From Acytostelium subglobosum LB1 (lineage: Eukaryota; Evosea; Eumycetozoa; Acytosteliales; Acytosteliaceae): a stretch of 64,000 nt of DNA. The notes beneath the pieces were generated by a model that was given only the letters and a program-made list of their open reading frames with translations, did not search any database and was not told the origin of the DNA. The position numbers were made by a program, and so were the translations under genes. The stretch covers positions 869,665-933,664 of the forward strand of contig NW_012236524.1 in the NCBI RefSeq assembly GCF_000787575.1, read 5' to 3'. Numbering within the stretch: position 1 is the stretch's first letter; each line of letters begins with the position of its first letter. Positions 1-64,000 of this stretch are shown here, in pieces.

Positions 1-639
1 TGAAGATCCTCAGCAGCTGCTTGATCAACTGCTTGCTCTTGGGCAGATCCTTGGACTCAAAGGCCGTCAGGCAGCTGGTCGAGACAGTCAATGATGCGCA
101 CCTCAATACTCAGCACGGGTATCATCATCTTGATAGAGCTGATCAATTGTCCATGCTTGTTATGTTGTGATATGTCTAGATTGTTGATGATCTCTATTAT
201 CTGTAGATGTAGTACTTCTTGGTCCTCATTGATCTCCTCCAGTTGTTTGACATAATAGTTGATCTTTGATATCACCGGTTGTTTGTTTATAATGCTCACC
301 CTAGTGAACACTTGGAAGTATGACTTGATTGATTGTAATATTGCTGCTATTCTTTGTATTATTTGTCTTAAGTTGATTCGAGGGTTGAGGGTTAGCGAGG
401 GTTGAGGGTTGAGGGTCGAGGGTCGAAGGTCGAAGGTTGAGTGACACTACTACATACCTATATCTTGTGATAATGATTATATCACCTGGGTTCTGTAGAT
501 CATCTATTAGATCATCTAGTGAACTTGTCAATGGTCTAATGTCTATTGCAGTAACAGCGGCATTATCTGCACCGTCCTTTGCTACCATTGCACGTAACTT
601 TTCAAAGTCTGGTGATATAGGGCTGATTTGATCTGACAT
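1..639 (-). CDS. Unrecognised helical protein, 3' end outside window or frameshifted
   Basis: The start is the ATG at 639, followed by MSDQISPISPDFEKLRAMVA. Exon 1 ends near 446 at a GTATGT donor. The next exon begins after a CTTAAG acceptor near 366 and restores phase, giving the junction ITRYRQIIQRIAAIL. The joined product is mostly helical with no family motif I recognise, and I assign no function. The open frame stops at 57-59. A neighbouring frame in 1-75 reads FESKDLPKSKQLIKQLLRIF, which looks like a natural continuation, so either a one-base shift lies near 60-100 or the gene truly ends at 57. No GT-AG intron joins the two frames. The intron carries a GAGGGTT-type tandem repeat. I am confident this is a gene and unsure of its 3' structure. 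Confidence 0.55.
380..439 (-). repeat. Degenerate GAGGGTT/GAGGGTC tandem repeat in an intron
   Basis: On the + strand about eight units of GAGGGTT, GAGGGTC and GAAGGTC run head to tail, inside the first intron of the partial gene at 1-639. The unit resembles a telomere-type G-rich repeat but is seven bases long and degenerate. Confidence 0.75.
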
Positions 640-1639
640 CTTTGTTGTTGTTGTTGTTGTTGTTGTCTCTTCTTGTTATAATGTATATATATAAACTGAT
701 TTTGATATTGATATTATATCTTGCTCGCACTATTGATGCGAACCTAGATCAATCAATCAATTAAGTTAATCAACCAATCGTCACTCCTAACTGAACAAAT
801 AAATAAATAAATAAATAAGATATTATTACAAACTTTATCTCTTCTGTATGTCTATGTATGTCTGTCTCTGTATGTGTATGTTTGAATTATATGTATGTCT
901 TAACAATGTTTAACGAATAGAACACAACACAACACACTATTCTGCACAATATCTATTCAACCACAAACCAATCAATGTTGGATGATTCAACACAACACAC
1001 CACACACAAACAAACAAACACAGATACATCTTACAACTACATCATCATCGCATCCCAGTAATGAAGTGGGTTGCACCCGCCTTCTGGAATGACCCTATCT
1101 GATGGGGCACTAATGAGAAATTCCATAATTAATTGAATGATGGGGTGGGTGCTCAGTAATTGATTGGATGAACATTTATGCGTGTCGTTTCAATTTTCAA
1201 CCGTTGATCAAACACACTCACTCAATCAGAAATCGTAACGGACAGGTCATTGCCTTCATCACTCATACCTGAATACTTAAAGAGAGAGTGGTAGTGTTCT
1301 GCAAGTCCAACACACTACAAAGATGTACATACATCTTATAATTTGGTAGGGAGTATAAGGCACAAGGCACAACAAGATGTGATGTGATGATGTTGACCTT
1401 AGTGTAGAACATTGACAAGAGTTCTCCACTTGCCAATCAATTTGTAGGCATTCATTGTTGAACAACACAAGTGTGCATACATGATGTTGATGGCCATGCC
1501 ATATATATATATTCAAAATCTCAAGTGTGGCGCCACATTATCGTTGAGAGAGCTCTCTCTCTTAATTATGAGGGTTGCATTCATGCCTCCTCCTCCCTTT
1601 ATTCAATCAATCAATCATTGCAATCCAACGATATGATTA
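640..1639. other. Intergenic, no gene seen
   Basis: This 1-kb gap lies upstream of the partial gene (-) and beyond the 3' end of the phosphoesterase (-). It holds a GTT triplet run just before the ATG at 639, an AAAT run near 797-818 and (TA)n near 1500. A GTGGCGCCAC palindrome at 1527-1536 has TTCAAA eleven bases before its GGCGCC core. Short open frames here lack coding character. Confidence 0.6.
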
Positions 1640-2890
1640 TCAGTCATGATATATGAGCTTGGGCATATATGGACCAGTGATGGTAGCCTTCTTCCAACCT
1701 TCGCGCTCATTTGGTGTAGCAAATGCGTTCTGTACATATCTTACATTGTCAATTACAACATCGTCTATAGGTATACCGCGGGCGCAAGAGTGATGGGTCA
1801 GTATGAATGAATGAATGAATGATTGAATGAATGAATGGAGTACATACAATCGATATGAGTATGACCAAACACATGTACGGTCGATCCGGCCCTGCGCAAT
1901 TGTTTGTCCAACTCGAGTGTTCCAACAACCATTGGCAGGAACTTATGTATGAGTACCTTCTTGGGAGGTAACAACTCACGTCTTGGTACAAAGTGTGTAA
2001 AGGTGATTACATTCTTTGGATAGTTACTTGCATTATCTCTCCTAAAGCCATCTATCAATGCTTCATTCACTTTAAGGAATCTTCCTGCCACCTCTGTATT
2101 TGGTATGTCCCATTTACAATGTCTAAAGTCTCCCCAACGAGGCTTCAAGTTCTCGTAGATCTATGTATATGTACGTCGGGGAGCAAGGGTAGGGTAGGAG
2201 GGGAGCAGGGGCCAAGGAGTATGATATGTCAGTTCACTCATTCATTCATTCATTCATTCAATCATTCATTCGTTCAATGTATCAAACATACCTCTTGTTG
2301 CTCTGCAGGTTGGAGGTACTCCCAGTCTTCATCGAATGATGGATGATGCCATCCAAGCATTGGAAAGATTGCAAGCTTGATGGATGGATGGATACAAGAT
2401 GTTATGTCAGTCCCAGACGTCACTCATTCTCACTAACTCAACTCGCTTTCTATCTCCAATACAAACATACATGTTCATTGATTCTAGTTGGCGCAACATA
2501 AACACCAATACGTCTACACATATTGTAGATTGCCTCAAGCTTACCCATTGAGTCTGGACACTAAGGATCGATTAGAATATCGATTGAATGAATGAATGAA
2601 TGTGAGTGAGTGATTGATTGAATGAACGAAGAAGGGAAAGAGCAATGATCGATCGATCATACATTGTCAGATCTTCCAACCCATAACTCATGGTTACCAG
2701 GTGTGAAGAATACAGCAATAGGATACTTTGTCCTTAGTATACTCAATGTTGATTCCATTATATTGATGTTGTCTGAGATGTCACCACAAACAATGAGTAT
2801 ACCATCGGCCACCACTGGTAGTGTCTTTATATACTCCATATTGGACGGGAAGTCCGTATGAATATCTGATACACAAAATACTTGTACCAT
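1640..2890 (-). CDS. Calcineurin-like metallophosphoesterase
   Basis: Five exons fit by phase: 2663-2890, 2471-2560, 2292-2375, 1848-2160 and 1640-1764, giving about 279 residues. The metallophosphoesterase metal-site motifs appear in order: DIH near residue 9, GDISDN near 37, GNHE near 66, an FTHF histidine and GHTH near the C-terminus. The last junction reads GHTHIDYDVVIDNVRYVQN, the usual strand after GHTH in this family. The protein is therefore probably a soluble two-metal phosphohydrolase; the substrate cannot be told. It has no signal peptide or membrane segment. It diverges from ASF1, with which it shares the 2891-3652 promoter interval. Confidence 0.85.
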
Positions 2891-3154
2891 ATCTATCTCT
2901 TTATCTTATCTCTTAATCTTTCTTATCTATCTATATCTCTATATCTATCTCTTTGAGAAGTGAGTGACCTTTCTTTTATGCGATGTTGCTTCAAGTTCAT
3001 AATAAGATGAAATTTAGGTGATCCTGATTTTTTCTGATCTTTTTGGGAACTGTGTGCTTTTACATGTTGGGTACCATCACTCTATTACTAAATGTGGTAA
3101 TTAATGATTCAGGAAATGACGATTCAGACTGACGTGTTAACAAAAGACATGTCC

Positions 3155-3171
3155 CACGTGGGACCCACGTG
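3155..3171. promoter_or_regulatory. Paired CACGTG E-box dyad
   Basis: Two CACGTG hexamers (3155-3160 and 3166-3171) are separated by GGACC, forming a 17-bp near-palindrome with one mismatch at its centre. CACGTG is the class B E-box bound by bHLH or bZIP dimers. Binding here is inferred. Confidence 0.5.
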
Positions 3172-3497
3172 AGTCTCTAGTGTCGTTATACTTTGCCATT
3201 AATATACATCTAGATGTTGAACTGATTGGTATTGAATGAATGGTAACCAAATTTGATGACGTAGCACCAACAATTAATTGTAATGTCAGACATTTCCTGT
3301 TTTGGAAATACGAATTTGAATCCAAAGGGTGATCACCCACAACAAGTAACGTTATTTGATTGGTAAATTGTACATATTAATTAATTAACTTAATACAAAA
3401 GCAACTATTATTTTCAATTCAACTTGATTGATTTTATTACTTGGTCTCTCATAGTGTCAATAAATAAATAAAGTGTCATTTCCAAAAAATTAATATT

Positions 3498-3541
3498 AGC
3501 GCCAACTTTGAACTTGTAAAACATTGGCGCCACTTTTCAAA
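3498..3541 (+). promoter_or_regulatory. E2F/CHR-like composite upstream of ASF1
   Basis: AGCGCC followed by AAC and TTTGAA occurs first, then TTGGCGCC, ACTT and TTCAAA at 3524-3541. The GCGCC core fits an E2F/DP half-site and TTCAAA is the complement of the CHR hexamer TTTGAA. The element lies about 112 bp before the ATG. Confidence 0.5.
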
Positions 3542-3652
3542 ATTGAACACAACTCATTCTTTAACTTCATTTGACAAACTATCCATCTATCAAATTATCT
3601 ACAACATATACATATACATACATACACATACAAATATATTCACACAACAAAG

Positions 3653-4275
3653 ATGAGCCATATTAGATTGACTCAAGTTCTGATTCACAATAATCCAGCG
3701 AGTTTCAACTCACCTCTGATATTCGACATCACATTCGAATGTGTTCAACCTATAGCTGCAGGTATGTCTCGAATGTCTCGAATGGAACATCTACATACAT
3801 ATACATATACTAAACAAATATATATATAGACTTGGAGTGGAAGGTAGTATATGTAGGATCAGCAGATAGTGAAAAGAATGATCAATTATTGGACAGTATA
3901 TGGTTGGGACCAGTGAATGTTGGAAGCAACCAGTTTGTGTTTGAGGTTGAGCCTCCCGATTACTCGCGCATCCCAAAGGATGATCTGCTAGGTGTCACCG
4001 TCGTCTTCCTTTTCTGCGCATACAAGGGCGAGGACTTTATCAGAGTTGGCTACTACGTTAGCAATGAATATAGTGATCCAGAGTTGGCTTCAGTAAGTTC
4101 AATTCATACATTTATTCATTCAATCAATCGATCAATCATGTGTTGTTAACAACCACCTTACCCTTTGTCAACAATGTTACAGAACCCACCAGAGACACCA
4201 GATGTATCGCGAGTTGTTAGGAATATATTAGCAGAGAAGCCAGTTGTTACGGGATTCCCAATCCGATGGGACTAA
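3653..4275 (+). CDS. asf1: Histone H3-H4 chaperone ASF1
   Basis: Three exons, 3653-3761, 3830-4092 and 4183-4275, give about 154 residues. The protein starts MSHIRLTQVLIHNNPASF and carries the family's conserved immunoglobulin-like core, including LEWKVVYVGSA, GPVNVGSNQFVFE and a C-terminal VTGFPIRWD. ASF1 hands H3-H4 dimers to CAF-1 and HIRA in the nucleus during replication and repair. The product stops at the end of the core and lacks the acidic tail found in yeast. Intron 2 carries a CATT/CAAT tetranucleotide tract. The promoter carries E2F/CHR-like sites, which fits S-phase expression. Confidence 0.95.
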
Positions 4276-5204
4276 CCATTCATTCAACAACAACAACAAC
4301 ACCTCAATCAATCACTCATCAACCAACCACCTATCAAACCAACCTTCAGGTCCACATTGCCGTGTAATGCTGGCAGTAGTGTCCCACTCACAATCATCAT
4401 CATCAACAACACCATTGCTCTATCAACTTACAACGTTCAGCGAACGATTTGATTGAGCTCAACTCTTCTTCCTCTACTCACTTCAAACCATTCACATCAT
4501 CAAATGGTCAGCCAGTCAGTTCCCTCAAACGCAAACCAAAGGCATGCAAGCCAAACAAACCATCACTCAACACACGCAATGTGCACAGTCCAATGTACGA
4601 ATATACCTCCAAGGCCATTGATTGATTATCAAGGCCAATGTTATGTTGAGCACATGATACGTGCGACTACTTCAACTGTTGTCAGTAACAGACAGGCAGT
4701 TCAGTAGGCAACAACAACAACAACAACGACATCGACAACAACAAACAAATTGGAGGGATGTATATAGTCATCATCGTCATCAATCATCTACTCGAAGTAA
4801 AAGGAGACAACATGCCTTGCACCACCTATATCTATTTCTATACTTTATCCGTTTATCTCTTGTTCACAGTGTGTTTGATCAAACACGAATCAAAATGATC
4901 GTGTGATTACAGCGAAGTTTCAGCGTCCCCGCCCACAAACACACACTGCAGATATTTGCCGGTTTGATTGGTCATAATAGTTCACGCGCAGTATTGGTGA
5001 TAGACGAAGTGTACTTGCAGTACCGTACTATTTTGATTCTGTTATTGGTCGGTACAAGGGTCAAATGTTACGAAGTGATTGATTCGATCCTTGAGTGATA
5101 GAATGACTGAGTGAGTTAGGCTTGATGAACATCTGTAGAGTCTGACTCAGTCAGTCAATCACTGAATCAATCAATCAAACATATATATCAATAATAATAA
5201 TAAG
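4276..5204. other. Intergenic, no gene seen
   Basis: This 0.9-kb stretch separates ASF1 from the ZIP transporter on the same strand. It is rich in CAA/CAT triplets (for example 4709-4745), which create low-complexity open frames at 4244-4906. Their composition does not look like protein. The part after about 4950 is probably the promoter of the downstream gene. Confidence 0.55.
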
Positions 5205-6263
5205 ATGGAAGACGACTCGTCAAACGGTTATGAACACGATCAGTTCATGAAGACCAAGATTGGTCTAATCTTTGTGATATTCGCAATGACCTTGGGCGCC
5301 AGTTATGTTCCATTCGCACTCGGTCGATCAGGTGTCAAGAACTTGGTGGTGATTCTATCATTCATGACATGTTTTGCCGCAGGTATCATCTTGGCTGGTG
5401 CATTCAATCATTTGTTGCCAACGGCCAATGAACTGTTTGTGGCCTACTTTGAAAAGGTCCATCCAAACAACAAGTATGGCAACTTCCCCTACGCACCAAC
5501 AATCGCAATTCTCATCCTATTCATGTTGATCGCATTGGATAAGTTGGTGGTGGAGAAAGGCGTGGGAGGCGAGGCAGGTCACAATCACATGGACCTGTCC
5601 GCGCAGCTCAACGAGTCGTCCAAACTGTTGGACAATGGAGACATCACACTTGGAAGTTATAATGGCACGTCCACTGGAGGAGGGGGTGGAGCAGACCTCT
5701 CGCGATCAATCACAGGTGGTGCATTTGGCAGTGGACACGGACATGGAGGACAGGATGGCGCCGACAACATGCACGAGCATGAGAGCATCAACAATGGAAA
5801 GTCACATGCCGCCAATGTTAGTCAGGCTTGGATATTCATGCTGGCGCTGTCTGTTCATTCAATCTTTGATGGACTGGGTCTGGGCGCAGAGAACGACCCC
5901 AACAACTTTTATGGTCTGCTGGTGGCCGTCCTAGCGCACAAGGCGTTGGATGGCTTTGCCCTGGGCGTGCCAGTCTACTACGCCAAGTTTTCGAGACTGC
6001 AGACGGCATTGGCATTGACATTCTGTGCGGCAATGACACCGCTGGGCATCGCCATTGGCATGATCATCTCGCACTTTTACACTGGCGAAGGGTCCAACCT
6101 TGCAGAGGGTATCATCCTCTCAATCACAACAGGCTCCTTCTTGTACATCTCACTCATCGAACTACTTCCATCGGGTTTCAGTCAACCCGATTGGATGAAA
6201 GTCAAGCTGTCACTCGCATTCACAGGCTGGGCCATACTAGCTGTACTCGCACTCTGGGTATGA
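5205..6263 (+). CDS. ZIP-family zinc/iron transporter (SLC39-like)
   Basis: A single exon encodes 352 residues. About eight hydrophobic segments are visible: three in the first 115 residues, then a His/Gly-rich cytosolic loop around residues 120-205 with HGHGG and HEHES, then five more. The metal-site helices carry HSIFDGLGLG near residue 217 and HKALDGFALG near 245, the signature TM4/TM5 motifs of ZIP transporters. The product should move Zn2+ (or Fe2+) into the cytosol across the plasma or an organelle membrane. The loop may bind the metal. It resembles the dictyostelid Znt ZIP set, but I cannot assign a paralogue. Confidence 0.92.
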   Translation: MEDDSSNGYEHDQFMKTKIGLIFVIFAMTLGASYVPFALGRSGVKNLVVILSFMTCFAAGIILAGAFNHLLPTANELFVAYFEKVHPNNKYGNFPYAPTIAILILFMLIALDKLVVEKGVGGEAGHNHMDLSAQLNESSKLLDNGDITLGSYNGTSTGGGGGADLSRSITGGAFGSGHGHGGQDGADNMHEHESINNGKSHAANVSQAWIFMLALSVHSIFDGLGLGAENDPNNFYGLLVAVLAHKALDGFALGVPVYYAKFSRLQTALALTFCAAMTPLGIAIGMIISHFYTGEGSNLAEGIILSITTGSFLYISLIELLPSGFSQPDWMKVKLSLAFTGWAILAVLALWV

Positions 6264-6395
6264 TCATCATCAATTAAAGAAGCAATCATTCACATCAACC
6301 TGATTGATCGTTATGTATATGTATCCATGTTTAATGTCCAGGTATGTGATTGATTGATTGATTTGATTGATTGATTGATTGATTGAGCTTAAATA

Positions 6396-7496
<1,101 letters not shown>

Positions 7497-7628
7497 TATA
7501 TATTATTACTATTATTTGTATTTGTGTATATATATATATATAATAGGAAGTGAGAAGTAATAGTAATATGAATTCATTTCATTTTGGTGAACTATTATTA
7601 GGTTTGTGGAGGTTCATTGGGGTTGTTC

Positions 7629-7684
7629 AACCCTTACCCCAACCCCTACCCTTGACCTAACCCTTACCCTTGCCCTAACCCAAC
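7629..7684. repeat. Degenerate telomere-like C-rich tract
   Basis: About eight irregular units of the CCCTAA/CCCTTA/CCCCAA type run from 7629 to 7684, including CCCTAACCC. They lie between the PP2A start (7496) and the CDC45 stop (7738). The left flank holds TTGGGGTTG, which can pair with part of the tract. This is an interstitial tract, not a chromosome end, because ordinary genes flank it on both sides. Confidence 0.7.
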
Positions 7685-7737
7685 AATACAAACTAAACTA
7701 AATCAATCAATTAATCAATGTCATATTATTATTATTA

Positions 7738-10082
7738 TTAATAATCTTGATCATCATCCTCTTGTCCTTGAGAAGATGGCGATACCAGACTTGCATGTAG
7801 ATTCTCAATAAACTTTGGCATATCCAACTTCTCAATCTCCACAACAGCAGTGTCGAACGACTGGTACTTGAGCAATGAGTTGGTCGAGCTGGCAACCTTT
7901 AAGAAATTTACACCAAACACGCTGTATCAAGAATGAATGAATGATTGAGTTAATGAATGAACGAATGAATGAATGAATGATGTATACATACTTTGCTTGT
8001 TTGGATGAGCTACCATGTGAGCTAGAGATACCAACCAAGAGATAATTGCCAGTGTTCTCATTCAATGCACCAACAAGGAATGGTTTGGTCTTCTTCTTCA
8101 TCGTCGCATAGGCATCCATTATATACAGTCCCAATTTGGTAAGTGCCATTGGGTGCACAAAGAGTCTAGTGTCCGAACCCTCTGGCAACAGAGCGTATCT
8201 GAATGGTCCTGACATCACCACAATCTTCTTCTCAATCACACTGAACAACTGTCTCGTGATCTCCTTCTGTAGGTATATAGCCTGTTTCAGACCCTCGACC
8301 AACAGGTCCAAGTTGCGGCTAAGTATGAATGAGCGAGTGTGTTAGTGAGTGATTATGATCGAGTTCTTCATGTCCAACTTCCAACTTCAAAATTCCAAAC
8401 TTCCAACTTCCAATATCCAACTTCCAATATCCAACTTCCAATCAATTAAACATACTTTGAGAGGGCATCATAGGCATCCCAGAAGTTCTGCTCCCATATC
8501 TCTTTGTCGGTAACGTCGCTTTCGAGATTGTCAGACTCCATTAGGGCCGTCAAGGCGTGAACCATGTCTGAGGCGGACAGCTCAATTGAGCACTCATACT
8601 TGCGAACGAATGATCGGTAGTAGATCTCATTCAGGCCAAACTTTGGCGCGTGTGTCGCCAGCTGTGCCTTGAGATTGGTCTTGTAGTGGCCACTCATTGA
8701 GACGTACTTCTGCTTGACCTGCTCCAGTGGCAGACCCATCAGCGCAAACAGCGTCTCCAGCAGGTACTTTCCCTTGGCGCGCCACAGACGCAGCACACAT
8801 GACACGTACTTGGAGTGGTACATGCTCTCGTAGAGGTTCCAGTGGCGATACAGCATGAAGCGGTAGTCCTCGGCCACGGTGATGTGGTCACCCTGTCCAG
8901 ACTTGTCGTTGGGGTCGTAGGCGTTGAGCACGAGCGCCTTGAGCATCTTGTACTCAATGTCATAGTTGAGCAGGGGCACACGCTCGTGCACCAACTGATC
9001 GGTCACGCCCAGGATGGCGTACCAGAGCAGGCCGTCCAATGAGTCCTTGCTGAGAATTGTGCTGAGTTGATACATCATGGATGCCGAACTCTTGCCATAG
9101 TATGATTGAGTGGTGCGTGACTTTCGCGAATGTGATCTTGCTGCCGCTGCCCTCCTACGCCTCTCCTTCACTGGTGTATTATCCTTCTTCCTCTTGAGTT
9201 TCTTTCTCTTATCACTCCTCTTTCTCTTGCCTTCACTATTCTCATCTATTACTGCCTCACCATCATAATCATCATCCTCTGGTTCTTTGTCCTGTTCTTC
9301 ATCATCGACTTCATCTTCCTCTTCATCATCCTCATCATCCAAGTCTTCCTCTTCATCATCATCTAAGTCCTCTTCATCTTGAAGTTCATCATCATCCTCT
9401 TCATCAATCTGCTCTTCCATGAATGATCCATCGTCAATGATGATCACCTATTGAGTTGAGTTGAGTTAGCACAATCCAATGTTCCGTTCCGTCACCATAT
9501 TATCCATTCATTGATTCATACATGATTCTGATTGTCCACATTACTACGATGATATGGTCTGTGACTGTCAATGATATAGACCAATTGGTTCTCATTCAGA
9601 TTGGTAAGCAATGACTCTATATCAATGTTACCTCCACAGTTTATCATTACAATTGTCTTGAGCTGTTGTTGTCAACCAAGTGAGTGAGTGAATGAATGAG
9701 TGAGTGAGTGAGTGAGTGAGTCCAGTCACACAGCCTGTGTTGACAATACATACCTCTTCATTATCCAACATCAATGTATTGTTTACATCGATAAGATCAT
9801 CCAATCCTGCAACTGGCTTGATATTGAATGATATCAAATCAGACTTGAGTATATCCTATGATTGATTGAATGAATGAGTGAGTGAGTGAGTGAGTAAGTG
9901 ATGATGGATATGGAAGTACCAATCAATCAAACAAACAATGACGACATTACAGTGAATATCTTGCATGCAGCTATAGAGTCACAATCACGTGCTACCAATA
10001 CTAATACTGTCTCTCCCTGTATTGAATCATTCTTGAGTAGTTTATATATCTCATTGAATCTTGTTGGATTGGTGAGTACCAT
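7738..10082 (-). CDS. cdc45: DNA replication initiation factor CDC45
   Basis: Six exons fit by phase: 9951-10082, 9754-9855, 9522-9662, 8456-9447, 7992-8318 and 7738-7921, giving about 625 residues. The N-terminus reads FNEIYKLLKNDSIQGETVLV then VARDCDSIAACKIF, followed by SFNIKPVAGLDDL and YIIDSHRPYH, all typical of CDC45 and its DHH-type fold. A long acidic Asp/Glu stretch at about residues 135-190 and a basic patch follow, matching the variable acidic insert of the family. The C-terminal exons carry FVHPMALTKLGLYIMDA. CDC45 joins MCM2-7 and GINS to form the CMG helicase. Intron 4 holds a CCAACTT minisatellite. The promoter carries a GCGCGCC and TTCGAA pair. Confidence 0.95.
8371..8443 (-). 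repeat. CCAACTT minisatellite inside a CDC45 intron
   Basis: Roughly ten copies of CCAACTT or CCAATAT units lie in tandem in the intron between the fourth and fifth CDC45 exons. The tract fills most of that intron. Confidence 0.75.
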
Positions 10083-10811
10083 CTTATAATATACACTCAA
10101 TCTACTATCTATCTATATCTATCTACTTCTCAAACTATGATATATATATTAACAAAACAATCAATCATTGAATCAACTGTTTGATTATTCGTTCTTGCTA
10201 ATCAAGCGCAAATCGTTTAAGTGTTTCAAATTTTTGAAATGTCGGTTAATTGCGCGCCATTTTTTCGAATCCCATCTCCTTTTATCAGGTGATTCGTATT
10301 TTGTTCATTTCCTTTTGGTATTAATATCGATACATGATCATTGAGATAAACATACAACAATGAGAGAGATAAAACATTATATATGTATATAATAATATAG
10401 AACACAATAGAACATTAAAAGGTTTTCAAATGAACTTCAAAGATTGGAATTATTTTTTGGTTGTATTACCCAATAATGGGTAATGATCAGTTTCGTTGAA
10501 CAAAGATAAAGATCTATCAGATCTGACCCCGAAGATCTTGAATATGTACTTCCTAACACTCTTAAATATCTCTCCCTCTCTTTGAAGGAAACGAGACCTG
10601 ACACGAGACCCCTTCCCCACCACAACACTGTGTGAATGAATGAAAGAGTGCGAATGAACATGACATTGTTGAGTGAGTGTGGTTGAGGCAGCTGAACACC
10701 TGCATGCCTGTGACTGACCTCCTGCTGTCACCTGACATTATGTTCAAATGTTGTTGTTGGAGTCCGAGGTTGAATGTGTCAAAGAGAGATAGATAGATAG
10801 ATTGTAGAGTC
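10083..10811. promoter_or_regulatory. Divergent promoter of CDC45 and the ankyrin gene
   Basis: No gene is seen in this 0.73-kb gap. A TTGCGCGCCA core at 10250-10259 and TTCGAA at 10264-10269 lie about 170-190 bp upstream of the CDC45 ATG. An imperfect palindrome TTTCAAATTTTTGAAA sits near 10224-10239. The right part, up to 10811, has no marked motif. Confidence 0.55.
10250..10269 (-). promoter_or_regulatory. E2F/CHR-like composite upstream of CDC45
   Basis: GCGCGCC is followed, after five bases, by TTCGAA, a CHR variant of the form TTYGAA. On the CDC45 strand the core reads GGCGCGC, a close E2F match. It is the same arrangement as in the ASF1, CDK1 and TPP1-like upstream regions. Confidence 0.5.
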
Positions 10812-12899
10812 ATGCAAGAAGATGATGATGATGATATCACATCGAATCAACTTAATATAACACAACACATTGAACATGATGTATCAATGGTTGAAGATGT
10901 GACGACAGAAGGAGATATGTTGTCACAATCCATTAGACAAGTGTTTGGAAACACTTATTTGATGAGAACAATTGGTTCACATGTACATAACATACATCGT
11001 CATCTATTGTTATCCAACAACATCAACAACAACAACAACAAATACAATAACAATAACAATAACAACAAGATATTCAGATACTTGGAGATTGATACTATGA
11101 CGATGGTGACGAGAGGATGGCTACATCTGCTAAGATACAAGTTGACCAAACAACCTCATCTACATTGTTTGACCAGAGATATGATGCTGCCACTATGCCA
11201 ACAACTGCGTGACTATGACCTCTTCCTACATCTATTCACAACCTGTAGTGAACAATTTGAATCGTTTCGCAACTCTGTGGTCAATAGCATGTGTGGCGAA
11301 CTTGGTAGCATGCTCCCTCCACTCAACACACGCATCATCCAACATCTGTTCATGCATGGCTACTATGGCGATGCGGTCTTGCGCAAGGCCGCCCACGCAG
11401 GCAACCTGGAGCTGGTGCAATGGATCAATGAGTGTGGATATGCCGAGACACAGTGCATGCACTATGTGTTGGTACACGCCTGTGAGGGTGGCAACGTCGA
11501 GCTGGTCGACTACCTGCTGAGCCAGAAGCATCTGAATCGTCTCAACTCCTCGGCCAACCCCTACGGCCTCGTGGACATGGCCGCAAGCCACGGACATCTG
11601 GCCATCGTCCAACTGCTGATCAACAAGTATGGCGAGAAGTTCTCGAGCAACGCCTATGAGTTTGCCGCTGGCGATGGACATGTGGACGTCGTGGCCTACC
11701 TCCACGGCCTCGACCTGCCCATCCAATTCAGTCCAGAACTCTTCAACCGCGCGGCCTTTGGTGGCCATCTGCCACTCGTCCAATTTCTCTACAACAACGT
11801 GAAAGCGGAGAATCGCCAGTCACTATTCTCCGCACCACTGAGACTGGCTCTCAATCGTGGACATCTGGACGTCTTCACATTCCTGCACACAAACATGCCA
11901 CAGCTGCTGGCCAGCGTGGCTGAATCAGACATAATCGGTCTGTTGAAGAGCAAGAAGCAGGAGGAGTTCAAGATCATCGCGCCACTATTCGAACCCACGC
12001 GATTCAATTGGGAGGTGTTGTTCTTTGCGAGTCTGGCGGGCTGCATTGACGCGGCCAAGTACATCATCGACAAGAAGTACGTGAACAACACGACGTGCCA
12101 ATTCCGCGTGCGCACCATTAAGGACGGTCACTTTGACGAGCTGTTCCAACTATGTATCAACAATGGTTTTGGCATCGAGGTTGAAGGCAACGAGATAGAC
12201 ATCGCAATCGAGCTAGGATGTGGGGTGCCCACGCTCAAGTACATGCATTCAATGGCCTACCAAGCCACGACGCGTGCATTTGACCAGGCTTGCGCTGCGG
12301 GCAACATTGAGCTGGTGCTCTATCTTCACGAAAAAGGCTACACATGCACTGATCAAGCAATACTGAGCTCTGTACATCTGGGCCATGTGGACGTGGCCGA
12401 GTTCCTTCTGGCCAACAGGACTGAACACGAGTCACTGGACAACAACGTCTATTTCGAGCGACTGCTTCAAGGACAGCCGATCCTGCCCGAGACAATCATG
12501 TTCCTGAGGCGACATCATTCAGACTTGCTCGCCAACTACGTGGATCAACTCATCCCATTCATGACCAAGGATTTGGCCAACCTTGTTGTCGACCTTGGTC
12601 TGGTGACATGCACGCCCAAGCATTTGGGGTGTCTGATAAGGGCCAACCTGTACTCGCCACTGCGGCAGCTGGTCGACGTCAAGTCACCCAACGGCATTGC
12701 AAACTTTAGCAAGGATACACAGATGGAGTTGGCCAAGCTAGCATTCAGTCACACAGACACGATGTTACTCATACTGGACAAGTCCAAAGAGACCCTACAT
12801 TCATTCAATCTCTGGCTAAATGGAGCCAGTCAAAGAGGTCTGCCATTGATGTTCTACATGCCAATGCCAGTTGCCCAGCCAACCAACTCTACAATATAA
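10812..12899 (+). CDS. Large ankyrin-repeat protein of the dictyostelid family
   Basis: A single exon encodes 695 residues. The first 100 residues contain a short Asn run and a stretch resembling the N-terminal helical module of dictyostelid ankyrin proteins (KIFRYLEIDTM). From about residue 170 onward there are ankyrin-like repeats, seen as AAHAGNLELVQWI, AASHGHLAIVQLL, AAGDGHVDVVAYLHG, AAFGGHLPLVQFLY and SVHLGHVDVAEFLL. The repeats degenerate toward the C-terminus. Such repeats bind protein partners and no enzymatic domain is seen. GC content is high for the window. Members of this family are numerous in dictyostelids and their roles are mostly unknown. Confidence 0.88.
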   Translation: MQEDDDDDITSNQLNITQHIEHDVSMVEDVTTEGDMLSQSIRQVFGNTYLMRTIGSHVHNIHRHLLLSNNINNNNNKYNNNNNNNKIFRYLEIDTMTMVTRGWLHLLRYKLTKQPHLHCLTRDMMLPLCQQLRDYDLFLHLFTTCSEQFESFRNSVVNSMCGELGSMLPPLNTRIIQHLFMHGYYGDAVLRKAAHAGNLELVQWINECGYAETQCMHYVLVHACEGGNVELVDYLLSQKHLNRLNSSANPYGLVDMAASHGHLAIVQLLINKYGEKFSSNAYEFAAGDGHVDVVAYLHGLDLPIQFSPELFNRAAFGGHLPLVQFLYNNVKAENRQSLFSAPLRLALNRGHLDVFTFLHTNMPQLLASVAESDIIGLLKSKKQEEFKIIAPLFEPTRFNWEVLFFASLAGCIDAAKYIIDKKYVNNTTCQFRVRTIKDGHFDELFQLCINNGFGIEVEGNEIDIAIELGCGVPTLKYMHSMAYQATTRAFDQACAAGNIELVLYLHEKGYTCTDQAILSSVHLGHVDVAEFLLANRTEHESLDNNVYFERLLQGQPILPETIMFLRRHHSDLLANYVDQLIPFMTKDLANLVVDLGLVTCTPKHLGCLIRANLYSPLRQLVDVKSPNGIANFSKDTQMELAKLAFSHTDTMLLILDKSKETLHSFNLWLNGASQRGLPLMFYMPMPVAQPTNSTI

Positions 12900-13141
12900 T
12901 AATAATAATGGAGGATGCGACTAAGACTTCTTCTTCCATATCCACACTCAACGAATGATTGATTGATCAATCACTTCGTAAAGTATCACTTTTATTGTGG
13001 ATAATTGTTCTAAACAATGATTGATTGATTGATTGATTGATTGTATACATAAAAGAGGGGAGGGATAGGTCCATGGACCAACCGGGTGGTCATTACCATT
13101 TTGTTGTTGTGTTGTGATTATTGGTGATGATTGTTGTTGGT

Positions 13142-13772
13142 CTACTTTCCGCTGAGTCTGTCGAAACGGTGGAGCTTGTGCTTGCATTGTGGGCACTTGT
13201 GGATGACGTCCTTCAAAGAGTCCATGGCGAATGGAATCAAGCAGCAACCAAAGATGCAACCAATGAAAATAAGAATGAGCACGGCGATCCAAACCATCGA
13301 TCCACTGATGTACTTGGTCGAGGTAGTAATTCTGTTTCCGCAGTGAGAGCAAGTGCAATCAATTGGACTATACAGATAGGTTTGGAGAATGAGTTAGTCA
13401 GTGACATGTGATTGTTTGAAAGAGCGAGTGATGAGACACATACATTGACTTGAACTTGACATCGACGTGAGTGACGACGACAGTTTGGGTTCCAACTGGT
13501 GCAGCCATGTAGGCTTGTTGTGGAGCACCGACTGGGGCAGCGTAGACAGTGCCTGGGGGTGGGTATCCAGCCTGTGGGGGGTATCCAGCTTGGGGAGGGT
13601 ATCCAGCCTGGGGAGGATATCCAGCCTGTGGTGGGTATCCAGCCTGTGGTGGGTAGGCACCTGGAGGTGGTGCATAGTACTCAGTTGGTGGACTGGCGTA
13701 CATTTGCTGCTGTGGCTGATGTGGTTGAGCCTGCTCTGGCTGTTGGGTTGGTGGAGTTGATTCTTGACCCAT
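13142..13772 (-). CDS. LITAF-domain protein with GYPPQA repeats
   Basis: Two exons, 13444-13772 and 13142-13367, give about 184 residues. The N-terminal half is Pro/Gln/Tyr-rich with about six tandem GYPPQA units around residues 38-75. The C-terminal half is a LITAF domain: CTCSHCGNRITTS (first CxxC knuckle), a hydrophobic segment WIAVLILIFIGCIFGCCLIP that dips into the membrane, and CPQCKHKL (second knuckle). LITAF proteins sit on the cytosolic face of late endosomes and lysosomes, bind zinc and recruit sorting factors. The Pro-rich arm resembles the PPxY-type arm that binds WW or ESCRT partners in animal LITAF, although no PPxY is evident. Confidence 0.92.
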
Positions 13773-14273
13773 TATTAATAATTTATTATATATTATGTAT
13801 GTGTTAATTAATATAAATATATTTATATATATATATGTGTGTGTGTGTGTTTGTTATAATATTACAATGAGAGATAATAATAATAGAGATATATATAAGA
13901 TTGATAGAAATGATGGTGATAGGTCAACGTCAGCACGTTTGTTAATGTTTTGACGGTTGAGATGCGTGAATGAATTGAGGCAAGATAGAACAATGTGAGT
14001 GTCTTGGGAGACAAGAAAAATTAAAAATAAATCAAGATTGATGAGTAAGAAATATACAAAACGCAACAAAAACTAACTATGTTGTTGTTGTTTGGTGAGG
14101 TTGGAGAAATGATAATGATGCTGATTTTAGGATACTGACAGTCTTTTATTTATCAAGATGGTTTGTTTGTTGCCCAGAGTTAATGTCACTCACACACACA
14201 TAGTAGTATATCTCAGCGAATCAAAACAATCTAACCACGCTCTTGTGTCTCGAGGTCTTTGGATTGGCCAACG
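13773..14273. other. Intergenic, no gene seen
   Basis: About 500 bp upstream of the LITAF gene. It is AT-rich, with (TG)n and (AT)n near 13820-13850. No coding or RNA signal is apparent. Confidence 0.55.
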
Positions 14274-14652
14274 TCAATTGTATTGGGTGTACCCCATACT
14301 CTGTGCATAATTGTTGCCAGCACTATTCTGTGTTAGCATATTGCGCATGCGGATCAACACACCATAGTGGGGATGACCACATGATTCTTGTTTTCCCAAG
14401 ACAATGGTGAGGCGCGTGAATTTGGATTGATCAAACCCCCAATTGCACACCTCTACCATCATCATCGCCAATATGTATTCCAGTCGGGACTGGACTGGTC
14501 TGGACTTGAACATATTGATTGATTGAATGAATGATTGAGTGAGGTGGGTAAAAGAAGAAGAGATGCATAGACTGATTTGACTTCTTATTCTTAAATCCTA
14601 GACCTTTATTAACAGGGTCCGTGTGGAACCTTAGATGACCAACCAAAGACAT
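14274..14652 (-). CDS. Small unrecognised protein (about 101 aa)
   Basis: Exon 1 runs from the ATG at 14652 to about 14573 and exon 2 covers 14274-14499. The join restores phase and reads KKSNQPVQSRLEYILAMM. The donor is GTCTAT, which departs from the GTATGT/GTAAGT norm here, so the border is uncertain. The intron carries the usual tetranucleotide tract. The product starts MSLVGHLRFHTDPVNKG and ends MGYTQYN, with no domain I recognise and no membrane segment. It is encoded just downstream of CCDC25, with 97 bp between them. It could be a small conserved protein or a wrongly spliced guess. Confidence 0.5.
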
Positions 14653-14749
14653 GTTTCAAATGATGGACCATGGACCCATCAATGATCTCGTTGAAGATCG
14701 TTGACGATGAATGAATGAATGAATGTATGGATACCTTGTCGTTGGAGTT

Positions 14750-15509
14750 TTACATAAAGTCATCGTCATCGATGTTATTGTACTTGTTCGACTTCATGTT
14801 CTCTTGCTTCATGACTGTAGTGTAGTTCTTGATTTCTAGTGCCTTCTTCTTCTCCTCCTGTGCCTTCATATCAGCCTTCTTTTGCTGATCTGCAATCGCT
14901 CTCTTATCATGTCTCTCCTCCCTATCCCTCCTCTCACGCTCCTCCTTCAACAACACCTCTCTCTCCTCTCTTGACTTTTCAATCCTATTGATAATCAATG
15001 CCACCTTCTTTACATTCCTAACAAACTTGATCTGGATATTCACATTGATTGAGTGTCAGTCAGTGTCATTCATTCGAACAATCAATGTATGAATACATAC
15101 ATTTCCCTCATTGTGGAAGAGGACTTGACCTGCCTCCATGTCGTTGGTCTTTTTGAGGTTGGCCCATGGGGTGTAGACGATGTTGACAGAGTTCTCCTTG
15201 CAGCCTTGGATGGAGTTCTGCTTGACTAGTTGACAACACTCATCCAATACATTCTGTGGGATGTCATTGATTGTCTCACCTCTCTTCAAACGTAAATAGA
15301 CGTGTGCCGATGATAAGTTATCAACATGGAACCAAATATCCTCTGGCCATCCATACTTTATCAAATCTTCATTCTCATACTTGTCTCTTCCCATGTAGAC
15401 AAGGTAGTCGGGATCTATACATTGTATTATATTGATTGATTGAATGAGTATGAGTGATTGGGATATATATATACATATACATACCGCATATCTTAAAGAA
15501 GAATACCAT
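14750..15509 (-). CDS. CCDC25: CCDC25 homologue (NFACT-R domain)
   Basis: Three exons, 15485-15509, 15101-15414 and 14750-15031, give 206 residues, close to the 208 of human CCDC25. The central part reads [20 protein letters not shown], then [16 protein letters not shown] and [11 protein letters not shown], which match CCDC25 and the NFACT-R (DUF814) fold shared with NEMF/Tae2. A charged coiled coil rich in Glu, Arg and Lys follows and the protein ends DDDFM, as human CCDC25 ends DEFM. NFACT-R proteins bind RNA and ribosome-linked partners. Human CCDC25 has also been reported as a DNA sensor at the plasma membrane, but no membrane segment is obvious here. Confidence 0.93.
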
Positions 15510-15807
15510 TTCTCGATGTTATGGTGGAGGACTAAAGATTACGATGTTGGCGTAATTAGCAATTGTGTAAGACGTTGCTTTAACTTTTAAGAACCTGCGT
15601 AGATGACTATAATACAGTCAAGTCACAGACAATACGCTAAAGGATTATTATTAATATGTTAATAATGATAAAGTTATATATATATATCTTTGTATCTGAA
15701 CAACTGAATAATACAATGAACTAATCGATCAGTTTTGTGTCGTTTTTTGATCTCGGGTGTTCATGAAAGTGATAAAAAGAAGAAATTGATTCGAAAGTGA
15801 TAATTAA

Positions 15808-17197
15808 TTATAACTTTGTCTTTTTTTGTTTGTCATACAATACAATCAAGGCATTGCAGTTACGGTCATATTCTGGATCTTTGTCATTGATCTTGGTCCA
15901 TTCATTTCGTTTGATTGAATATCGATAGTTGTTTCCAGTACCTTGGAGATAGAGCAATGTACCTTGCTCAGGTCCAGAGTAAACCAGGTTGTTTTGGTTA
16001 CCTTCGGTCTCCGAATGTTTTGGTGGAGGTACAAGCTCATTCATAGTAGTATGATCCAATGAAGACAACAATGATATACTAAAGAATCGATTGTCCATCA
16101 ATACCATGTATAACATGTCCTTTCCATCGTAGGCCACAGAGACTATCATTTCTGGGAGTGCAGTGATATGGTGGGATGATTCCTTAAGGTTGTATCCAAA
16201 GATTCTGTCAATATTGTTATCCACCAATATAATATAGAATATTATTGTTGAATACTGCGAAGCCTCTGGCGACGGGTTTCTGGAGCACGCCAACTCTTGA
16301 GAACTGTGGTGTTTCAATGTTGAAGGAATCAATTCGATTGAGCCTGATTGTGCCATGCTCAAATGAATATGTACTTGTGCCACCGAGTAGATAGATCAGT
16401 TTTCCTCCATCATAGAATGTGGCCACCTCTGTGCTGGCCGCCACTCCAACCATCGGGATGTCAAGTTGCCATTTTCGAGTGACCAAGGAGAATCGAGAGT
16501 ATGTTGAAGAGGTGTAGTCACGTGGTCCAAACACATAGACATAGCCACGAGCGTATACCGTTGACATGGCCATATCAACGATCTCTTCAAAAGGTCTTTC
16601 ATCTGGCTTATATGACTGAATGCTGATCCATTGATTGGTCGATGGTGTGAAGAATGAATAGGAACCATTCTCGATACACATGACCTGGCCATCGAGATCA
16701 TGAGTAAAGTGTTCGGTTGGCTCCAGCAGTTTGAACAATGATCTGAGTTGATCCTTGACCGAGTCCATTGTGTCTTGATCAATCACCACTTTGTAGGGAC
16801 GTGTCAACACATGAATTGTTGTATTCATCTGATTGACATGATCTTAATCAATGTCAACAATTCAATATCTGTGACCTCTGTAGATGTTGATGTTGTTGTC
16901 ATGAAGCTGTCTGAATTGATCAGTGACATTCTTGCATGACTCTGTCATCGTATGATGTGCGATAGACAGTTGTTGAAGCATACTCCATAACAACTTCAAT
17001 CTCGCCTTTGATGAATCATCATACTGTTGTTGATTGATCAATGATCTCAAGTGTTGTACATTCTCAACATCATGTCTCTTATGATGTGAATTGACACGTA
17101 CTGAACATATTACTGCGCTACAATCAATACAAATGAATTCTATACTCTTGTTCTTGTGTTCCTCGCATTTACTACTCTCTATCTCTTTATTGTCCAT
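15808..17197 (-). pseudogene. Decayed B-box/Kelch-type paralogue
   Basis: The copy starts at an ATG at 17197 and resembles the intact gene at 36582-38222 over its whole length. Compared with it, the block between QLHD and the TSTSTEV linker (roughly 240-300 bp of coiled coil) is missing. A base is absent near 16835, where the parent reads AAGAATCATG, and another shift falls near 16230. The fragments still encode recognisable Kelch-like stretches such as STYSRFSLVTRKW and YRYSIKRNEWTKI. In the B-box, CSVCV has become CSVRV, losing a zinc ligand. At least three lesions make a working protein unlikely. It lies tail-to-head behind the intact gene at 17217-18905. Confidence 0.85.
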
Positions 17198-17216
17198 GTT
17201 ATGAATGAATTCCAAC

Positions 17217-18905
17217 TCACACCTCTCTCGAGCGCACTTTGTTCGCAGCATTCAAGTGGGTGTCATGAAGATGGCAAACTCTTTGCCAATGTCGGGAACC
17301 GAGTGGATTTAGAAAATTGATACTGGTCCACTCATTCCGATCGACGCTGAATCGATCATTCCAATTATGGCCTTGGAGATAATATATGTATCTTTCTCCA
17401 TCATTAGTATTGATCCACACCATGTTATTGCTTGATGGTGTCTCATCTTGGCAAAAAGGTGGCTTGGACAGATGAAATTGTAGTATATTTGTTGACAACG
17501 ATTGGCTGATGAAATCTCCATTCTTGAGCACCATGTACAACTTGTCATCGCCATCATAGACAGCAGATACGCATGGCTTGGCAGGAAATCTATACTCTTG
17601 AGCCAACTTGTTGGTTATCAAGTCATATGAGTAGATTATGATTTCTTGATAATTAATGTTATCATCATCGTCATCATCGTCATCATCGCTAGCAAGTTGA
17701 ATGCAATGGAGGACATTGTTTCGAAGTGCCACGAATGCATGTGTGATCCCACCGATCAGGTCACCGATATGAGTGTACCGCTGTGTGTCAATGTTGAAGC
17801 TGTCAATTCGACTCGAGAGAGTGCCATCCGGCTCTGTACCTCCGACCAAATAGATGAGTTGGTCGCCATTATAGCACAATCCTATATTCTCTCTACCTTC
17901 CATATCATCATCCACGCCAACCATTTGGTTCTGATGATGCCATTTACGATCAGCCAGTGAGAAGCGAGAGTATGTTGTGGCGTTCTTGAATCCTCCAAAC
18001 AGATAGATATTACCACGAGCATACACATGTGCAAATCCTCTATTGGAGACGATCACATCTTCATGCTCCTGTTCGAACAATGTCCAGGTATGCGTGGTCG
18101 GTGAGAACAAGGAGTAGGCCTTGAGTTCGATGCACATGATCATGCCATCAAAGTCGTGCGTATACTTTCGATATGGCTCATAAATTCGGAAACAAGAACT
18201 TAGTTGCTCCTTGATTGAGTTCATTATTGTTGAGTTGATGATTACAGTGCACGGACGATGTATTAAATGTTGCACATTGTTCATCCGCTCAACATTGCTC
18301 TGGACCAAGGTTAGCAACGCCATGTCTGTGATTGTGATCTCAGAGCCATTGGATGTTGATGTGGCTGTTGTTGGGAATGTTTGATCCATGAACTGATCGA
18401 GTGAAGTACACGATGTGATTGATTGAGCAAGGGAAAGGGAATCGTGGCCATCATCAGTGTCTGTCACATCTCGATCGAACTTGCATGTTGAAGTATGTTT
18501 GAACAATGTGTTGATGCTCTTGATCTCATTGATTATGTTGTCAATGGTTGATGAAGTCTGTTGCAACCTATCATTGAGTTGTGATGTGATCTTGTGCTCC
18601 TCAATGACAAGCATGTCATGAAGTTGTTTGAATTGATCAATAACATTCTTGGATGTATCTGTCAATGTCTGATGTGTTGTTGATAGTTGTTGTAGCATAC
18701 TCCATAACAACTTCAATCTTGTCATTGATTTATCATCATACTGTTGTTTACTGATCAATGATCTTAAGTGTTCTACATTCTCAATGTCATGTCTCTTATG
18801 TGAGCTAACACAAACAGAACATATCAATGTATTACAATCTAAACATATCAACTCATACTTCTTGTTATAATGTATCTCACATATACTATCTTTATCTTTA
18901 TCCAT
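17217..18905 (-). CDS. B-box zinc finger protein with C-terminal Kelch-like repeats
   Basis: A single exon encodes about 562 residues from the ATG at 18905. Residues 8-42 form a B-box: CEIHYNKKYELICLDC, then CSVCVSSHKRH. A coiled coil follows to about residue 150, with QQTSSTIDNIINEI. From about 230 to the end, Kelch-like blades appear: VYARGNIYLFGGF, YSRFSLADRKWHH, LIYLVGG and RFSVDRNEWTSI. A run of nine Asp sits near residue 430. The layout (B-box, coiled coil, beta-propeller) recalls TRIM proteins without the RING. Dictyostelids have many such genes of unknown role. It overlaps no other gene, and a decayed copy follows it. Confidence 0.85.
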   Translation of the reverse strand: MDKDKDSICEIHYNKKYELICLDCNTLICSVCVSSHKRHDIENVEHLRSLISKQQYDDKSMTRLKLLWSMLQQLSTTHQTLTDTSKNVIDQFKQLHDMLVIEEHKITSQLNDRLQQTSSTIDNIINEIKSINTLFKHTSTCKFDRDVTDTDDGHDSLSLAQSITSCTSLDQFMDQTFPTTATSTSNGSEITITDMALLTLVQSNVERMNNVQHLIHRPCTVIINSTIMNSIKEQLSSCFRIYEPYRKYTHDFDGMIMCIELKAYSLFSPTTHTWTLFEQEHEDVIVSNRGFAHVYARGNIYLFGGFKNATTYSRFSLADRKWHHQNQMVGVDDDMEGRENIGLCYNGDQLIYLVGGTEPDGTLSSRIDSFNIDTQRYTHIGDLIGGITHAFVALRNNVLHCIQLASDDDDDDDDDNINYQEIIIYSYDLITNKLAQEYRFPAKPCVSAVYDGDDKLYMVLKNGDFISQSLSTNILQFHLSKPPFCQDETPSSNNMVWINTNDGERYIYYLQGHNWNDRFSVDRNEWTSINFLNPLGSRHWQRVCHLHDTHLNAANKVRSREV

Positions 18906-18999
18906 CACTTTGAATCAAAATGCCTTACTGAAAGAGGCCGCACATTCAAACAACAACAAAACTCTAAAGAATTGCTTAATATCTATGATGGATTTATTC

Positions 19000-21923
19000 C
19001 TACTCCTTGGTAGGATCGAGATCTTTGTTCTGTGCCTCTTTGATTTGAACACATTGCCTCATCATGTTGCTTAGACACTCGGTTGACTTGGCGCTCTGAA
19101 TGAAAGGATGTGAAAGAAGGTCGCCAACATTGGGTCTTTGTTCGGGGTCCTTGACCAGACACTTGGCAATAAAGTCGTTGAATGATGGACTCCAGTCCTT
19201 TGGATTGGAGAGCTTGGGTGGTGGCATGTTGGGCACCTCAGTCAGCTGAGCCATAGACTTGAGACCGCGCGAGGGCGGACGACCCTCGGCCAACTCAATC
19301 AACGTGATGCCAAACGACCACACGTCGGCCTTGGAGTTGAACGGCGCCTTCAGAATGAGCTCGGGCGCCATGTACAGAGGACTGCCAATGAGAATGTTTG
19401 ACTGGCCGTAGGGCGTCTGAAGCTGCTGCGAGACACCAAAGTCGGCGATCTTGACCTGTCCATCTTCGTTGAGCAGGATGTTCGCAGCTTTGACGTCGAG
19501 ATGCACGATGCCCTTGGAGTGTAGGTACCCCAGGCCGACCAGCACCTCGGCTGCCACCGATCCAATCTGCTCCTCGTCCAGTGTGTCACAGCACGTCTTC
19601 ATCATGTCCTTGACCGAGCCGACGGCGCAGTAGTCCATCAGGATCCACAGCTCGGCCAACTTGGCGATCGATCCGTAGTAGGACAGCACGCTCTGGCAGC
19701 GGCACTTCTTGAGCAGGTCGATCTCCTTCTCGATGTCGGCGATGCGGCTGGGCGTGATGGAGAGCACCTTGACGGCTAGAGTCGTGCCAGACTCGCGGTG
19801 CAGCGCGCGGAACACAGCGCCGTAGCCGCCTTGGCCCAGCTTCTCCTTGAACTCGAACGAGTCCTCCAGGTTGGAGCCGGACCATTTATACTCGAAATCT
19901 ACATGTGTTTTATGTACAAGGTTGAAGGGCAGACCTACGTTGGATGGCGTGCGACGCGACTTTTGCTTGCGCGTCTTGGTGCCGTCGCCACCGGTGGCGT
20001 CGGGCAACAGCAGCGTTTGACTGCTGGCGCTGCCGGGCGTGGGCATCATCGACGGGTCGATCACCGCTAGTCGCTCCACCTTTATCAGCAGGTCCTTCTG
20101 TGCGGGATTATCGTTCTTCTCACGCTCCTTGTCCTTGCCGTTGGCGCCGCCAGCTGCAGCGTTGGCCGGATCGATCTCCGGATACGTTGGGAGCATCGAC
20201 AAGGGCGAGTAAATGACCGATATCTCGATGCCTCCATCTGCATCATCCACACATAGTCCTCTGTTTATCGTCTTCTTCTTAAATATCAATGTATCCTACA
20301 TATGATTGATTGATTGAGTGAGTGGAATGATTCCTTCCTTGTTTGGTCCCGCCGCCAACATACTTTTATCTTGATACCATAGTTTGATATCAACTTCTGA
20401 TCGTAGAGCCTGAGGTAGTAGCCTCGAGAGACCTTGCCTGTGATTCGATTGGTGGGCAGACAGAGCTTCTTGAGCAACTTGTACGAAGAGACGTGGTTGT
20501 CACCATCACGCTCACCGCCGACGATCATCAGGTTGTGATCCTCCAATGTGTGGAAGTACTCTGGTCTGTATCGCCTGGGGTTGGCCGATGCTGTGCCCGA
20601 CATTGATGCGCGAGGCGATCGCTCGTCACCGCTGCGACTCAGACTGGAGTTGGGCGTGAGCTCCTTGTCCTCAAAGTCCAGCCACTGCTGTATCTTGAAC
20701 AAAGCTTCGGCTACCTTGACGTCCTTGTCCAGTACCAACGAGCCCTTGCCTGGGTATGCCGGCGACACCAGCTCGTACTCGGGCTCGCGTCGCAGATAGA
20801 GGATGTCCTCGGGCTGCAGGTTCAGGTTCTTGAGACTGACGTTGGGCACGGGCCGGTCGTCATTGTTGAGGAATAGCTTGTTCTTGGGCGACTGATAGAT
20901 GGGCGCCAGCTGCGAGTTGAGCAAGGACACGACATCCTGTGTCGACTTGCCCGCGCTGAACTTGCGCACACGGTACAGCTGGCCGGTGTACTCCATCGGC
21001 ACCCACACCTTGATCAGTATCTCGTCGCCAACAGCGGGGCCCACGCGGGCCACCTCGGATGCGACGCTCGGATGCGACGACACCGCCGATGTCTGTGTGA
21101 AGCTGAGCAGCTGACTAAAGATCGACTCCCTGCCCTTGACCGTGCCCTTGTCCTTGCTGGTGTTGTGCTGCACGGGCATCGACTGGCGATTGATCGACTG
21201 CAATAACTGTGTGGATGTTGGTATGCCAGAGGCCGAGGACGACAACGAGCTTGGCGAGTTTGATGGCGAAGGTATGAGTGCACCATTGTCGGGAGGTGTA
21301 CTGCCTGCCTTATTAACAAAGCTTGGTGGAGTCGAGAGTGGTGCAGATGTGTTCGATATCGATCGTGAGTGGGTATTTACATTGTTGTTGTTGTTGTGGT
21401 TGTTGTTGCCACTGCCACTGCTGTGGCTGTGACTATGACTGTGACTGTGTTGGTGATGATGATTGTTGCTGTTGTTGCCATTGTTGTTTAGATGAGTTAG
21501 ATCAAAGGTGGGAGGGGGCATTGGCTGCAGGTCTAGGATGCTTGATTGATCGATGGTGCTGTATTTCCTCGCGGGCGATAATAGTACTGGACTTGTTGCT
21601 GTTATTGTACCATAGATTGAATCTCGCTTTGTAGACGTTGTTTTCTTCCAAGTTGATGTCAACGATGATGCAGTTGTAGTTGATGATGGATTGTTTGAAG
21701 CAATCTGATCTTGACTCGATCTGAGTGATAAAGATGATGATGGTGATGATGATATCGTAGGTGATGCTGCTGCTGTTGCTGTCTTTGTAACACTACTATC
21801 TACAATAGTGATTGCAATCGATGTTGTTGTCGTCGTTGAGTTGTTATTATTAATGTTACTGCTGTTGGAGTCTATCGTTGCTCCAATTGAATCAGAGTTG
21901 TTTGGTGATGGCGGTACATCCAT
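19000..21923 (-). CDS. STE20-type protein kinase with long N-terminal region
   Basis: Two exons, 20364-21923 and 19000-20295, give about 951 residues. Residues 1-280 are low-complexity Ser/Thr/Asn/His. A folded module follows at about 295-520 and begins GDEILIKVWVPMEYTGQLY, which looks ubiquitin- or RA-like (inference). The kinase domain spans about 667-917: GQGGYGAVF loop, LAVKVL lysine, HLDVKAANILL catalytic loop, DFGVS, GSPLYMAPELI, ADVWSFG and the C-terminal RPNVGDLLSHPF. The sequence around APE and KAANILL places it in the STE20 group. The catalytic loop has Leu where most kinases have Arg (HRD), so it is a non-RD kinase. It is probably a cytosolic Ser/Thr kinase. I cannot assign a named paralogue. 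Confidence 0.88.
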
Positions 21924-22863
21924 TCTTTAGTATACAAGTATGATTGATTGATTGTGTTTGTCGTTATAATAAATAGTATAATTGATTGAATGAATGAATG
22001 AATGAATGGGTACTGCTACAACATTACAACCCAACTACAGCGTCGTGTTCAGAGGGTCTACGAATAGCCTTGGCAAGTCGGGTATGTATGAGCTTGTGTA
22101 TTATAAATATATAAATAATAAATAAATAAGTTATTATCTGTATAAAGAGTTAAAGTATGAGACAAGCAAGGGTATTGGCGGGACACAATAAGTTTATGAT
22201 TGATTGGTGTGCCTCAATTAATAAGACTCTAAGTGTGTCTGTGTCTTGTCTTAGTGTGGTGTGAGTTGGAAGTGAGTGAGAGAGATGTGGGCTTGGTTTT
22301 GATTCTTCTTTGGCTTCACGTTTGTGGTTTTGTTGAGGTAGAGTTGGAGTGACGCCAGGTCCACAATTGGGTCATGCCTGGCAATGCGAATCCACACTCA
22401 CCCCACATTTGAAAATTCATAACCAAGGGTGATCACTTGCAACCCGACCGATGTTGATCGATCCCAACACCCACACTTTATGATAGTTGTTGTGATAATA
22501 AACATGAATGTTTATTTGATTGAGATGGATGGATGGATTCATGGATGGATGAATTGATGGTATCCAAGAACATCAACAACAACAACTACAACAATGAATA
22601 CAGATCTAAATATCAAGATAGATGAATAAGATAATAATAAAACAGATAAGATATTTAGACTGAAATATTTGTTGACAATTTGTGACACAATGTCATTGAT
22701 GAATGAGCCGAGGAATCGTCCAAGTGGTGTATGATTTGGCGCCACTTCAACTTCAAAGTTTGTCGAAAGTTTGAAAGAGTGAGAGACTTGGGAAAACGTG
22801 AACAAACACACTCTCAAGAGATAGTGAATTAGAGATAAGAGATAGAGATAGAGTGATAGGAAC
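21924..22863. promoter_or_regulatory. Divergent promoter of the kinase and TPP1-like gene
   Basis: This 0.94-kb gap has no gene. It contains AAGGGTGATCAC at 22425-22436, shared with the ASF1 promoter, and TTTGGCGCCAC at 22735-22745 followed by TTCAAA at 22752-22757, about 107-129 bp before the ATG at 22864. Confidence 0.55.
22735..22757 (+). promoter_or_regulatory. E2F/CHR-like composite upstream of the TPP1-like gene
   Basis: TTTGGCGCCA matches the E2F consensus. Eight bases after GGCGCC comes TTCAAA, the CHR complement. The element lies just upstream of the probable transcription start. Confidence 0.5.
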
Positions 22864-25792
22864 ATGGACAAGCCGAAACATGAAATAGATACTTCTGTTG
22901 ATGATGATGTTATATTGGATGTTGATGACAACGATGATGATGATATAGATCCAAGTCAACCATCACAATCAAAGTCAAAGTCTGGGTCACAGTCACAGAC
23001 ACCAGCCGACGAGATCAATGCAGAGAATATCGATCGTCAAGTGGAGGTGCCCGACTTCTTTGATCGAGACTTTGACAGCCAACCTCTAATCTACACTCAA
23101 TATACACAGACTCAAACACAACAACAAACAACAACAACATCTCAACTACAACAACACAACAAGATCATAGAGTTGAGTCAAACAACAAAGACAACAGCAT
23201 CAACAACAGCAACAATCAGTACTGACAAAGCGAACGTCAACATCAACAAAGACATTGCCGACAATGTCACTCCAGTGAGTTCAAATAATGTGGACACAGC
23301 AACAGCAGCAGCATCGGCATCAGCATCATCAATCAGATCAAGTGGCTCGCGTAGAACCGACTCACTCAATGTATCGTACAGTGGCAGGCTATTGGAGAAG
23401 CCTGATCAAGTCATGATGAGAGGCAGCAAGGATGTGGATAGCAATCTAGCATCTGATCGAAGAGATAGCAGTGATGATGATGATGAGGACAAAGACGAGG
23501 ACGAGGATGAGGACGAAGAAGAGAGCAACATCAATGACATCAACCTCGTGGCAATAGAAGGATCAATCACATCTACACACTTTGATCAACAAATCACTGA
23601 TCTACAACCATGGATATGTGACTCAATCGTTCGCGAGCAGACAACTCCCGATGCCCTGGTCCAGATCGTATCGTTTGTAAGTGTGATTGATCCACACTCA
23701 ATCATTCATCAATCAATCAATCAATCAATCATAATCTAACATTACTCGCGCGATGTTAGGTCAAGCCAATGTCATGTGACAAGTTCAGTGGCGTACACTT
23801 CAAGGTGTCTGATGGCAGACATTATATTACATGCGTTATGAATGAGGCTTGTGTCCATGAACATCAGGTACAATTGCAGAGCTATCAACCTGATAGCATG
23901 CTTGGAGTGATCGTCTCATTGAAGAAGTATCTGATCTTCCCCAACGATGTACACTCTGACTTCTGTATATACGTCGATGACATGGACTTCCAGACACGCT
24001 CGCGAACCATCATCAACTTTGCCAATATCCTGCCCATCCAGTTTGAGACCAAAGTGGAAGAGTTGATCAAGAGGTAATGATTGATTGATCGTCATACAAT
24101 CAAAACCTTCTCGAGAGTGTACTAACGCATGCATACCATACAGGTGTTCATCAAACAACTACTTTGTGTTATCCTTCCCAACTGGATATTGTCTGGAGCA
24201 TTATGGCAAGAACGTCTGCAATCCAGACAACGTCCAAGTGTGCGCCGAGGAGTGTGAAATACCAGACATGGCCTTGGAGATGTTGATAACCGATGGTATG
24301 TTGGATGTGCGCGATTGGAAGTCTGATGAGGCGACTAACCCGATCAATCAATCAACCAATCAAAGACCCATGGATACCTGACAAGGACATTGCATTCCCA
24401 TTTGTTGATGAGGTGATTGAGGAAAGAGACATCATCAACAATGACATTGACATTATCATCGACAACGACAATTACAACAATGGCGATGTGCCATCAATTG
24501 ACAAATCATTGGATAATGTTCCAGTGGATAGAGACAGCACGGGCAGTGAGAAGGATGACACAAACAGCATGTTGGATTTCAACATAGATGATAATGACGA
24601 TGGTGGTAATGAGCTACCTCATGCTAAAGTGGAGGTACACGACAAGGACCATAGCAATGTACCAGTGGACAAGGATAGCATTGGCATTGAATCACCTGGT
24701 CCATTGGCTGGCCGCATTGACCGCGACTTTGATATGGACGTAGGTGGCGGTGGCGGTGGTCATGATTACTTTGACGAAGGCAATGCTGGAAACTCTGGCG
24801 ATGCAGCTTCATCTGGTCAAGAGGAGTTTGATGATATACAGGTGGTTGTGGATCGTGACCCTGATGAATTCCATACAGAGGTTGTACAGGAGATGGAAGA
24901 GGAGCTAGAGGCAGACACTAGCTTCGTCGCAGACAAACAATCAACTTTGAACCTTTACAACAATGTACAGTCAACATTCGATGTGGCCAAGGACCAGGAC
25001 GAGAGTGATGAGGAGGAAGAGACGCAGAAGGCAAAGATAGTAAAGACGCAGAAGAAGAAGAAGATTATCAACAACAACAACAACACACCAAAGAAGACAA
25101 AGCAACAACAACAAGAAGAGGAGAAGCCTAAAGAAAAAGAATCACCATTAATGAAGACACGCAAACAGATGCAACAGGAAGAACAAGAGATGAAGGAGAG
25201 GTTGGAGAGGACAGATAGCGAGGATAGGCAAGAGAGAAGACAAAATCGACAACAAATACGTCAAAGAAAACAAGAGAAACGACAAAGAGAACAACAAGAA
25301 CTACAACTACAACAACAACAACAACAACAACAACAGCAACAACAACAAAAACATAGTCAAGACTCGGACAGGGATATGGACAGTGGCAATTGGACAAAGA
25401 AGAAGTCAATTGACACTCAATGGGATGATGACATGTTCCTAAACGTAGATGTTGTGGTCAAGAACGACATCAAGTATCGACCTGCCAAGAAGACACCATC
25501 CACAGTCACCGCATCAGCAGCAGCAGCAGTCCCACTACACAAAGCCAACAAACAAGCGACACATACTACAAACAAAAAAGACAACAAAGATAACAACGAC
25601 AACAACAACAACAAGAGAAAGAAAACTGATGATATACATATAGATGTATCGTTCGAGGAAAGTGATGAGGACAGAGAGAAGACGAAGAAGCAGAAGGCGG
25701 AAGTCGCAGTTAAAACAGAGAAACGATTCTCTTCCAACATACTGGAGAGTCTAAGATATGTATACGCCGAAAACGATTCATTACTCATTTAA
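22864..25792 (+). CDS. Large acidic/polyQ protein with a possible TPP1-like OB fold
   Basis: Four exons, 22864-23676, 23760-24073, 24144-24295 and 24366-25792, give about 901 residues. The first 240 residues are disordered and acidic or Gln/Thr-rich. Residues about 245-376 read LQPWICDSIVREQ, then HFKVSDGRHYITCVM and LIFPNDVHSDFCIYVDD. This order and wording resemble the OB fold of the shelterin protein TPP1/ACD, which has LRPWIRELI and LVSDGTHSVRCLV. The remaining part is acidic, then basic, with a polyQ run near 25308-25349. A TPP1-type protein would bridge telomeric DNA-binding proteins and recruit telomerase. Other OB proteins are an alternative. The gene is clear; the function is a hypothesis. 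Confidence 0.8.
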
Positions 25793-25875
25793 TAATAATA
25801 ATAAAGATGTAGTGTCCTCGGCGCGGTGATCTATAGATATATTCTGGTGTATATACAGGTGCTCGCGAGATTGTC

Positions 25876-26715
25876 TCAAGTGAATGCTGGTCCACCCATG
25901 TAGTTATGCTGTCTTCTGTACTCCAGGTCGATGGCCTCTCTGTTAGACTCTCTGGCCTTGTAACGCATTCTGTTCATCTGGTCCACCTGGTCGGCGTCGA
26001 ACTTTACATTCCAATCGGCCATTGCCGCAGCCTTCTCATTCTCAAATCGTTGACGTTTCTCTTGCAACTCCTTTGTGAGTGCCTCGCTATGGTCGAGACT
26101 GTATCCATACAACTTTGAGATGATCCAATCGCGGTACTGATCGATCTTATCATAGATGGAGTCTTTCTTTGGCTTCTCGGTGTCCCATGGATTGATTCCA
26201 TGAGTCTTGTAAGCCATATCTACCTCCTTTGGTCCACTGGCGTATATTCTAGCAAAATGATCGTCGACTGAATGGGGATGATGTACGTTTGGTGAACTCT
26301 TTACTGCACTCTCATAATAGGAATCTGGTGTATAAAGGTTGATCTCTGGCTCTTGATATTGTGCAATTGTTGAGCGATCAATATAGGATTGCCAAAGATT
26401 TTGTATTCTCGACCATATCTGAGGACCAATATGAGGGGATGTGTGCATTGGTGGAGCAGGCATTGGTTGGAACATATTACCATACAATGTGTATAATATT
26501 AATCCAACAATTAAAGGTGACAAATATTTCATTGTCTTCTTAATTGTACTTTGGTCATGTTCATTTCTTCTATGTCTATTATTATTTTGTTGATGTTGTT
26601 GATGTGATACATTTGTTGGTGATGTCGTAGTAGTAGTTGTCTTCGATTCGGTTGTTGTCCTTGTTCTTGGACTATCACCATTAACCAAAGGTATTATTCT
26701 TTGTCTTGTACTCAT
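25876..26715 (-). CDS. Single-pass membrane protein of unknown function
   Basis: A single exon encodes 279 residues. The first 60 residues are Thr/Gln/Asn-rich and basic. Residues about 67-82 (YLSPLIVGLILYTLYG) form one hydrophobic segment. The rest is soluble, with a helical, charged C-terminal stretch rich in Glu, Lys and Arg at about 195-265. There is no signal peptide before the segment, so it is probably an N-in, C-out or tail-facing membrane protein. I recognise no family. It converges on the TPP1-like gene, 83 bp away. Confidence 0.75.
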   Translation of the reverse strand: MSTRQRIIPLVNGDSPRTRTTTESKTTTTTTSPTNVSHQQHQQNNNRHRRNEHDQSTIKKTMKYLSPLIVGLILYTLYGNMFQPMPAPPMHTSPHIGPQIWSRIQNLWQSYIDRSTIAQYQEPEINLYTPDSYYESAVKSSPNVHHPHSVDDHFARIYASGPKEVDMAYKTHGINPWDTEKPKKDSIYDKIDQYRDWIISKLYGYSLDHSEALTKELQEKRQRFENEKAAAMADWNVKFDADQVDQMNRMRYKARESNREAIDLEYRRQHNYMGGPAFT

Positions 26716-27331
26716 TTTATTATTATTCTTCTTCTTCTTCCTTCCTTAATAATAATAATAATTTATTATCTTTACAATCTGATTATTAATTATCTTTAAC
26801 AATAATGTATATTAATGAATTTATAAAGTGAAGTATGAGTGAGGGGCATTCAAGGATTGCCTGGCACAAAGTATAAGTATTAGTATGAGCGAGTGAAGTG
26901 AGCAAGAGTGAGTGGGATGGAAGATGAAAGGCAGAGTTCATTCATTGACCATCCCTCTAAGTATTGTCCATGTCCTAAACAGGCTTGTTGTCAACACCAT
27001 CCAAGTGTGTGGTACCACACTCTCCAACCACATCCGAATTTTCATTGTCCTTTAAGGACTACCATCCAGATTGCTTGCTTCCCCCTCACACTCACTAACA
27101 CTATCATTCACACACTTGGGGATTTCCGACAAGATAGTATAGCCCACACGGATTGGATTAGATTGGATTGATTCGTTAATGATAAATACACCTACCTATC
27201 ACACTCCTTTGCATATGCATTTCCTATCCTCGTTGTTCATTTCAAATTTGAGAGTGACCAAATGAAGGTAAAGAGATTGTTCATGATAATCAACCAATAT
27301 TTGTTATTCTTTAAATGGTTCGAAATAGCAA
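26716..27331. other. Intergenic, no gene seen
   Basis: This 0.6-kb gap lies between the single-pass protein's start and the Maf gene's 3' end. It contains a perfect 14-bp palindrome GTGTGGTACCACAC at 27007-27020. The short frames in it lack coding character. Confidence 0.5.
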
Positions 27332-28254
27332 TCATGATGATGTTGATGATGATGATTGTGCACCTGCCAATGATGATGGTAGAATGAATTGATTGTATAA
27401 TGATCGAAGTTGATTGGAAATATGATGTATCGGTATTCCCGTAACATTATAATAACAACCATTGATACGCTTGATGAATGATGCCGCTGGCACTTCTTGT
27501 ATACCATATGAACCGGCCTTATCCCTGAATTTTAATATAGTGTAAGTAAGTAAGTAAGTAATATTAATTGAATGGACATTATACATAAAATAACATACAA
27601 TGGTTTACAAGTTTCAACATAATAGTTGATTGATTGATCACTGAGTTGGTCAAACTCCACGTCGGTAGACTCATGGAAACTGGTGGAGTTGTGAGTGACA
27701 CCATTGTCCATACTGACAATGATATGTACACCACTTACAACCTGATGTTGTCTTCCACTCAATGATCTCAACATCTCTTTAGCATGTTCCATCGACTTTG
27801 GTTTCTCCAATATCTTATTATCCAACACAACTATACTATCTGCTCCAATAACTATATTTGGTGTCTTATTCTCCTGTTCGTATGAACAACGTTAGTTGGG
27901 AAGAGTTCAATACTAAGGTATTATATGATATGAACAATACTCTTTTCAAACGTTCAAAGACCTCTTGTGCTTTATACATAGCGTTGGTCACAGCATAGTC
28001 CACTATATTGTTAAACTGGGACTTGTCCAAGTTCTCTTCAAATGTTGAGGCCACAACTCTAAATCGTAGACCAAGATTACGAAGATACTCAACTCTTCTT
28101 GGTGAGCCTAGATAGAGATCATCATATCCGTCACATCATTTTATAATGTCAGCAAAGTGGATTGGATAATGATTGATATCAATCAATATATGTATATACC
28201 TGAAGCTAACACAATATCAAGTTGATTTAATTGTTCAATTATGTCCAATACCAT
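27332..28254 (-). CDS. Maf/ASMTL-type nucleoside triphosphate pyrophosphatase
   Basis: Four exons, 28200-28254, 27941-28107, 27599-27873 and 27332-27524, give about 229 residues. The first junction yields the Maf signature LASGSPRRVEYLRNLG. Further conserved stretches are VIGADSIVVLD, SGRQHQVVSGVH, DKAGSYGIQ and YYNVTGIPIHHI. Maf proteins remove pyrophosphate from non-canonical or modified NTPs and so protect DNA and RNA from wrong bases. The protein is short and has no methyltransferase domain, unlike human ASMTL. The C-terminus ends in a Ser run. It is head-to-head with UCHL5, with 280 bp between the two ATGs. Confidence 0.93.
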
Positions 28255-28534
28255 TTGTAATTGTTTGGTTCACTGTCTTTGATGATGTTGGTGTTGTTGT
28301 TTATTTGTTCGTGTGTTTGTGTGTATGGTCTAAAGCAAGAAAGATGGAATGGTGGTGTGTGAACTCACACTTTTAATTTAACTTGAATCACAATGGGCGT
28401 TTGACACTCAAGAGGGCAACAACAATACTTCTGTGACCCAATCATTCAATCATTCTACATTATTGTAAACATACTTATATACATACTTATATACATACTT
28501 ATAAACTTTATATATATATATATATATTATACAA

Positions 28535-29747
28535 ATGGGAGATAACAGTGGATGGTGTACTATTGAGAGTGATCCTGGTGTATTCACAGAGTTGATTCAA
28601 CAGATTGGTGTAAAGGATGTACAGGTAGAGGAACTCTACACATTGGACTCATCAGAGTTCTTAAAGTTAAAGTAAATCAATCAATCATTCATTCAATCAA
28701 TCAATACAATCATTCAATCAATCATCATACTAACACGATTGAATGAATGATGTAGACCAATATTCGGATTGATCTTCTTATTCAAGTGGACAAAGGATGA
28801 TGATACAAGACAACCAGTAGAGAATGATAGTTTGTTCTTTGCCAATCAGGTTATTCACAATGCATGTGCCACTCAAGCAATACTTTCAATCCTTATGAAT
28901 AGTAAGGATATTGATGTCGGTGAAGAGTTGAACAACTTTAAACAGTTCACAACTGGTTTCTCGTACACTGTATGTTTGTTTGAGAAGATAGCGAGAGAGA
29001 GATAGAGAGATAGAGAGGATGTAACCATACTAACAATGTTTGATTGAATGAATGAATGAATGAATGATATAGATGAAGGGAGAGGCCATCGGTGATATGA
29101 AGGTACTACGTGAGAATCACAACAGCTTCTCAAGACCTGAACCATTCATCTTTGGATCAAAGCCAGCCAAGAAGGACGATGATGTGTTCCATTTCATCAG
29201 TTATATACCCTTTGAGGGAAAGATATACGAGCTGGACGGTCTCAAGAGAGGACCGATCTGCCTTGGCGAGTGCACCGATGATGATTGGCTCGAGAAGGTG
29301 TCGCCCATCATCCAAGAGAGGATCAACAAGTACTCACAGACAGAGATCAGGTTCAACCTGATGGCCATCATCAGGAACAAGCAATCAGTGTACAACAAAC
29401 AACTCGAGTTCTTTGAGGCCAAGAAGAAGGCCACTCTGCTCAAACTGTCGCAGATTGACACGGCCGTAGAGCAGGCGATGGACATTGACAGCGATGCCTA
29501 CTCGTTGCCCAACGACAGAGAGCTGCTGGACGCCGTCCTGCTGGACATTGACAACAACATGGAGTTGATCAGTCAGAACCTGATGATGGAGCAAGAGAAG
29601 TTCCGCAATTGGCGTGAGGAGAATGTTAGAAGGAAGCACAACTACATACCATTCATTATCAACCTACTCAAGATCCTGGCCGAGAAGGAGGAGCTGGTGC
29701 CACTCATCCAAAAGGCAAAGGACAAGGAGAGCAACAAGGCCAAGTAG
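28535..29747 (+). CDS. UCHL5: Ubiquitin C-terminal hydrolase UCHL5/UCH37
   Basis: Three exons, 28535-28671, 28756-28969 and 29073-29747, give about 341 residues against 329 in human UCHL5. The C12 peptidase core is visible: [15 protein letters not shown] at the N-terminus, the oxyanion Gln and nucleophile Cys in [10 protein letters not shown], the catalytic His in [11 protein letters not shown] and the Asp in [10 protein letters not shown]. The C-terminal extension contains coiled coil and [17 protein letters not shown], the ULD tail that binds RPN13 of the proteasome or INO80. It trims ubiquitin at the 26S proteasome. Both introns carry complementary tetranucleotide tracts. The N-terminal [17 protein letters not shown] supports this start. 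Confidence 0.95.
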
Positions 29748-29830
29748 TAGTGGTGGTAGTAGTTGGCAACAGAGGCCACACTCGCAACTAACATTAAAAC
29801 AACTTGGATTGATTGATTGATTGAATAGGT

Positions 29831-31958
29831 TTATTGAGTGGACATGATCTCTTTCTTGAGATAATCATACTTGATGATGTGATTGGTTGATATCAATGGT
29901 TGTATAGGGGTGCTGTCGAATAGGAAGTTGAGGCGATGAATGGACGAGGCATCAGGATGGTTGGGTGTTTGGTCCAATCTTTGTATGGCCGCATACCACA
30001 TCAAGTGGATGTTGACATTGTCCAATACTTCATGTGGCCATAGTATTGGAAGAGCGATTTTGAGTACATTGGCAGCACTGTATATCAATCCATAGAGTGT
30101 ATCAACTTGCTCATTGATCTTCAATGGTTCAAACAACAGACCATTGCAACCATTTTTGTACTTATCCAAAGTATGGAACTGGTGGCGAAGTTGGGACAAT
30201 CCTTCCTTGACCTGTGCTGTGTTGTCAGTCATGATCAAATAGTTCATGATCCAGACATCTAGGTGTGACTCATTCAAACCCATCACTCTTTGGAGGAATC
30301 TAAGTATCCTAATGTAATCGAACATATTCAAGTTAGATTGATTGATTAAATGAATGATTGATTGAGTGAGTGATTGATACATACAGGATGATGAAGAGGT
30401 CATCTATTGGACCTGAGTTGGATGAGTAGTAGGTGGCATACTCAGTGGTTTTGGCTTCAGAGAGTGAAGGAGCGAACATCTGGCATAGTTCATATATCTT
30501 GTCATCAAGTCTTAATGATTCTGGATGGGTTGGATCCCAGAAATGTTGGATCCCCAATTTGCCACTCTTTATCTCCTTCGGGCGACGATCAAACCTACGG
30601 GCCTTCCTAACCATATCATAGTCCGTAATCATATCGACCACTTGTACATCCCTCTGGAGAGGTAACATCAACTCTAAGATATGGTGTCTGATTGGTCTAG
30701 TGTGGAAAGAGAGGGAATGATCAAATGGCATGTCAATATCAAAATTGATGTTTGGCAATTGAGCTTGGCCATATTTGATCACGGACAACATTGTCAACGG
30801 TACTCTTCCATTCTCTGAGTGGAAGAAGTCCCAAGCTATTGAGTTGTATCCTCCTGGATATTTGATAGGTCTTATTAACGATCGTGTGTTGTTGTTGATG
30901 CTGAGTTGTGGGCTCTGATAAGGTAATAGATTATAAGACAGACTTGCATCTTTGTAAAGGGCTATGTCTTCCTTTGATGGTTGGTGGTTCAAGAAATATC
31001 TTGATATGATATCCTCGACTGACGCATCTTTTGGTAATTTAGATATTAAATACCCAATGTCCTCAATGATGTAGCCAATATCGTCTGGCTTGAACCTGGA
31101 ATGTTTGGTCTGATCATTTCCAGCCAACGCAGCCACAATACCAACACAATGGGGAGGTATCCGTAGACGACTCCACAGTTCGGAAGGTCGGTGACCAATT
31201 CCATATATGCCGTTGTTATTGTCAAACCTGATACCATTGTTCTTGAACACCATCATTCGAGGTACACTTGTGAACAAACAATCAGTATCATCAGATACTA
31301 TTCCAAAGGCCTTGTTATCCAATGCCCATTGAGGTAGATATCTGTCGGCCTCCATCTGGCATGTATGAAACTCCACACCCAAGTCTATCAATGCTTTCTT
31401 GAATGTCAACTGTATACTCGAATCACAATGGTCAGTTTCAGGAATATACCAAGCACTCTCGCTCAATCAATCAATGACCCAAAGTTTAGTAATACTTACT
31501 ATTAAGTGAGTTGGGTATCCAACTTCTTCTTTGTGACCAATTCTAAATTGATCTTTACACCTCTTCATTCCATTGGCCACCGACTTGGCATCATTGACAC
31601 GATCTCTATACCTTTTCCAGAGTACCTGGTTCTTATCAGGATTTGGTACACCATCAAAGAATACCACTGGTATCACTTCATGATCCAACAATCTTTGGAA
31701 GTAATCTATCACTGTTTGATAAATCTTTTTATAAACAAAGTTGATTGAATGAGTAAGTGTAAGTGTAAATGTAATTAGAATTGAATGGGATGTACTTACA
31801 TCAATATATGAGTTGGTCTTTACACTCTTTTGAAGATGTTCAGAGTACAATATATTGTTGGCATCGTAACCAATCAATGAACCTGGTTTGATTAATACGG
31901 GGAAGGCATTATAATTCTTATTCTTATTCAAATATTGATTAATTGATGGTACTCCCAT
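29831..31958 (-). CDS. Asteroid/FAM120-like PIN-XPG domain protein
   Basis: Four exons, 31800-31958, 31500-31724, 30385-31409 and 29831-30308, give about 628 residues. The N-terminus MGVPSINQYLNKN and GYDANNILYS match the N-terminal block of XPG/FEN-type nucleases. VIPVVFFDGVPNPDK follows, then the internal block MEADRYLPQWALDN and GIVSDDTDCLF with its acidic residues. The overall layout is that of Asteroid and constitutive coactivator proteins rather than FEN1 or XPG, because the long C-terminal part lacks the helix-hairpin-helix and PCNA motifs. Whether it cuts nucleic acid is unknown. It converges with UCHL5, 83 bp apart. Confidence 0.82.
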
Positions 31959-32558
31959 TATTATTATTATTCTATGTTATGATTTTAGTAGGTACTTTGA
32001 TAAAGTTTAAAATGATAGGGATCATCATCATATACCAGAATGTATTTATAGCCAAACATATGATGACTGTTAATAAATGTTAACATGATGTTCATCAATG
32101 TCATTAGATATTGATTTTAGTATGGCCCGGAAAGTAATTAATAATGGGCCACTGTTGTTTTGTAAACAACTTGCTATGAGTTTTCCATCAGTTCAATCTT
32201 CGATTTTCTGCTATCAAGTGATCCCCAACACTGAACCTTAACAAAATAATATTCTAATCATTTATCATCCTTGATGTTCAACCTGGTAATAGAATAAGAA
32301 CCAAAGTACATTAATCTTTAATAATGTTGAAGGATGCCCTCGCTAGCCCTCACATGACCCCCAAACACTTAAGTGTCGAACTCCGATTTCAAATTGAACC
32401 CCCAAAGAGGGGGATGTTAGTTCCCGAACGCGAAATACACTCGGGCGAGAGTGCTGAGAGTGCGACTCGCTTGATGAATCATTCGTCTTTCATTAAATTG
32501 CATTGTTACTTATACAAATATATAACAAATATAATATTATATTAGAGATTAGATAGAT
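31959..32558. promoter_or_regulatory. Promoter and leader region of GMP synthase
   Basis: This 0.6-kb gap between two divergent genes has an unusually GC-rich patch at 32330-32480. The patch contains a 12-bp palindrome ACACTTAAGTGT (32365-32376), a CCCCC-AAAGA-GGGGG hairpin (32399-32413) and a CACTC/GAGTG stem near 32437-32452. A 73-codon open frame from 32324 to 32545 ends 13 bp before the guaA ATG and could act as an upstream ORF. Confidence 0.45.
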
Positions 32559-34711
32559 ATGTCTGTTATAAATACACCAGAGAATGCAAGAAGTAATGAG
32601 ACTCGTTTAGAGTCCAACTTGCAGGTCACTTTGGCCGATGAGACTGTTGATGCTGCAGAGGTGGTGTTGATCTTGGATGCAGGTTCACAATACAGCAAGG
32701 TGATTGATAGACGTGTACGTGAATTGAACGTCGCCTCAGAGATACATCCATTCAACACCAAGTTGCAACCATTGCTCGCTCGTGGCAACGTGCGTGCTAT
32801 CATCGTGTCTGGTGGTCCAGAGTCTGTCTACTCGTCCAAGGCACCCACCTACGATCCCTACCTCTTCGAGGCCGATGTCAAGGTTCCCGTCCTCGGTATC
32901 TGTTACGGCATGCAGCTCATGACCCATCTCTACGGTGGTCATGTCGAGAAGAAGGATCATCGCGAGGATGGTGTTCACAACATCATCATCAAAGGTAGGT
33001 TCAATGTTTGATCGACACGATCAATCAATCAATCGATCAATCGTGCTAACTGTCATTGTCACGCACACTTATAGGCAACTCTGAGTTGTTCCACGGCATG
33101 CAACAGAGCGAGAGAGTGTTGCTCACTCATGGAGACAGTGTGACTGCACTGCCACCTGGATTCACAGAGATCGCCGTGAGCGAGGGAGGCGTCATCTCAG
33201 CCATTGAGAACTTGAGCAAGCAGTTCTACGGCCTGCAGTTCCATCCAGAGGTCGATCTGACTGAGAACGGCAAGACGATCCTGCAGAACTTTTTGTTCAG
33301 AATCGCAAAGTGCACTGGCAGCTACACATTGGAGGACCGTGAGCAGACGGCCATCAAGGAGATCAGGGACACCGTGGGCTCGGGCAAGGTGTTGGTGTTG
33401 GTCAGCGGTGGTGTCGACTCGACCGTGTGCGCCGCACTCATCTCCAAGGCCATCGGACCAGAGCGTGTGATCGCTCTGCACATTGACAATGGATTCATGC
33501 GCAAGGAGGAGAGCGCCAAGGTGGAGAAGGCACTGTCCGTGCTCGGCCTGCGTCTGATCGTGGTCGACGCCTCACAAACATTCTACAACGCCACGACCAC
33601 AATCAAGGGCGTCCCAACCGCACAGCTCAAGGTCACCGTGCACCCAGAGGAGAAGCGCAAGATCATTGGAGACACATTCATGCGTGTGGCCGAGGAGGAG
33701 GTCAAGAAGCTGGGTCTGAACCCCAACGAGGTCTACCTCGCCCAGGGCACCCTGCGTCCAGACCTCATTGAAAGCTCGTCCAAGACTGTGTCTGGCGTGG
33801 CCGACGTCATCAAGACACATCACAACGATACCGAGCTGGTTCGTCTTCTTCGTGAGACTGGCCGCGTCGTCGAGCCTTTGAAGGATCTTCACAAGGATGA
33901 GGTCCGCGAGCTTGGCAAGAGTCTTGGTCTGTCTGAGGACCTCGTCTGGAGACAGCCATTCCCAGGCCCCGGTCTCTCAATTCGTATCCTTTGCACAGAG
34001 AAGCCATACATTGAGGAGAAGTTCGACTTGACCAACAACGTTCTACAGTACATCGTTACCGCACAGGCAGACTCTTTGGAGGACAGCGTAAAGCTGAGAA
34101 TCGACACTCAACTTAGAGACATGGGCTGCTTTGATGCCGTCCGCTCAATCAAGGACATCAGCCCACTGCTGCTGCCCGTGCAAACTGTCGGTGTACAGGG
34201 AGATGGTCGTACCTACTCCTACCTCGTTGGTCTCTCACAGCAGACCCCCAACTGGGACCAGCTGTTCCAGCTGGCCAAGGTCATCCCCAAGCTTTGCCAC
34301 AACGTCAACCGTATCGTCTACGTCTTTGGCGAGGTCATCAACTCCAAGACCACAGTGATCCGTCAGATCACCCCAACTCACCTGGTCCCAGACACCATCG
34401 CTCAGTTGCAGCTTGCCGACAGCCTCGTCAATGAGGTGCTGCTCAAGTACCAGCTGATCCGTTCGCTCAGCCAGGTGCCCGTCATCCTGCTACCAGTATC
34501 ATTCGACGGCGACTCGACCAAGAGATCGATCGCCATCCGCACATTCATCACCAACGACTTTATGACTGGTGTGCCCGCCGTCCCACACAAGACCATCCCA
34601 ATGGAGGCCGTCACCGAGATGGTTGACAAGCTGATGCAAAACACTCCAGGCATTTCCAGAGTTGTATACGATCTCACCAGCAAGCCACCTGGAACAACAG
34701 AGTATGAATAA
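32559..34711 (+). CDS. guaA: GMP synthase (glutamine-hydrolysing)
   Basis: Two exons, 32559-32994 and 33075-34711, give about 690 residues, close to the 693 of human GMPS. The class I glutamine amidotransferase domain comes first, with the nucleophile Cys in GICYGMQLM and the His and Glu in LQFHPEVDLT. The ATP pyrophosphatase domain follows with the P-loop VSGGVDSTV, and the dimerisation domain ends the protein (RVVYDLTSKPPGTTEYE). It amidates XMP to GMP in the cytosol. The long form with an insertion near residues 430-560 matches the eukaryotic type. The intron is 80 bp, with ATCA repeats and a CTAAC branch-like site. Confidence 0.98.
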
Positions 34712-34757
34712 ACTTGCGATAAAGTCAAAGTTATGTCAATCATGGTAGAATAGTTTA

Positions 34758-36287
34758 TTACAAAGAGAGATTAAGCATTGATATAAGGCTGATATGTTTG
34801 TTATGTTTGGGTATTACTTCGATTATGGCTTGGCCAGGACTAACCTTTCTCGTTGAAGTTTGGAATGGAGTGTGATCACATTGTCCATAAGTGATCTTGT
34901 ATGTTTGAGCATTTGTTATACTCTGTATCAATGACTTTATACCCATTTGGATAGGTTGATGAGTTATATTGAGTTGTGGGTAATCCAGGTGAATCATTCT
35001 GATTGGTATGTTGAATGTTGGTATGCTGGACAGATCCTCTTCCTTCATATGTATTGTGACAGACTCTACTTGACTTATAGATGCTCCAAAACATTGAAGT
35101 TGGAGCATTGACTTGAGTACCAGAGATTGAACATTGATTGGCAGACTACAGTTTGAGAAGTATACATCTCCAAGTTCCAACTTGGTAAGGGAAGTTGGAA
35201 GGACACCTGATGGGAGTGGCTGGTTAAAGCAAGTACCAAACTTTAGGTCTTTGATTGAATCTAGTGCTCCCATGGGTATAACTTCATTGAATTGACGATG
35301 GAATGAAAGAGTTGATAATAGAGATAGTTGCTCTTGTCGAAGAGATATGAGTTGATCGACATTTCCTAGGATTAGAGTTGTGGCTTTAAGATTGCTCAAA
35401 GTGTTGACATGAATGAAGTTGTTGCCCAGGGATAATGACTTGAGTGAAGATATAGTTGAAGTATCAAGTTGGTGATTATATTGATATCCAAGTGAGAGTG
35501 ATTGTATAGATGTAGATATAAGAGTAGGGGCCAAAGGTTGGTTAAATGAATTGCCACAGGTTAAGTTGGTTAAGGTAAAAGGAAGTGATCCAATGGGAAG
35601 AGGATGATTGAATGTATGTCCGAATGATAGTGTTGTTAATGATGTAGGGAGGGATCCAACAATAGGTTGGTTAAAGTAATCTCCAAAAGATAGATAGTTG
35701 ATATTAGGAGGAAGTGTACCGATTCTTAACTCTTGATTATAACATTTTCCAAAGATTAATTGTTCAAGGGTTGAGGGTAGTACACCAGGCAGAATAACAC
35801 GATTGTAATAGAATCCTAACTCTAGGGACTTGAGTGACGAGGGAAGGATACCGGCATTGAGTTCTCTATTGAAATAAGTTCCAAACTTTATATTGTTGAT
35901 ACTATTTGGAAGAGAGTTGGCAAGGAACATTGTATCATAACAATTTCCAAATTCTAAAGATACCAATGAGATTGGAAGGCATCCTGGGAATAACAATTGA
36001 TTGAAATCATTGTCAAACTTCAAAGAGACAATGTTCATCGGCATAGCTCCAGGTACTATTTCTTGATTTAAGTTGAAGACAAACACATTGGGATCAACTT
36101 CATTCTCTTCTTCTTGAACTGGTGTACTATCTTTTGTTAAAGTAGAAGTTAGGTAAACATTTCTAACTCTATTATTATAAATTAAATGATAATAATGTTT
36201 TGAAATTAAACTTAGAGATATAATATCTAATCCATTATCAATATGATTAAATATATTACTAATAATAAAATATGAGAAGGTATCCAT
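34758..36287 (-). CDS. FNIP-repeat protein
   Basis: A single exon encodes 509 residues. The N-terminal 40 residues resemble an F-box-like helix pair (IISLSLISKHYYHLIYNNRV). Then repeats of about 22 residues follow with the FNIP pattern FGxxFNQPLxxGxLPxSLxxL, seen as FGDYFNQPIVGSLPTSL, FGHTFNHPLPIGSLPF and FGTCFNQPLPSGVLP. About twelve repeats are visible before a divergent tail from about residue 400. FNIP proteins are a large amoebozoan family, probably LRR-like solenoids of unknown ligand. The gene converges on guaA, 46 bp apart. Confidence 0.93.
   Translation of the reverse strand: MDTFSYFIISNIFNHIDNGLDIISLSLISKHYYHLIYNNRVRNVYLTSTLTKDSTPVQEEENEVDPNVFVFNLNQEIVPGAMPMNIVSLKFDNDFNQLLFPGCLPISLVSLEFGNCYDTMFLANSLPNSINNIKFGTYFNRELNAGILPSSLKSLELGFYYNRVILPGVLPSTLEQLIFGKCYNQELRIGTLPPNINYLSFGDYFNQPIVGSLPTSLTTLSFGHTFNHPLPIGSLPFTLTNLTCGNSFNQPLAPTLISTSIQSLSLGYQYNHQLDTSTISSLKSLSLGNNFIHVNTLSNLKATTLILGNVDQLISLRQEQLSLLSTLSFHRQFNEVIPMGALDSIKDLKFGTCFNQPLPSGVLPTSLTKLELGDVYFSNCSLPINVQSLVLKSMLQLQCFGASISQVESVTIHMKEEDLSSIPTFNIPIRMIHLDYPQLNITHQPIQMGIKSLIQSITNAQTYKITYGQCDHTPFQTSTRKVSPGQAIIEVIPKHNKHISLISMLNLSL

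Positions 36288-36291
<4 letters not shown>

Positions 36292-36329
<38 letters not shown>
36292..36329. repeat. (TA)n microsatellite
   Basis: About 38 bp of nearly pure TA dinucleotides lie just upstream of the FNIP gene's ATG, between it and the divergently transcribed B-box gene. Confidence 0.9.
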
Positions 36330-36336
<7 letters not shown>

Positions 36337-36581
36337 AGTGTGTAGAGATAAGTAGATAATATTAATGAAATAATATTATTGGTCCATCAATACTCAGTAC
36401 TTTTGTAACAAGTTATGTTTCTCGTCGAAGGATCTCGAATCCAGAAATGGAAATAATGTTGTTGTTGACAACAATGTCCAGATCTTTTTTCTTTGACCCC
36501 TCAATCTACACTCACTGCCCTAGTTTGTAACGACATCTAGTGATAGTGGTTTGTGAATGTATTGCAACAACAAAAATAAAA

Positions 36582-37122
36582 ATGGAGAGTAACATAATTG
36601 ATAGAGACACAACAGATACAGATATAGATGATAGTAGTATTTGCTCAAGACATGGCAAGAAGAAATATAAGTTTATTTGTATAGAATGTAATAGTTTGTT
36701 ATGTTCAATGTGTGTCAGTTCACATAAGAGACATGATGTTGAGAATGTACAACACTTGAGATCATTGATCAATGAAGGACAGTATGACGATACATCAAAG
36801 TTGAGATTGAAGTTATTGTGGAGTATGCTTCAACGACTGTCAGTGGCACATCATACGATGACAGAGTCATGCAAGAATGTCAGTGATCAATTCAAACAAC
36901 TTCATGACATGCTTGTGATTGAGGAACACAGGATAACATCACCACTCAATGACAAGATTCAACAAACATCATCAACCATTCATGACATCATCAATGAGAT
37001 CAAGAACATCAACAGTCTGTTCAGCCAATCGACAACCAAGACCGATGACTTGGAGATAAACGAGATCATTCAATCAATCAAATCATCAACATCGCCCAAA
37101 GAGTTCATCGACAAGACATTCC

Positions 37123-37153
<31 letters not shown>

Positions 37154-38222
37154 TACAGAGGTCACAGATATTGAATTGTTGACAATGATTAAGAATCATG
37201 TCAATCAGATGAACACAACAATTCATGTGTTGACACGTCCCTACAAAGTGGTGATTGATCAAGACATGATAGACTCGGTCAAAGATGAAATAAGATCATT
37301 GACCAAACTGATGGAGCCAATCGAACACTTTACTCATGATCTCGATGGCCAGATCATGTGTATCGAGAATGAGAATGTGTCGTTGTTCTCGCCAGCGACC
37401 AATGGATGGACAGATGTGGATGGTGATTCATTTGAAAAAGCGAACTATTTCTGCTCGTCAGTATATGCTCGTGGTCATGTCTATGTGTTTGGACCACGTG
37501 ATGACTGCCCATCAACATACTCTCGCTTCTCACTCGTTACTCGAAAATGGCAATATGATATCCCAATGGCTGGAGTTAGAGGCGGAAGACTCTGTTCAGT
37601 CTGCTTTGATGGAGACAAGTATATATACTTGGTCGGTGGCACCACTATTGATGTTTGGCCACAAGTCAATTTCAATCGAGTTGATTGCTTCAATATTGAA
37701 ACTCAAGAGTTCTCAATGTATGGCGAACTATCACAATGCGTCTCTGCAGGCTATCTGTTCATCATTGACAATACACTCTATTATATCGACAGTGATAGCA
37801 TTACAATATCAATCATAGAGTTCAACTTGGCAAGCAAAAAGTCGACCTTTATCAAAGGTATCATTCCTGAAACAGCCCTTTCAGTAGTCTTTGATGGCAA
37901 TGACAGAATATACATCTTTCTCATGCATCGATTCATCAGCATGTCATTGTTGGCAGTGGACAAAGCAAAGACAATCAGGGAGCTTACACCTCCGCCAGCC
38001 AATCCATTGTACGGGGAGGAAAAATGGGCACGCAACACCCTGGTGTATTACACACCTGAGCAAGGAACTATACTCAATCTTCAAGGTACTGGAAATAACT
38101 ATCGATACTCAATCAAACTGGACGAATGGACCAAGATCAATGACAATGATCCAATCGAAGATAGAGGTTATAGTGCATTGAGTCTATTGTATGACAATCC
38201 TGTCAAGCGTACTCCAAAGTAG
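36582..38222 (+). CDS. B-box zinc finger protein with Kelch-like C-terminal repeats
   Basis: A single exon encodes about 546 residues from the ATG at 36582 (MESNIIDRD). The longer open frame begins with a GTG at 36540 and is not needed. The B-box reads CSRHGKKKYKFICIEC then CSMCVSSHKRH. A coiled coil with QQTSSTIHDIINEI follows, then Kelch-like blades with VYARGHVYVFGP, YSRFSLVTRKW, YIYLVGG and YRYSIKLDEWTKI. It is the closest intact relative of the decayed copy at 15808-17197, sharing long nucleotide stretches (for example around QHLRSLIN). It starts a tandem group with 38224-38709 and 38806-40455. Confidence 0.85.
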
Positions 38223-38223
38223 A

Positions 38224-38709
38224 CCCATAAATACATCATTATTCCAACACTCTTCATCGTTGTCATCGATGATCATTCATGACAACGATCTCTATTGCGT
38301 CGATGGATATGATTCCATAAGTAGAATCATCTTGACCTACGACCTGGCGACCAAAGAAAAGACTCGAATCCAACTGCCTGGCATGCTCATGTCAGCAGCC
38401 TTTGACGGTAAAGACATTTTGTACATGATGTTGGAAGACAATCGTTTCATCAGCATGTCACTATCGACCAGACTACAAAATAAATTGGACTCCCCAATCC
38501 CAGGAGGTAATGAATCACAACAAAACAATCTTGTATTCTATCCACCAGAGAAAGGAACACTCCTATTGCTTCAAGGCAAAGGCGCCAACTTCCGATACTC
38601 GACAAGACGCAATGAATGGACTTTAATCGATGATGATGATCCACTTGATGAGAGGCGCTGGAACACTGTATGTGTATTGTATGATAAGCCCCGCTTGGTC
38701 AATGATTGA
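38224..38709 (+). pseudogene. Truncated B-box/Kelch copy (C-terminal part only)
   Basis: This piece encodes the last ~150 residues of a B-box/Kelch protein, with LTYDLATKEK, NNLVFYPPEKGTLLLLQGKG and FRYSTRRNEWT. It lacks the B-box, coiled coil and early blades. The open frame begins inside the previous gene and no promoter-like gap precedes it. A short repeat ACCCATAAATACA occurs at both its ends (38223-38235 and about 38716-38728). It looks like a leftover of unequal exchange between tandem copies, not a gene. Confidence 0.75.
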
Positions 38710-38805
38710 TTGGTCCAACCCATAAATACAATGAATGTGGTTCATTCCAACCCACACTAATCATTCATGCAATCGTTCTTCGAGTTGAGAAAGATAGTGA
38801 TAGAG

Positions 38806-40455
38806 ATGGCAGAGGATACATTGTGCGAGATACATCACAAGAAGCACAAGTTGATATGTATTGATTGTAACACTATTATATGTTCTGTATGTGTTGGATC
38901 ACACCAAAGACATTCATTTCAGAATGTTCAACACTTTAGATCATTGATCAGTAAACAACAGTATGATGATACGTCATTGACGAGATTGAAGTTGTTATGG
39001 AGTACTCTACAACAACTATCAACAACACATCAGACAATGACAGAGTCATGCAAGAATGTCAGTGATCAATTCAAACAACTTCATGACATGCTTGTGATTG
39101 AGGAGCACAGGATCACATCAATACTCAATGACAAGATTCAGCAAACATCATCAACCATTCATGACATCATCAATCAGATCAAGAACATCAATACTATATT
39201 CAAACCATCATCAACAACATGCAAGTTCAATGATGATGATAGCATCAACGATGATGAGATCATTCAATCAATCACAACATGTTCATCACTCGATCATTTC
39301 ACCGATCAAACATTCCCAACTACAACATCAATGCCATCAGAGACAGACTCGGTGACGATCAATATCACAGACATTGAGTTGCTGAGATTGGTACAACGGA
39401 ATATCAATCAAATCAATAGTGCACCTCACATAATGACGAAGCCTGTGACTGTGGACATTGACACCAAAACATTGGATTCAATCAAGGAACAGCTTAGATC
39501 ATGCTTCCAACTGTTGGAGGTCACCGAGAAGTACACTCATGACATAGATGGACAGGTCATGTCAATAGACATTGAATGCTATACATTGTACTCACCAATA
39601 ACAAATACATGGACAAAGGTACAAAATGGCGTTGTATTTGAATACAGTTCCACCGCAGTGTACGCCCGTGGCAATGTATATCTGTTTGGAGGACAGGGCA
39701 GCGAACCCACATACTCGCGTTACTCTCTCGCCGATCGACAATGGCATCATAACCTACCGATGGTTGGAGAGGGTGTGCAGAGTGGATTGGAAGCTTCATT
39801 GTGCTACGATGGCGACCGAACAATCTATTTGGTAGGCGGTGAGATCCAAGATGCCATGGGCGAAATCATTAAGAGAATGACACGCATCGACAGTTTCAAC
39901 ATTGAGACACTGGAATTCAAACATATTGGTGACTTTAAATATCCTTCCTCGTTGGCATTCGTCATTCATCACAACAACATACTCTACCTCTTTGATGGAT
40001 GCATCTATTTGGAATTTCAAGACGGAGAACAGTTTGGCTGCTACTTCACCTACGACCTGGCGACCAAAGAAGAGAACACCATTAAAATGGGTACAACTAT
40101 GGAGTCATTGGCATATGATGGTGAGGGCAATGTTTACATAATATACAAGGACGACGGAAAATTCTTTCACTACTCGATATTGACAAAAATTGGCACTGAA
40201 CTAATGGCTCCACCACCAGCACCACAACACCAGGAGGAGGAGTTTGGTAGAAACCTAATATGGTACACACCTGAGAAGGGCACCATTCTTTATCTTCGAG
40301 GCAAAGGAATGAACTGTAAATACTCAACAAGACTCAATCAATGGACTGAACTCCAAGACGATGATCCACAAGATGGTGTAAGAAATTGGCAAGCACTATG
40401 TTTACTATACGACACACCAGTAAAATATAATCCTAATAAAGATTACAATCACTAA
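38806..40455 (+). CDS. B-box zinc finger protein with Kelch-like C-terminal repeats
   Basis: A single exon encodes about 549 residues from the ATG at 38806 (MAEDTLCEIHHKK). An upstream in-frame ATG at 38767 would add 13 residues. The B-box reads CEIHHKKHKLICIDC then CSVCVGSHQRH. The coiled coil resembles that of the 36582 gene (QQTSSTIHDIINQI), then Kelch-like blades VYARGNVYLFGG, YSRYSLADRQWHH, IYLVGG and YSTRLNQWTEL follow. It is closer in its Kelch part to the 17217-18905 gene (SLADR motif) than to its neighbour. It is the last of the tandem group. The role is unknown. Confidence 0.85.
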   Translation: MAEDTLCEIHHKKHKLICIDCNTIICSVCVGSHQRHSFQNVQHFRSLISKQQYDDTSLTRLKLLWSTLQQLSTTHQTMTESCKNVSDQFKQLHDMLVIEEHRITSILNDKIQQTSSTIHDIINQIKNINTIFKPSSTTCKFNDDDSINDDEIIQSITTCSSLDHFTDQTFPTTTSMPSETDSVTINITDIELLRLVQRNINQINSAPHIMTKPVTVDIDTKTLDSIKEQLRSCFQLLEVTEKYTHDIDGQVMSIDIECYTLYSPITNTWTKVQNGVVFEYSSTAVYARGNVYLFGGQGSEPTYSRYSLADRQWHHNLPMVGEGVQSGLEASLCYDGDRTIYLVGGEIQDAMGEIIKRMTRIDSFNIETLEFKHIGDFKYPSSLAFVIHHNNILYLFDGCIYLEFQDGEQFGCYFTYDLATKEENTIKMGTTMESLAYDGEGNVYIIYKDDGKFFHYSILTKIGTELMAPPPAPQHQEEEFGRNLIWYTPEKGTILYLRGKGMNCKYSTRLNQWTELQDDDPQDGVRNWQALCLLYDTPVKYNPNKDYNH

Positions 40456-41074
40456 ATATATGAATGGAATGAGTTTGCAAAGTAGTCAAGGTGATTGAAT
40501 AAGTTAACCGCCATAATTTTAAAATTCAAATTTGAAATGAATGGCGCCAAATTGAGGTGTTTTGTAATGTGTGGTTCACATGTTTGGATCACTTGAACAC
40601 ATTCAAACAAAACACACTTCCTTCAACAATAAAGAGGTAGATAGCCCAATATCAATCACTTGTTCTCATCGGTTGATATGACTGTTATAAATTAAAAAGT
40701 AACAAACACATAACAACAACAACAGCAATTACAACAGCAATTACAACAGCTATAACAAAGCAACAAACAAGGCACAGCACAATCAAAAAAGAGAAAGAAG
40801 CAGTATAAATTCAATTTCTTCGATCAATCAACATCTTGTTTACACATCACCATCACAACAACAACTCAACTATCAACTGTACAATATATACACATATATA
40901 TATCATTCATAGTTGTTCAACAGAACAGTAAGTAGTCAGCTGACACTACTCACTCACTCGCTCAATCAATCACTCGTTCGCTCACTCACTAACTCGACTC
41001 GATCAATCAATCAATCAATCACATGATCATTCGATATACATATATAGACATAGACAAACAGACTTAAAGAAACA
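40456..41074. promoter_or_regulatory. CDK1 promoter region
   Basis: This 0.6-kb gap has no gene. A 12-bp palindrome TTCAAATTTGAA (40525-40536) is followed after six bases by GGCGCCAAA (40543-40551), about 525 bp upstream of the CDK1 ATG. The region 40860-41010 is pyrimidine-rich with tetranucleotide repeats and is probably leader. Confidence 0.5.
40525..40551 (-). promoter_or_regulatory. E2F/CHR-like composite upstream of CDK1
   Basis: TTTGAA at 40531-40536 and GGCGCC at 40543-40548 are six bases apart. On the minus strand this is GGCGCC then TTCAAA, the order seen in the ASF1 and TPP1-like upstream regions. It is farther from its ATG than the others. Confidence 0.45.
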
Positions 41075-42206
41075 ATGGATCATTCTGATGGAGGACTTTC
41101 TCGATTCCAGAAGCTAGAGAAGCTTGGTGAGGGTACATATGGAAAGGTGTACAAGGCAAAGGAGAAGTCAACTGGTAGGATTGTGGCTCTCAAGAAGATT
41201 CGTCTGGAGGACGACGGTGTACCAAGCACTGCCCTGCGTGAGATCTCTCTTCTCAAGGAGTTGCCACACAGCAACATCGTCACGTATGTATCATGTCGTC
41301 TTGAACGTCATCATGTCTTGGCGCTAACATCATCCACCTCATCACTAATACAATGACAACAACAATAGTTTGATCGATGTTCTTCATTGTACACATAGAC
41401 TATACCTTGTCTTTGAGTTCCTCGATCAGGACTTGAAGAAGTACATGGACTCAGTGTCTGTGATCAATCCACAGTTGATCAAAGTATGTTGATCATTCAT
41501 TCATTCATTCATTCCCCATTCCATAACTAACCAACCAATCAATGATATACAGTCATACATGTACCAGTTGCTCAGAGGATTGGCTCACTCTCATAGCCAG
41601 AGAATATTGCATCGTGATCTCAAGCCACAAAACTTGTTGATTGATCGTTTGGGAGCGATCAAGATTGCCGACTTTGGTCTGGCTCGTGCCATCAGCATTC
41701 CAGTTCGTGTGTACACTCACGAGATCGTCACTCTTTGGTATCGCGCACCAGAGGTGCTCCTGGGCTCCAAGACCTACTCGGTCCCAGTGGACATGTGGTC
41801 GGTCGGTTGCATCTTTGGAGAGATGTTGAACAAGAAGCCACTGTTTTCCGGTGACTGTGAGATCGATCAGATCTACCGTATCTTCCGTGTACTTGGCACT
41901 CCCAACGAGTCCATTTGGCCTGGTGTCACCGAGTTGCCAGACTTCCACGTGAACACCTTCCCCATCTGGACTGGACAGCCACTCGCCAAGTTTGTCCCCA
42001 ATGCAGAGCCACATGCTATTGACCTCTTGAACGTATGTCTTACTCGCGCGTGAAACTTTGGCCACCATCCTCCTCCCAATCACACCTCACTAACCAATGA
42101 CCAACAACAACAGAAAATGCTCCAGTACGAGCCATCAAGAAGAATCTCTGCAAAGGCAGCTCTCAACCATCCATACTTCAGCGATCTTGATGCAAGCGCA
42201 TTCTAA
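41075..42206 (+). CDS. cdk1: Cyclin-dependent kinase 1
   Basis: Four exons, 41075-41283, 41369-41483, 41553-42032 and 42114-42206, give 298 residues. The Gly loop [11 protein letters not shown] holds the inhibitory Thr14 and Tyr15, and the cyclin-binding helix is PSTALRE, as in Dictyostelium Cdk1. [15 protein letters not shown], the T-loop [15 protein letters not shown] and [19 protein letters not shown] identify a CDK1/2-type kinase. It pairs with cyclins to drive mitosis, probably S phase too. The C-terminus [12 protein letters not shown] resembles the Dictyostelium protein. Introns carry ATTC tracts and ACTAAC-like branch sites. Confidence 0.97.
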
Positions 42207-42304
42207 AGGGTAGAATGTGAAGCGTACACTCGGCCTCAATCTCCCAACAGGCCAACCAAACATTGTTTTGATCAACCAACCAACCAACACCAATCACAAC
42301 CAAT

Positions 42305-42335
<31 letters not shown>

Positions 42336-42414
42336 CCAATCAATCAATATCTACATCCTCTTTGTATCGCGTAATAAACAATACAACAGATGAACCTTAA
42401 CAGCAACAATAAGT

Positions 42415-43245
42415 TTATTGATCCTTTGTCTTGAGGGCCATTGATCCTGGCTCACCACCCCATCGCCATCGGCTAAGCTTTCGAAGAGCAAGGTAGATAG
42501 CACCAGCGAATGCAATGGACAAGATGATGAAGATCGCTTGAGCGTAGCCAGGCATCCAGTCGAGGAAAGGATATGCAAAGTGGCCTTGTACATAACGACT
42601 GATGAGGAATGGGTAGAGGAAAGCATTGAGCAACGAGAATGTGTGAGTGATGTCTTCTTTGAACTGCGCTGTCGACGGGATGCCAGTGATAACAGGCACC
42701 TTGAACTTGTGGAACTGATGGTTGACGAGCATCAACTCGAGTAGTGCAGCGAAAAATGGCAATGTATGTTGGATATGGTTCATTTGTGATGGGTAGATAT
42801 CTGCAATGTGCTTGGGGAAGATGCCTTGCTCATCAACAGCGATAACTGACCAGAAGAGTAGGGTGATGGCGATGCCAACAGGTCCTGCGTAGGAGCGATA
42901 CAATACATCACGTGTCTTTAGAAAGTAGTAGTACTTTGTGGGATTCGTTGATGAATAGCCAATGACATCGAGTGCATCAACTATTGTGGCTGCAACAAGG
43001 AAGACGAACCAAATGAGCTTGATACACAGAGTGTGATGTTAGTCGATATCCAAGTTCATGTGTTGTGATGATCAACATTGACCTACCTGTCCCCAGAAAG
43101 TTAGATATATTAACACACCAATGTGATAGCCACCATTGAGGTTATTGTCTTGGTGGAACTTGATAAAGTCTACTATTCCAACAAAGACAAGGGCTAGTAA
43201 CGTCAAATGTAATGGTATTGTCAATAGTAATCTTACACTTGCCAT
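42415..43245 (-). CDS. AIG1/ADTRP-family membrane hydrolase
   Basis: Two exons, 43087-43245 and 42415-43017, give about 253 residues with roughly six hydrophobic segments. GPVGIAITLLFWSV, FPKHIADIYPSQMNHIQHT and a Pro/Tyr-containing last loop match the human androgen-induced gene 1 and ADTRP proteins. These are threonine hydrolases of FAHFA lipids; the active-site Thr (LTFWGQ region) and the His in NHIQHT are present. The C-terminal tail is basic. The likely location is endoplasmic reticulum or plasma membrane. It converges with CDK1. The function is inferred from the family. Confidence 0.85.
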
Positions 43246-43445
43246 TTTTGGTTCTGTGTGATGATCAAACTAATAATCTCTCAATTTGAAATCATTGTTA
43301 TTGTTTTAAGAATTTCCCAAAACCCATTAATTTATATTAAATAATAATTAATTAATTATTTTATTTTTTTGGTCATCGGGACTATAAAGATATTTACAAG
43401 TAGTTGTGTCGACACATATATATATATATATATAATCATAATTAA

Positions 43446-43628
43446 TTACGGTTCGAAATATCTAGGTCCAACAGCAAATGTCTTTGGTTGATACCATATT
43501 CCTCCAGCAATTGAGTTGGATGTTTGTTGGAATGAATTATTTGAATTATTTCCAGAGCTGACCATTGTATGAGTAGCAATGAAGTTGATATTAGGAGTGA
43601 AAGACTTTGAAATATTCTTGAATAACAT
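43446..43628 (-). CDS. Possible small mitochondrial protein (60 aa)
   Basis: This isolated open frame starts MLFKNISKSFTPNINF, an amphipathic basic N-terminus of mitochondrial-presequence type, and ends FAVGPRYFEP. It is short and lacks recognised domains, but the non-repetitive composition and clean ATG suggest a real gene. AT-rich stretches flank it on both sides. Confidence 0.4.
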   Translation of the reverse strand: MLFKNISKSFTPNINFIATHTMVSSGNNSNNSFQQTSNSIAGGIWYQPKTFAVGPRYFEP

Positions 43629-44298
43629 TCTTAAGTTATTATATTATTATTGTTAATTATTAATTGAATGATGATTTGATATTTAGAAGTGAATGGAAGT
43701 GATGTCTATTATATAATCGACACCGTCCATCATCATACCACATATTAATTAATAATAACAATTTTAAGTAAGTATGCACCCGCCAATGCTGTGAATGGTA
43801 CCTTTGGCAGTTGATGTAGTTGAGTGGACTTTGAGCTCAACAACAACAATATCATTATCTTTGAATAAGGACCGATCTTGTTGTTATGTGTACATTTTGA
43901 GCTAAATAGAAGGTACCTCTACCATTCTGACAGAGTGCACCATTGTTCAGTTTCCCGGTCATTCAAATAATTTGGTTGTATATCCAAGTGTCGCCATCAA
44001 ATTAATATTATGTGTTTGTTGTGTTGTTGAGATGTAAATTAACTGATAGACATTCATTCATTCTTGTTATTATTAACATTGACATCACTGACGTTCATCA
44101 TCCACATTCACATTCATACACAATCAATTACACCATTCAACCCTCCCCCTTCCAACAATCAACCAAACACACACTTATGATTATTGATCCATCCAGGATG
44201 ACTGGAACACTCGGGTGATATTTGATGGTACACACACACTTATTTGGTTTTATTACTATTATTATGTTCGATATTTGATAATTATATATATATTATTT
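43629..44298. other. Intergenic, no gene seen
   Basis: This 0.67-kb gap lies between the 60-residue frame and the 3' end of talin. It contains GGTACC sites near 43798 and 43913 and short CA-rich tracts. I see no coding or RNA feature. Confidence 0.5.
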
Positions 44299-47200
44299 TT
44301 AGAACAGTCCGAAGGCTTGCTTCTCCTTGTTCTTCCTCCATGCTGGAAGCTTAGCGAACTCGTCTCTTGGCATCTTGAACATTGACTGGAAGTCTGAGTC
44401 ACTCAGATAGTTCTCGAGGTTGTTGGAGTCCAGATGAGCTGGCTTCTTGACGAGCTCACTCAGTGGGACGTTGGTAGTGGCATTGGATGGTGCAGCAGCT
44501 GGCTTTGGTGCAAGCTTGGCAGCTGGCTTAACTGGTGCTGGAGCGGCAGCTGGGACTGGGGCTGGAGCAGCAGCGACAGGAGATGGGGCAGCACCAACAG
44601 ATGGTCTTGGTGGGAGCTTGGCAGCTGGCTTGAGTGGCTGTCCAGTGGCGGGTGAGACAGCGGGACGTGGTGGGCCTGGGGCGACCTTGGCAACTGGCTT
44701 TGGTGCAGCGGCAACTGGGGCGGGGGTTGGGGCTGGGGCTGGAGTGGTTGGTCCAGTCTGATCGGCGTACTCTTGCTTTCTGATTGAGAACAGCTTCTTC
44801 TCGGCCTGCTCCAACTCCTTCTTCAGTTTGAGAATCTTGACCTGAGCCTCCATCTCGTGCACCTTGAGTCCAGTGACGGACATGCTCGATGAATCAAAAG
44901 CAGTCTCCTCCTCCATCTGTTGGCCAACTGACTTGGCAGCCTCGACAAGCTGGGCGGTGGCGCCAGACACTTGCTTGGCAGCCTGCGACAGCTGTGAGTT
45001 GGAAGCACTGTTGATGTCAGCCTTGGCTCTGCTAGCAGCGACAAGACGGGCAGTTGTGGCAGCGACACCCTTGGCGGCGGCGACCAGAGTCTCCTCCTCA
45101 GCCTTTCCTTGGGTGGAGTCGTTGGCAGACACCACGAGGGTCTGGACAGATCCGGCGACGGCCTGGGCAGCAGAGATAAGTCCACGAGCCCATGTTGGGT
45201 CACGACGGTAGACGTTGGCGCCTCCCTTGTTGACCTTACCCTGAACGACCAACTCGTGTTGCACGGCGGTGGCACAGTTGACCAGGATACCGGTGGCACT
45301 GGTAATGGCACGGGCAGCCTCGAGGATAGCCTCATCGATACCTGCCTCATCAATGCCAGAGGCGGCACGAGCGTCCTCACGCTTCTTCTTGGCCTTGAGC
45401 AGGGCGGCGGTAGCCTCCTCAATGACTCTGGCGGCCTCCTTCAACTCCTTCTCGGCCATCTCCTCAAGGTTCTCACCAGCCTGGAAGAGCTTCTTGGCTC
45501 TCTCTCCACCTGGCAAATCACCAGCGGCAGACACGACCTCGTTGATGGCCTCAGCCACCTCACCAGAGGCGTCAGACAACTTGTTCTGTGCCTGGTGGTT
45601 GGTTGGGTCGGAACGGACGTTCTTGGCGGCTTGGATCAGCTTGAGGATCTTGTTGGAAGCATCCTTGGCTGACTCTGTGACGTTCTGTTGGATGACTGCG
45701 TCGTCTGTGAGACGAGTGGCACCCTTGGCATTCTGCAGCAGGGATCTGACTGATGCGATCGTTCCCTTGGAAGCCTCATTGAGCTCGTCTGGTGCAGTGT
45801 TGGTCGAGCTGACCAAGTAGGCAATCGACTCGGCCAATGACTTGGCAGAGGTGACGACGTCCTCGGCGGTGGCTGACGCGTTCTTTGGTGCGTTGGGGGT
45901 GTCGTAGTTGCCCAACTGCTTTCTGATCTCGACAGCGACAGAGTCCAACTCGCGGATACCCTTTGTGGAGGTGGATGAGTTGGCCAGGGTCTTCAGCGAG
46001 TCGATCGACTCGTCGAGGTTCTTGGAGGCAGTGGTCATCTGGCCCTTGGTGGTTGGGTTGGGGTTCTTCTGTGCGTTTCTGGTGGCAGAGATGGTTGACT
46101 GCAGCGATGAACTGACGTTTCTCGAGGCATTGAGGATATTCTGCTGCATCGATGGGTCAGAGGTGAGGGCGGCACAGACCTTGGTAGCTTGGGACAATTG
46201 CTGGTCGAGACTGGCAATGTGCTTGGCGTTGGTTCCGACCTCCTCGATGGTGGCCGACTTGATCAACACCTGGTTGGCGGCGTGCAGCTCCTTGGCCAGA
46301 CGATCAATGTCAGCCTGGACCTGCTGTGGGGTGTGTCCAGTGGTGTCAACATCGACCTGACCGGCAGCGGCAAAGAGCGAGGCGGCATCGAGGTCAGAGG
46401 TGACTCTCGAGATGGATTCCAATGCATTGTCAATGTCACGGTCACCTGTGGCACCAGCCTTGAGCGCACTGATAAGGGTGGCGATGGTTGTGGTGATGTT
46501 CTTGAAGTTGTCGTTGATCTTTGCCTGCAGGGCAGCGTTCTTGTGGTCAGCGCTGGCCAACTTAGCGTCGTGGATGATCGAAGCGGTGGCGCCAACAATG
46601 CCGTTGGTGGCCTCAAGCAACTTCTGGCGGGCAGCGGCGTCGTTGGTGGCGGCGGCGGTAGTACGAGTGCTCTCCACAAGTCTTGGGATGATGCCTCCGA
46701 CGTTGAGGGCGTTCGAACCGATCTCCTCTGGCTTGTTCTTGGTGGCAGTTACCAAAGATGAGATACCGAGAGCCAATGCCTTGGCGATCTCGGTGGTGTC
46801 GTCCTTGTACTCCTGGTAGGTCTTGCCCTTTGAGTCGTTGGCTGGCTTGAACAGAGTCTCCTTGGACTTGTTGATGGTCTGGATGGCCTCATCACAGTCA
46901 CGTGACTGCATGACACCGCCCTTGACTGATGTGAGAATATCGGCGATGGCCTGCGAGGCGTTGTAGGCCTGCTTGGAGTCGCTGACATCGCCACCCTTGG
47001 CGGCAATCATCAACTCCAACATGCTGTCGGCCAACTTCTTGGACAACTGCAGCTGGGTCTGCTTGATCTCGGTGTTGGTGGTGAGCGAAGCCAACTCCTT
47101 GGACACCTTGACAATCTTTGGCAGAATGTGGGCGGTCTCCTTGGCAGACTTGCCGAGGTTCTGTGGTGCATCCTTTGGTGCAGCGAGGAACACCTTCATG

Positions 47201-50200
47201 GACGAGGCCAGCTGTCTGGAGATCTCGACCAACTCCTCTTGGCACTTGCCGGCAGTCTTGCCAGCTGGGGCAGTATTCTCGAGCAGACCAATGGCAGCGT
47301 TAAGCGAGGCAGAGTCAAGGTCGACGACGGCCTGTTGGATGATCTCGATCGACTCGTCGATGTCCTTCTGCTCTGGCTTCATGCCGTTGATGGCGACCAA
47401 CAACTGTTGGACGGCGGTCGACACGGACTGCGAAGGCGGCTGAGAAGTGCTGGTGGACGTTGGCGTCCTTTGTGCCGGTGGAAACGCTCTTGCTGACGGC
47501 CATGAACTGGGACATCGAGTTGGCGACTGAGCGCGAGGCGTCCAAAAGAGCCTGCTCAGAGGTGGACAAAGAGTCAACGTCGATGGTCACGGTCTGTGCA
47601 GCGTCGACTCCCTCGACAGCCTTGAGGAGCTCACGGATAAAGTTGGTGACCTCTTGGCGAGCGGCGGTCAGCTGGTCGGCTGGTGCGACCTGGCCAGAGG
47701 CAACAGACTTGGCAATGTTGACAAGCTTGGTGGTTCCGTTGGCAACGTTCTGAGCCTCAAGCAGGATTTGCTTGGACTTCTCGGTGTTGCCAGTGGTGAG
47801 TGCCTGCGAGGAGAGCTTGCGTGCAGCGTTCATGAGGTTTGGCACGGAGAGAGCGAGGTTCTTGGCGTTGACGGCAGCCTCCTTCTTGTCCTGCTCGTTC
47901 AGAGTCTTCTTCTGGCACGACTGAGCGAGAGCTGCGGTGGCAGTGCCGACCTTGCCAGCGAGAGAGGTGACGTTGTCTGGGTTGTGGTGGTCCTTGCCAG
48001 TGTTGGCATAGATGGCGGACTTGGCACTCTCGACAATGTCTCTGAGGTCCAGTGCGGCTCTCTTGCAGTTGGCACCCAACTTCTCTGACTGAGTCTTGGA
48101 GTTGACGATCTGGCTGCTGTGATCGGCGAGGTCCTTGGCGTGCTTGGTCAACACCTTGAGGGCGTCGGCACGGATTGCGTGGTTGATATCGCCAGTGTTG
48201 AGCTGGACGATGCACTGCTTGACGATCTCGATGGCCTCAGCAATGTCAGCCTGACCTGGGACGGCCGACTGGATGGTGTGGACGAGTGACTTGACCAAGT
48301 TGTTTACATTGTTCTGTGTGTTGATCAACTCATTCTCACCCTCGCCTGGACGAGCGGCAGCGTAACGACTGGCGTGCAGCAGCTTGATGCAGCCATCTCC
48401 GAGAAGAGCCAGAAGCTTGGCAGTCTCGGCGGCCAAGCTCTTGTTGGGGCATGAGCCTGTGGCAGCATTGCAAGTGTCGACCAACTGTGAGTAGGTTGAA
48501 GCGGTGGTCTTGGATGATGCTCCAAGTGCCGATGGGTTGCTGCGTGCATTGGCTGTGGTCTGCGAGGAGGAGGCAAGCAGGGCCTTGGATGAGGAGATGG
48601 CCTTCTCGCTGTTGGTACCGTACTCACCACCGAGGTTGACTGGTGGGTTGTTGATACGTCTGATGTCGTTCTTGATGGTCTCAATAGCATCATCGAGATC
48701 CTTTCCACCTGGGTCTCCACCCTTTGATGTGGCGAGCAGGGCGGCCAAAGCCTCAGCAATAGCTTTGACGGATGATTGCAATGCAGACTCGAGTGGGGCA
48801 TCACCTGGGTTGGAGGCCACAGCACGAGCACAGGAGACCAAGTTGGCAGACTCAGTGGTGATCTGCTTAGCAGCACCGAGGACAGCGCGTTGCACCTGTC
48901 TGTTCTGGGAAGCAGCCGACACTGCCTTGGCAGCGTTGGTGACCTGGGCGACTGAGCCGGCCAAGTCCTTGCATGTGCCTCCGAGCTGGTCTGGGGCAGT
49001 CTTGTACTGCATCAAAACCTGCTTGGCGGTGTTGCCGAGCGATCTTGCGGCGACATTCAGGAGCTCCATAGCGTTCTCACGGGTCTGGCCTGGAATGTTC
49101 TGGAGAAGACCGGACTGGGCAGCGTATGACTGAGCCTCCATATCGGCCTCGAGAGCTTGAACCTGCTCCAAAGCCTCATCAAAGTCCTGTTGACCGACGG
49201 TGGACGACAGGTCTTGGATCGAGTCCAAGAGAGCCTTGAGGGCGTCCGACGCGGTGTTGGCAGAGTTGGTGAGATCAGACTTGAGGATTGGGTCCTGTAC
49301 TCTGGGGATGACTCCCTTGGCATCGGCCACCAACTGGTAGGCGATTGGGGCGGCAACCTTGACCTTCTCAATCAATTGGTTCTGTGCAGAGATGTCGTTT
49401 GGTCTGGACTGTGAGACGTTGATTGAGTTAACCAAGTCGGCAATCTCATGAGTGGCCTTGTTAATGGCGTTGAGGATGCGGGCTGCATCCTGATCTGGGA
49501 GAACTGGAGACACAATCTTGCTAGTGGTGATCAGACCGGTGGTGGCCGCACAGGCAAGCTTGGCGTTGGTTCTCAAAGCCTGGTAGGCCTCCTCCTTGCC
49601 AGCATCGCCGACCAACTGCTTGGTGGCCATGGCGAGACGCTTGGAGGCGTCTTGCAGCTTGGCAAAGGTGACTCTGTCGTCTGGGTTCTCAGCGCTCAGC
49701 TGAGCAACCTCGACAAGGTGACGAGCAGCCTCGGCGACAGCCTTGGAGCACTGGATAAGTCTGTCACGGACGGCTGGGTCGTCGGTCTTGAGTGTGGCAC
49801 GCTTGGCACCGGCGATCAGGTGCACCATAGCCTCCTCGATCGACTTGCTGGCGCCGTTGATCACATCTGGGCGACCCTGGGCACCGAGCATCTGGGCGGT
49901 GGAAGAGAGAATCTGCTTGGCAGCGTTGGAGAACTCAACGTCGTCACCGCTTCTTGGCTGGGCCAACTCGGCAGAGTTCAAGAGATAGGCGTAGGCGTCG
50001 GCGATCTGCTTGGCACGCTGTCTCAACTTCTCCAGCGAGGCTGGGTCCAGGTTGGAGGACTTGGCTGTGGCAATCAGGTAGTTAATTGAGTCCTGAGCGG
50101 CCTTGGCCGATTGATTGAACTGCTTGCGGCAGTTTGGATCCAAGATGGTTGGGGCCAGTGCCTGGGCGGTGGCAGCGGCAACAACACCAGCCTTGCCAGT

Positions 50201-52304
50201 CTCGTCGGTGGCGCTCTGCATCTGGTTGCGTCTGATTGGATCGGTGATTGAGGTGGAGTATTGGTTTGACTGGTTGACCAGCTCCTGGGTGGCAAAGGCA
50301 ATGGCCTTTCCAGCCTCCTGGAGCAACTTGGTCGTGCCTGGGTCGGTGATCTGTCCGGAGCATGCACCGTCCAGGTAGGCAGTCATAAGTCTGAGCTGCT
50401 CGGCAGCCTGGGCGACCAGGTTTCTGGCGTTCTCGTCGTTGGGGTTGGCAGCCAGATCCTTGGTGGCTCTTAGCAGCTTGGAGATGGCCTCGGCAACAGC
50501 CTTGGCACCGTCAAAGAGAGGCATCTCTCCGTCGGGGTCCTCACCGGCGGCAATGGAGGCAGCACGGGCAGCGTGCACCAATTGGTCGATGGTCAGAGCA
50601 ATGTCACGTGCGTTCTGGTCCATCATGCCACGGTCCATTCCGTTGGGATTGTTCAAGTTGCCGAGCAGTTTGCCGGCGGCGGCAGCCACAGCCTTGGCAT
50701 GGATGGCCAGCTGTTGGCGCCATTGCTGTGGGGTGAGTGCAGACTTTTGGCCAATGACGCTGTCTGGTGCCAGCTCCATCTCGTTGAGGAGGTTGGCGAC
50801 GGCGGCAGAGGCAGAGTCGATGTTGGTGACCTTGATGGAGAGGGGACCTCCGAGGCCGCCACGGTAGCCAATCGATTGGCCTGGCACCGAGTACTGGCCC
50901 TCGCGACCACCAGCGCCATCAAAGCCAGACAGCGATGAGGAGGTGGATGTCTGGGAGGCCTGGCCTCTGATGCGGCCCAGGGACTCAACGTTGGCAATGT
51001 CAGTGTCGCCCTCCTCAATGACGACAGATGTGTCCTTTCTCTTCTTCATCAAGATTTCAATGTAACCTCCGAGCAACTGTGAGATGGCCTCACCCTCAGT
51101 GGTGATCACACTGACGTAGTCGTCCTCGTAGTCACCAAAGTCCAGAGTGAACGAAGCTGGTGAGGCAGCCCATCTACGGAGATGGTTCAGTGGGTACTCA
51201 TGCTCGACCTCCTTTGTCTCTGCGTCCAGACGCAAGATTGAGTCTCTGGTGATACCAAGCAACTTTGGTACAGGCTTCTTCTGTCCCTTAACACGTTCCT
51301 ATGATGATGCAGCAGTAAGAGGTTAGATGTTATGTCCTTTGTCCTTGATGTCTGTCAATCCATTACTACCCCAACATACCTTTGTCTGGAAGAAGGTGAT
51401 ACCGTATGTCTTGAGTGATCTGCACAGTTGGACGTATCTGAACTTGGAGTTGGACTCGGTCATACCGACCAGCTTTCTGAACTCCTTGTAGATGTCCTTC
51501 TCGGCGTCCTTCTTCTTGTGGTAGGAGGGTGGCATGTACTCCTTGATCTTCAAGTAGCCAGCCTTGTGCAGGTTGGTGTTGTGGTTGCCCAGTGAGATCT
51601 GGCACTGCAGGGCAGCAAACTGGATGGCCTCATCGTAGGTGCAAGGATGCGAACCCGAGACGATGGCGTCACGTGACTGTACGTAGACGAGATGGAGTTG
51701 GATTGGGTCGTCACGGTTGACGTTGAAGTCGTCGACGAAGAACTTCTTCTTGAGCAGCACGACGGCCTCGTCGCTGACGCCCTGCTCGTGGAGTGGCTGG
51801 GTGTGGTTGAGCCAGTCGGTCGTGGTGCCTGCACTAGTCTCGGCCTGCAGGGAGAACTCCTCATGGTTCTTGATACCTATTCTCTTTCCGACAATCTCAA
51901 TGATCTCGCCCACAGTCAAACTGTCATCGATCAGCAAGGTCTTGACAGTCTCATCCATCAATCTAACCTTGAGTGCTCTGTGCTTCTTCTTGTAATCAAT
52001 CTCATCCTAATATGTACAATCATGCATGTGTGTTAGACCATGATGCTGCTGCTACTGTTGCTGCATGTTGTTCACGACTTACATTCATCTTCAAGTCGTA
52101 GAACTGGAGTGGCTTGTCCAACTTTAACCAGCGAGCTGGACGCTTGCCTTCGAGGCCTGGTTGGAAGAGACCATGGTCCTCACCGCTGTCATTGATTCTC
52201 TCTCTGATCTGTGCACAGGCCTCATGCACGAACATTGTTGGAGCAAACTTCATGGCCTTGACTTGATTGTCGCGGACAATCCTAATCTTTAGTGTCAACG
52301 ACAT
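44299..52304 (-). CDS. talB: Talin B homologue with villin headpiece
   Basis: Exons are 52083-52304, 51380-52006 and 44299-51298. If a single extra base in exon 3 is discounted, the length is about 2615 residues, matching my recollection of about 2614 for D. discoideum TalB (TalA is about 2490). The N-terminus MSLTLKIRIVRDNQVKAMKF starts the FERM domain (F0-F3). A long helical rod of Ala/Gln/Asn-rich bundles follows. An I/LWEQ actin-binding module precedes a Pro/Ala-rich linker and a C-terminal villin headpiece ending KNKEKQAFGLF. Talin links integrin-like receptors and membrane to F-actin. The reading frame shifts near 47440-47455, where no GT-AG intron fits; an assembly error is likely. The two introns are short. 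Confidence 0.92.
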
Positions 52305-54229
52305 TCTATCTCTTTAACTTTGTTGTTGTTAAGTATGTGTGTATGTGTATATGTATATGTATGAATGTGGGTGTATGTGTGTGTGGATCTGGATGTCTAT
52401 TAATGGTAATGTTTGTTGATTGTTAGAAGTAATGTTTGAATGATTGTTAGAGATATAGATCCATATACTTACCAAAAAAGGTAGTGTTGTGATGTTGTAG
52501 TGTGTGTATGTATGAGTCGGGTAGGGTAGTAATAGAGATAATTAAATAAATATTATAAAATTATTATACAATTACAACTAAGTATCCAAAAAGTATATAT
52601 GTGTGTGTGTGTGTGTCTTTGGAAGTTTAGTTGTTTTATATCTCTTATCTCTATCTCTTATCTGTATAAGTATAGTCTTTGTATGTCAACAACAAAACAT
52701 TCAGGTTGGCAGGTTGGCAGGTAGGGTAGACAGGGTAGGTATGGGTAAGTAAGAATGTATGAATAGAATGAATGAATGAATGGATGGATTGATTGTGTTA
52801 ATTAATATCAAAACAAGTATCTATCTAATACACATAACATAGAGCTATGCTCAGGTCGTGGTGGGGGTGTGTTGTGCAAGAGGGGAAGAGGCAATCATGA
52901 TGAAGTGAGCGAAACAAGACGCGCCGCCGATCAAACATGTGTTTGGGCCTTCATGTTTGATTTTTTCATCAATGCCAAGTGAAGCCACACAACGACCATT
53001 AAATGAATAGGGTGGGGTTGGTGATGGTCCAGACCCAGGCATTTTGGCAATGCATTGGGTCCATTCAGGTGATCATCGTCGTTGAGTTGTAAAATATTTG
53101 TTGTTGGTTGGTGGTGAATTCGATCGGTTCATTGAAATTTAATCACTAGTGTAGATGGGTATTGGGATACCAATCGTTGTATTTACAATGCCGATGGTCA
53201 CCGGGTTCATTCAAATGGTTTGATAAGCTCCAATGACACAATAAGAGAAGTGACAGACGAAACACAGAATCGTAGTAACAAACAAGACAGTGATGTGAAT
53301 ATGAGAATGTACTTACGCTCGCTTGCACCAGGTATCGATCGATAATATTGACAGGTTAGAAGTAATGGTATGGTATAGTATAGGAATGATTGTTTATGAA
53401 GAACGATTAAAAGGAAATGGCATGGATGACAATGGATGGTAAGAACTGTCAAGTGATGGCTTTAAGTAGCAACGAAGGTATGGATCAAAGTATGATTGAT
53501 GTGATGGAATTGAAGGATAGATCACCTACCATCCAGAGTGTGTGGTGGACATCGATTTAGATTCTTTGCGCTGTGTGTTTGTGTGTGTGTTTGGGTGATC
53601 GGTTTCCGGGTGGGTTGATGGATGGGTGGGAGATCCGGCAATGATGGTTGGTAGAGTGTGTACGGAAGTGATGATTGATTGATTGCCTCAATCCACAACA
53701 TTTAGTGAGTGAAGTGATTATTAATGTTACCTTTTATTCAATTTGTGTAGTCGTGATTGTTATCAATCACAAAGGGCTATAGTTAGAAAGGTAGATGTAG
53801 GGGAGTGAGTGAAGGAACAGGATGGATAGACTTACTGACTGACAAACAGAACAAAGATTACATGTATATTTATATATTCCCTTCTTCTTTCGATTTAAGT
53901 AGTATATTGGGTTCCCAGAGATGGACATCCGATGCTGCAAGGCAACTCACTCATTCATTCTCTCATTTCCTGCCTTTTGTTATTGTAATAGACATCCCAT
54001 AGACTGTTCTTTGAAAATTTGCGTCGGTAACAAACAAACAAACACACACTGGCAAGACGAGTAAATATCGGCTGGTCAATCAGCCATCTCCGAGTGTGTC
54101 CAGTCCCCGTTCATCGTCAAGATCGATGATGGTAATAAAACGACTCTAATACTATAATAGATAGACGTACAATCTGCCATCATTGGCGAGTTTATGGAAG
54201 CAATGGGTTTCCTAGAGGGTCGTTTCCGA
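52305..54229. other. Long upstream region of talin B, no gene seen
   Basis: This 1.9-kb gap lies upstream of talin and behind the leucine-zipper gene, both on the minus strand. It has no convincing open frame. Two good minus-strand donors, GTAAGTATAT near 52467-52476 and GTAAGTAC near 53310-53317, could serve 5'-UTR introns of talin. (TG)n and (GTGT) tracts occur near 52598-52616. Confidence 0.45.
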
Positions 54230-55768
54230 TCAAGATCCAGAGTGCGGGTTCTGTTGTTGATGATGTCCACCAATACTGAAGTTGGTGGGCATTTGTGGAT
54301 GGGCGGCCTCCTTCTTCATTATTGAAGGCTGGTGAATGAGATGGCTCTGAGTGTTTGATTGAGCAGCGTATGTCGAAATCGGGGCCATGTTTGGATACAT
54401 GTGTTGTTGTTGTTGGTGATGTTGTTGTTGTTGAAGTTGTTGTTGTGTTTGTTGAAGTTGTTGTTGTTGATGTTGTTGTTGTAGAATTGGTGGTATATGT
54501 TGTTGATGTTGAAGTTGTTGTTGTGGTAGCATTGGCTGACCACCAGTGTTGGTGTTGATTGAGTGTTGTGTCATGGCTGGTAGCCCTCCAACACTGGCTG
54601 GAGTGAAGTACTTGTATTGGCTAATCTCCTTCTTTAGGTTATTATTCTCGGTGGCCATCACGTTGTAATTCTTTACCAGCTCGTCATAGTTGAATGCAAT
54701 CTGGGAGTAATTGTTTTGGAGTATCGTCAACTCATTCTTGAGGTGAGTCATCCTTAACAACAGGTTGGCATTCTCTTCTCTAATCTCGGATGCGGTCTGT
54801 AACATCTGCTTCTGCTTCAGACGTCGTTGTCGCTCGTGCTCTCGGTGTTGCTCTCGCCTCTTGGCAATTGAGCTCGGTGATCGGTTTGGCTTGGGTTTGG
54901 GTGGCTTGGCCCCGACTTGGGGCTCGGCACCTGTCGATGTAGTTGACGTGGATGTAGTGGTTGTGGTGGAAGTTGTTGGAATATATGTGTTGGAGTTACT
55001 TATTATATTGTTGTTGGCGAAGTTGGAGTTGAACTCAGTTGGGCTGCTGAGAATTCCTCGTGAATTATTGGACATTGGCGATGATAGGACATTGCCAGAG
55101 GAAGACTCCAATGAGTGGCTCGATGGGGATGGTGATGGGATGAGTGAATCGGAGCTGGCACCAGTCTCGGGAGCGACCTGACTGGCTTGTTGTGCGTTGT
55201 ACATAGAGTTGGTTGTGAAGTTATATGGGGTTGGAGAAATGTTTGATGACTTGGAATTATGTTGTTGTAGATGGTATATGTTCTTGTTGAGGATCGGAGT
55301 AAATTGATTGAATGAATCGTCCATTGATGTTATGGATGGTATAGTTGTAGAGGAGGTTGTAGCGGAGGTTGGGGTTGGAATGCCCAAGTTCTTCAGCTTT
55401 TCAAAGTTGGCTTGATTGTTGTTGTTGTTGATGTTGTTGATTGATTTATCCGTGTCGCTGGTATTTGGTTCCACCTTGACAAAGACGATATTATTATTAT
55501 TATTGTCGTCGGAGTTGGTAGTGATATTATTGTTGATTGATGGTGGACAGATATTGAAATTAGACGAATGGTCCATTTGTGGATGTGGGAAACGTTCTTG
55601 TGGTTGTTGCGGGATAAGTTGGTAGAGCTGTCCACTGCCGACTGGAACAAAAGACATTTCCTTGGTAGATGGTGGAGAAGGGGAGGAGTAGACTCTAGAT
55701 GGGTCTCGTTGGATCATTGCTCTTGAACTCGGTGTGGTGTCGTGTTGATCAGAGCCCGCGGTCATCAT
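54230..55768 (-). CDS. Leucine-zipper (bZIP-like) protein with polyQ tail
   Basis: A single exon encodes 512 residues from MMTAGSD. Residues 1-290 are Ser/Thr/Asn-rich and disordered. A basic stretch, KRREQHREHERQRRLKQKQ near 307-325, is followed by a leucine-zipper-like coiled coil with ENANLLLRMTHLKNELTIL and a second heptad run to about residue 385. The C-terminal 120 residues carry Gln and His runs. The layout is that of a bZIP transcription factor, but the basic region lacks the usual Asn-x7-Arg and has His/Glu instead. It could therefore be a divergent bZIP or another coiled-coil protein. A nuclear role is probable. Confidence 0.7.
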   Translation of the reverse strand: MMTAGSDQHDTTPSSRAMIQRDPSRVYSSPSPPSTKEMSFVPVGSGQLYQLIPQQPQERFPHPQMDHSSNFNICPPSINNNITTNSDDNNNNNIVFVKVEPNTSDTDKSINNINNNNNQANFEKLKNLGIPTPTSATTSSTTIPSITSMDDSFNQFTPILNKNIYHLQQHNSKSSNISPTPYNFTTNSMYNAQQASQVAPETGASSDSLIPSPSPSSHSLESSSGNVLSSPMSNNSRGILSSPTEFNSNFANNNIISNSNTYIPTTSTTTTTSTSTTSTGAEPQVGAKPPKPKPNRSPSSIAKRREQHREHERQRRLKQKQMLQTASEIREENANLLLRMTHLKNELTILQNNYSQIAFNYDELVKNYNVMATENNNLKKEISQYKYFTPASVGGLPAMTQHSINTNTGGQPMLPQQQLQHQQHIPPILQQQHQQQQLQQTQQQLQQQQHHQQQQHMYPNMAPISTYAAQSNTQSHLIHQPSIMKKEAAHPQMPTNFSIGGHHQQQNPHSGS

Positions 55769-58696
55769 ACATTTGGTCGGTCGATTTTGTTCTGGGTCAC
55801 GTTGCCACGGGGGATCTAGAACCAGTGGGCTGGATATTAATAGACGGAATTGGACAAAGTTTGACAGGTGATGTGTGGGTAAAACTCGTTTGTCCGCGTT
55901 TTTGACAAAAGTAGTTAAAGTGGTTGGTACCTACAATATTATATTTAATGACGAACTATAAAAAAATATATATTATAAATTATAGTTGTTGTTGTTTAGA
56001 CTTATTCAATTATAAATGATGAAAAGATTAGAAGAGTCTGATGAATTAATGATGATCGACCCGGGTCAACGGAAAGGTGAGTGTGTATGTTGCATGGGGT
56101 ACTGACATGGCTGAGTATGAGGGGTAGATATTGCCGATGGATTGATGGATAGATATAGTTATCAATCAATCTAAAATCTGGGCCACTGTTTTGGATTAGA
56201 TATCCTTAACAATTAATTAAACACTCACACACGCGTTATCGATAAGGATTGGGATCTGGCCCTAGGCCTTCTAGATTGATGGAAAGATATCTTTTAGTTT
56301 ATCAGGGTACCCTACACCCCCCCAGGCACACAGGATATATGTGATGACGACATGAAGTCATGGTGACGCATTAATGGTCCCTGGGGGGGTATTAATGGAT
56401 CACTTGGAATAAACGAGATTAACATGACAACGGAAATGGACAAAGGAATGGATGAACGAAAAGGCGGTCCCAGCAAAGACCTAGGTCATTCAAGGATGAA
56501 GGGACGAGTGGGTATGAGTGATAGGGGGGTGTTGGGCGAGGTGGGGGTTGTCGATCTTTCGGGACAGACAAAATATCTATGATTGGCTAAGGATTGGATA
56601 CCACCTATGGGCGAATTAAAGTTGGTGGGGGAAGGGTGTGTGCACCTAGAAGCTTGACTTTTAAGTCTGGTCAACGCGTTGTGCATCTAAGTGATTCGAG
56701 GAAACGGTCCACTTTGTCCGAATTAAGAAAAACAATTGAAGTTCATTCAGAATCTGGGGACTTAGTCAACTGCAAGTCAAGTCAAACATGGTTGTAAATC
56801 GAGTTCATTGACATTTGTTGACTTTTGAAACATTATCCATAAAAGGAAAAAACTTTATACTTTTCGTTCACAACCAACTCTTACCTTATTGTATTAACAA
56901 ACGTTTCTCTGTTTGTTTGTTTGTTAGAGTAGTGGGCGTTGATGAACTTGAACTTGAAGTTGAGGTTGAAGTTGAAGTTGATGTTGAAGATGAAGTCGAG
57001 AGTTGGAAAGGGTGATGTGTTTTCGGTGTGTTGTGAGTTGGAATAAAGTGATGTCTTGGGTATGTGTAGGTTGTCTCCTATCTATCTATATATCTATTAA
57101 ATATATCAGTCCGTCGGTTGGACCCTGATCTAATATAATATAAATTAAAATATATATCAAACTAATAAATAATTTGTAAATTGATAATTGATTGATTGAT
57201 TATAGATTGTATGAGTGATAGATAATTTTATTAATGTAAATATATATAGAGTGTAATGTAATATAGAGTACTAATAATAATAAGTAATATGTAGTTTGTA
57301 ATATATCCAGTCTTTCACAAATGATTTCTCCGATCGCATCCCCCTAGTCAACAGCTACAGTGATGACACCAGTAATGCCGTCGGAGACAGTGAGAGACTC
57401 TGAATATGATGATTGAGTGACAGGATAAATAAATGAGTGATGTGATTTAATAAGCTGAGACTGACTTGGAGGTGTTGAGATTGTTAAACAATGTAGGATG
57501 GAATTACCTTTGGGTTGTTGATACAGGAAGGATGGATGGAATCCAACTACCATCATTACTATTAGTGCTAGTTCAATCATCCCCAACCTCCCCTCAATGG
57601 TCCATCCATTATTCATCAATAACATCATCAAAAAAAACAAACAAACAAACAAACCAGATTAAGTCAGTCTGATGGTCGCTGTTTAGCGCAATGATGCCCA
57701 TCATATGGTACACTCCCTTACGCATCGATCTAGAGCTAGGGTAGGTCCTTCCACATTATAACTCTCATTATGAGTGGATGTTGACTGTCAACATCATTCA
57801 TTCAAACATTCATTCAAACATTCATTCCACCGCACATCTCCAATAACAATGCCCTTGCACCAAATCATAGGGGGGGTAAGGCCGTGTCTGTTATGTGTTT
57901 TTTGATGTTGATGTTGTTGATGCACGTGACTTACCAAACCACCACCATACATTCACACACATTCACTACAAAGACACTGAATGGAACGAATCGTGCTTGG
58001 AGAGTCGAGAGTGAGAGAGTAGTTATTTGATCACAAACATGGATCGCCTGTTGTTGAGTGTTGTGTTTGGTGGGTGGGTGAGACAGGACCTTATTCAGGT
58101 GAGGTTAGTCCCATCACCACATTCAACAACTATAACCAAAATGTAAATATTATTTACAGATGTGTTGGCAGTATAGCGTCGACGTTGTTAATTATTGGGC
58201 AAACACATACATGCCTAATCATATGATGTGTGTAAGCACTACCCTTTTACAGATCCATCCTCCTCTGTTTGACCAGTCATGGGAGGTACCAATGTTGGAT
58301 TAAATTGTGGGATGTTTGGTGATTGGTGTTTGTTTAGTTGTGATAAAGTATGAATGTTAATGAGGTTTGTTGTTGTTCAAATGTCGGAGGAAAGGTCACT
58401 CAAAGGGTACCTCGCAAATAAAATACAACAACAATACAGAGTCATTTCGGAATAACTGATCTGAATGGAACTATTCCATATATCCTTGATTAACAAGATA
58501 TTATTAGTATCATTTCTGAAATACGTCTGTAATAATTCAATCTTAATAATAATGAAGGAAGATCTGGAACCCAAGTCTGAGGCTCAAAATCAAAGTATGA
58601 ATGAGGGGGCGGAAGATTCATTCGACTTTATGTCTCCTCATTGAACATAGATATATACATATATAAACATAAACTTGTTGTAATAACAACAACAAC
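55769..58696. other. Long non-coding stretch between two divergent genes
   Basis: This 2.9-kb region separates the leucine-zipper gene (-) from VPS52 (+). No open frame has coding character. It contains an 11-bp inverted repeat of C7/G7 at 56316-56390, a G-rich patch at 56520-56550, a GAAGTT-type repeat near 56950-56995 and AT-rich stretches from 57070 to 57300. A large promoter or an unrecognised RNA gene is possible. Confidence 0.5.
56316..56390. repeat. 11-bp inverted repeat with C7/G7 arms
   Basis: ACCCCCCCAGG at 56316-56326 is complementary to CCTGGGGGGGT at 56380-56390, with a 53-bp loop between them. The loop itself contains ATGAC/GTCAT. The element stands out in an AT-rich setting and could form a cruciform or RNA hairpin. 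Confidence 0.7.
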
Positions 58697-61560
58697 ATGT
58701 CATATAGTAATGGTAGTAGTAATAGAGTGACTACTGGTAGTTCACCGCAGATAACATCACCGGCCGCACAGACGATGGTATCCTCAATGTCACATTTAGA
58801 ACTTAATGATGCGGCATCAGATCGATTCGACTCGATAACAGCAACACCTTCACATGGTGGCACCAGCTCAGTATTATCGCCACAATCCGTTATGTTGTCA
58901 CCGCCAACAGATGGTGCCTCACCAACAATAGGATCAATGCTGCGCTACTCCTCTGCCTTGAGCCATTCATCAATCTCAGGCCTCATACTCAGCGACAATG
59001 ATGACGATGACAATAACAGTGAGTTGGGCGATCTTGAGATCACCATTGGTGAAGACCTAACATCATGTGACATCGAGCCTGACCTGCTCGAGAACCTAGA
59101 GGGTATGTTGTTCAGATTCATACTCGTGCTCATTGACTAACCTGTCGCTCACTTAAAGAGATGCTAAGTCATTATGCACCGACCGAGACAGTCATAGCCA
59201 AGGCCTTCAAGAAGGGCATCGATATTACAGGCTATTCAGACGAGGTCAGACGAACACTAGACCTCTACGACGAACAGATGAGGACATTATACAAGGATGC
59301 TGTACCAGATTGTAAGTGATACCAAGTCGTTGCAATGTATGATTGAATAAGACACTAACAACAGTCGACTCCTAGATGTAAACGAGAGAGAATCATTCAC
59401 TCAGATGTACACTACATTGAAGGAGAGCAATGCTCTGTTGACAGGATTCGAGGACATGTTGTTGGGCTTCCAGAATGAGTTGACCAGTATCTCAACAGAG
59501 ATGCGTGAGCTCCAAGAGAAATCAATCAACAAGAGTCAACGTTGTACAAATAGGAAGAAGGTCGTTGAGAAGTTGAACAAGCTCATCGATGAACTATCAA
59601 TCTCAGATGATGTAATACAGTATGTACAATCATTCATTCATTCGTTCGTTCATCCAAACATACTTACTCAATCACTCACTCAATTACTACTAGTCTACTA
59701 TCTGTTGGCGAAGTCAATGATCAGTACATGCAGTATCTGTCGATATTCAGTACAAAGATAGGACATATACAATCACAAAAGATGAATGAGGTGGCAGCAA
59801 CAACTGATGTAGAGGCCAGTCTGTTGAAGCTGATACAGACGGTGGTGGAGAAGGTGTATAGGTTCTTCATCAATCAGTTCAATTCGATCAAGACCTTTGC
59901 CACCTTGCAGTCCAAGCAGCAGGAGTTCACGCTCTATCGTCAGGCATTCATATTTCTCTATCGACACACCAAGAAGTTTGCCAGACAACTGCTGGAGCAG
60001 TACAAAGACACTGTGGAGAAGATATACACTGGCTACTTCAAGAACTATGTCACCTTCCTGGAGAAGCTCCAATTCGATCAGACCTCCAAGAATGACCTGT
60101 TGGGAACACCAGACAACAAGGGCAAGGGTATGTCCTTCTTCACTGACTGGAACCATTCCAATCACTCTGACCTGATACTGATCAATCAAACATTCAATCA
60201 ACATTTGTAGGATTCTTTAGCAGTATGAGTAGCAAGGTCAAGATCAAGTCGAGCATATTCACAGTGGACACGAGATATCAGATATTGAATGAGATTGAGG
60301 AGGCACCAATCAAGCCCCAGTCACTCAGTTCAAGTAGCTCGACCACTACTCAGGCCAATCAGATGAAGTACTCATACGAGATCATCTTCCGATCGATGCT
60401 ATTCTTCATTCGCGACCTTGTAACATTCGAGAACATGTTCATCAATGATCTCTTCCTCTCCACAGTCGACTGCTCCACTCAGATATTCTCCAAGTGCGAG
60501 TCATACTATATGGTATGTCTTCCATCATGCTGATCAATCAATCAATCAACCAAGGTTCTAACATCTATCGCAAACAGGACAACCTTAACTCATTCATATC
60601 AAACACATACGATCCAATAGCATTGATGCTAATCATTTGTATCACTCATAAGCTTCAATCAAAGTCGGTGGCCAAGTGTGAGAGCTCCGAACGTATAATG
60701 AACCAGTCAACATCAATGGCACTGGCCAGATTGAGAACAGTGATGATGGAGAATATCGAGAGTATTAGGAATGCAGTGATCCGTGATCTTGGACCAATCG
60801 AGGAGAACAGACCACACTACGTCATTAGACGATATGCTGAACTCATTGGTTCATTCACCATGCTATTCAATCACATTCCCACCGATATACATTGTACTAT
60901 TCGCGAATTCCTCGACATGCTACGCGCTGTAATCTCCAATCTCCTGATCAAACTGTCTGGCGAGTTCAAGGAGAAGACCAGCAAGAGTATATTCCTCATC
61001 AACAACTATGATCTAATATTGGCAATCCTATCCGTATGTAGTCAATCCATTCATCATCTGTGATCAATCAATCAAACTGACCAATCCAAATGACAACACA
61101 GGAGAAAGAGAACCCGATTGTGGACGACAAGGATTACTTCACTTTGATGTACAATCAAGAGTCAGAGGTGTTTGCGACTGAACAGTTGATGTCATATCCT
61201 TACATTCGCAGAATGATTGTATTTGTCAAGGAGTTGCTGCCTTTGATCAATATGTACACGGTGGTGGAGATCAATCACCCGGACCTCAACAAGGAGACAC
61301 AAGAGGCCATACTCAAGGACTTTTACAGCAACTGGCGAACAGGTATCGAGGAGATGAACGTCATTGTCACACAGTTATTTCCCAACTTTAAGAACGGCAC
61401 CAAGATCTTCCAGATCATCCTGGACCGTCTGTTCAACAGTTACAAGAGCTTTGGTCACATCGTCATCAAGTCATTCAAACAACTTAAGAGCTCACAGTAC
61501 TTTATCCCAGAGACAGAGATGTCTTACGAGATTAAGAAGTACTATGTATCATTCGATTGA
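58697..61560 (+). CDS. vps52: VPS52, subunit of the GARP/EARP tethering complex
   Basis: Seven exons fit by phase: 58697-59102, 59159-59311, 59376-59619, 59694-60127, 60211-60512, 60578-61033 and 61102-61560, giving about 817 residues (human VPS52 has 723). The N-terminal 130 residues are Ser-rich and extra. The Vps52 coiled coil reads GFEDMLLGFQNELTSISTEM, and the conserved parts TLYRQAFIFLYRHTKKFAR and FKNGTKIFQIILDRL lie later. GARP tethers endosome-derived vesicles at the trans-Golgi. The start is the ATG at 58697, preceded by an AAC run. Introns hold ATTC tracts and CTAAC branch-like sites. Confidence 0.9.
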
Positions 61561-61620
61561 TTTGATATAATATATTATATTATTATTGGCAAATCACTCA
61601 TGGCTTGGCTATTCATTCAT

Positions 61621-62079
61621 TCATTCACTTCGTACTATCATGTTGAGAGCATCGGTAGACTGGTCGAATTGTTTCCTCAATTGGTCACAGTCTCTCTTCA
61701 GGTCCATTGTCAATTGCTCATGCTTTTGTATTACATCGGACATGTACTGATGGAACAATTCCTTGTTTCTATCTTGTTCACTTTGAATTGTTTATAATTA
61801 ATATCCAATTTAGACAACTCAACTCAATCAATGTACCAACCTCATAAGCTCAACCTTTGATCTAGTAATACTAGTAAAGGATCGTACACAATGTTCCATT
61901 ATTTCATTAATAACATTGGTAGGTTGTTGTTGTTGTTGTACTTGTGATTGTTGTTGTGATTGTTGGTGTCCTTGTGATGCAGATGATATACTTGAGTATG
62001 TTGAGGACAACAATGAGGATGATGTTGTTGATGAAGGTAGACGAGAAGTGTCACCGACTGAGGCCCCAGAATCATACAT
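61621..62079 (-). CDS. Small coiled-coil protein, unknown
   Basis: Two exons, 61841-62079 and 61621-61780, give about 132 residues. The N-terminal half is Ser- and Gln-rich. The C-terminal half is a coiled coil: NEIMEHCVRSFTSITRSKVE, then EQDRNKELFHQYM and QLTMDLKRDCDQLRKQF. The donor is GTTGGT, weaker than usual, but phase and the helical continuation support it. The size and helical pattern recall small Mediator subunits or BLOC-type proteins, and I can assign neither. It converges with VPS52, 60 bp apart. Confidence 0.6.
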
Positions 62080-62860
62080 TTGATATTGTTGTTGTAATTA
62101 TCTCTATCTATGTCAATCACTCCATGATACAAATAAAGATAATAAGTTGTAAGTTACTGTTCACTTTGGGAAGTAGAGACATATTCTTGGAGATCCATTT
62201 AGAAGAAAGATAATTATATATCACCAGACATGTCCTGTCTATCTATAAGTCTATAAAAGGTAATCTTTCTTAAATCGGAACATGTTTAGATCTGTAAGTT
62301 GTGAACGTTACTACACAATTGTTTTGGCATAGGACACCAACATAGACAACAACAGTGTGATTATGTTAACGGAAAGTTTGAATTCAAAAACAATCTTGCA
62401 AGATGGAGGCAACCCATGCCCGATGGTGTTTGGTTTTTGGTTCCCCACCATACCTTTTTTTTGTTTTGCAATTATATCTGACCAAGTCATCAAATCATGT
62501 GACTGATGATCGGTTGTAGTGCACACACACATATTAGTAGGCTCATCCACAACAGTGTTACCCCCATCTCACTTATGAACTTTGCAAACACAACACACAT
62601 GTACACCCATCTCGCCGCCTAATAAATCCTCCATCTCATCATTCATTGTGACAATCATCTCACACTCTCCCTTCATCCACCTTTGATCCATCCACACCCT
62701 TCATTTCATCCATACTTTGAAGCCAACATTCATTCTTATTCATTCATTCATTAAGTACTTCATACTATCTACAGTAATAACATAATATCAATCATCACTT
62801 CCATCCAACAACATCCATAATCAATCCAATCAATCAACCAAACAATCAAACAAACAGATA
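62080..62860. promoter_or_regulatory. Divergent promoter of coiled-coil gene and DOCK gene
   Basis: No gene is seen in this 0.78-kb gap. It contains a perfect palindrome TTTGAATTCAAA at 62377-62388 and, from about 62620 on, pyrimidine-rich leader-like sequence before the ATG at 62861. Confidence 0.45.
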
Positions 62861-64000
62861 ATGTCGACTTCGACGACAAGTACTGCGTCAACAAGTAGTA
62901 CCGGAGGAGGACAGAGTATTGCCACGAGTGGCAAGTCTCCATCGGGAAGACATTTGAATGGAGGTGTTGGAATTCAACAGCAACAGAGTATGGGTGGCAG
63001 CGCTGGAAGTCCTGCATCGGGCTCCCCCGCATCACAGCCAGTCCCAGTGTCTGTGATGGCCACCTCCTCATCGCCATCCACTGGCCTAAAGAATGGCGGA
63101 TCGCCAGCCACACCAAACGGCGCAAACGGTGTAAATCATAATCATATTAATAATAATAATAACCTGGAAGACAGCGCCTCATCCAGCAGCAACAATAACA
63201 ATGCCTCTAGCATCAAGGCGGCTGGAGGCGGAGTGAGCAGCGAGCGATTGCGCATTGACTACAAGTTTGATGAGTATGAGGACCAGTTCTTTGCCAAGGC
63301 AATCATCAACGATCCGCTCAAGATCTCGTTGATCCCCGACCTGCTGTCGGTGCGCTCAGTGCCACGCGACACCAAGATCGCCGGCCAGAACATCCCGGGC
63401 GACCTCATCTTTAACAAGCTGTCGGTGGGCGTGCAAGAGTCGATCAATATCTTCAAGCAGGAGTGGACGATCATCACCAGGGACGCAATGCCCACGCCGG
63501 CCGCCGGTCTCAACCAGCTCAAGCCGCTCTCCTTCCAGCTGTACGAGGAGAACGACGACTTTGAGACGGGCACTCCAGCCGAATCCGTCAAAGACCTCAA
63601 TCAAGAGATTGTCCAATCATCTGGCTCACAACTCTTTGACCCCAAGATCATCGACACGCTCAAGACCGCTCGTGCTCCCCTCTTCCAAACATTCTTTAGC
63701 GATGAATCATCCACCATCGATCCACCTCGCATTGGCAAGCCATTTGAAGATCCACAGTAAGTTTAAACAATCAATCAATCAATCATTCAATGGAACTATT
63801 CCACTCACTCATTCACTCAATCTTTCAATTCAGGTTCTTCCAATTCCAGGTTGAGTGCAGTGAGTTCAGGACAGTGATTGGTGACATTGAGCCATTCTTT
63901 GGCCGAATGTTCCTCTTTGATGCCAATGCTGAGCCCAAACATCAAATAGTTAGCGAGGTCTTCCACTTTGATTTTGGTACACATCAAAACCTTTTGCCTA
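62861..64000 (+). CDS. Zizimin-type DOCK protein, 5' part
   Basis: Exon 1 is 62861-63756 and exon 2 starts at 63834 and runs off the window. The first 130 residues are Ser/Gly/Asn-rich. Then a folded part with YKFDEYEDQFFAKAI and DLIFNKLSVGVQES follows. Across the junction, PFFGRMFLFDANAEPKHQIV and SEVFHFDFGTHQN resemble the N-terminal region before the DHR1 (C2-like) domain of zizimin/DOCK7-type exchange factors. Such proteins activate Rac/Cdc42-type GTPases through a DHR2 domain, which would lie outside this window. The ATG is clean, with no upstream in-frame choice. Confidence 0.75.

What the first reader, a model, noticed from the sequence alone, without database searches (positions are those of the whole stretch)
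3498..3541. Shared GCGCC plus TTCRAA composite in four S-phase-related promoters
ASF1 (3526-3541), CDC45 (10254-10269), CDK1 (40531-40548) and the TPP1-like gene (22738-22757) each have a GCGCC core with TTCAAA or TTCGAA 4, 5, 6 and 8 bp away. Three of the four lie within about 190 bp of the ATG. The layout resembles the animal E2F/CDE plus CHR element read by DREAM/MuvB. GGCGCC is otherwise rare outside exons in this window; the one other non-coding hit I saw (1529-1534) has its TTCAAA 11 bp away. It could be an ancient cell-cycle element in dictyostelids.
Basis: partly seen in the sequence, partly recalled or inferred. Interest (0 to 1): 0.82.

Follow-up and report, generated by a model that had tools for sequence, protein, structure and literature searches.

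The report
Paired cell-cycle switch sites in amoeba
Upstream of three core cell-division genes and one possible telomere gene in what looks like a social amoeba sit paired DNA motifs resembling the two docking sites that animals use to switch cell-cycle genes on and off, paired far more often than chance predicts, though binding and conservation remain untested.

Summary
In detail: the four GCGCC plus TTCRAA composites lie as stated, with gaps 4, 5, 6 and 8 bp, and the ASF1 promoter holds a fifth (3498-3512). The pairing is not chance: 5 of 8 intergenic GCGCC cores have TTTGAA/TTCGAA within 8 bp, against means of 0.03-0.75 in simulations and flank shuffles, none reaching five; within gene spans it is 1 of 39. 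With motifs taken from papers (E2F TTSSCGC, CHR TTYRAA), 15.6 kb of intergenic DNA holds 4 E2F sites; all 4 have a CHR hexamer 1-9 bp away, before ASF1 (two), the TPP1-like gene and CDK1. Independently, D. discoideum asf1, cdc45 and cdk1 are RblA-repressed, and dictyostelids have E2F, DP and lin54. Best reading: docking sites for E2F/DP plus LIN54 in a DREAM-like complex. They miss the fixed 4-nt spacing and order of the mammalian CDE/CHR site and mostly join an E2F-consensus core to a canonical CHR. CDC45's core misses the strict E2F consensus. Conservation and binding could not be tested; four promoters in one species is a small sample.

The parts
3498..3512 (+). ASF1 element a: AGCGCC-AAC-TTTGAA (reverse strand reads TTGGCGC, an E2F consensus)
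3526..3541 (+). ASF1 element b: GGCGCC-ACTT-TTCAAA (TTGGCGC at 3524)
3653..4149 (+). ASF1 histone chaperone gene: first exon from ATG 3653 and the exon with the Pfam match (3' end not mapped)
   Evidence: PF04729 E=5.3e-41 for 3814-4146; ATG
10254..10269 (+). CDC45 element: GCGCC-ATTTT-TTCGAA, between divergent CDC45 and an ankyrin gene; core does not meet strict TTSSCGC
10225..10238 (+). Two further TTYRAA hexamers (10225, 10233) beside the CDC45 core
7738..10082 (-). CDC45 gene (approximate span)
   Evidence: PF02724 E=3.1e-85 for 8446-9420; ATG 10082
22738..22757 (+). TPP1-like element: GGCGCC-ACTTCAAC-TTCAAA (preceded by TTT, so TTTGGCGC); a second TTTGAA at 22770
22864..25792 (+). TPP1-like gene (approximate span); weak match to shelterin TPP1/ACD in 23760-24074
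   Evidence: PF10341 E=0.0024, 18.1 bits, cut-off 26.5
40531..40548 (+). CDK1 element: TTTGAA-ATGAAT-GGCGCC (reverse strand TTTGGCGC); further TTYRAA at 40518 and 40525
41075..42250 (+). CDK1 gene with a PSTALRE motif (approximate span)
   Evidence: PDB hits CDK3, CDK2, CDK1, best E=8.4e-73, 60 of 536 shown; Pfam kinase; PSTALRE
1512..1534 (+). Doubtful sixth pair: TTCAAA-11-GGCGCC, about 870 bp upstream of an unnamed minus-strand gene

Best explanation
Each composite is a two-part docking site upstream of a cell-cycle gene: E2F/DP binds the GCGCC core and LIN54, the CXC-domain subunit of a MuvB-like core, binds the adjacent TTYRAA. RblA joins the two halves into a DREAM-like repressor that holds the genes off for most of the cycle; when RblA is inactivated in late G2 the genes switch on together. 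Shown here: the motif pairing and its statistics. Published: RblA repression of the D. discoideum orthologues of three of the four genes. Inferred: binding by E2F/DP and LIN54 and repression through these sites. Because Dictyostelium has no G1 and most RblA-repressed genes peak in one late-G2 wave, an E2F site fused to a canonical CHR on S-phase genes and on CDK1 alike would fit a one-wave cycle.
For: Pairing at gap <=8: 5 of 8 intergenic cores, 0 of 400 simulations at each of three orders and 0 of 2000 local shuffles in each setting reach it. At gap <=15: 6 of 8; 0 of 2000 local shuffles in each setting and 1 of 15531 circular shifts reach it; one search gives only means there (0.06-0.43). 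Fisher against gene spans P=2.1e-4 at <=8. Hexamer test: TTTGAA/TTCAAA ranks first beside the cores at gaps <=8, <=12, <=15 (P=1.8e-4, 3.8e-5, 4.1e-6); corrected for 2080 hexamers (my arithmetic) only the last is clearly below 0.05 (about 0.008). Literature-defined scan: 4 TTSSCGC sites, 4 of 4 with TTYRAA 1-9 bp away, 0 of 400 at each of three orders. asf1, cdc45, cdk1, and DP, lin9, lin54, rblA, are listed as at least twofold up in the rblA disruptant (PMC3386910 section 7); most RblA-repressed genes peak in late G2, no G1 (section 8). One CxC and nine E2F/DP factors listed for Dictyostelia, lin54 named (PMC6873476 passages). LIN52 with a pocket-binding domain reported in Metazoa and Amoebozoa (PMC7225089 passages). 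The 3 window genes that I found in that RblA table are all among the 4 composite genes of 27 hand-made gene models, hypergeometric P=0.0014.
Against: Four promoters, one 64 kb window, one species; gene spans drawn by hand. Gap and order toward the gene vary, unlike the mammalian rule. CDC45's core misses the strict E2F consensus. The CDK1 element is 527 bp from the ATG. One pair (1512-1534, gap 11) lies far upstream of an unidentified gene; the cores at 25820 and 52921 are unpaired. TTYRAA alone is not special to these promoters: the Far-17a-like gene has 5 in 700 bp upstream and no GCGCC. Three of the four regions are divergent, so the element could serve the other gene. No binding, expression or conservation data for this species.
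Confidence: 0.66

Rival explanations
1. Plain E2F/DP sites: only the GCGCC core works, read by E2F/DP with RblA, and the TTTGAA hexamers are incidental in AT-rich promoters.
For: E2F consensus in 4 of 5 elements; RblA represses the orthologues; variable gap and order are unlike a rigid tandem site; TTYRAA also occurs upstream of genes without a core.
Against: TTTGAA is the top hexamer beside the cores; dinucleotide shuffles of the local flanks give means 0.26-0.75 at gap <=8 against 5 observed; other G/C 5-mers in the same DNA pair in 6 of 76 cases.
Confidence: 0.16
2. The TTTGAA half binds another factor, for example a STAT or other factor with a TTGA core, cooperating with E2F in developmental rather than cell-cycle control.
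For: Dictyostelium STAT binding to TTGA-containing sites (recalled, no call); e2f, tfdp2 and lin54 appear among prespore-specific factors (PMC6873476 Table 2 passage), so a developmental role is possible.
Against: TTYRAA is the measured LIN54 consensus (PMC4974476 passages), and the CDC45 element has TTCGAA, which fits TTYRAA but holds no TTGA.
Confidence: 0.07
3. Chance plus selection: a motif-hunting reader found a coincidence in one window.
For: Small numbers; both ASF1 elements lie within 45 bp and are not independent; the pattern was chosen after seeing the sequence; after correction for 2080 hexamers the gap <=8 hexamer result alone is not significant (my arithmetic).
Confidence: 0.11

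Closest known systems
Mammalian CDE/CHR tandem element (G2/M genes, bound by DREAM)
   Same: GC-rich E2F-type half beside a canonical TTTGAA/TTCGAA CHR; the human Cdc2 (CDK1) promoter is a published example and CDK1 carries one here.
   Different: Mammalian CDE lies 4 nt upstream of the CHR and is given as GGGCGG/TGGCGG with low E2F affinity (PMC5716687 passages). Here gaps are 3-8, order is mixed and 4 of 5 cores fit TTSSCGC. Usage varies: PMC4974476 calls TTGGCGC in the p107 promoter a CDE.
Mammalian E2F/CLE element (S-phase genes such as CDC45, RAD51, MYBL2)
   Same: E2F site plus CHR-like hexamer on S-phase genes, CDC45 included.
   Different: A CLE by definition differs from TTTGAA; in that screen of human S-phase DREAM targets one gene, KIAA1731/CEP295, had a canonical CHR 4 bp downstream of its E2F site. 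Here the partner is canonical.
C. elegans DRM hybrid CDE/CHR motif (PMC5683655)
   Same: E2F/DP and LIN-54 half-sites in one motif at DREAM targets; a DRM peak in the cdk-1 promoter.
   Different: Defined by ChIP-seq and MEME; no binding data here. Its spacing was not in the passages I saw.
[quoted passage not shown]
   Same: A non-animal protist with an E2F plus CHR-like hybrid motif.
   Different: Ciliate, from ChIP peaks; its authors say CHR elements had not yet been studied there. Here an amoebozoan (inferred), from sequence only.

Membership tests
E2F plus CHR (DREAM-type) promoter element, broad sense | E2F consensus TTSSCGC in the core | tested here: met
   4 of 5 elements (ASF1 a and b, TPP1-like, CDK1); CDC45 fails
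E2F plus CHR (DREAM-type) promoter element, broad sense | Adjacent LIN54/CHR hexamer TTYRAA more often than chance | tested here: met
   5 of 8 intergenic cores at gap <=8, no simulation or flank shuffle reaches it; 4 of 4 literature-defined E2F sites
E2F plus CHR (DREAM-type) promoter element, broad sense | Lies upstream of cell-cycle genes under Rb-family repression | tested here: inconclusive
   asf1, cdc45, cdk1 RblA-repressed in D. discoideum; by orthology only, not shown in this species; TPP1-like unknown
E2F plus CHR (DREAM-type) promoter element, broad sense | Bound by E2F/DP and LIN54 together | not testable with these tools
   no ChIP or binding data
E2F plus CHR (DREAM-type) promoter element, broad sense | Conserved upstream of orthologues in related species | not testable with these tools
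   no genome held; ASF1 in genome contigs and CDC45 in viral contigs found no relative
Mammalian CDE/CHR tandem element | Spacer of 4 nt with the CHR downstream | tested here: not met
   gaps 3, 4, 5, 8, 6; order toward the gene core-CHR in 3 of 5, CHR-core in 2 of 5; rule
Mammalian CDE/CHR tandem element | GC half is a CDE (GGGCGG/TGGCGG) rather than an E2F consensus site | tested here: inconclusive
   4 of 5 cores fit TTSSCGC, so not met by PMC5716687; PMC4974476 calls TTGGCGC a CDE
Mammalian E2F/CLE element | Partner hexamer differs from canonical TTTGAA and is weak alone | tested here: not met
   partners are TTTGAA/TTCAAA in 4 of 5 and TTCGAA in 1 of 5 elements, listed as CHR motifs; affinity not tested

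The most novel reading that the evidence does not exclude
Dictyostelids use one merged element, an E2F consensus site fused to a canonical CHR with loose spacing, for S-phase and mitotic genes alike, because their G1-less cycle has a single late-G2 transcription wave; the animal split into E2F/CLE (S) and CDE/CHR (G2/M) would then be a later specialisation of an ancestral E2F-CHR site older than the amoebozoan-animal split.
Probability: 0.35. Interest if true: 0.72.

Novelty: new variant of a known kind. Interest (0 to 1): 0.55.

Why it matters
RblA is reported to repress virtually all S-phase and most mitotic genes in Dictyostelium (PMC3386910), but I saw no paper that names the promoter element through which it does so. 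The nearest was a remark in that paper that one Tdd-5 transposon holds a consensus E2F element; none that I saw mentions a CHR there. Searches: in an open-access library; some searches listed only the best 15-20 of their hits, and subscription papers (the rnrB promoter work among them) are mostly missing. A candidate with both halves makes direct tests possible: which half carries repression, whether LIN54 is needed, and whether the animal division between S-phase and G2/M elements is ancestral or derived. It would place E2F-plus-CHR grammar in Amoebozoa, beside animals and a ciliate.

Tried and rejected
Rejected: the rigid mammalian CDE/CHR rule (gap and order vary); E2F/CLE (partner is canonical); pure chance as the main reading. 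Led nowhere: whole-genome scans and conservation tests (no genome held); ASF1 in genome contigs and CDC45 in viral contigs (35 and 24 pattern matches, none confirmed as a relative); TTTGGCGC plus Dictyostelium in papers gave one hit, a Caco-2 mycotoxin paper. Pfam gave no family for 22864-23739 and 24290-25789, so the TPP1 name rests on one sub-threshold match. The neighbouring kinase at 19000-20196 (minus) is MST/STE20-like.

Gene spans used for 'intergenic' were drawn by hand from ORFs, a codon score and Pfam; not every model has a Pfam match. Two were corrected during the work (an unnamed minus-strand gene, start moved to 2890; talin start moved to 52304), so intergenic totals differ: 14756, 15116, 15612. 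The set of 8 cores stayed the same. The 8-core binomial tests treat cores as independent; the two ASF1 cores are not, hence the one-per-region figure.

Full report
What was checked. The ASF1 promoter holds two: AGCGCC-AAC-TTTGAA (3498-3512) and GGCGCC-ACTT-TTCAAA (3526-3541). Gene identities: ASF1 (PF04729, E=5.3e-41), CDC45 (PF02724, E=3.1e-85), CDK1 (best solved-structure hits CDK3, CDK2 and CDK1, 60 of 536 shown; PSTALRE motif in the ORF listed). The TPP1-like gene rests on one match below Pfam's cut-off (E=0.0024), so its name is tentative. The window looks dictyostelid: FNIP repeats and a talin with a villin headpiece, and intergenic DNA of 36% G+C; that identification is inference.

Is it more than chance? 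Hand-drawn gene spans leave about 15 kb of intergenic DNA with 8 GCGCC/GGCGC cores. Five have TTTGAA, TTCAAA or TTCGAA within 8 bp and six within 15 bp. Markov simulations of order 1, 2 and 3 give on average 0.03, 0.10 and 0.27 paired cores at gap <=8, and 0 of 400 reach five in each; at gap <=15 that call gives only means, 0.06, 0.20 and 0.43. Dinucleotide shuffles of the local flanks (50, 100 or 200 bp, two CHR definitions, two gap limits; 12 settings) give means of 0.26-1.33, and 0 of 2000 reach the observed count in each setting. Sliding the cores along the intergenic DNA gives five at gap <=8 in 3 of 15611 shifts and six at gap <=15 in 11 of 15611 when near-zero shifts are kept, and 0 and 1 of 15531 when shifts of 40 bases or less are left out. 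Within gene spans 1 of 39 cores is paired (Fisher P=2.1e-4 at gap <=8). Other all-G/C 5-mers in the same intergenic DNA are paired in 6 of 76 cases; one of the six overlaps the CDC45 element, as its sequence shows.

Two tests bear on the worry that the motif was picked after the fact. First, among hexamers seen beside the cores TTTGAA/TTCAAA ranks first at three gap limits (P=1.8e-4, 3.8e-5, 4.1e-6); corrected for 2080 hexamers these become about 0.4, 0.08 and 0.008, so only the widest limit stands alone. Second, with both motifs taken from papers, E2F as TTSSCGC (PMC5716687) and CHR as TTYRAA (PMC4974476), 15612 bases of intergenic DNA hold 4 E2F sites. All 4 have a CHR hexamer 1-9 bp away and lie before ASF1 (two), the TPP1-like gene and CDK1; 0 of 400 simulations at each of three orders reach this. 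CDC45's core, within GCGCGCC, fails this stricter E2F definition, which counts against a uniform element. Each of the four promoters has at least two TTYRAA hexamers within 40 bp of its core (for ASF1, of the pair of cores), a density found at 4.6% of intergenic positions. TTYRAA by itself is not special: for example 5 lie within 700 bp upstream of the Far-17a-like gene, which has no core.

Gene association. In D. discoideum, asf1, cdc45 and cdk1 are all in the published table of RblA-repressed genes, together with rblA, DP, lin9 and lin54 (PMC3386910, section 7). By 27 hand-made gene models these three all fall among the four genes nearest to a composite (hypergeometric P=0.0014). That table lists major groups only and its supplement was not readable here. 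Three of the four regions are divergent: the ASF1 elements lie about 610 bp from the start of an unnamed gene (2890), the CDC45 element about 540 bp from an ankyrin gene, the TPP1-like element about 815 bp from an MST-like kinase; each is nearer the gene named here. The sixth pair (1512-1534, gap 11) lies before an unidentified gene, and two cores (25820, 52921) are unpaired.

Mechanism. The proteins exist in dictyostelids: E2F/DP factors and one CxC factor, with lin54 named (PMC6873476), and LIN52 with a pocket-binding domain, which PMC7225089 found only in Metazoa and Amoebozoa, though PMC8500230 names Arabidopsis LIN52A and B. I read each composite as a docking site for E2F/DP on the core and LIN54 on TTYRAA, bridged by RblA. 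Shown: the pairing and its statistics. Published for another species: RblA dependence of three orthologues. Inferred: occupancy, bridging, repression through these sites.

How it differs from the animal elements. Mammalian CDE/CHR has a 4-nt spacer, CHR downstream, and a GC half described as a weak E2F site; E2F/CLE has an E2F site and a non-canonical partner, and in that screen one human S-phase gene combined an E2F site with canonical TTTGAA at 4 bp. Usage is not uniform: PMC4974476 calls TTGGCGC in p107 a CDE. Here gaps are 3, 4, 5, 6 and 8, the order toward the gene is core-CHR in three and CHR-core in two, and 4 of 5 elements join an E2F consensus to a canonical CHR. So they fit neither mammalian class strictly, though they probably work like them. 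A hybrid CDE/CHR motif is known in C. elegans (PMC5683655) and a CHR-like hybrid is proposed in Tetrahymena (PMC8216455), so the kind is known; I saw no report of it in Amoebozoa in the searches made (several listings were capped).

The boldest reading. Dictyostelium has no G1, and most RblA-repressed genes peak in late G2 (PMC3386910, section 8). A merged E2F plus canonical-CHR element on S-phase genes and on CDK1 would suit one wave, and the animal split into two element classes would be derived. Four promoters cannot establish this.

What was seen of each paper. PMC3386910: sections 7, 8 and 10 and passages. Passages only: PMC5716687, PMC4974476, PMC5683655, PMC6873476, PMC7225089, PMC4862756, PMC8500230, PMC8216455, PMC6927116, PMC2837350. 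All others: search listings.

Limits. One species, one window, no conservation test, hand-made gene spans.

Noticed in passing
window 10206-10212: GCGCAAA, a further E2F-like half site, about 42 bp from the CDC45 element on the side of the CDC45 start.
   Followed up: no
window 40928-41061: Possible 5' UTR intron of CDK1 (GTAAGT ... CAG just before the ATG), read by eye; it could bring the CDK1 element closer to the transcription start than 527 bp suggests.
   Followed up: no
window 15808-18905 (minus) and 36531-40455 (plus): At least four B-box/kelch gene copies or fragments in two clusters; the translations of 16217-16843 (minus) and 36531-38222 (plus) share near-identical stretches by eye, suggesting recent duplication or conversion.
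   Followed up: no
window 22864-25792: A possible shelterin TPP1/ACD-like gene with acidic and poly-Q stretches; sub-threshold Pfam match in 23760-24074. A fold comparison would be worthwhile.
   Followed up: partly
window 1512-1534: TTCAAA-11-GGCGCC about 870 bp upstream of an unnamed minus-strand gene (ORF 301-675); Pfam gave no family.
   Followed up: partly
window 52921-52925: Unpaired GCGCC core about 617 bp upstream of the talin start at 52304 (start read by eye).
   Followed up: partly
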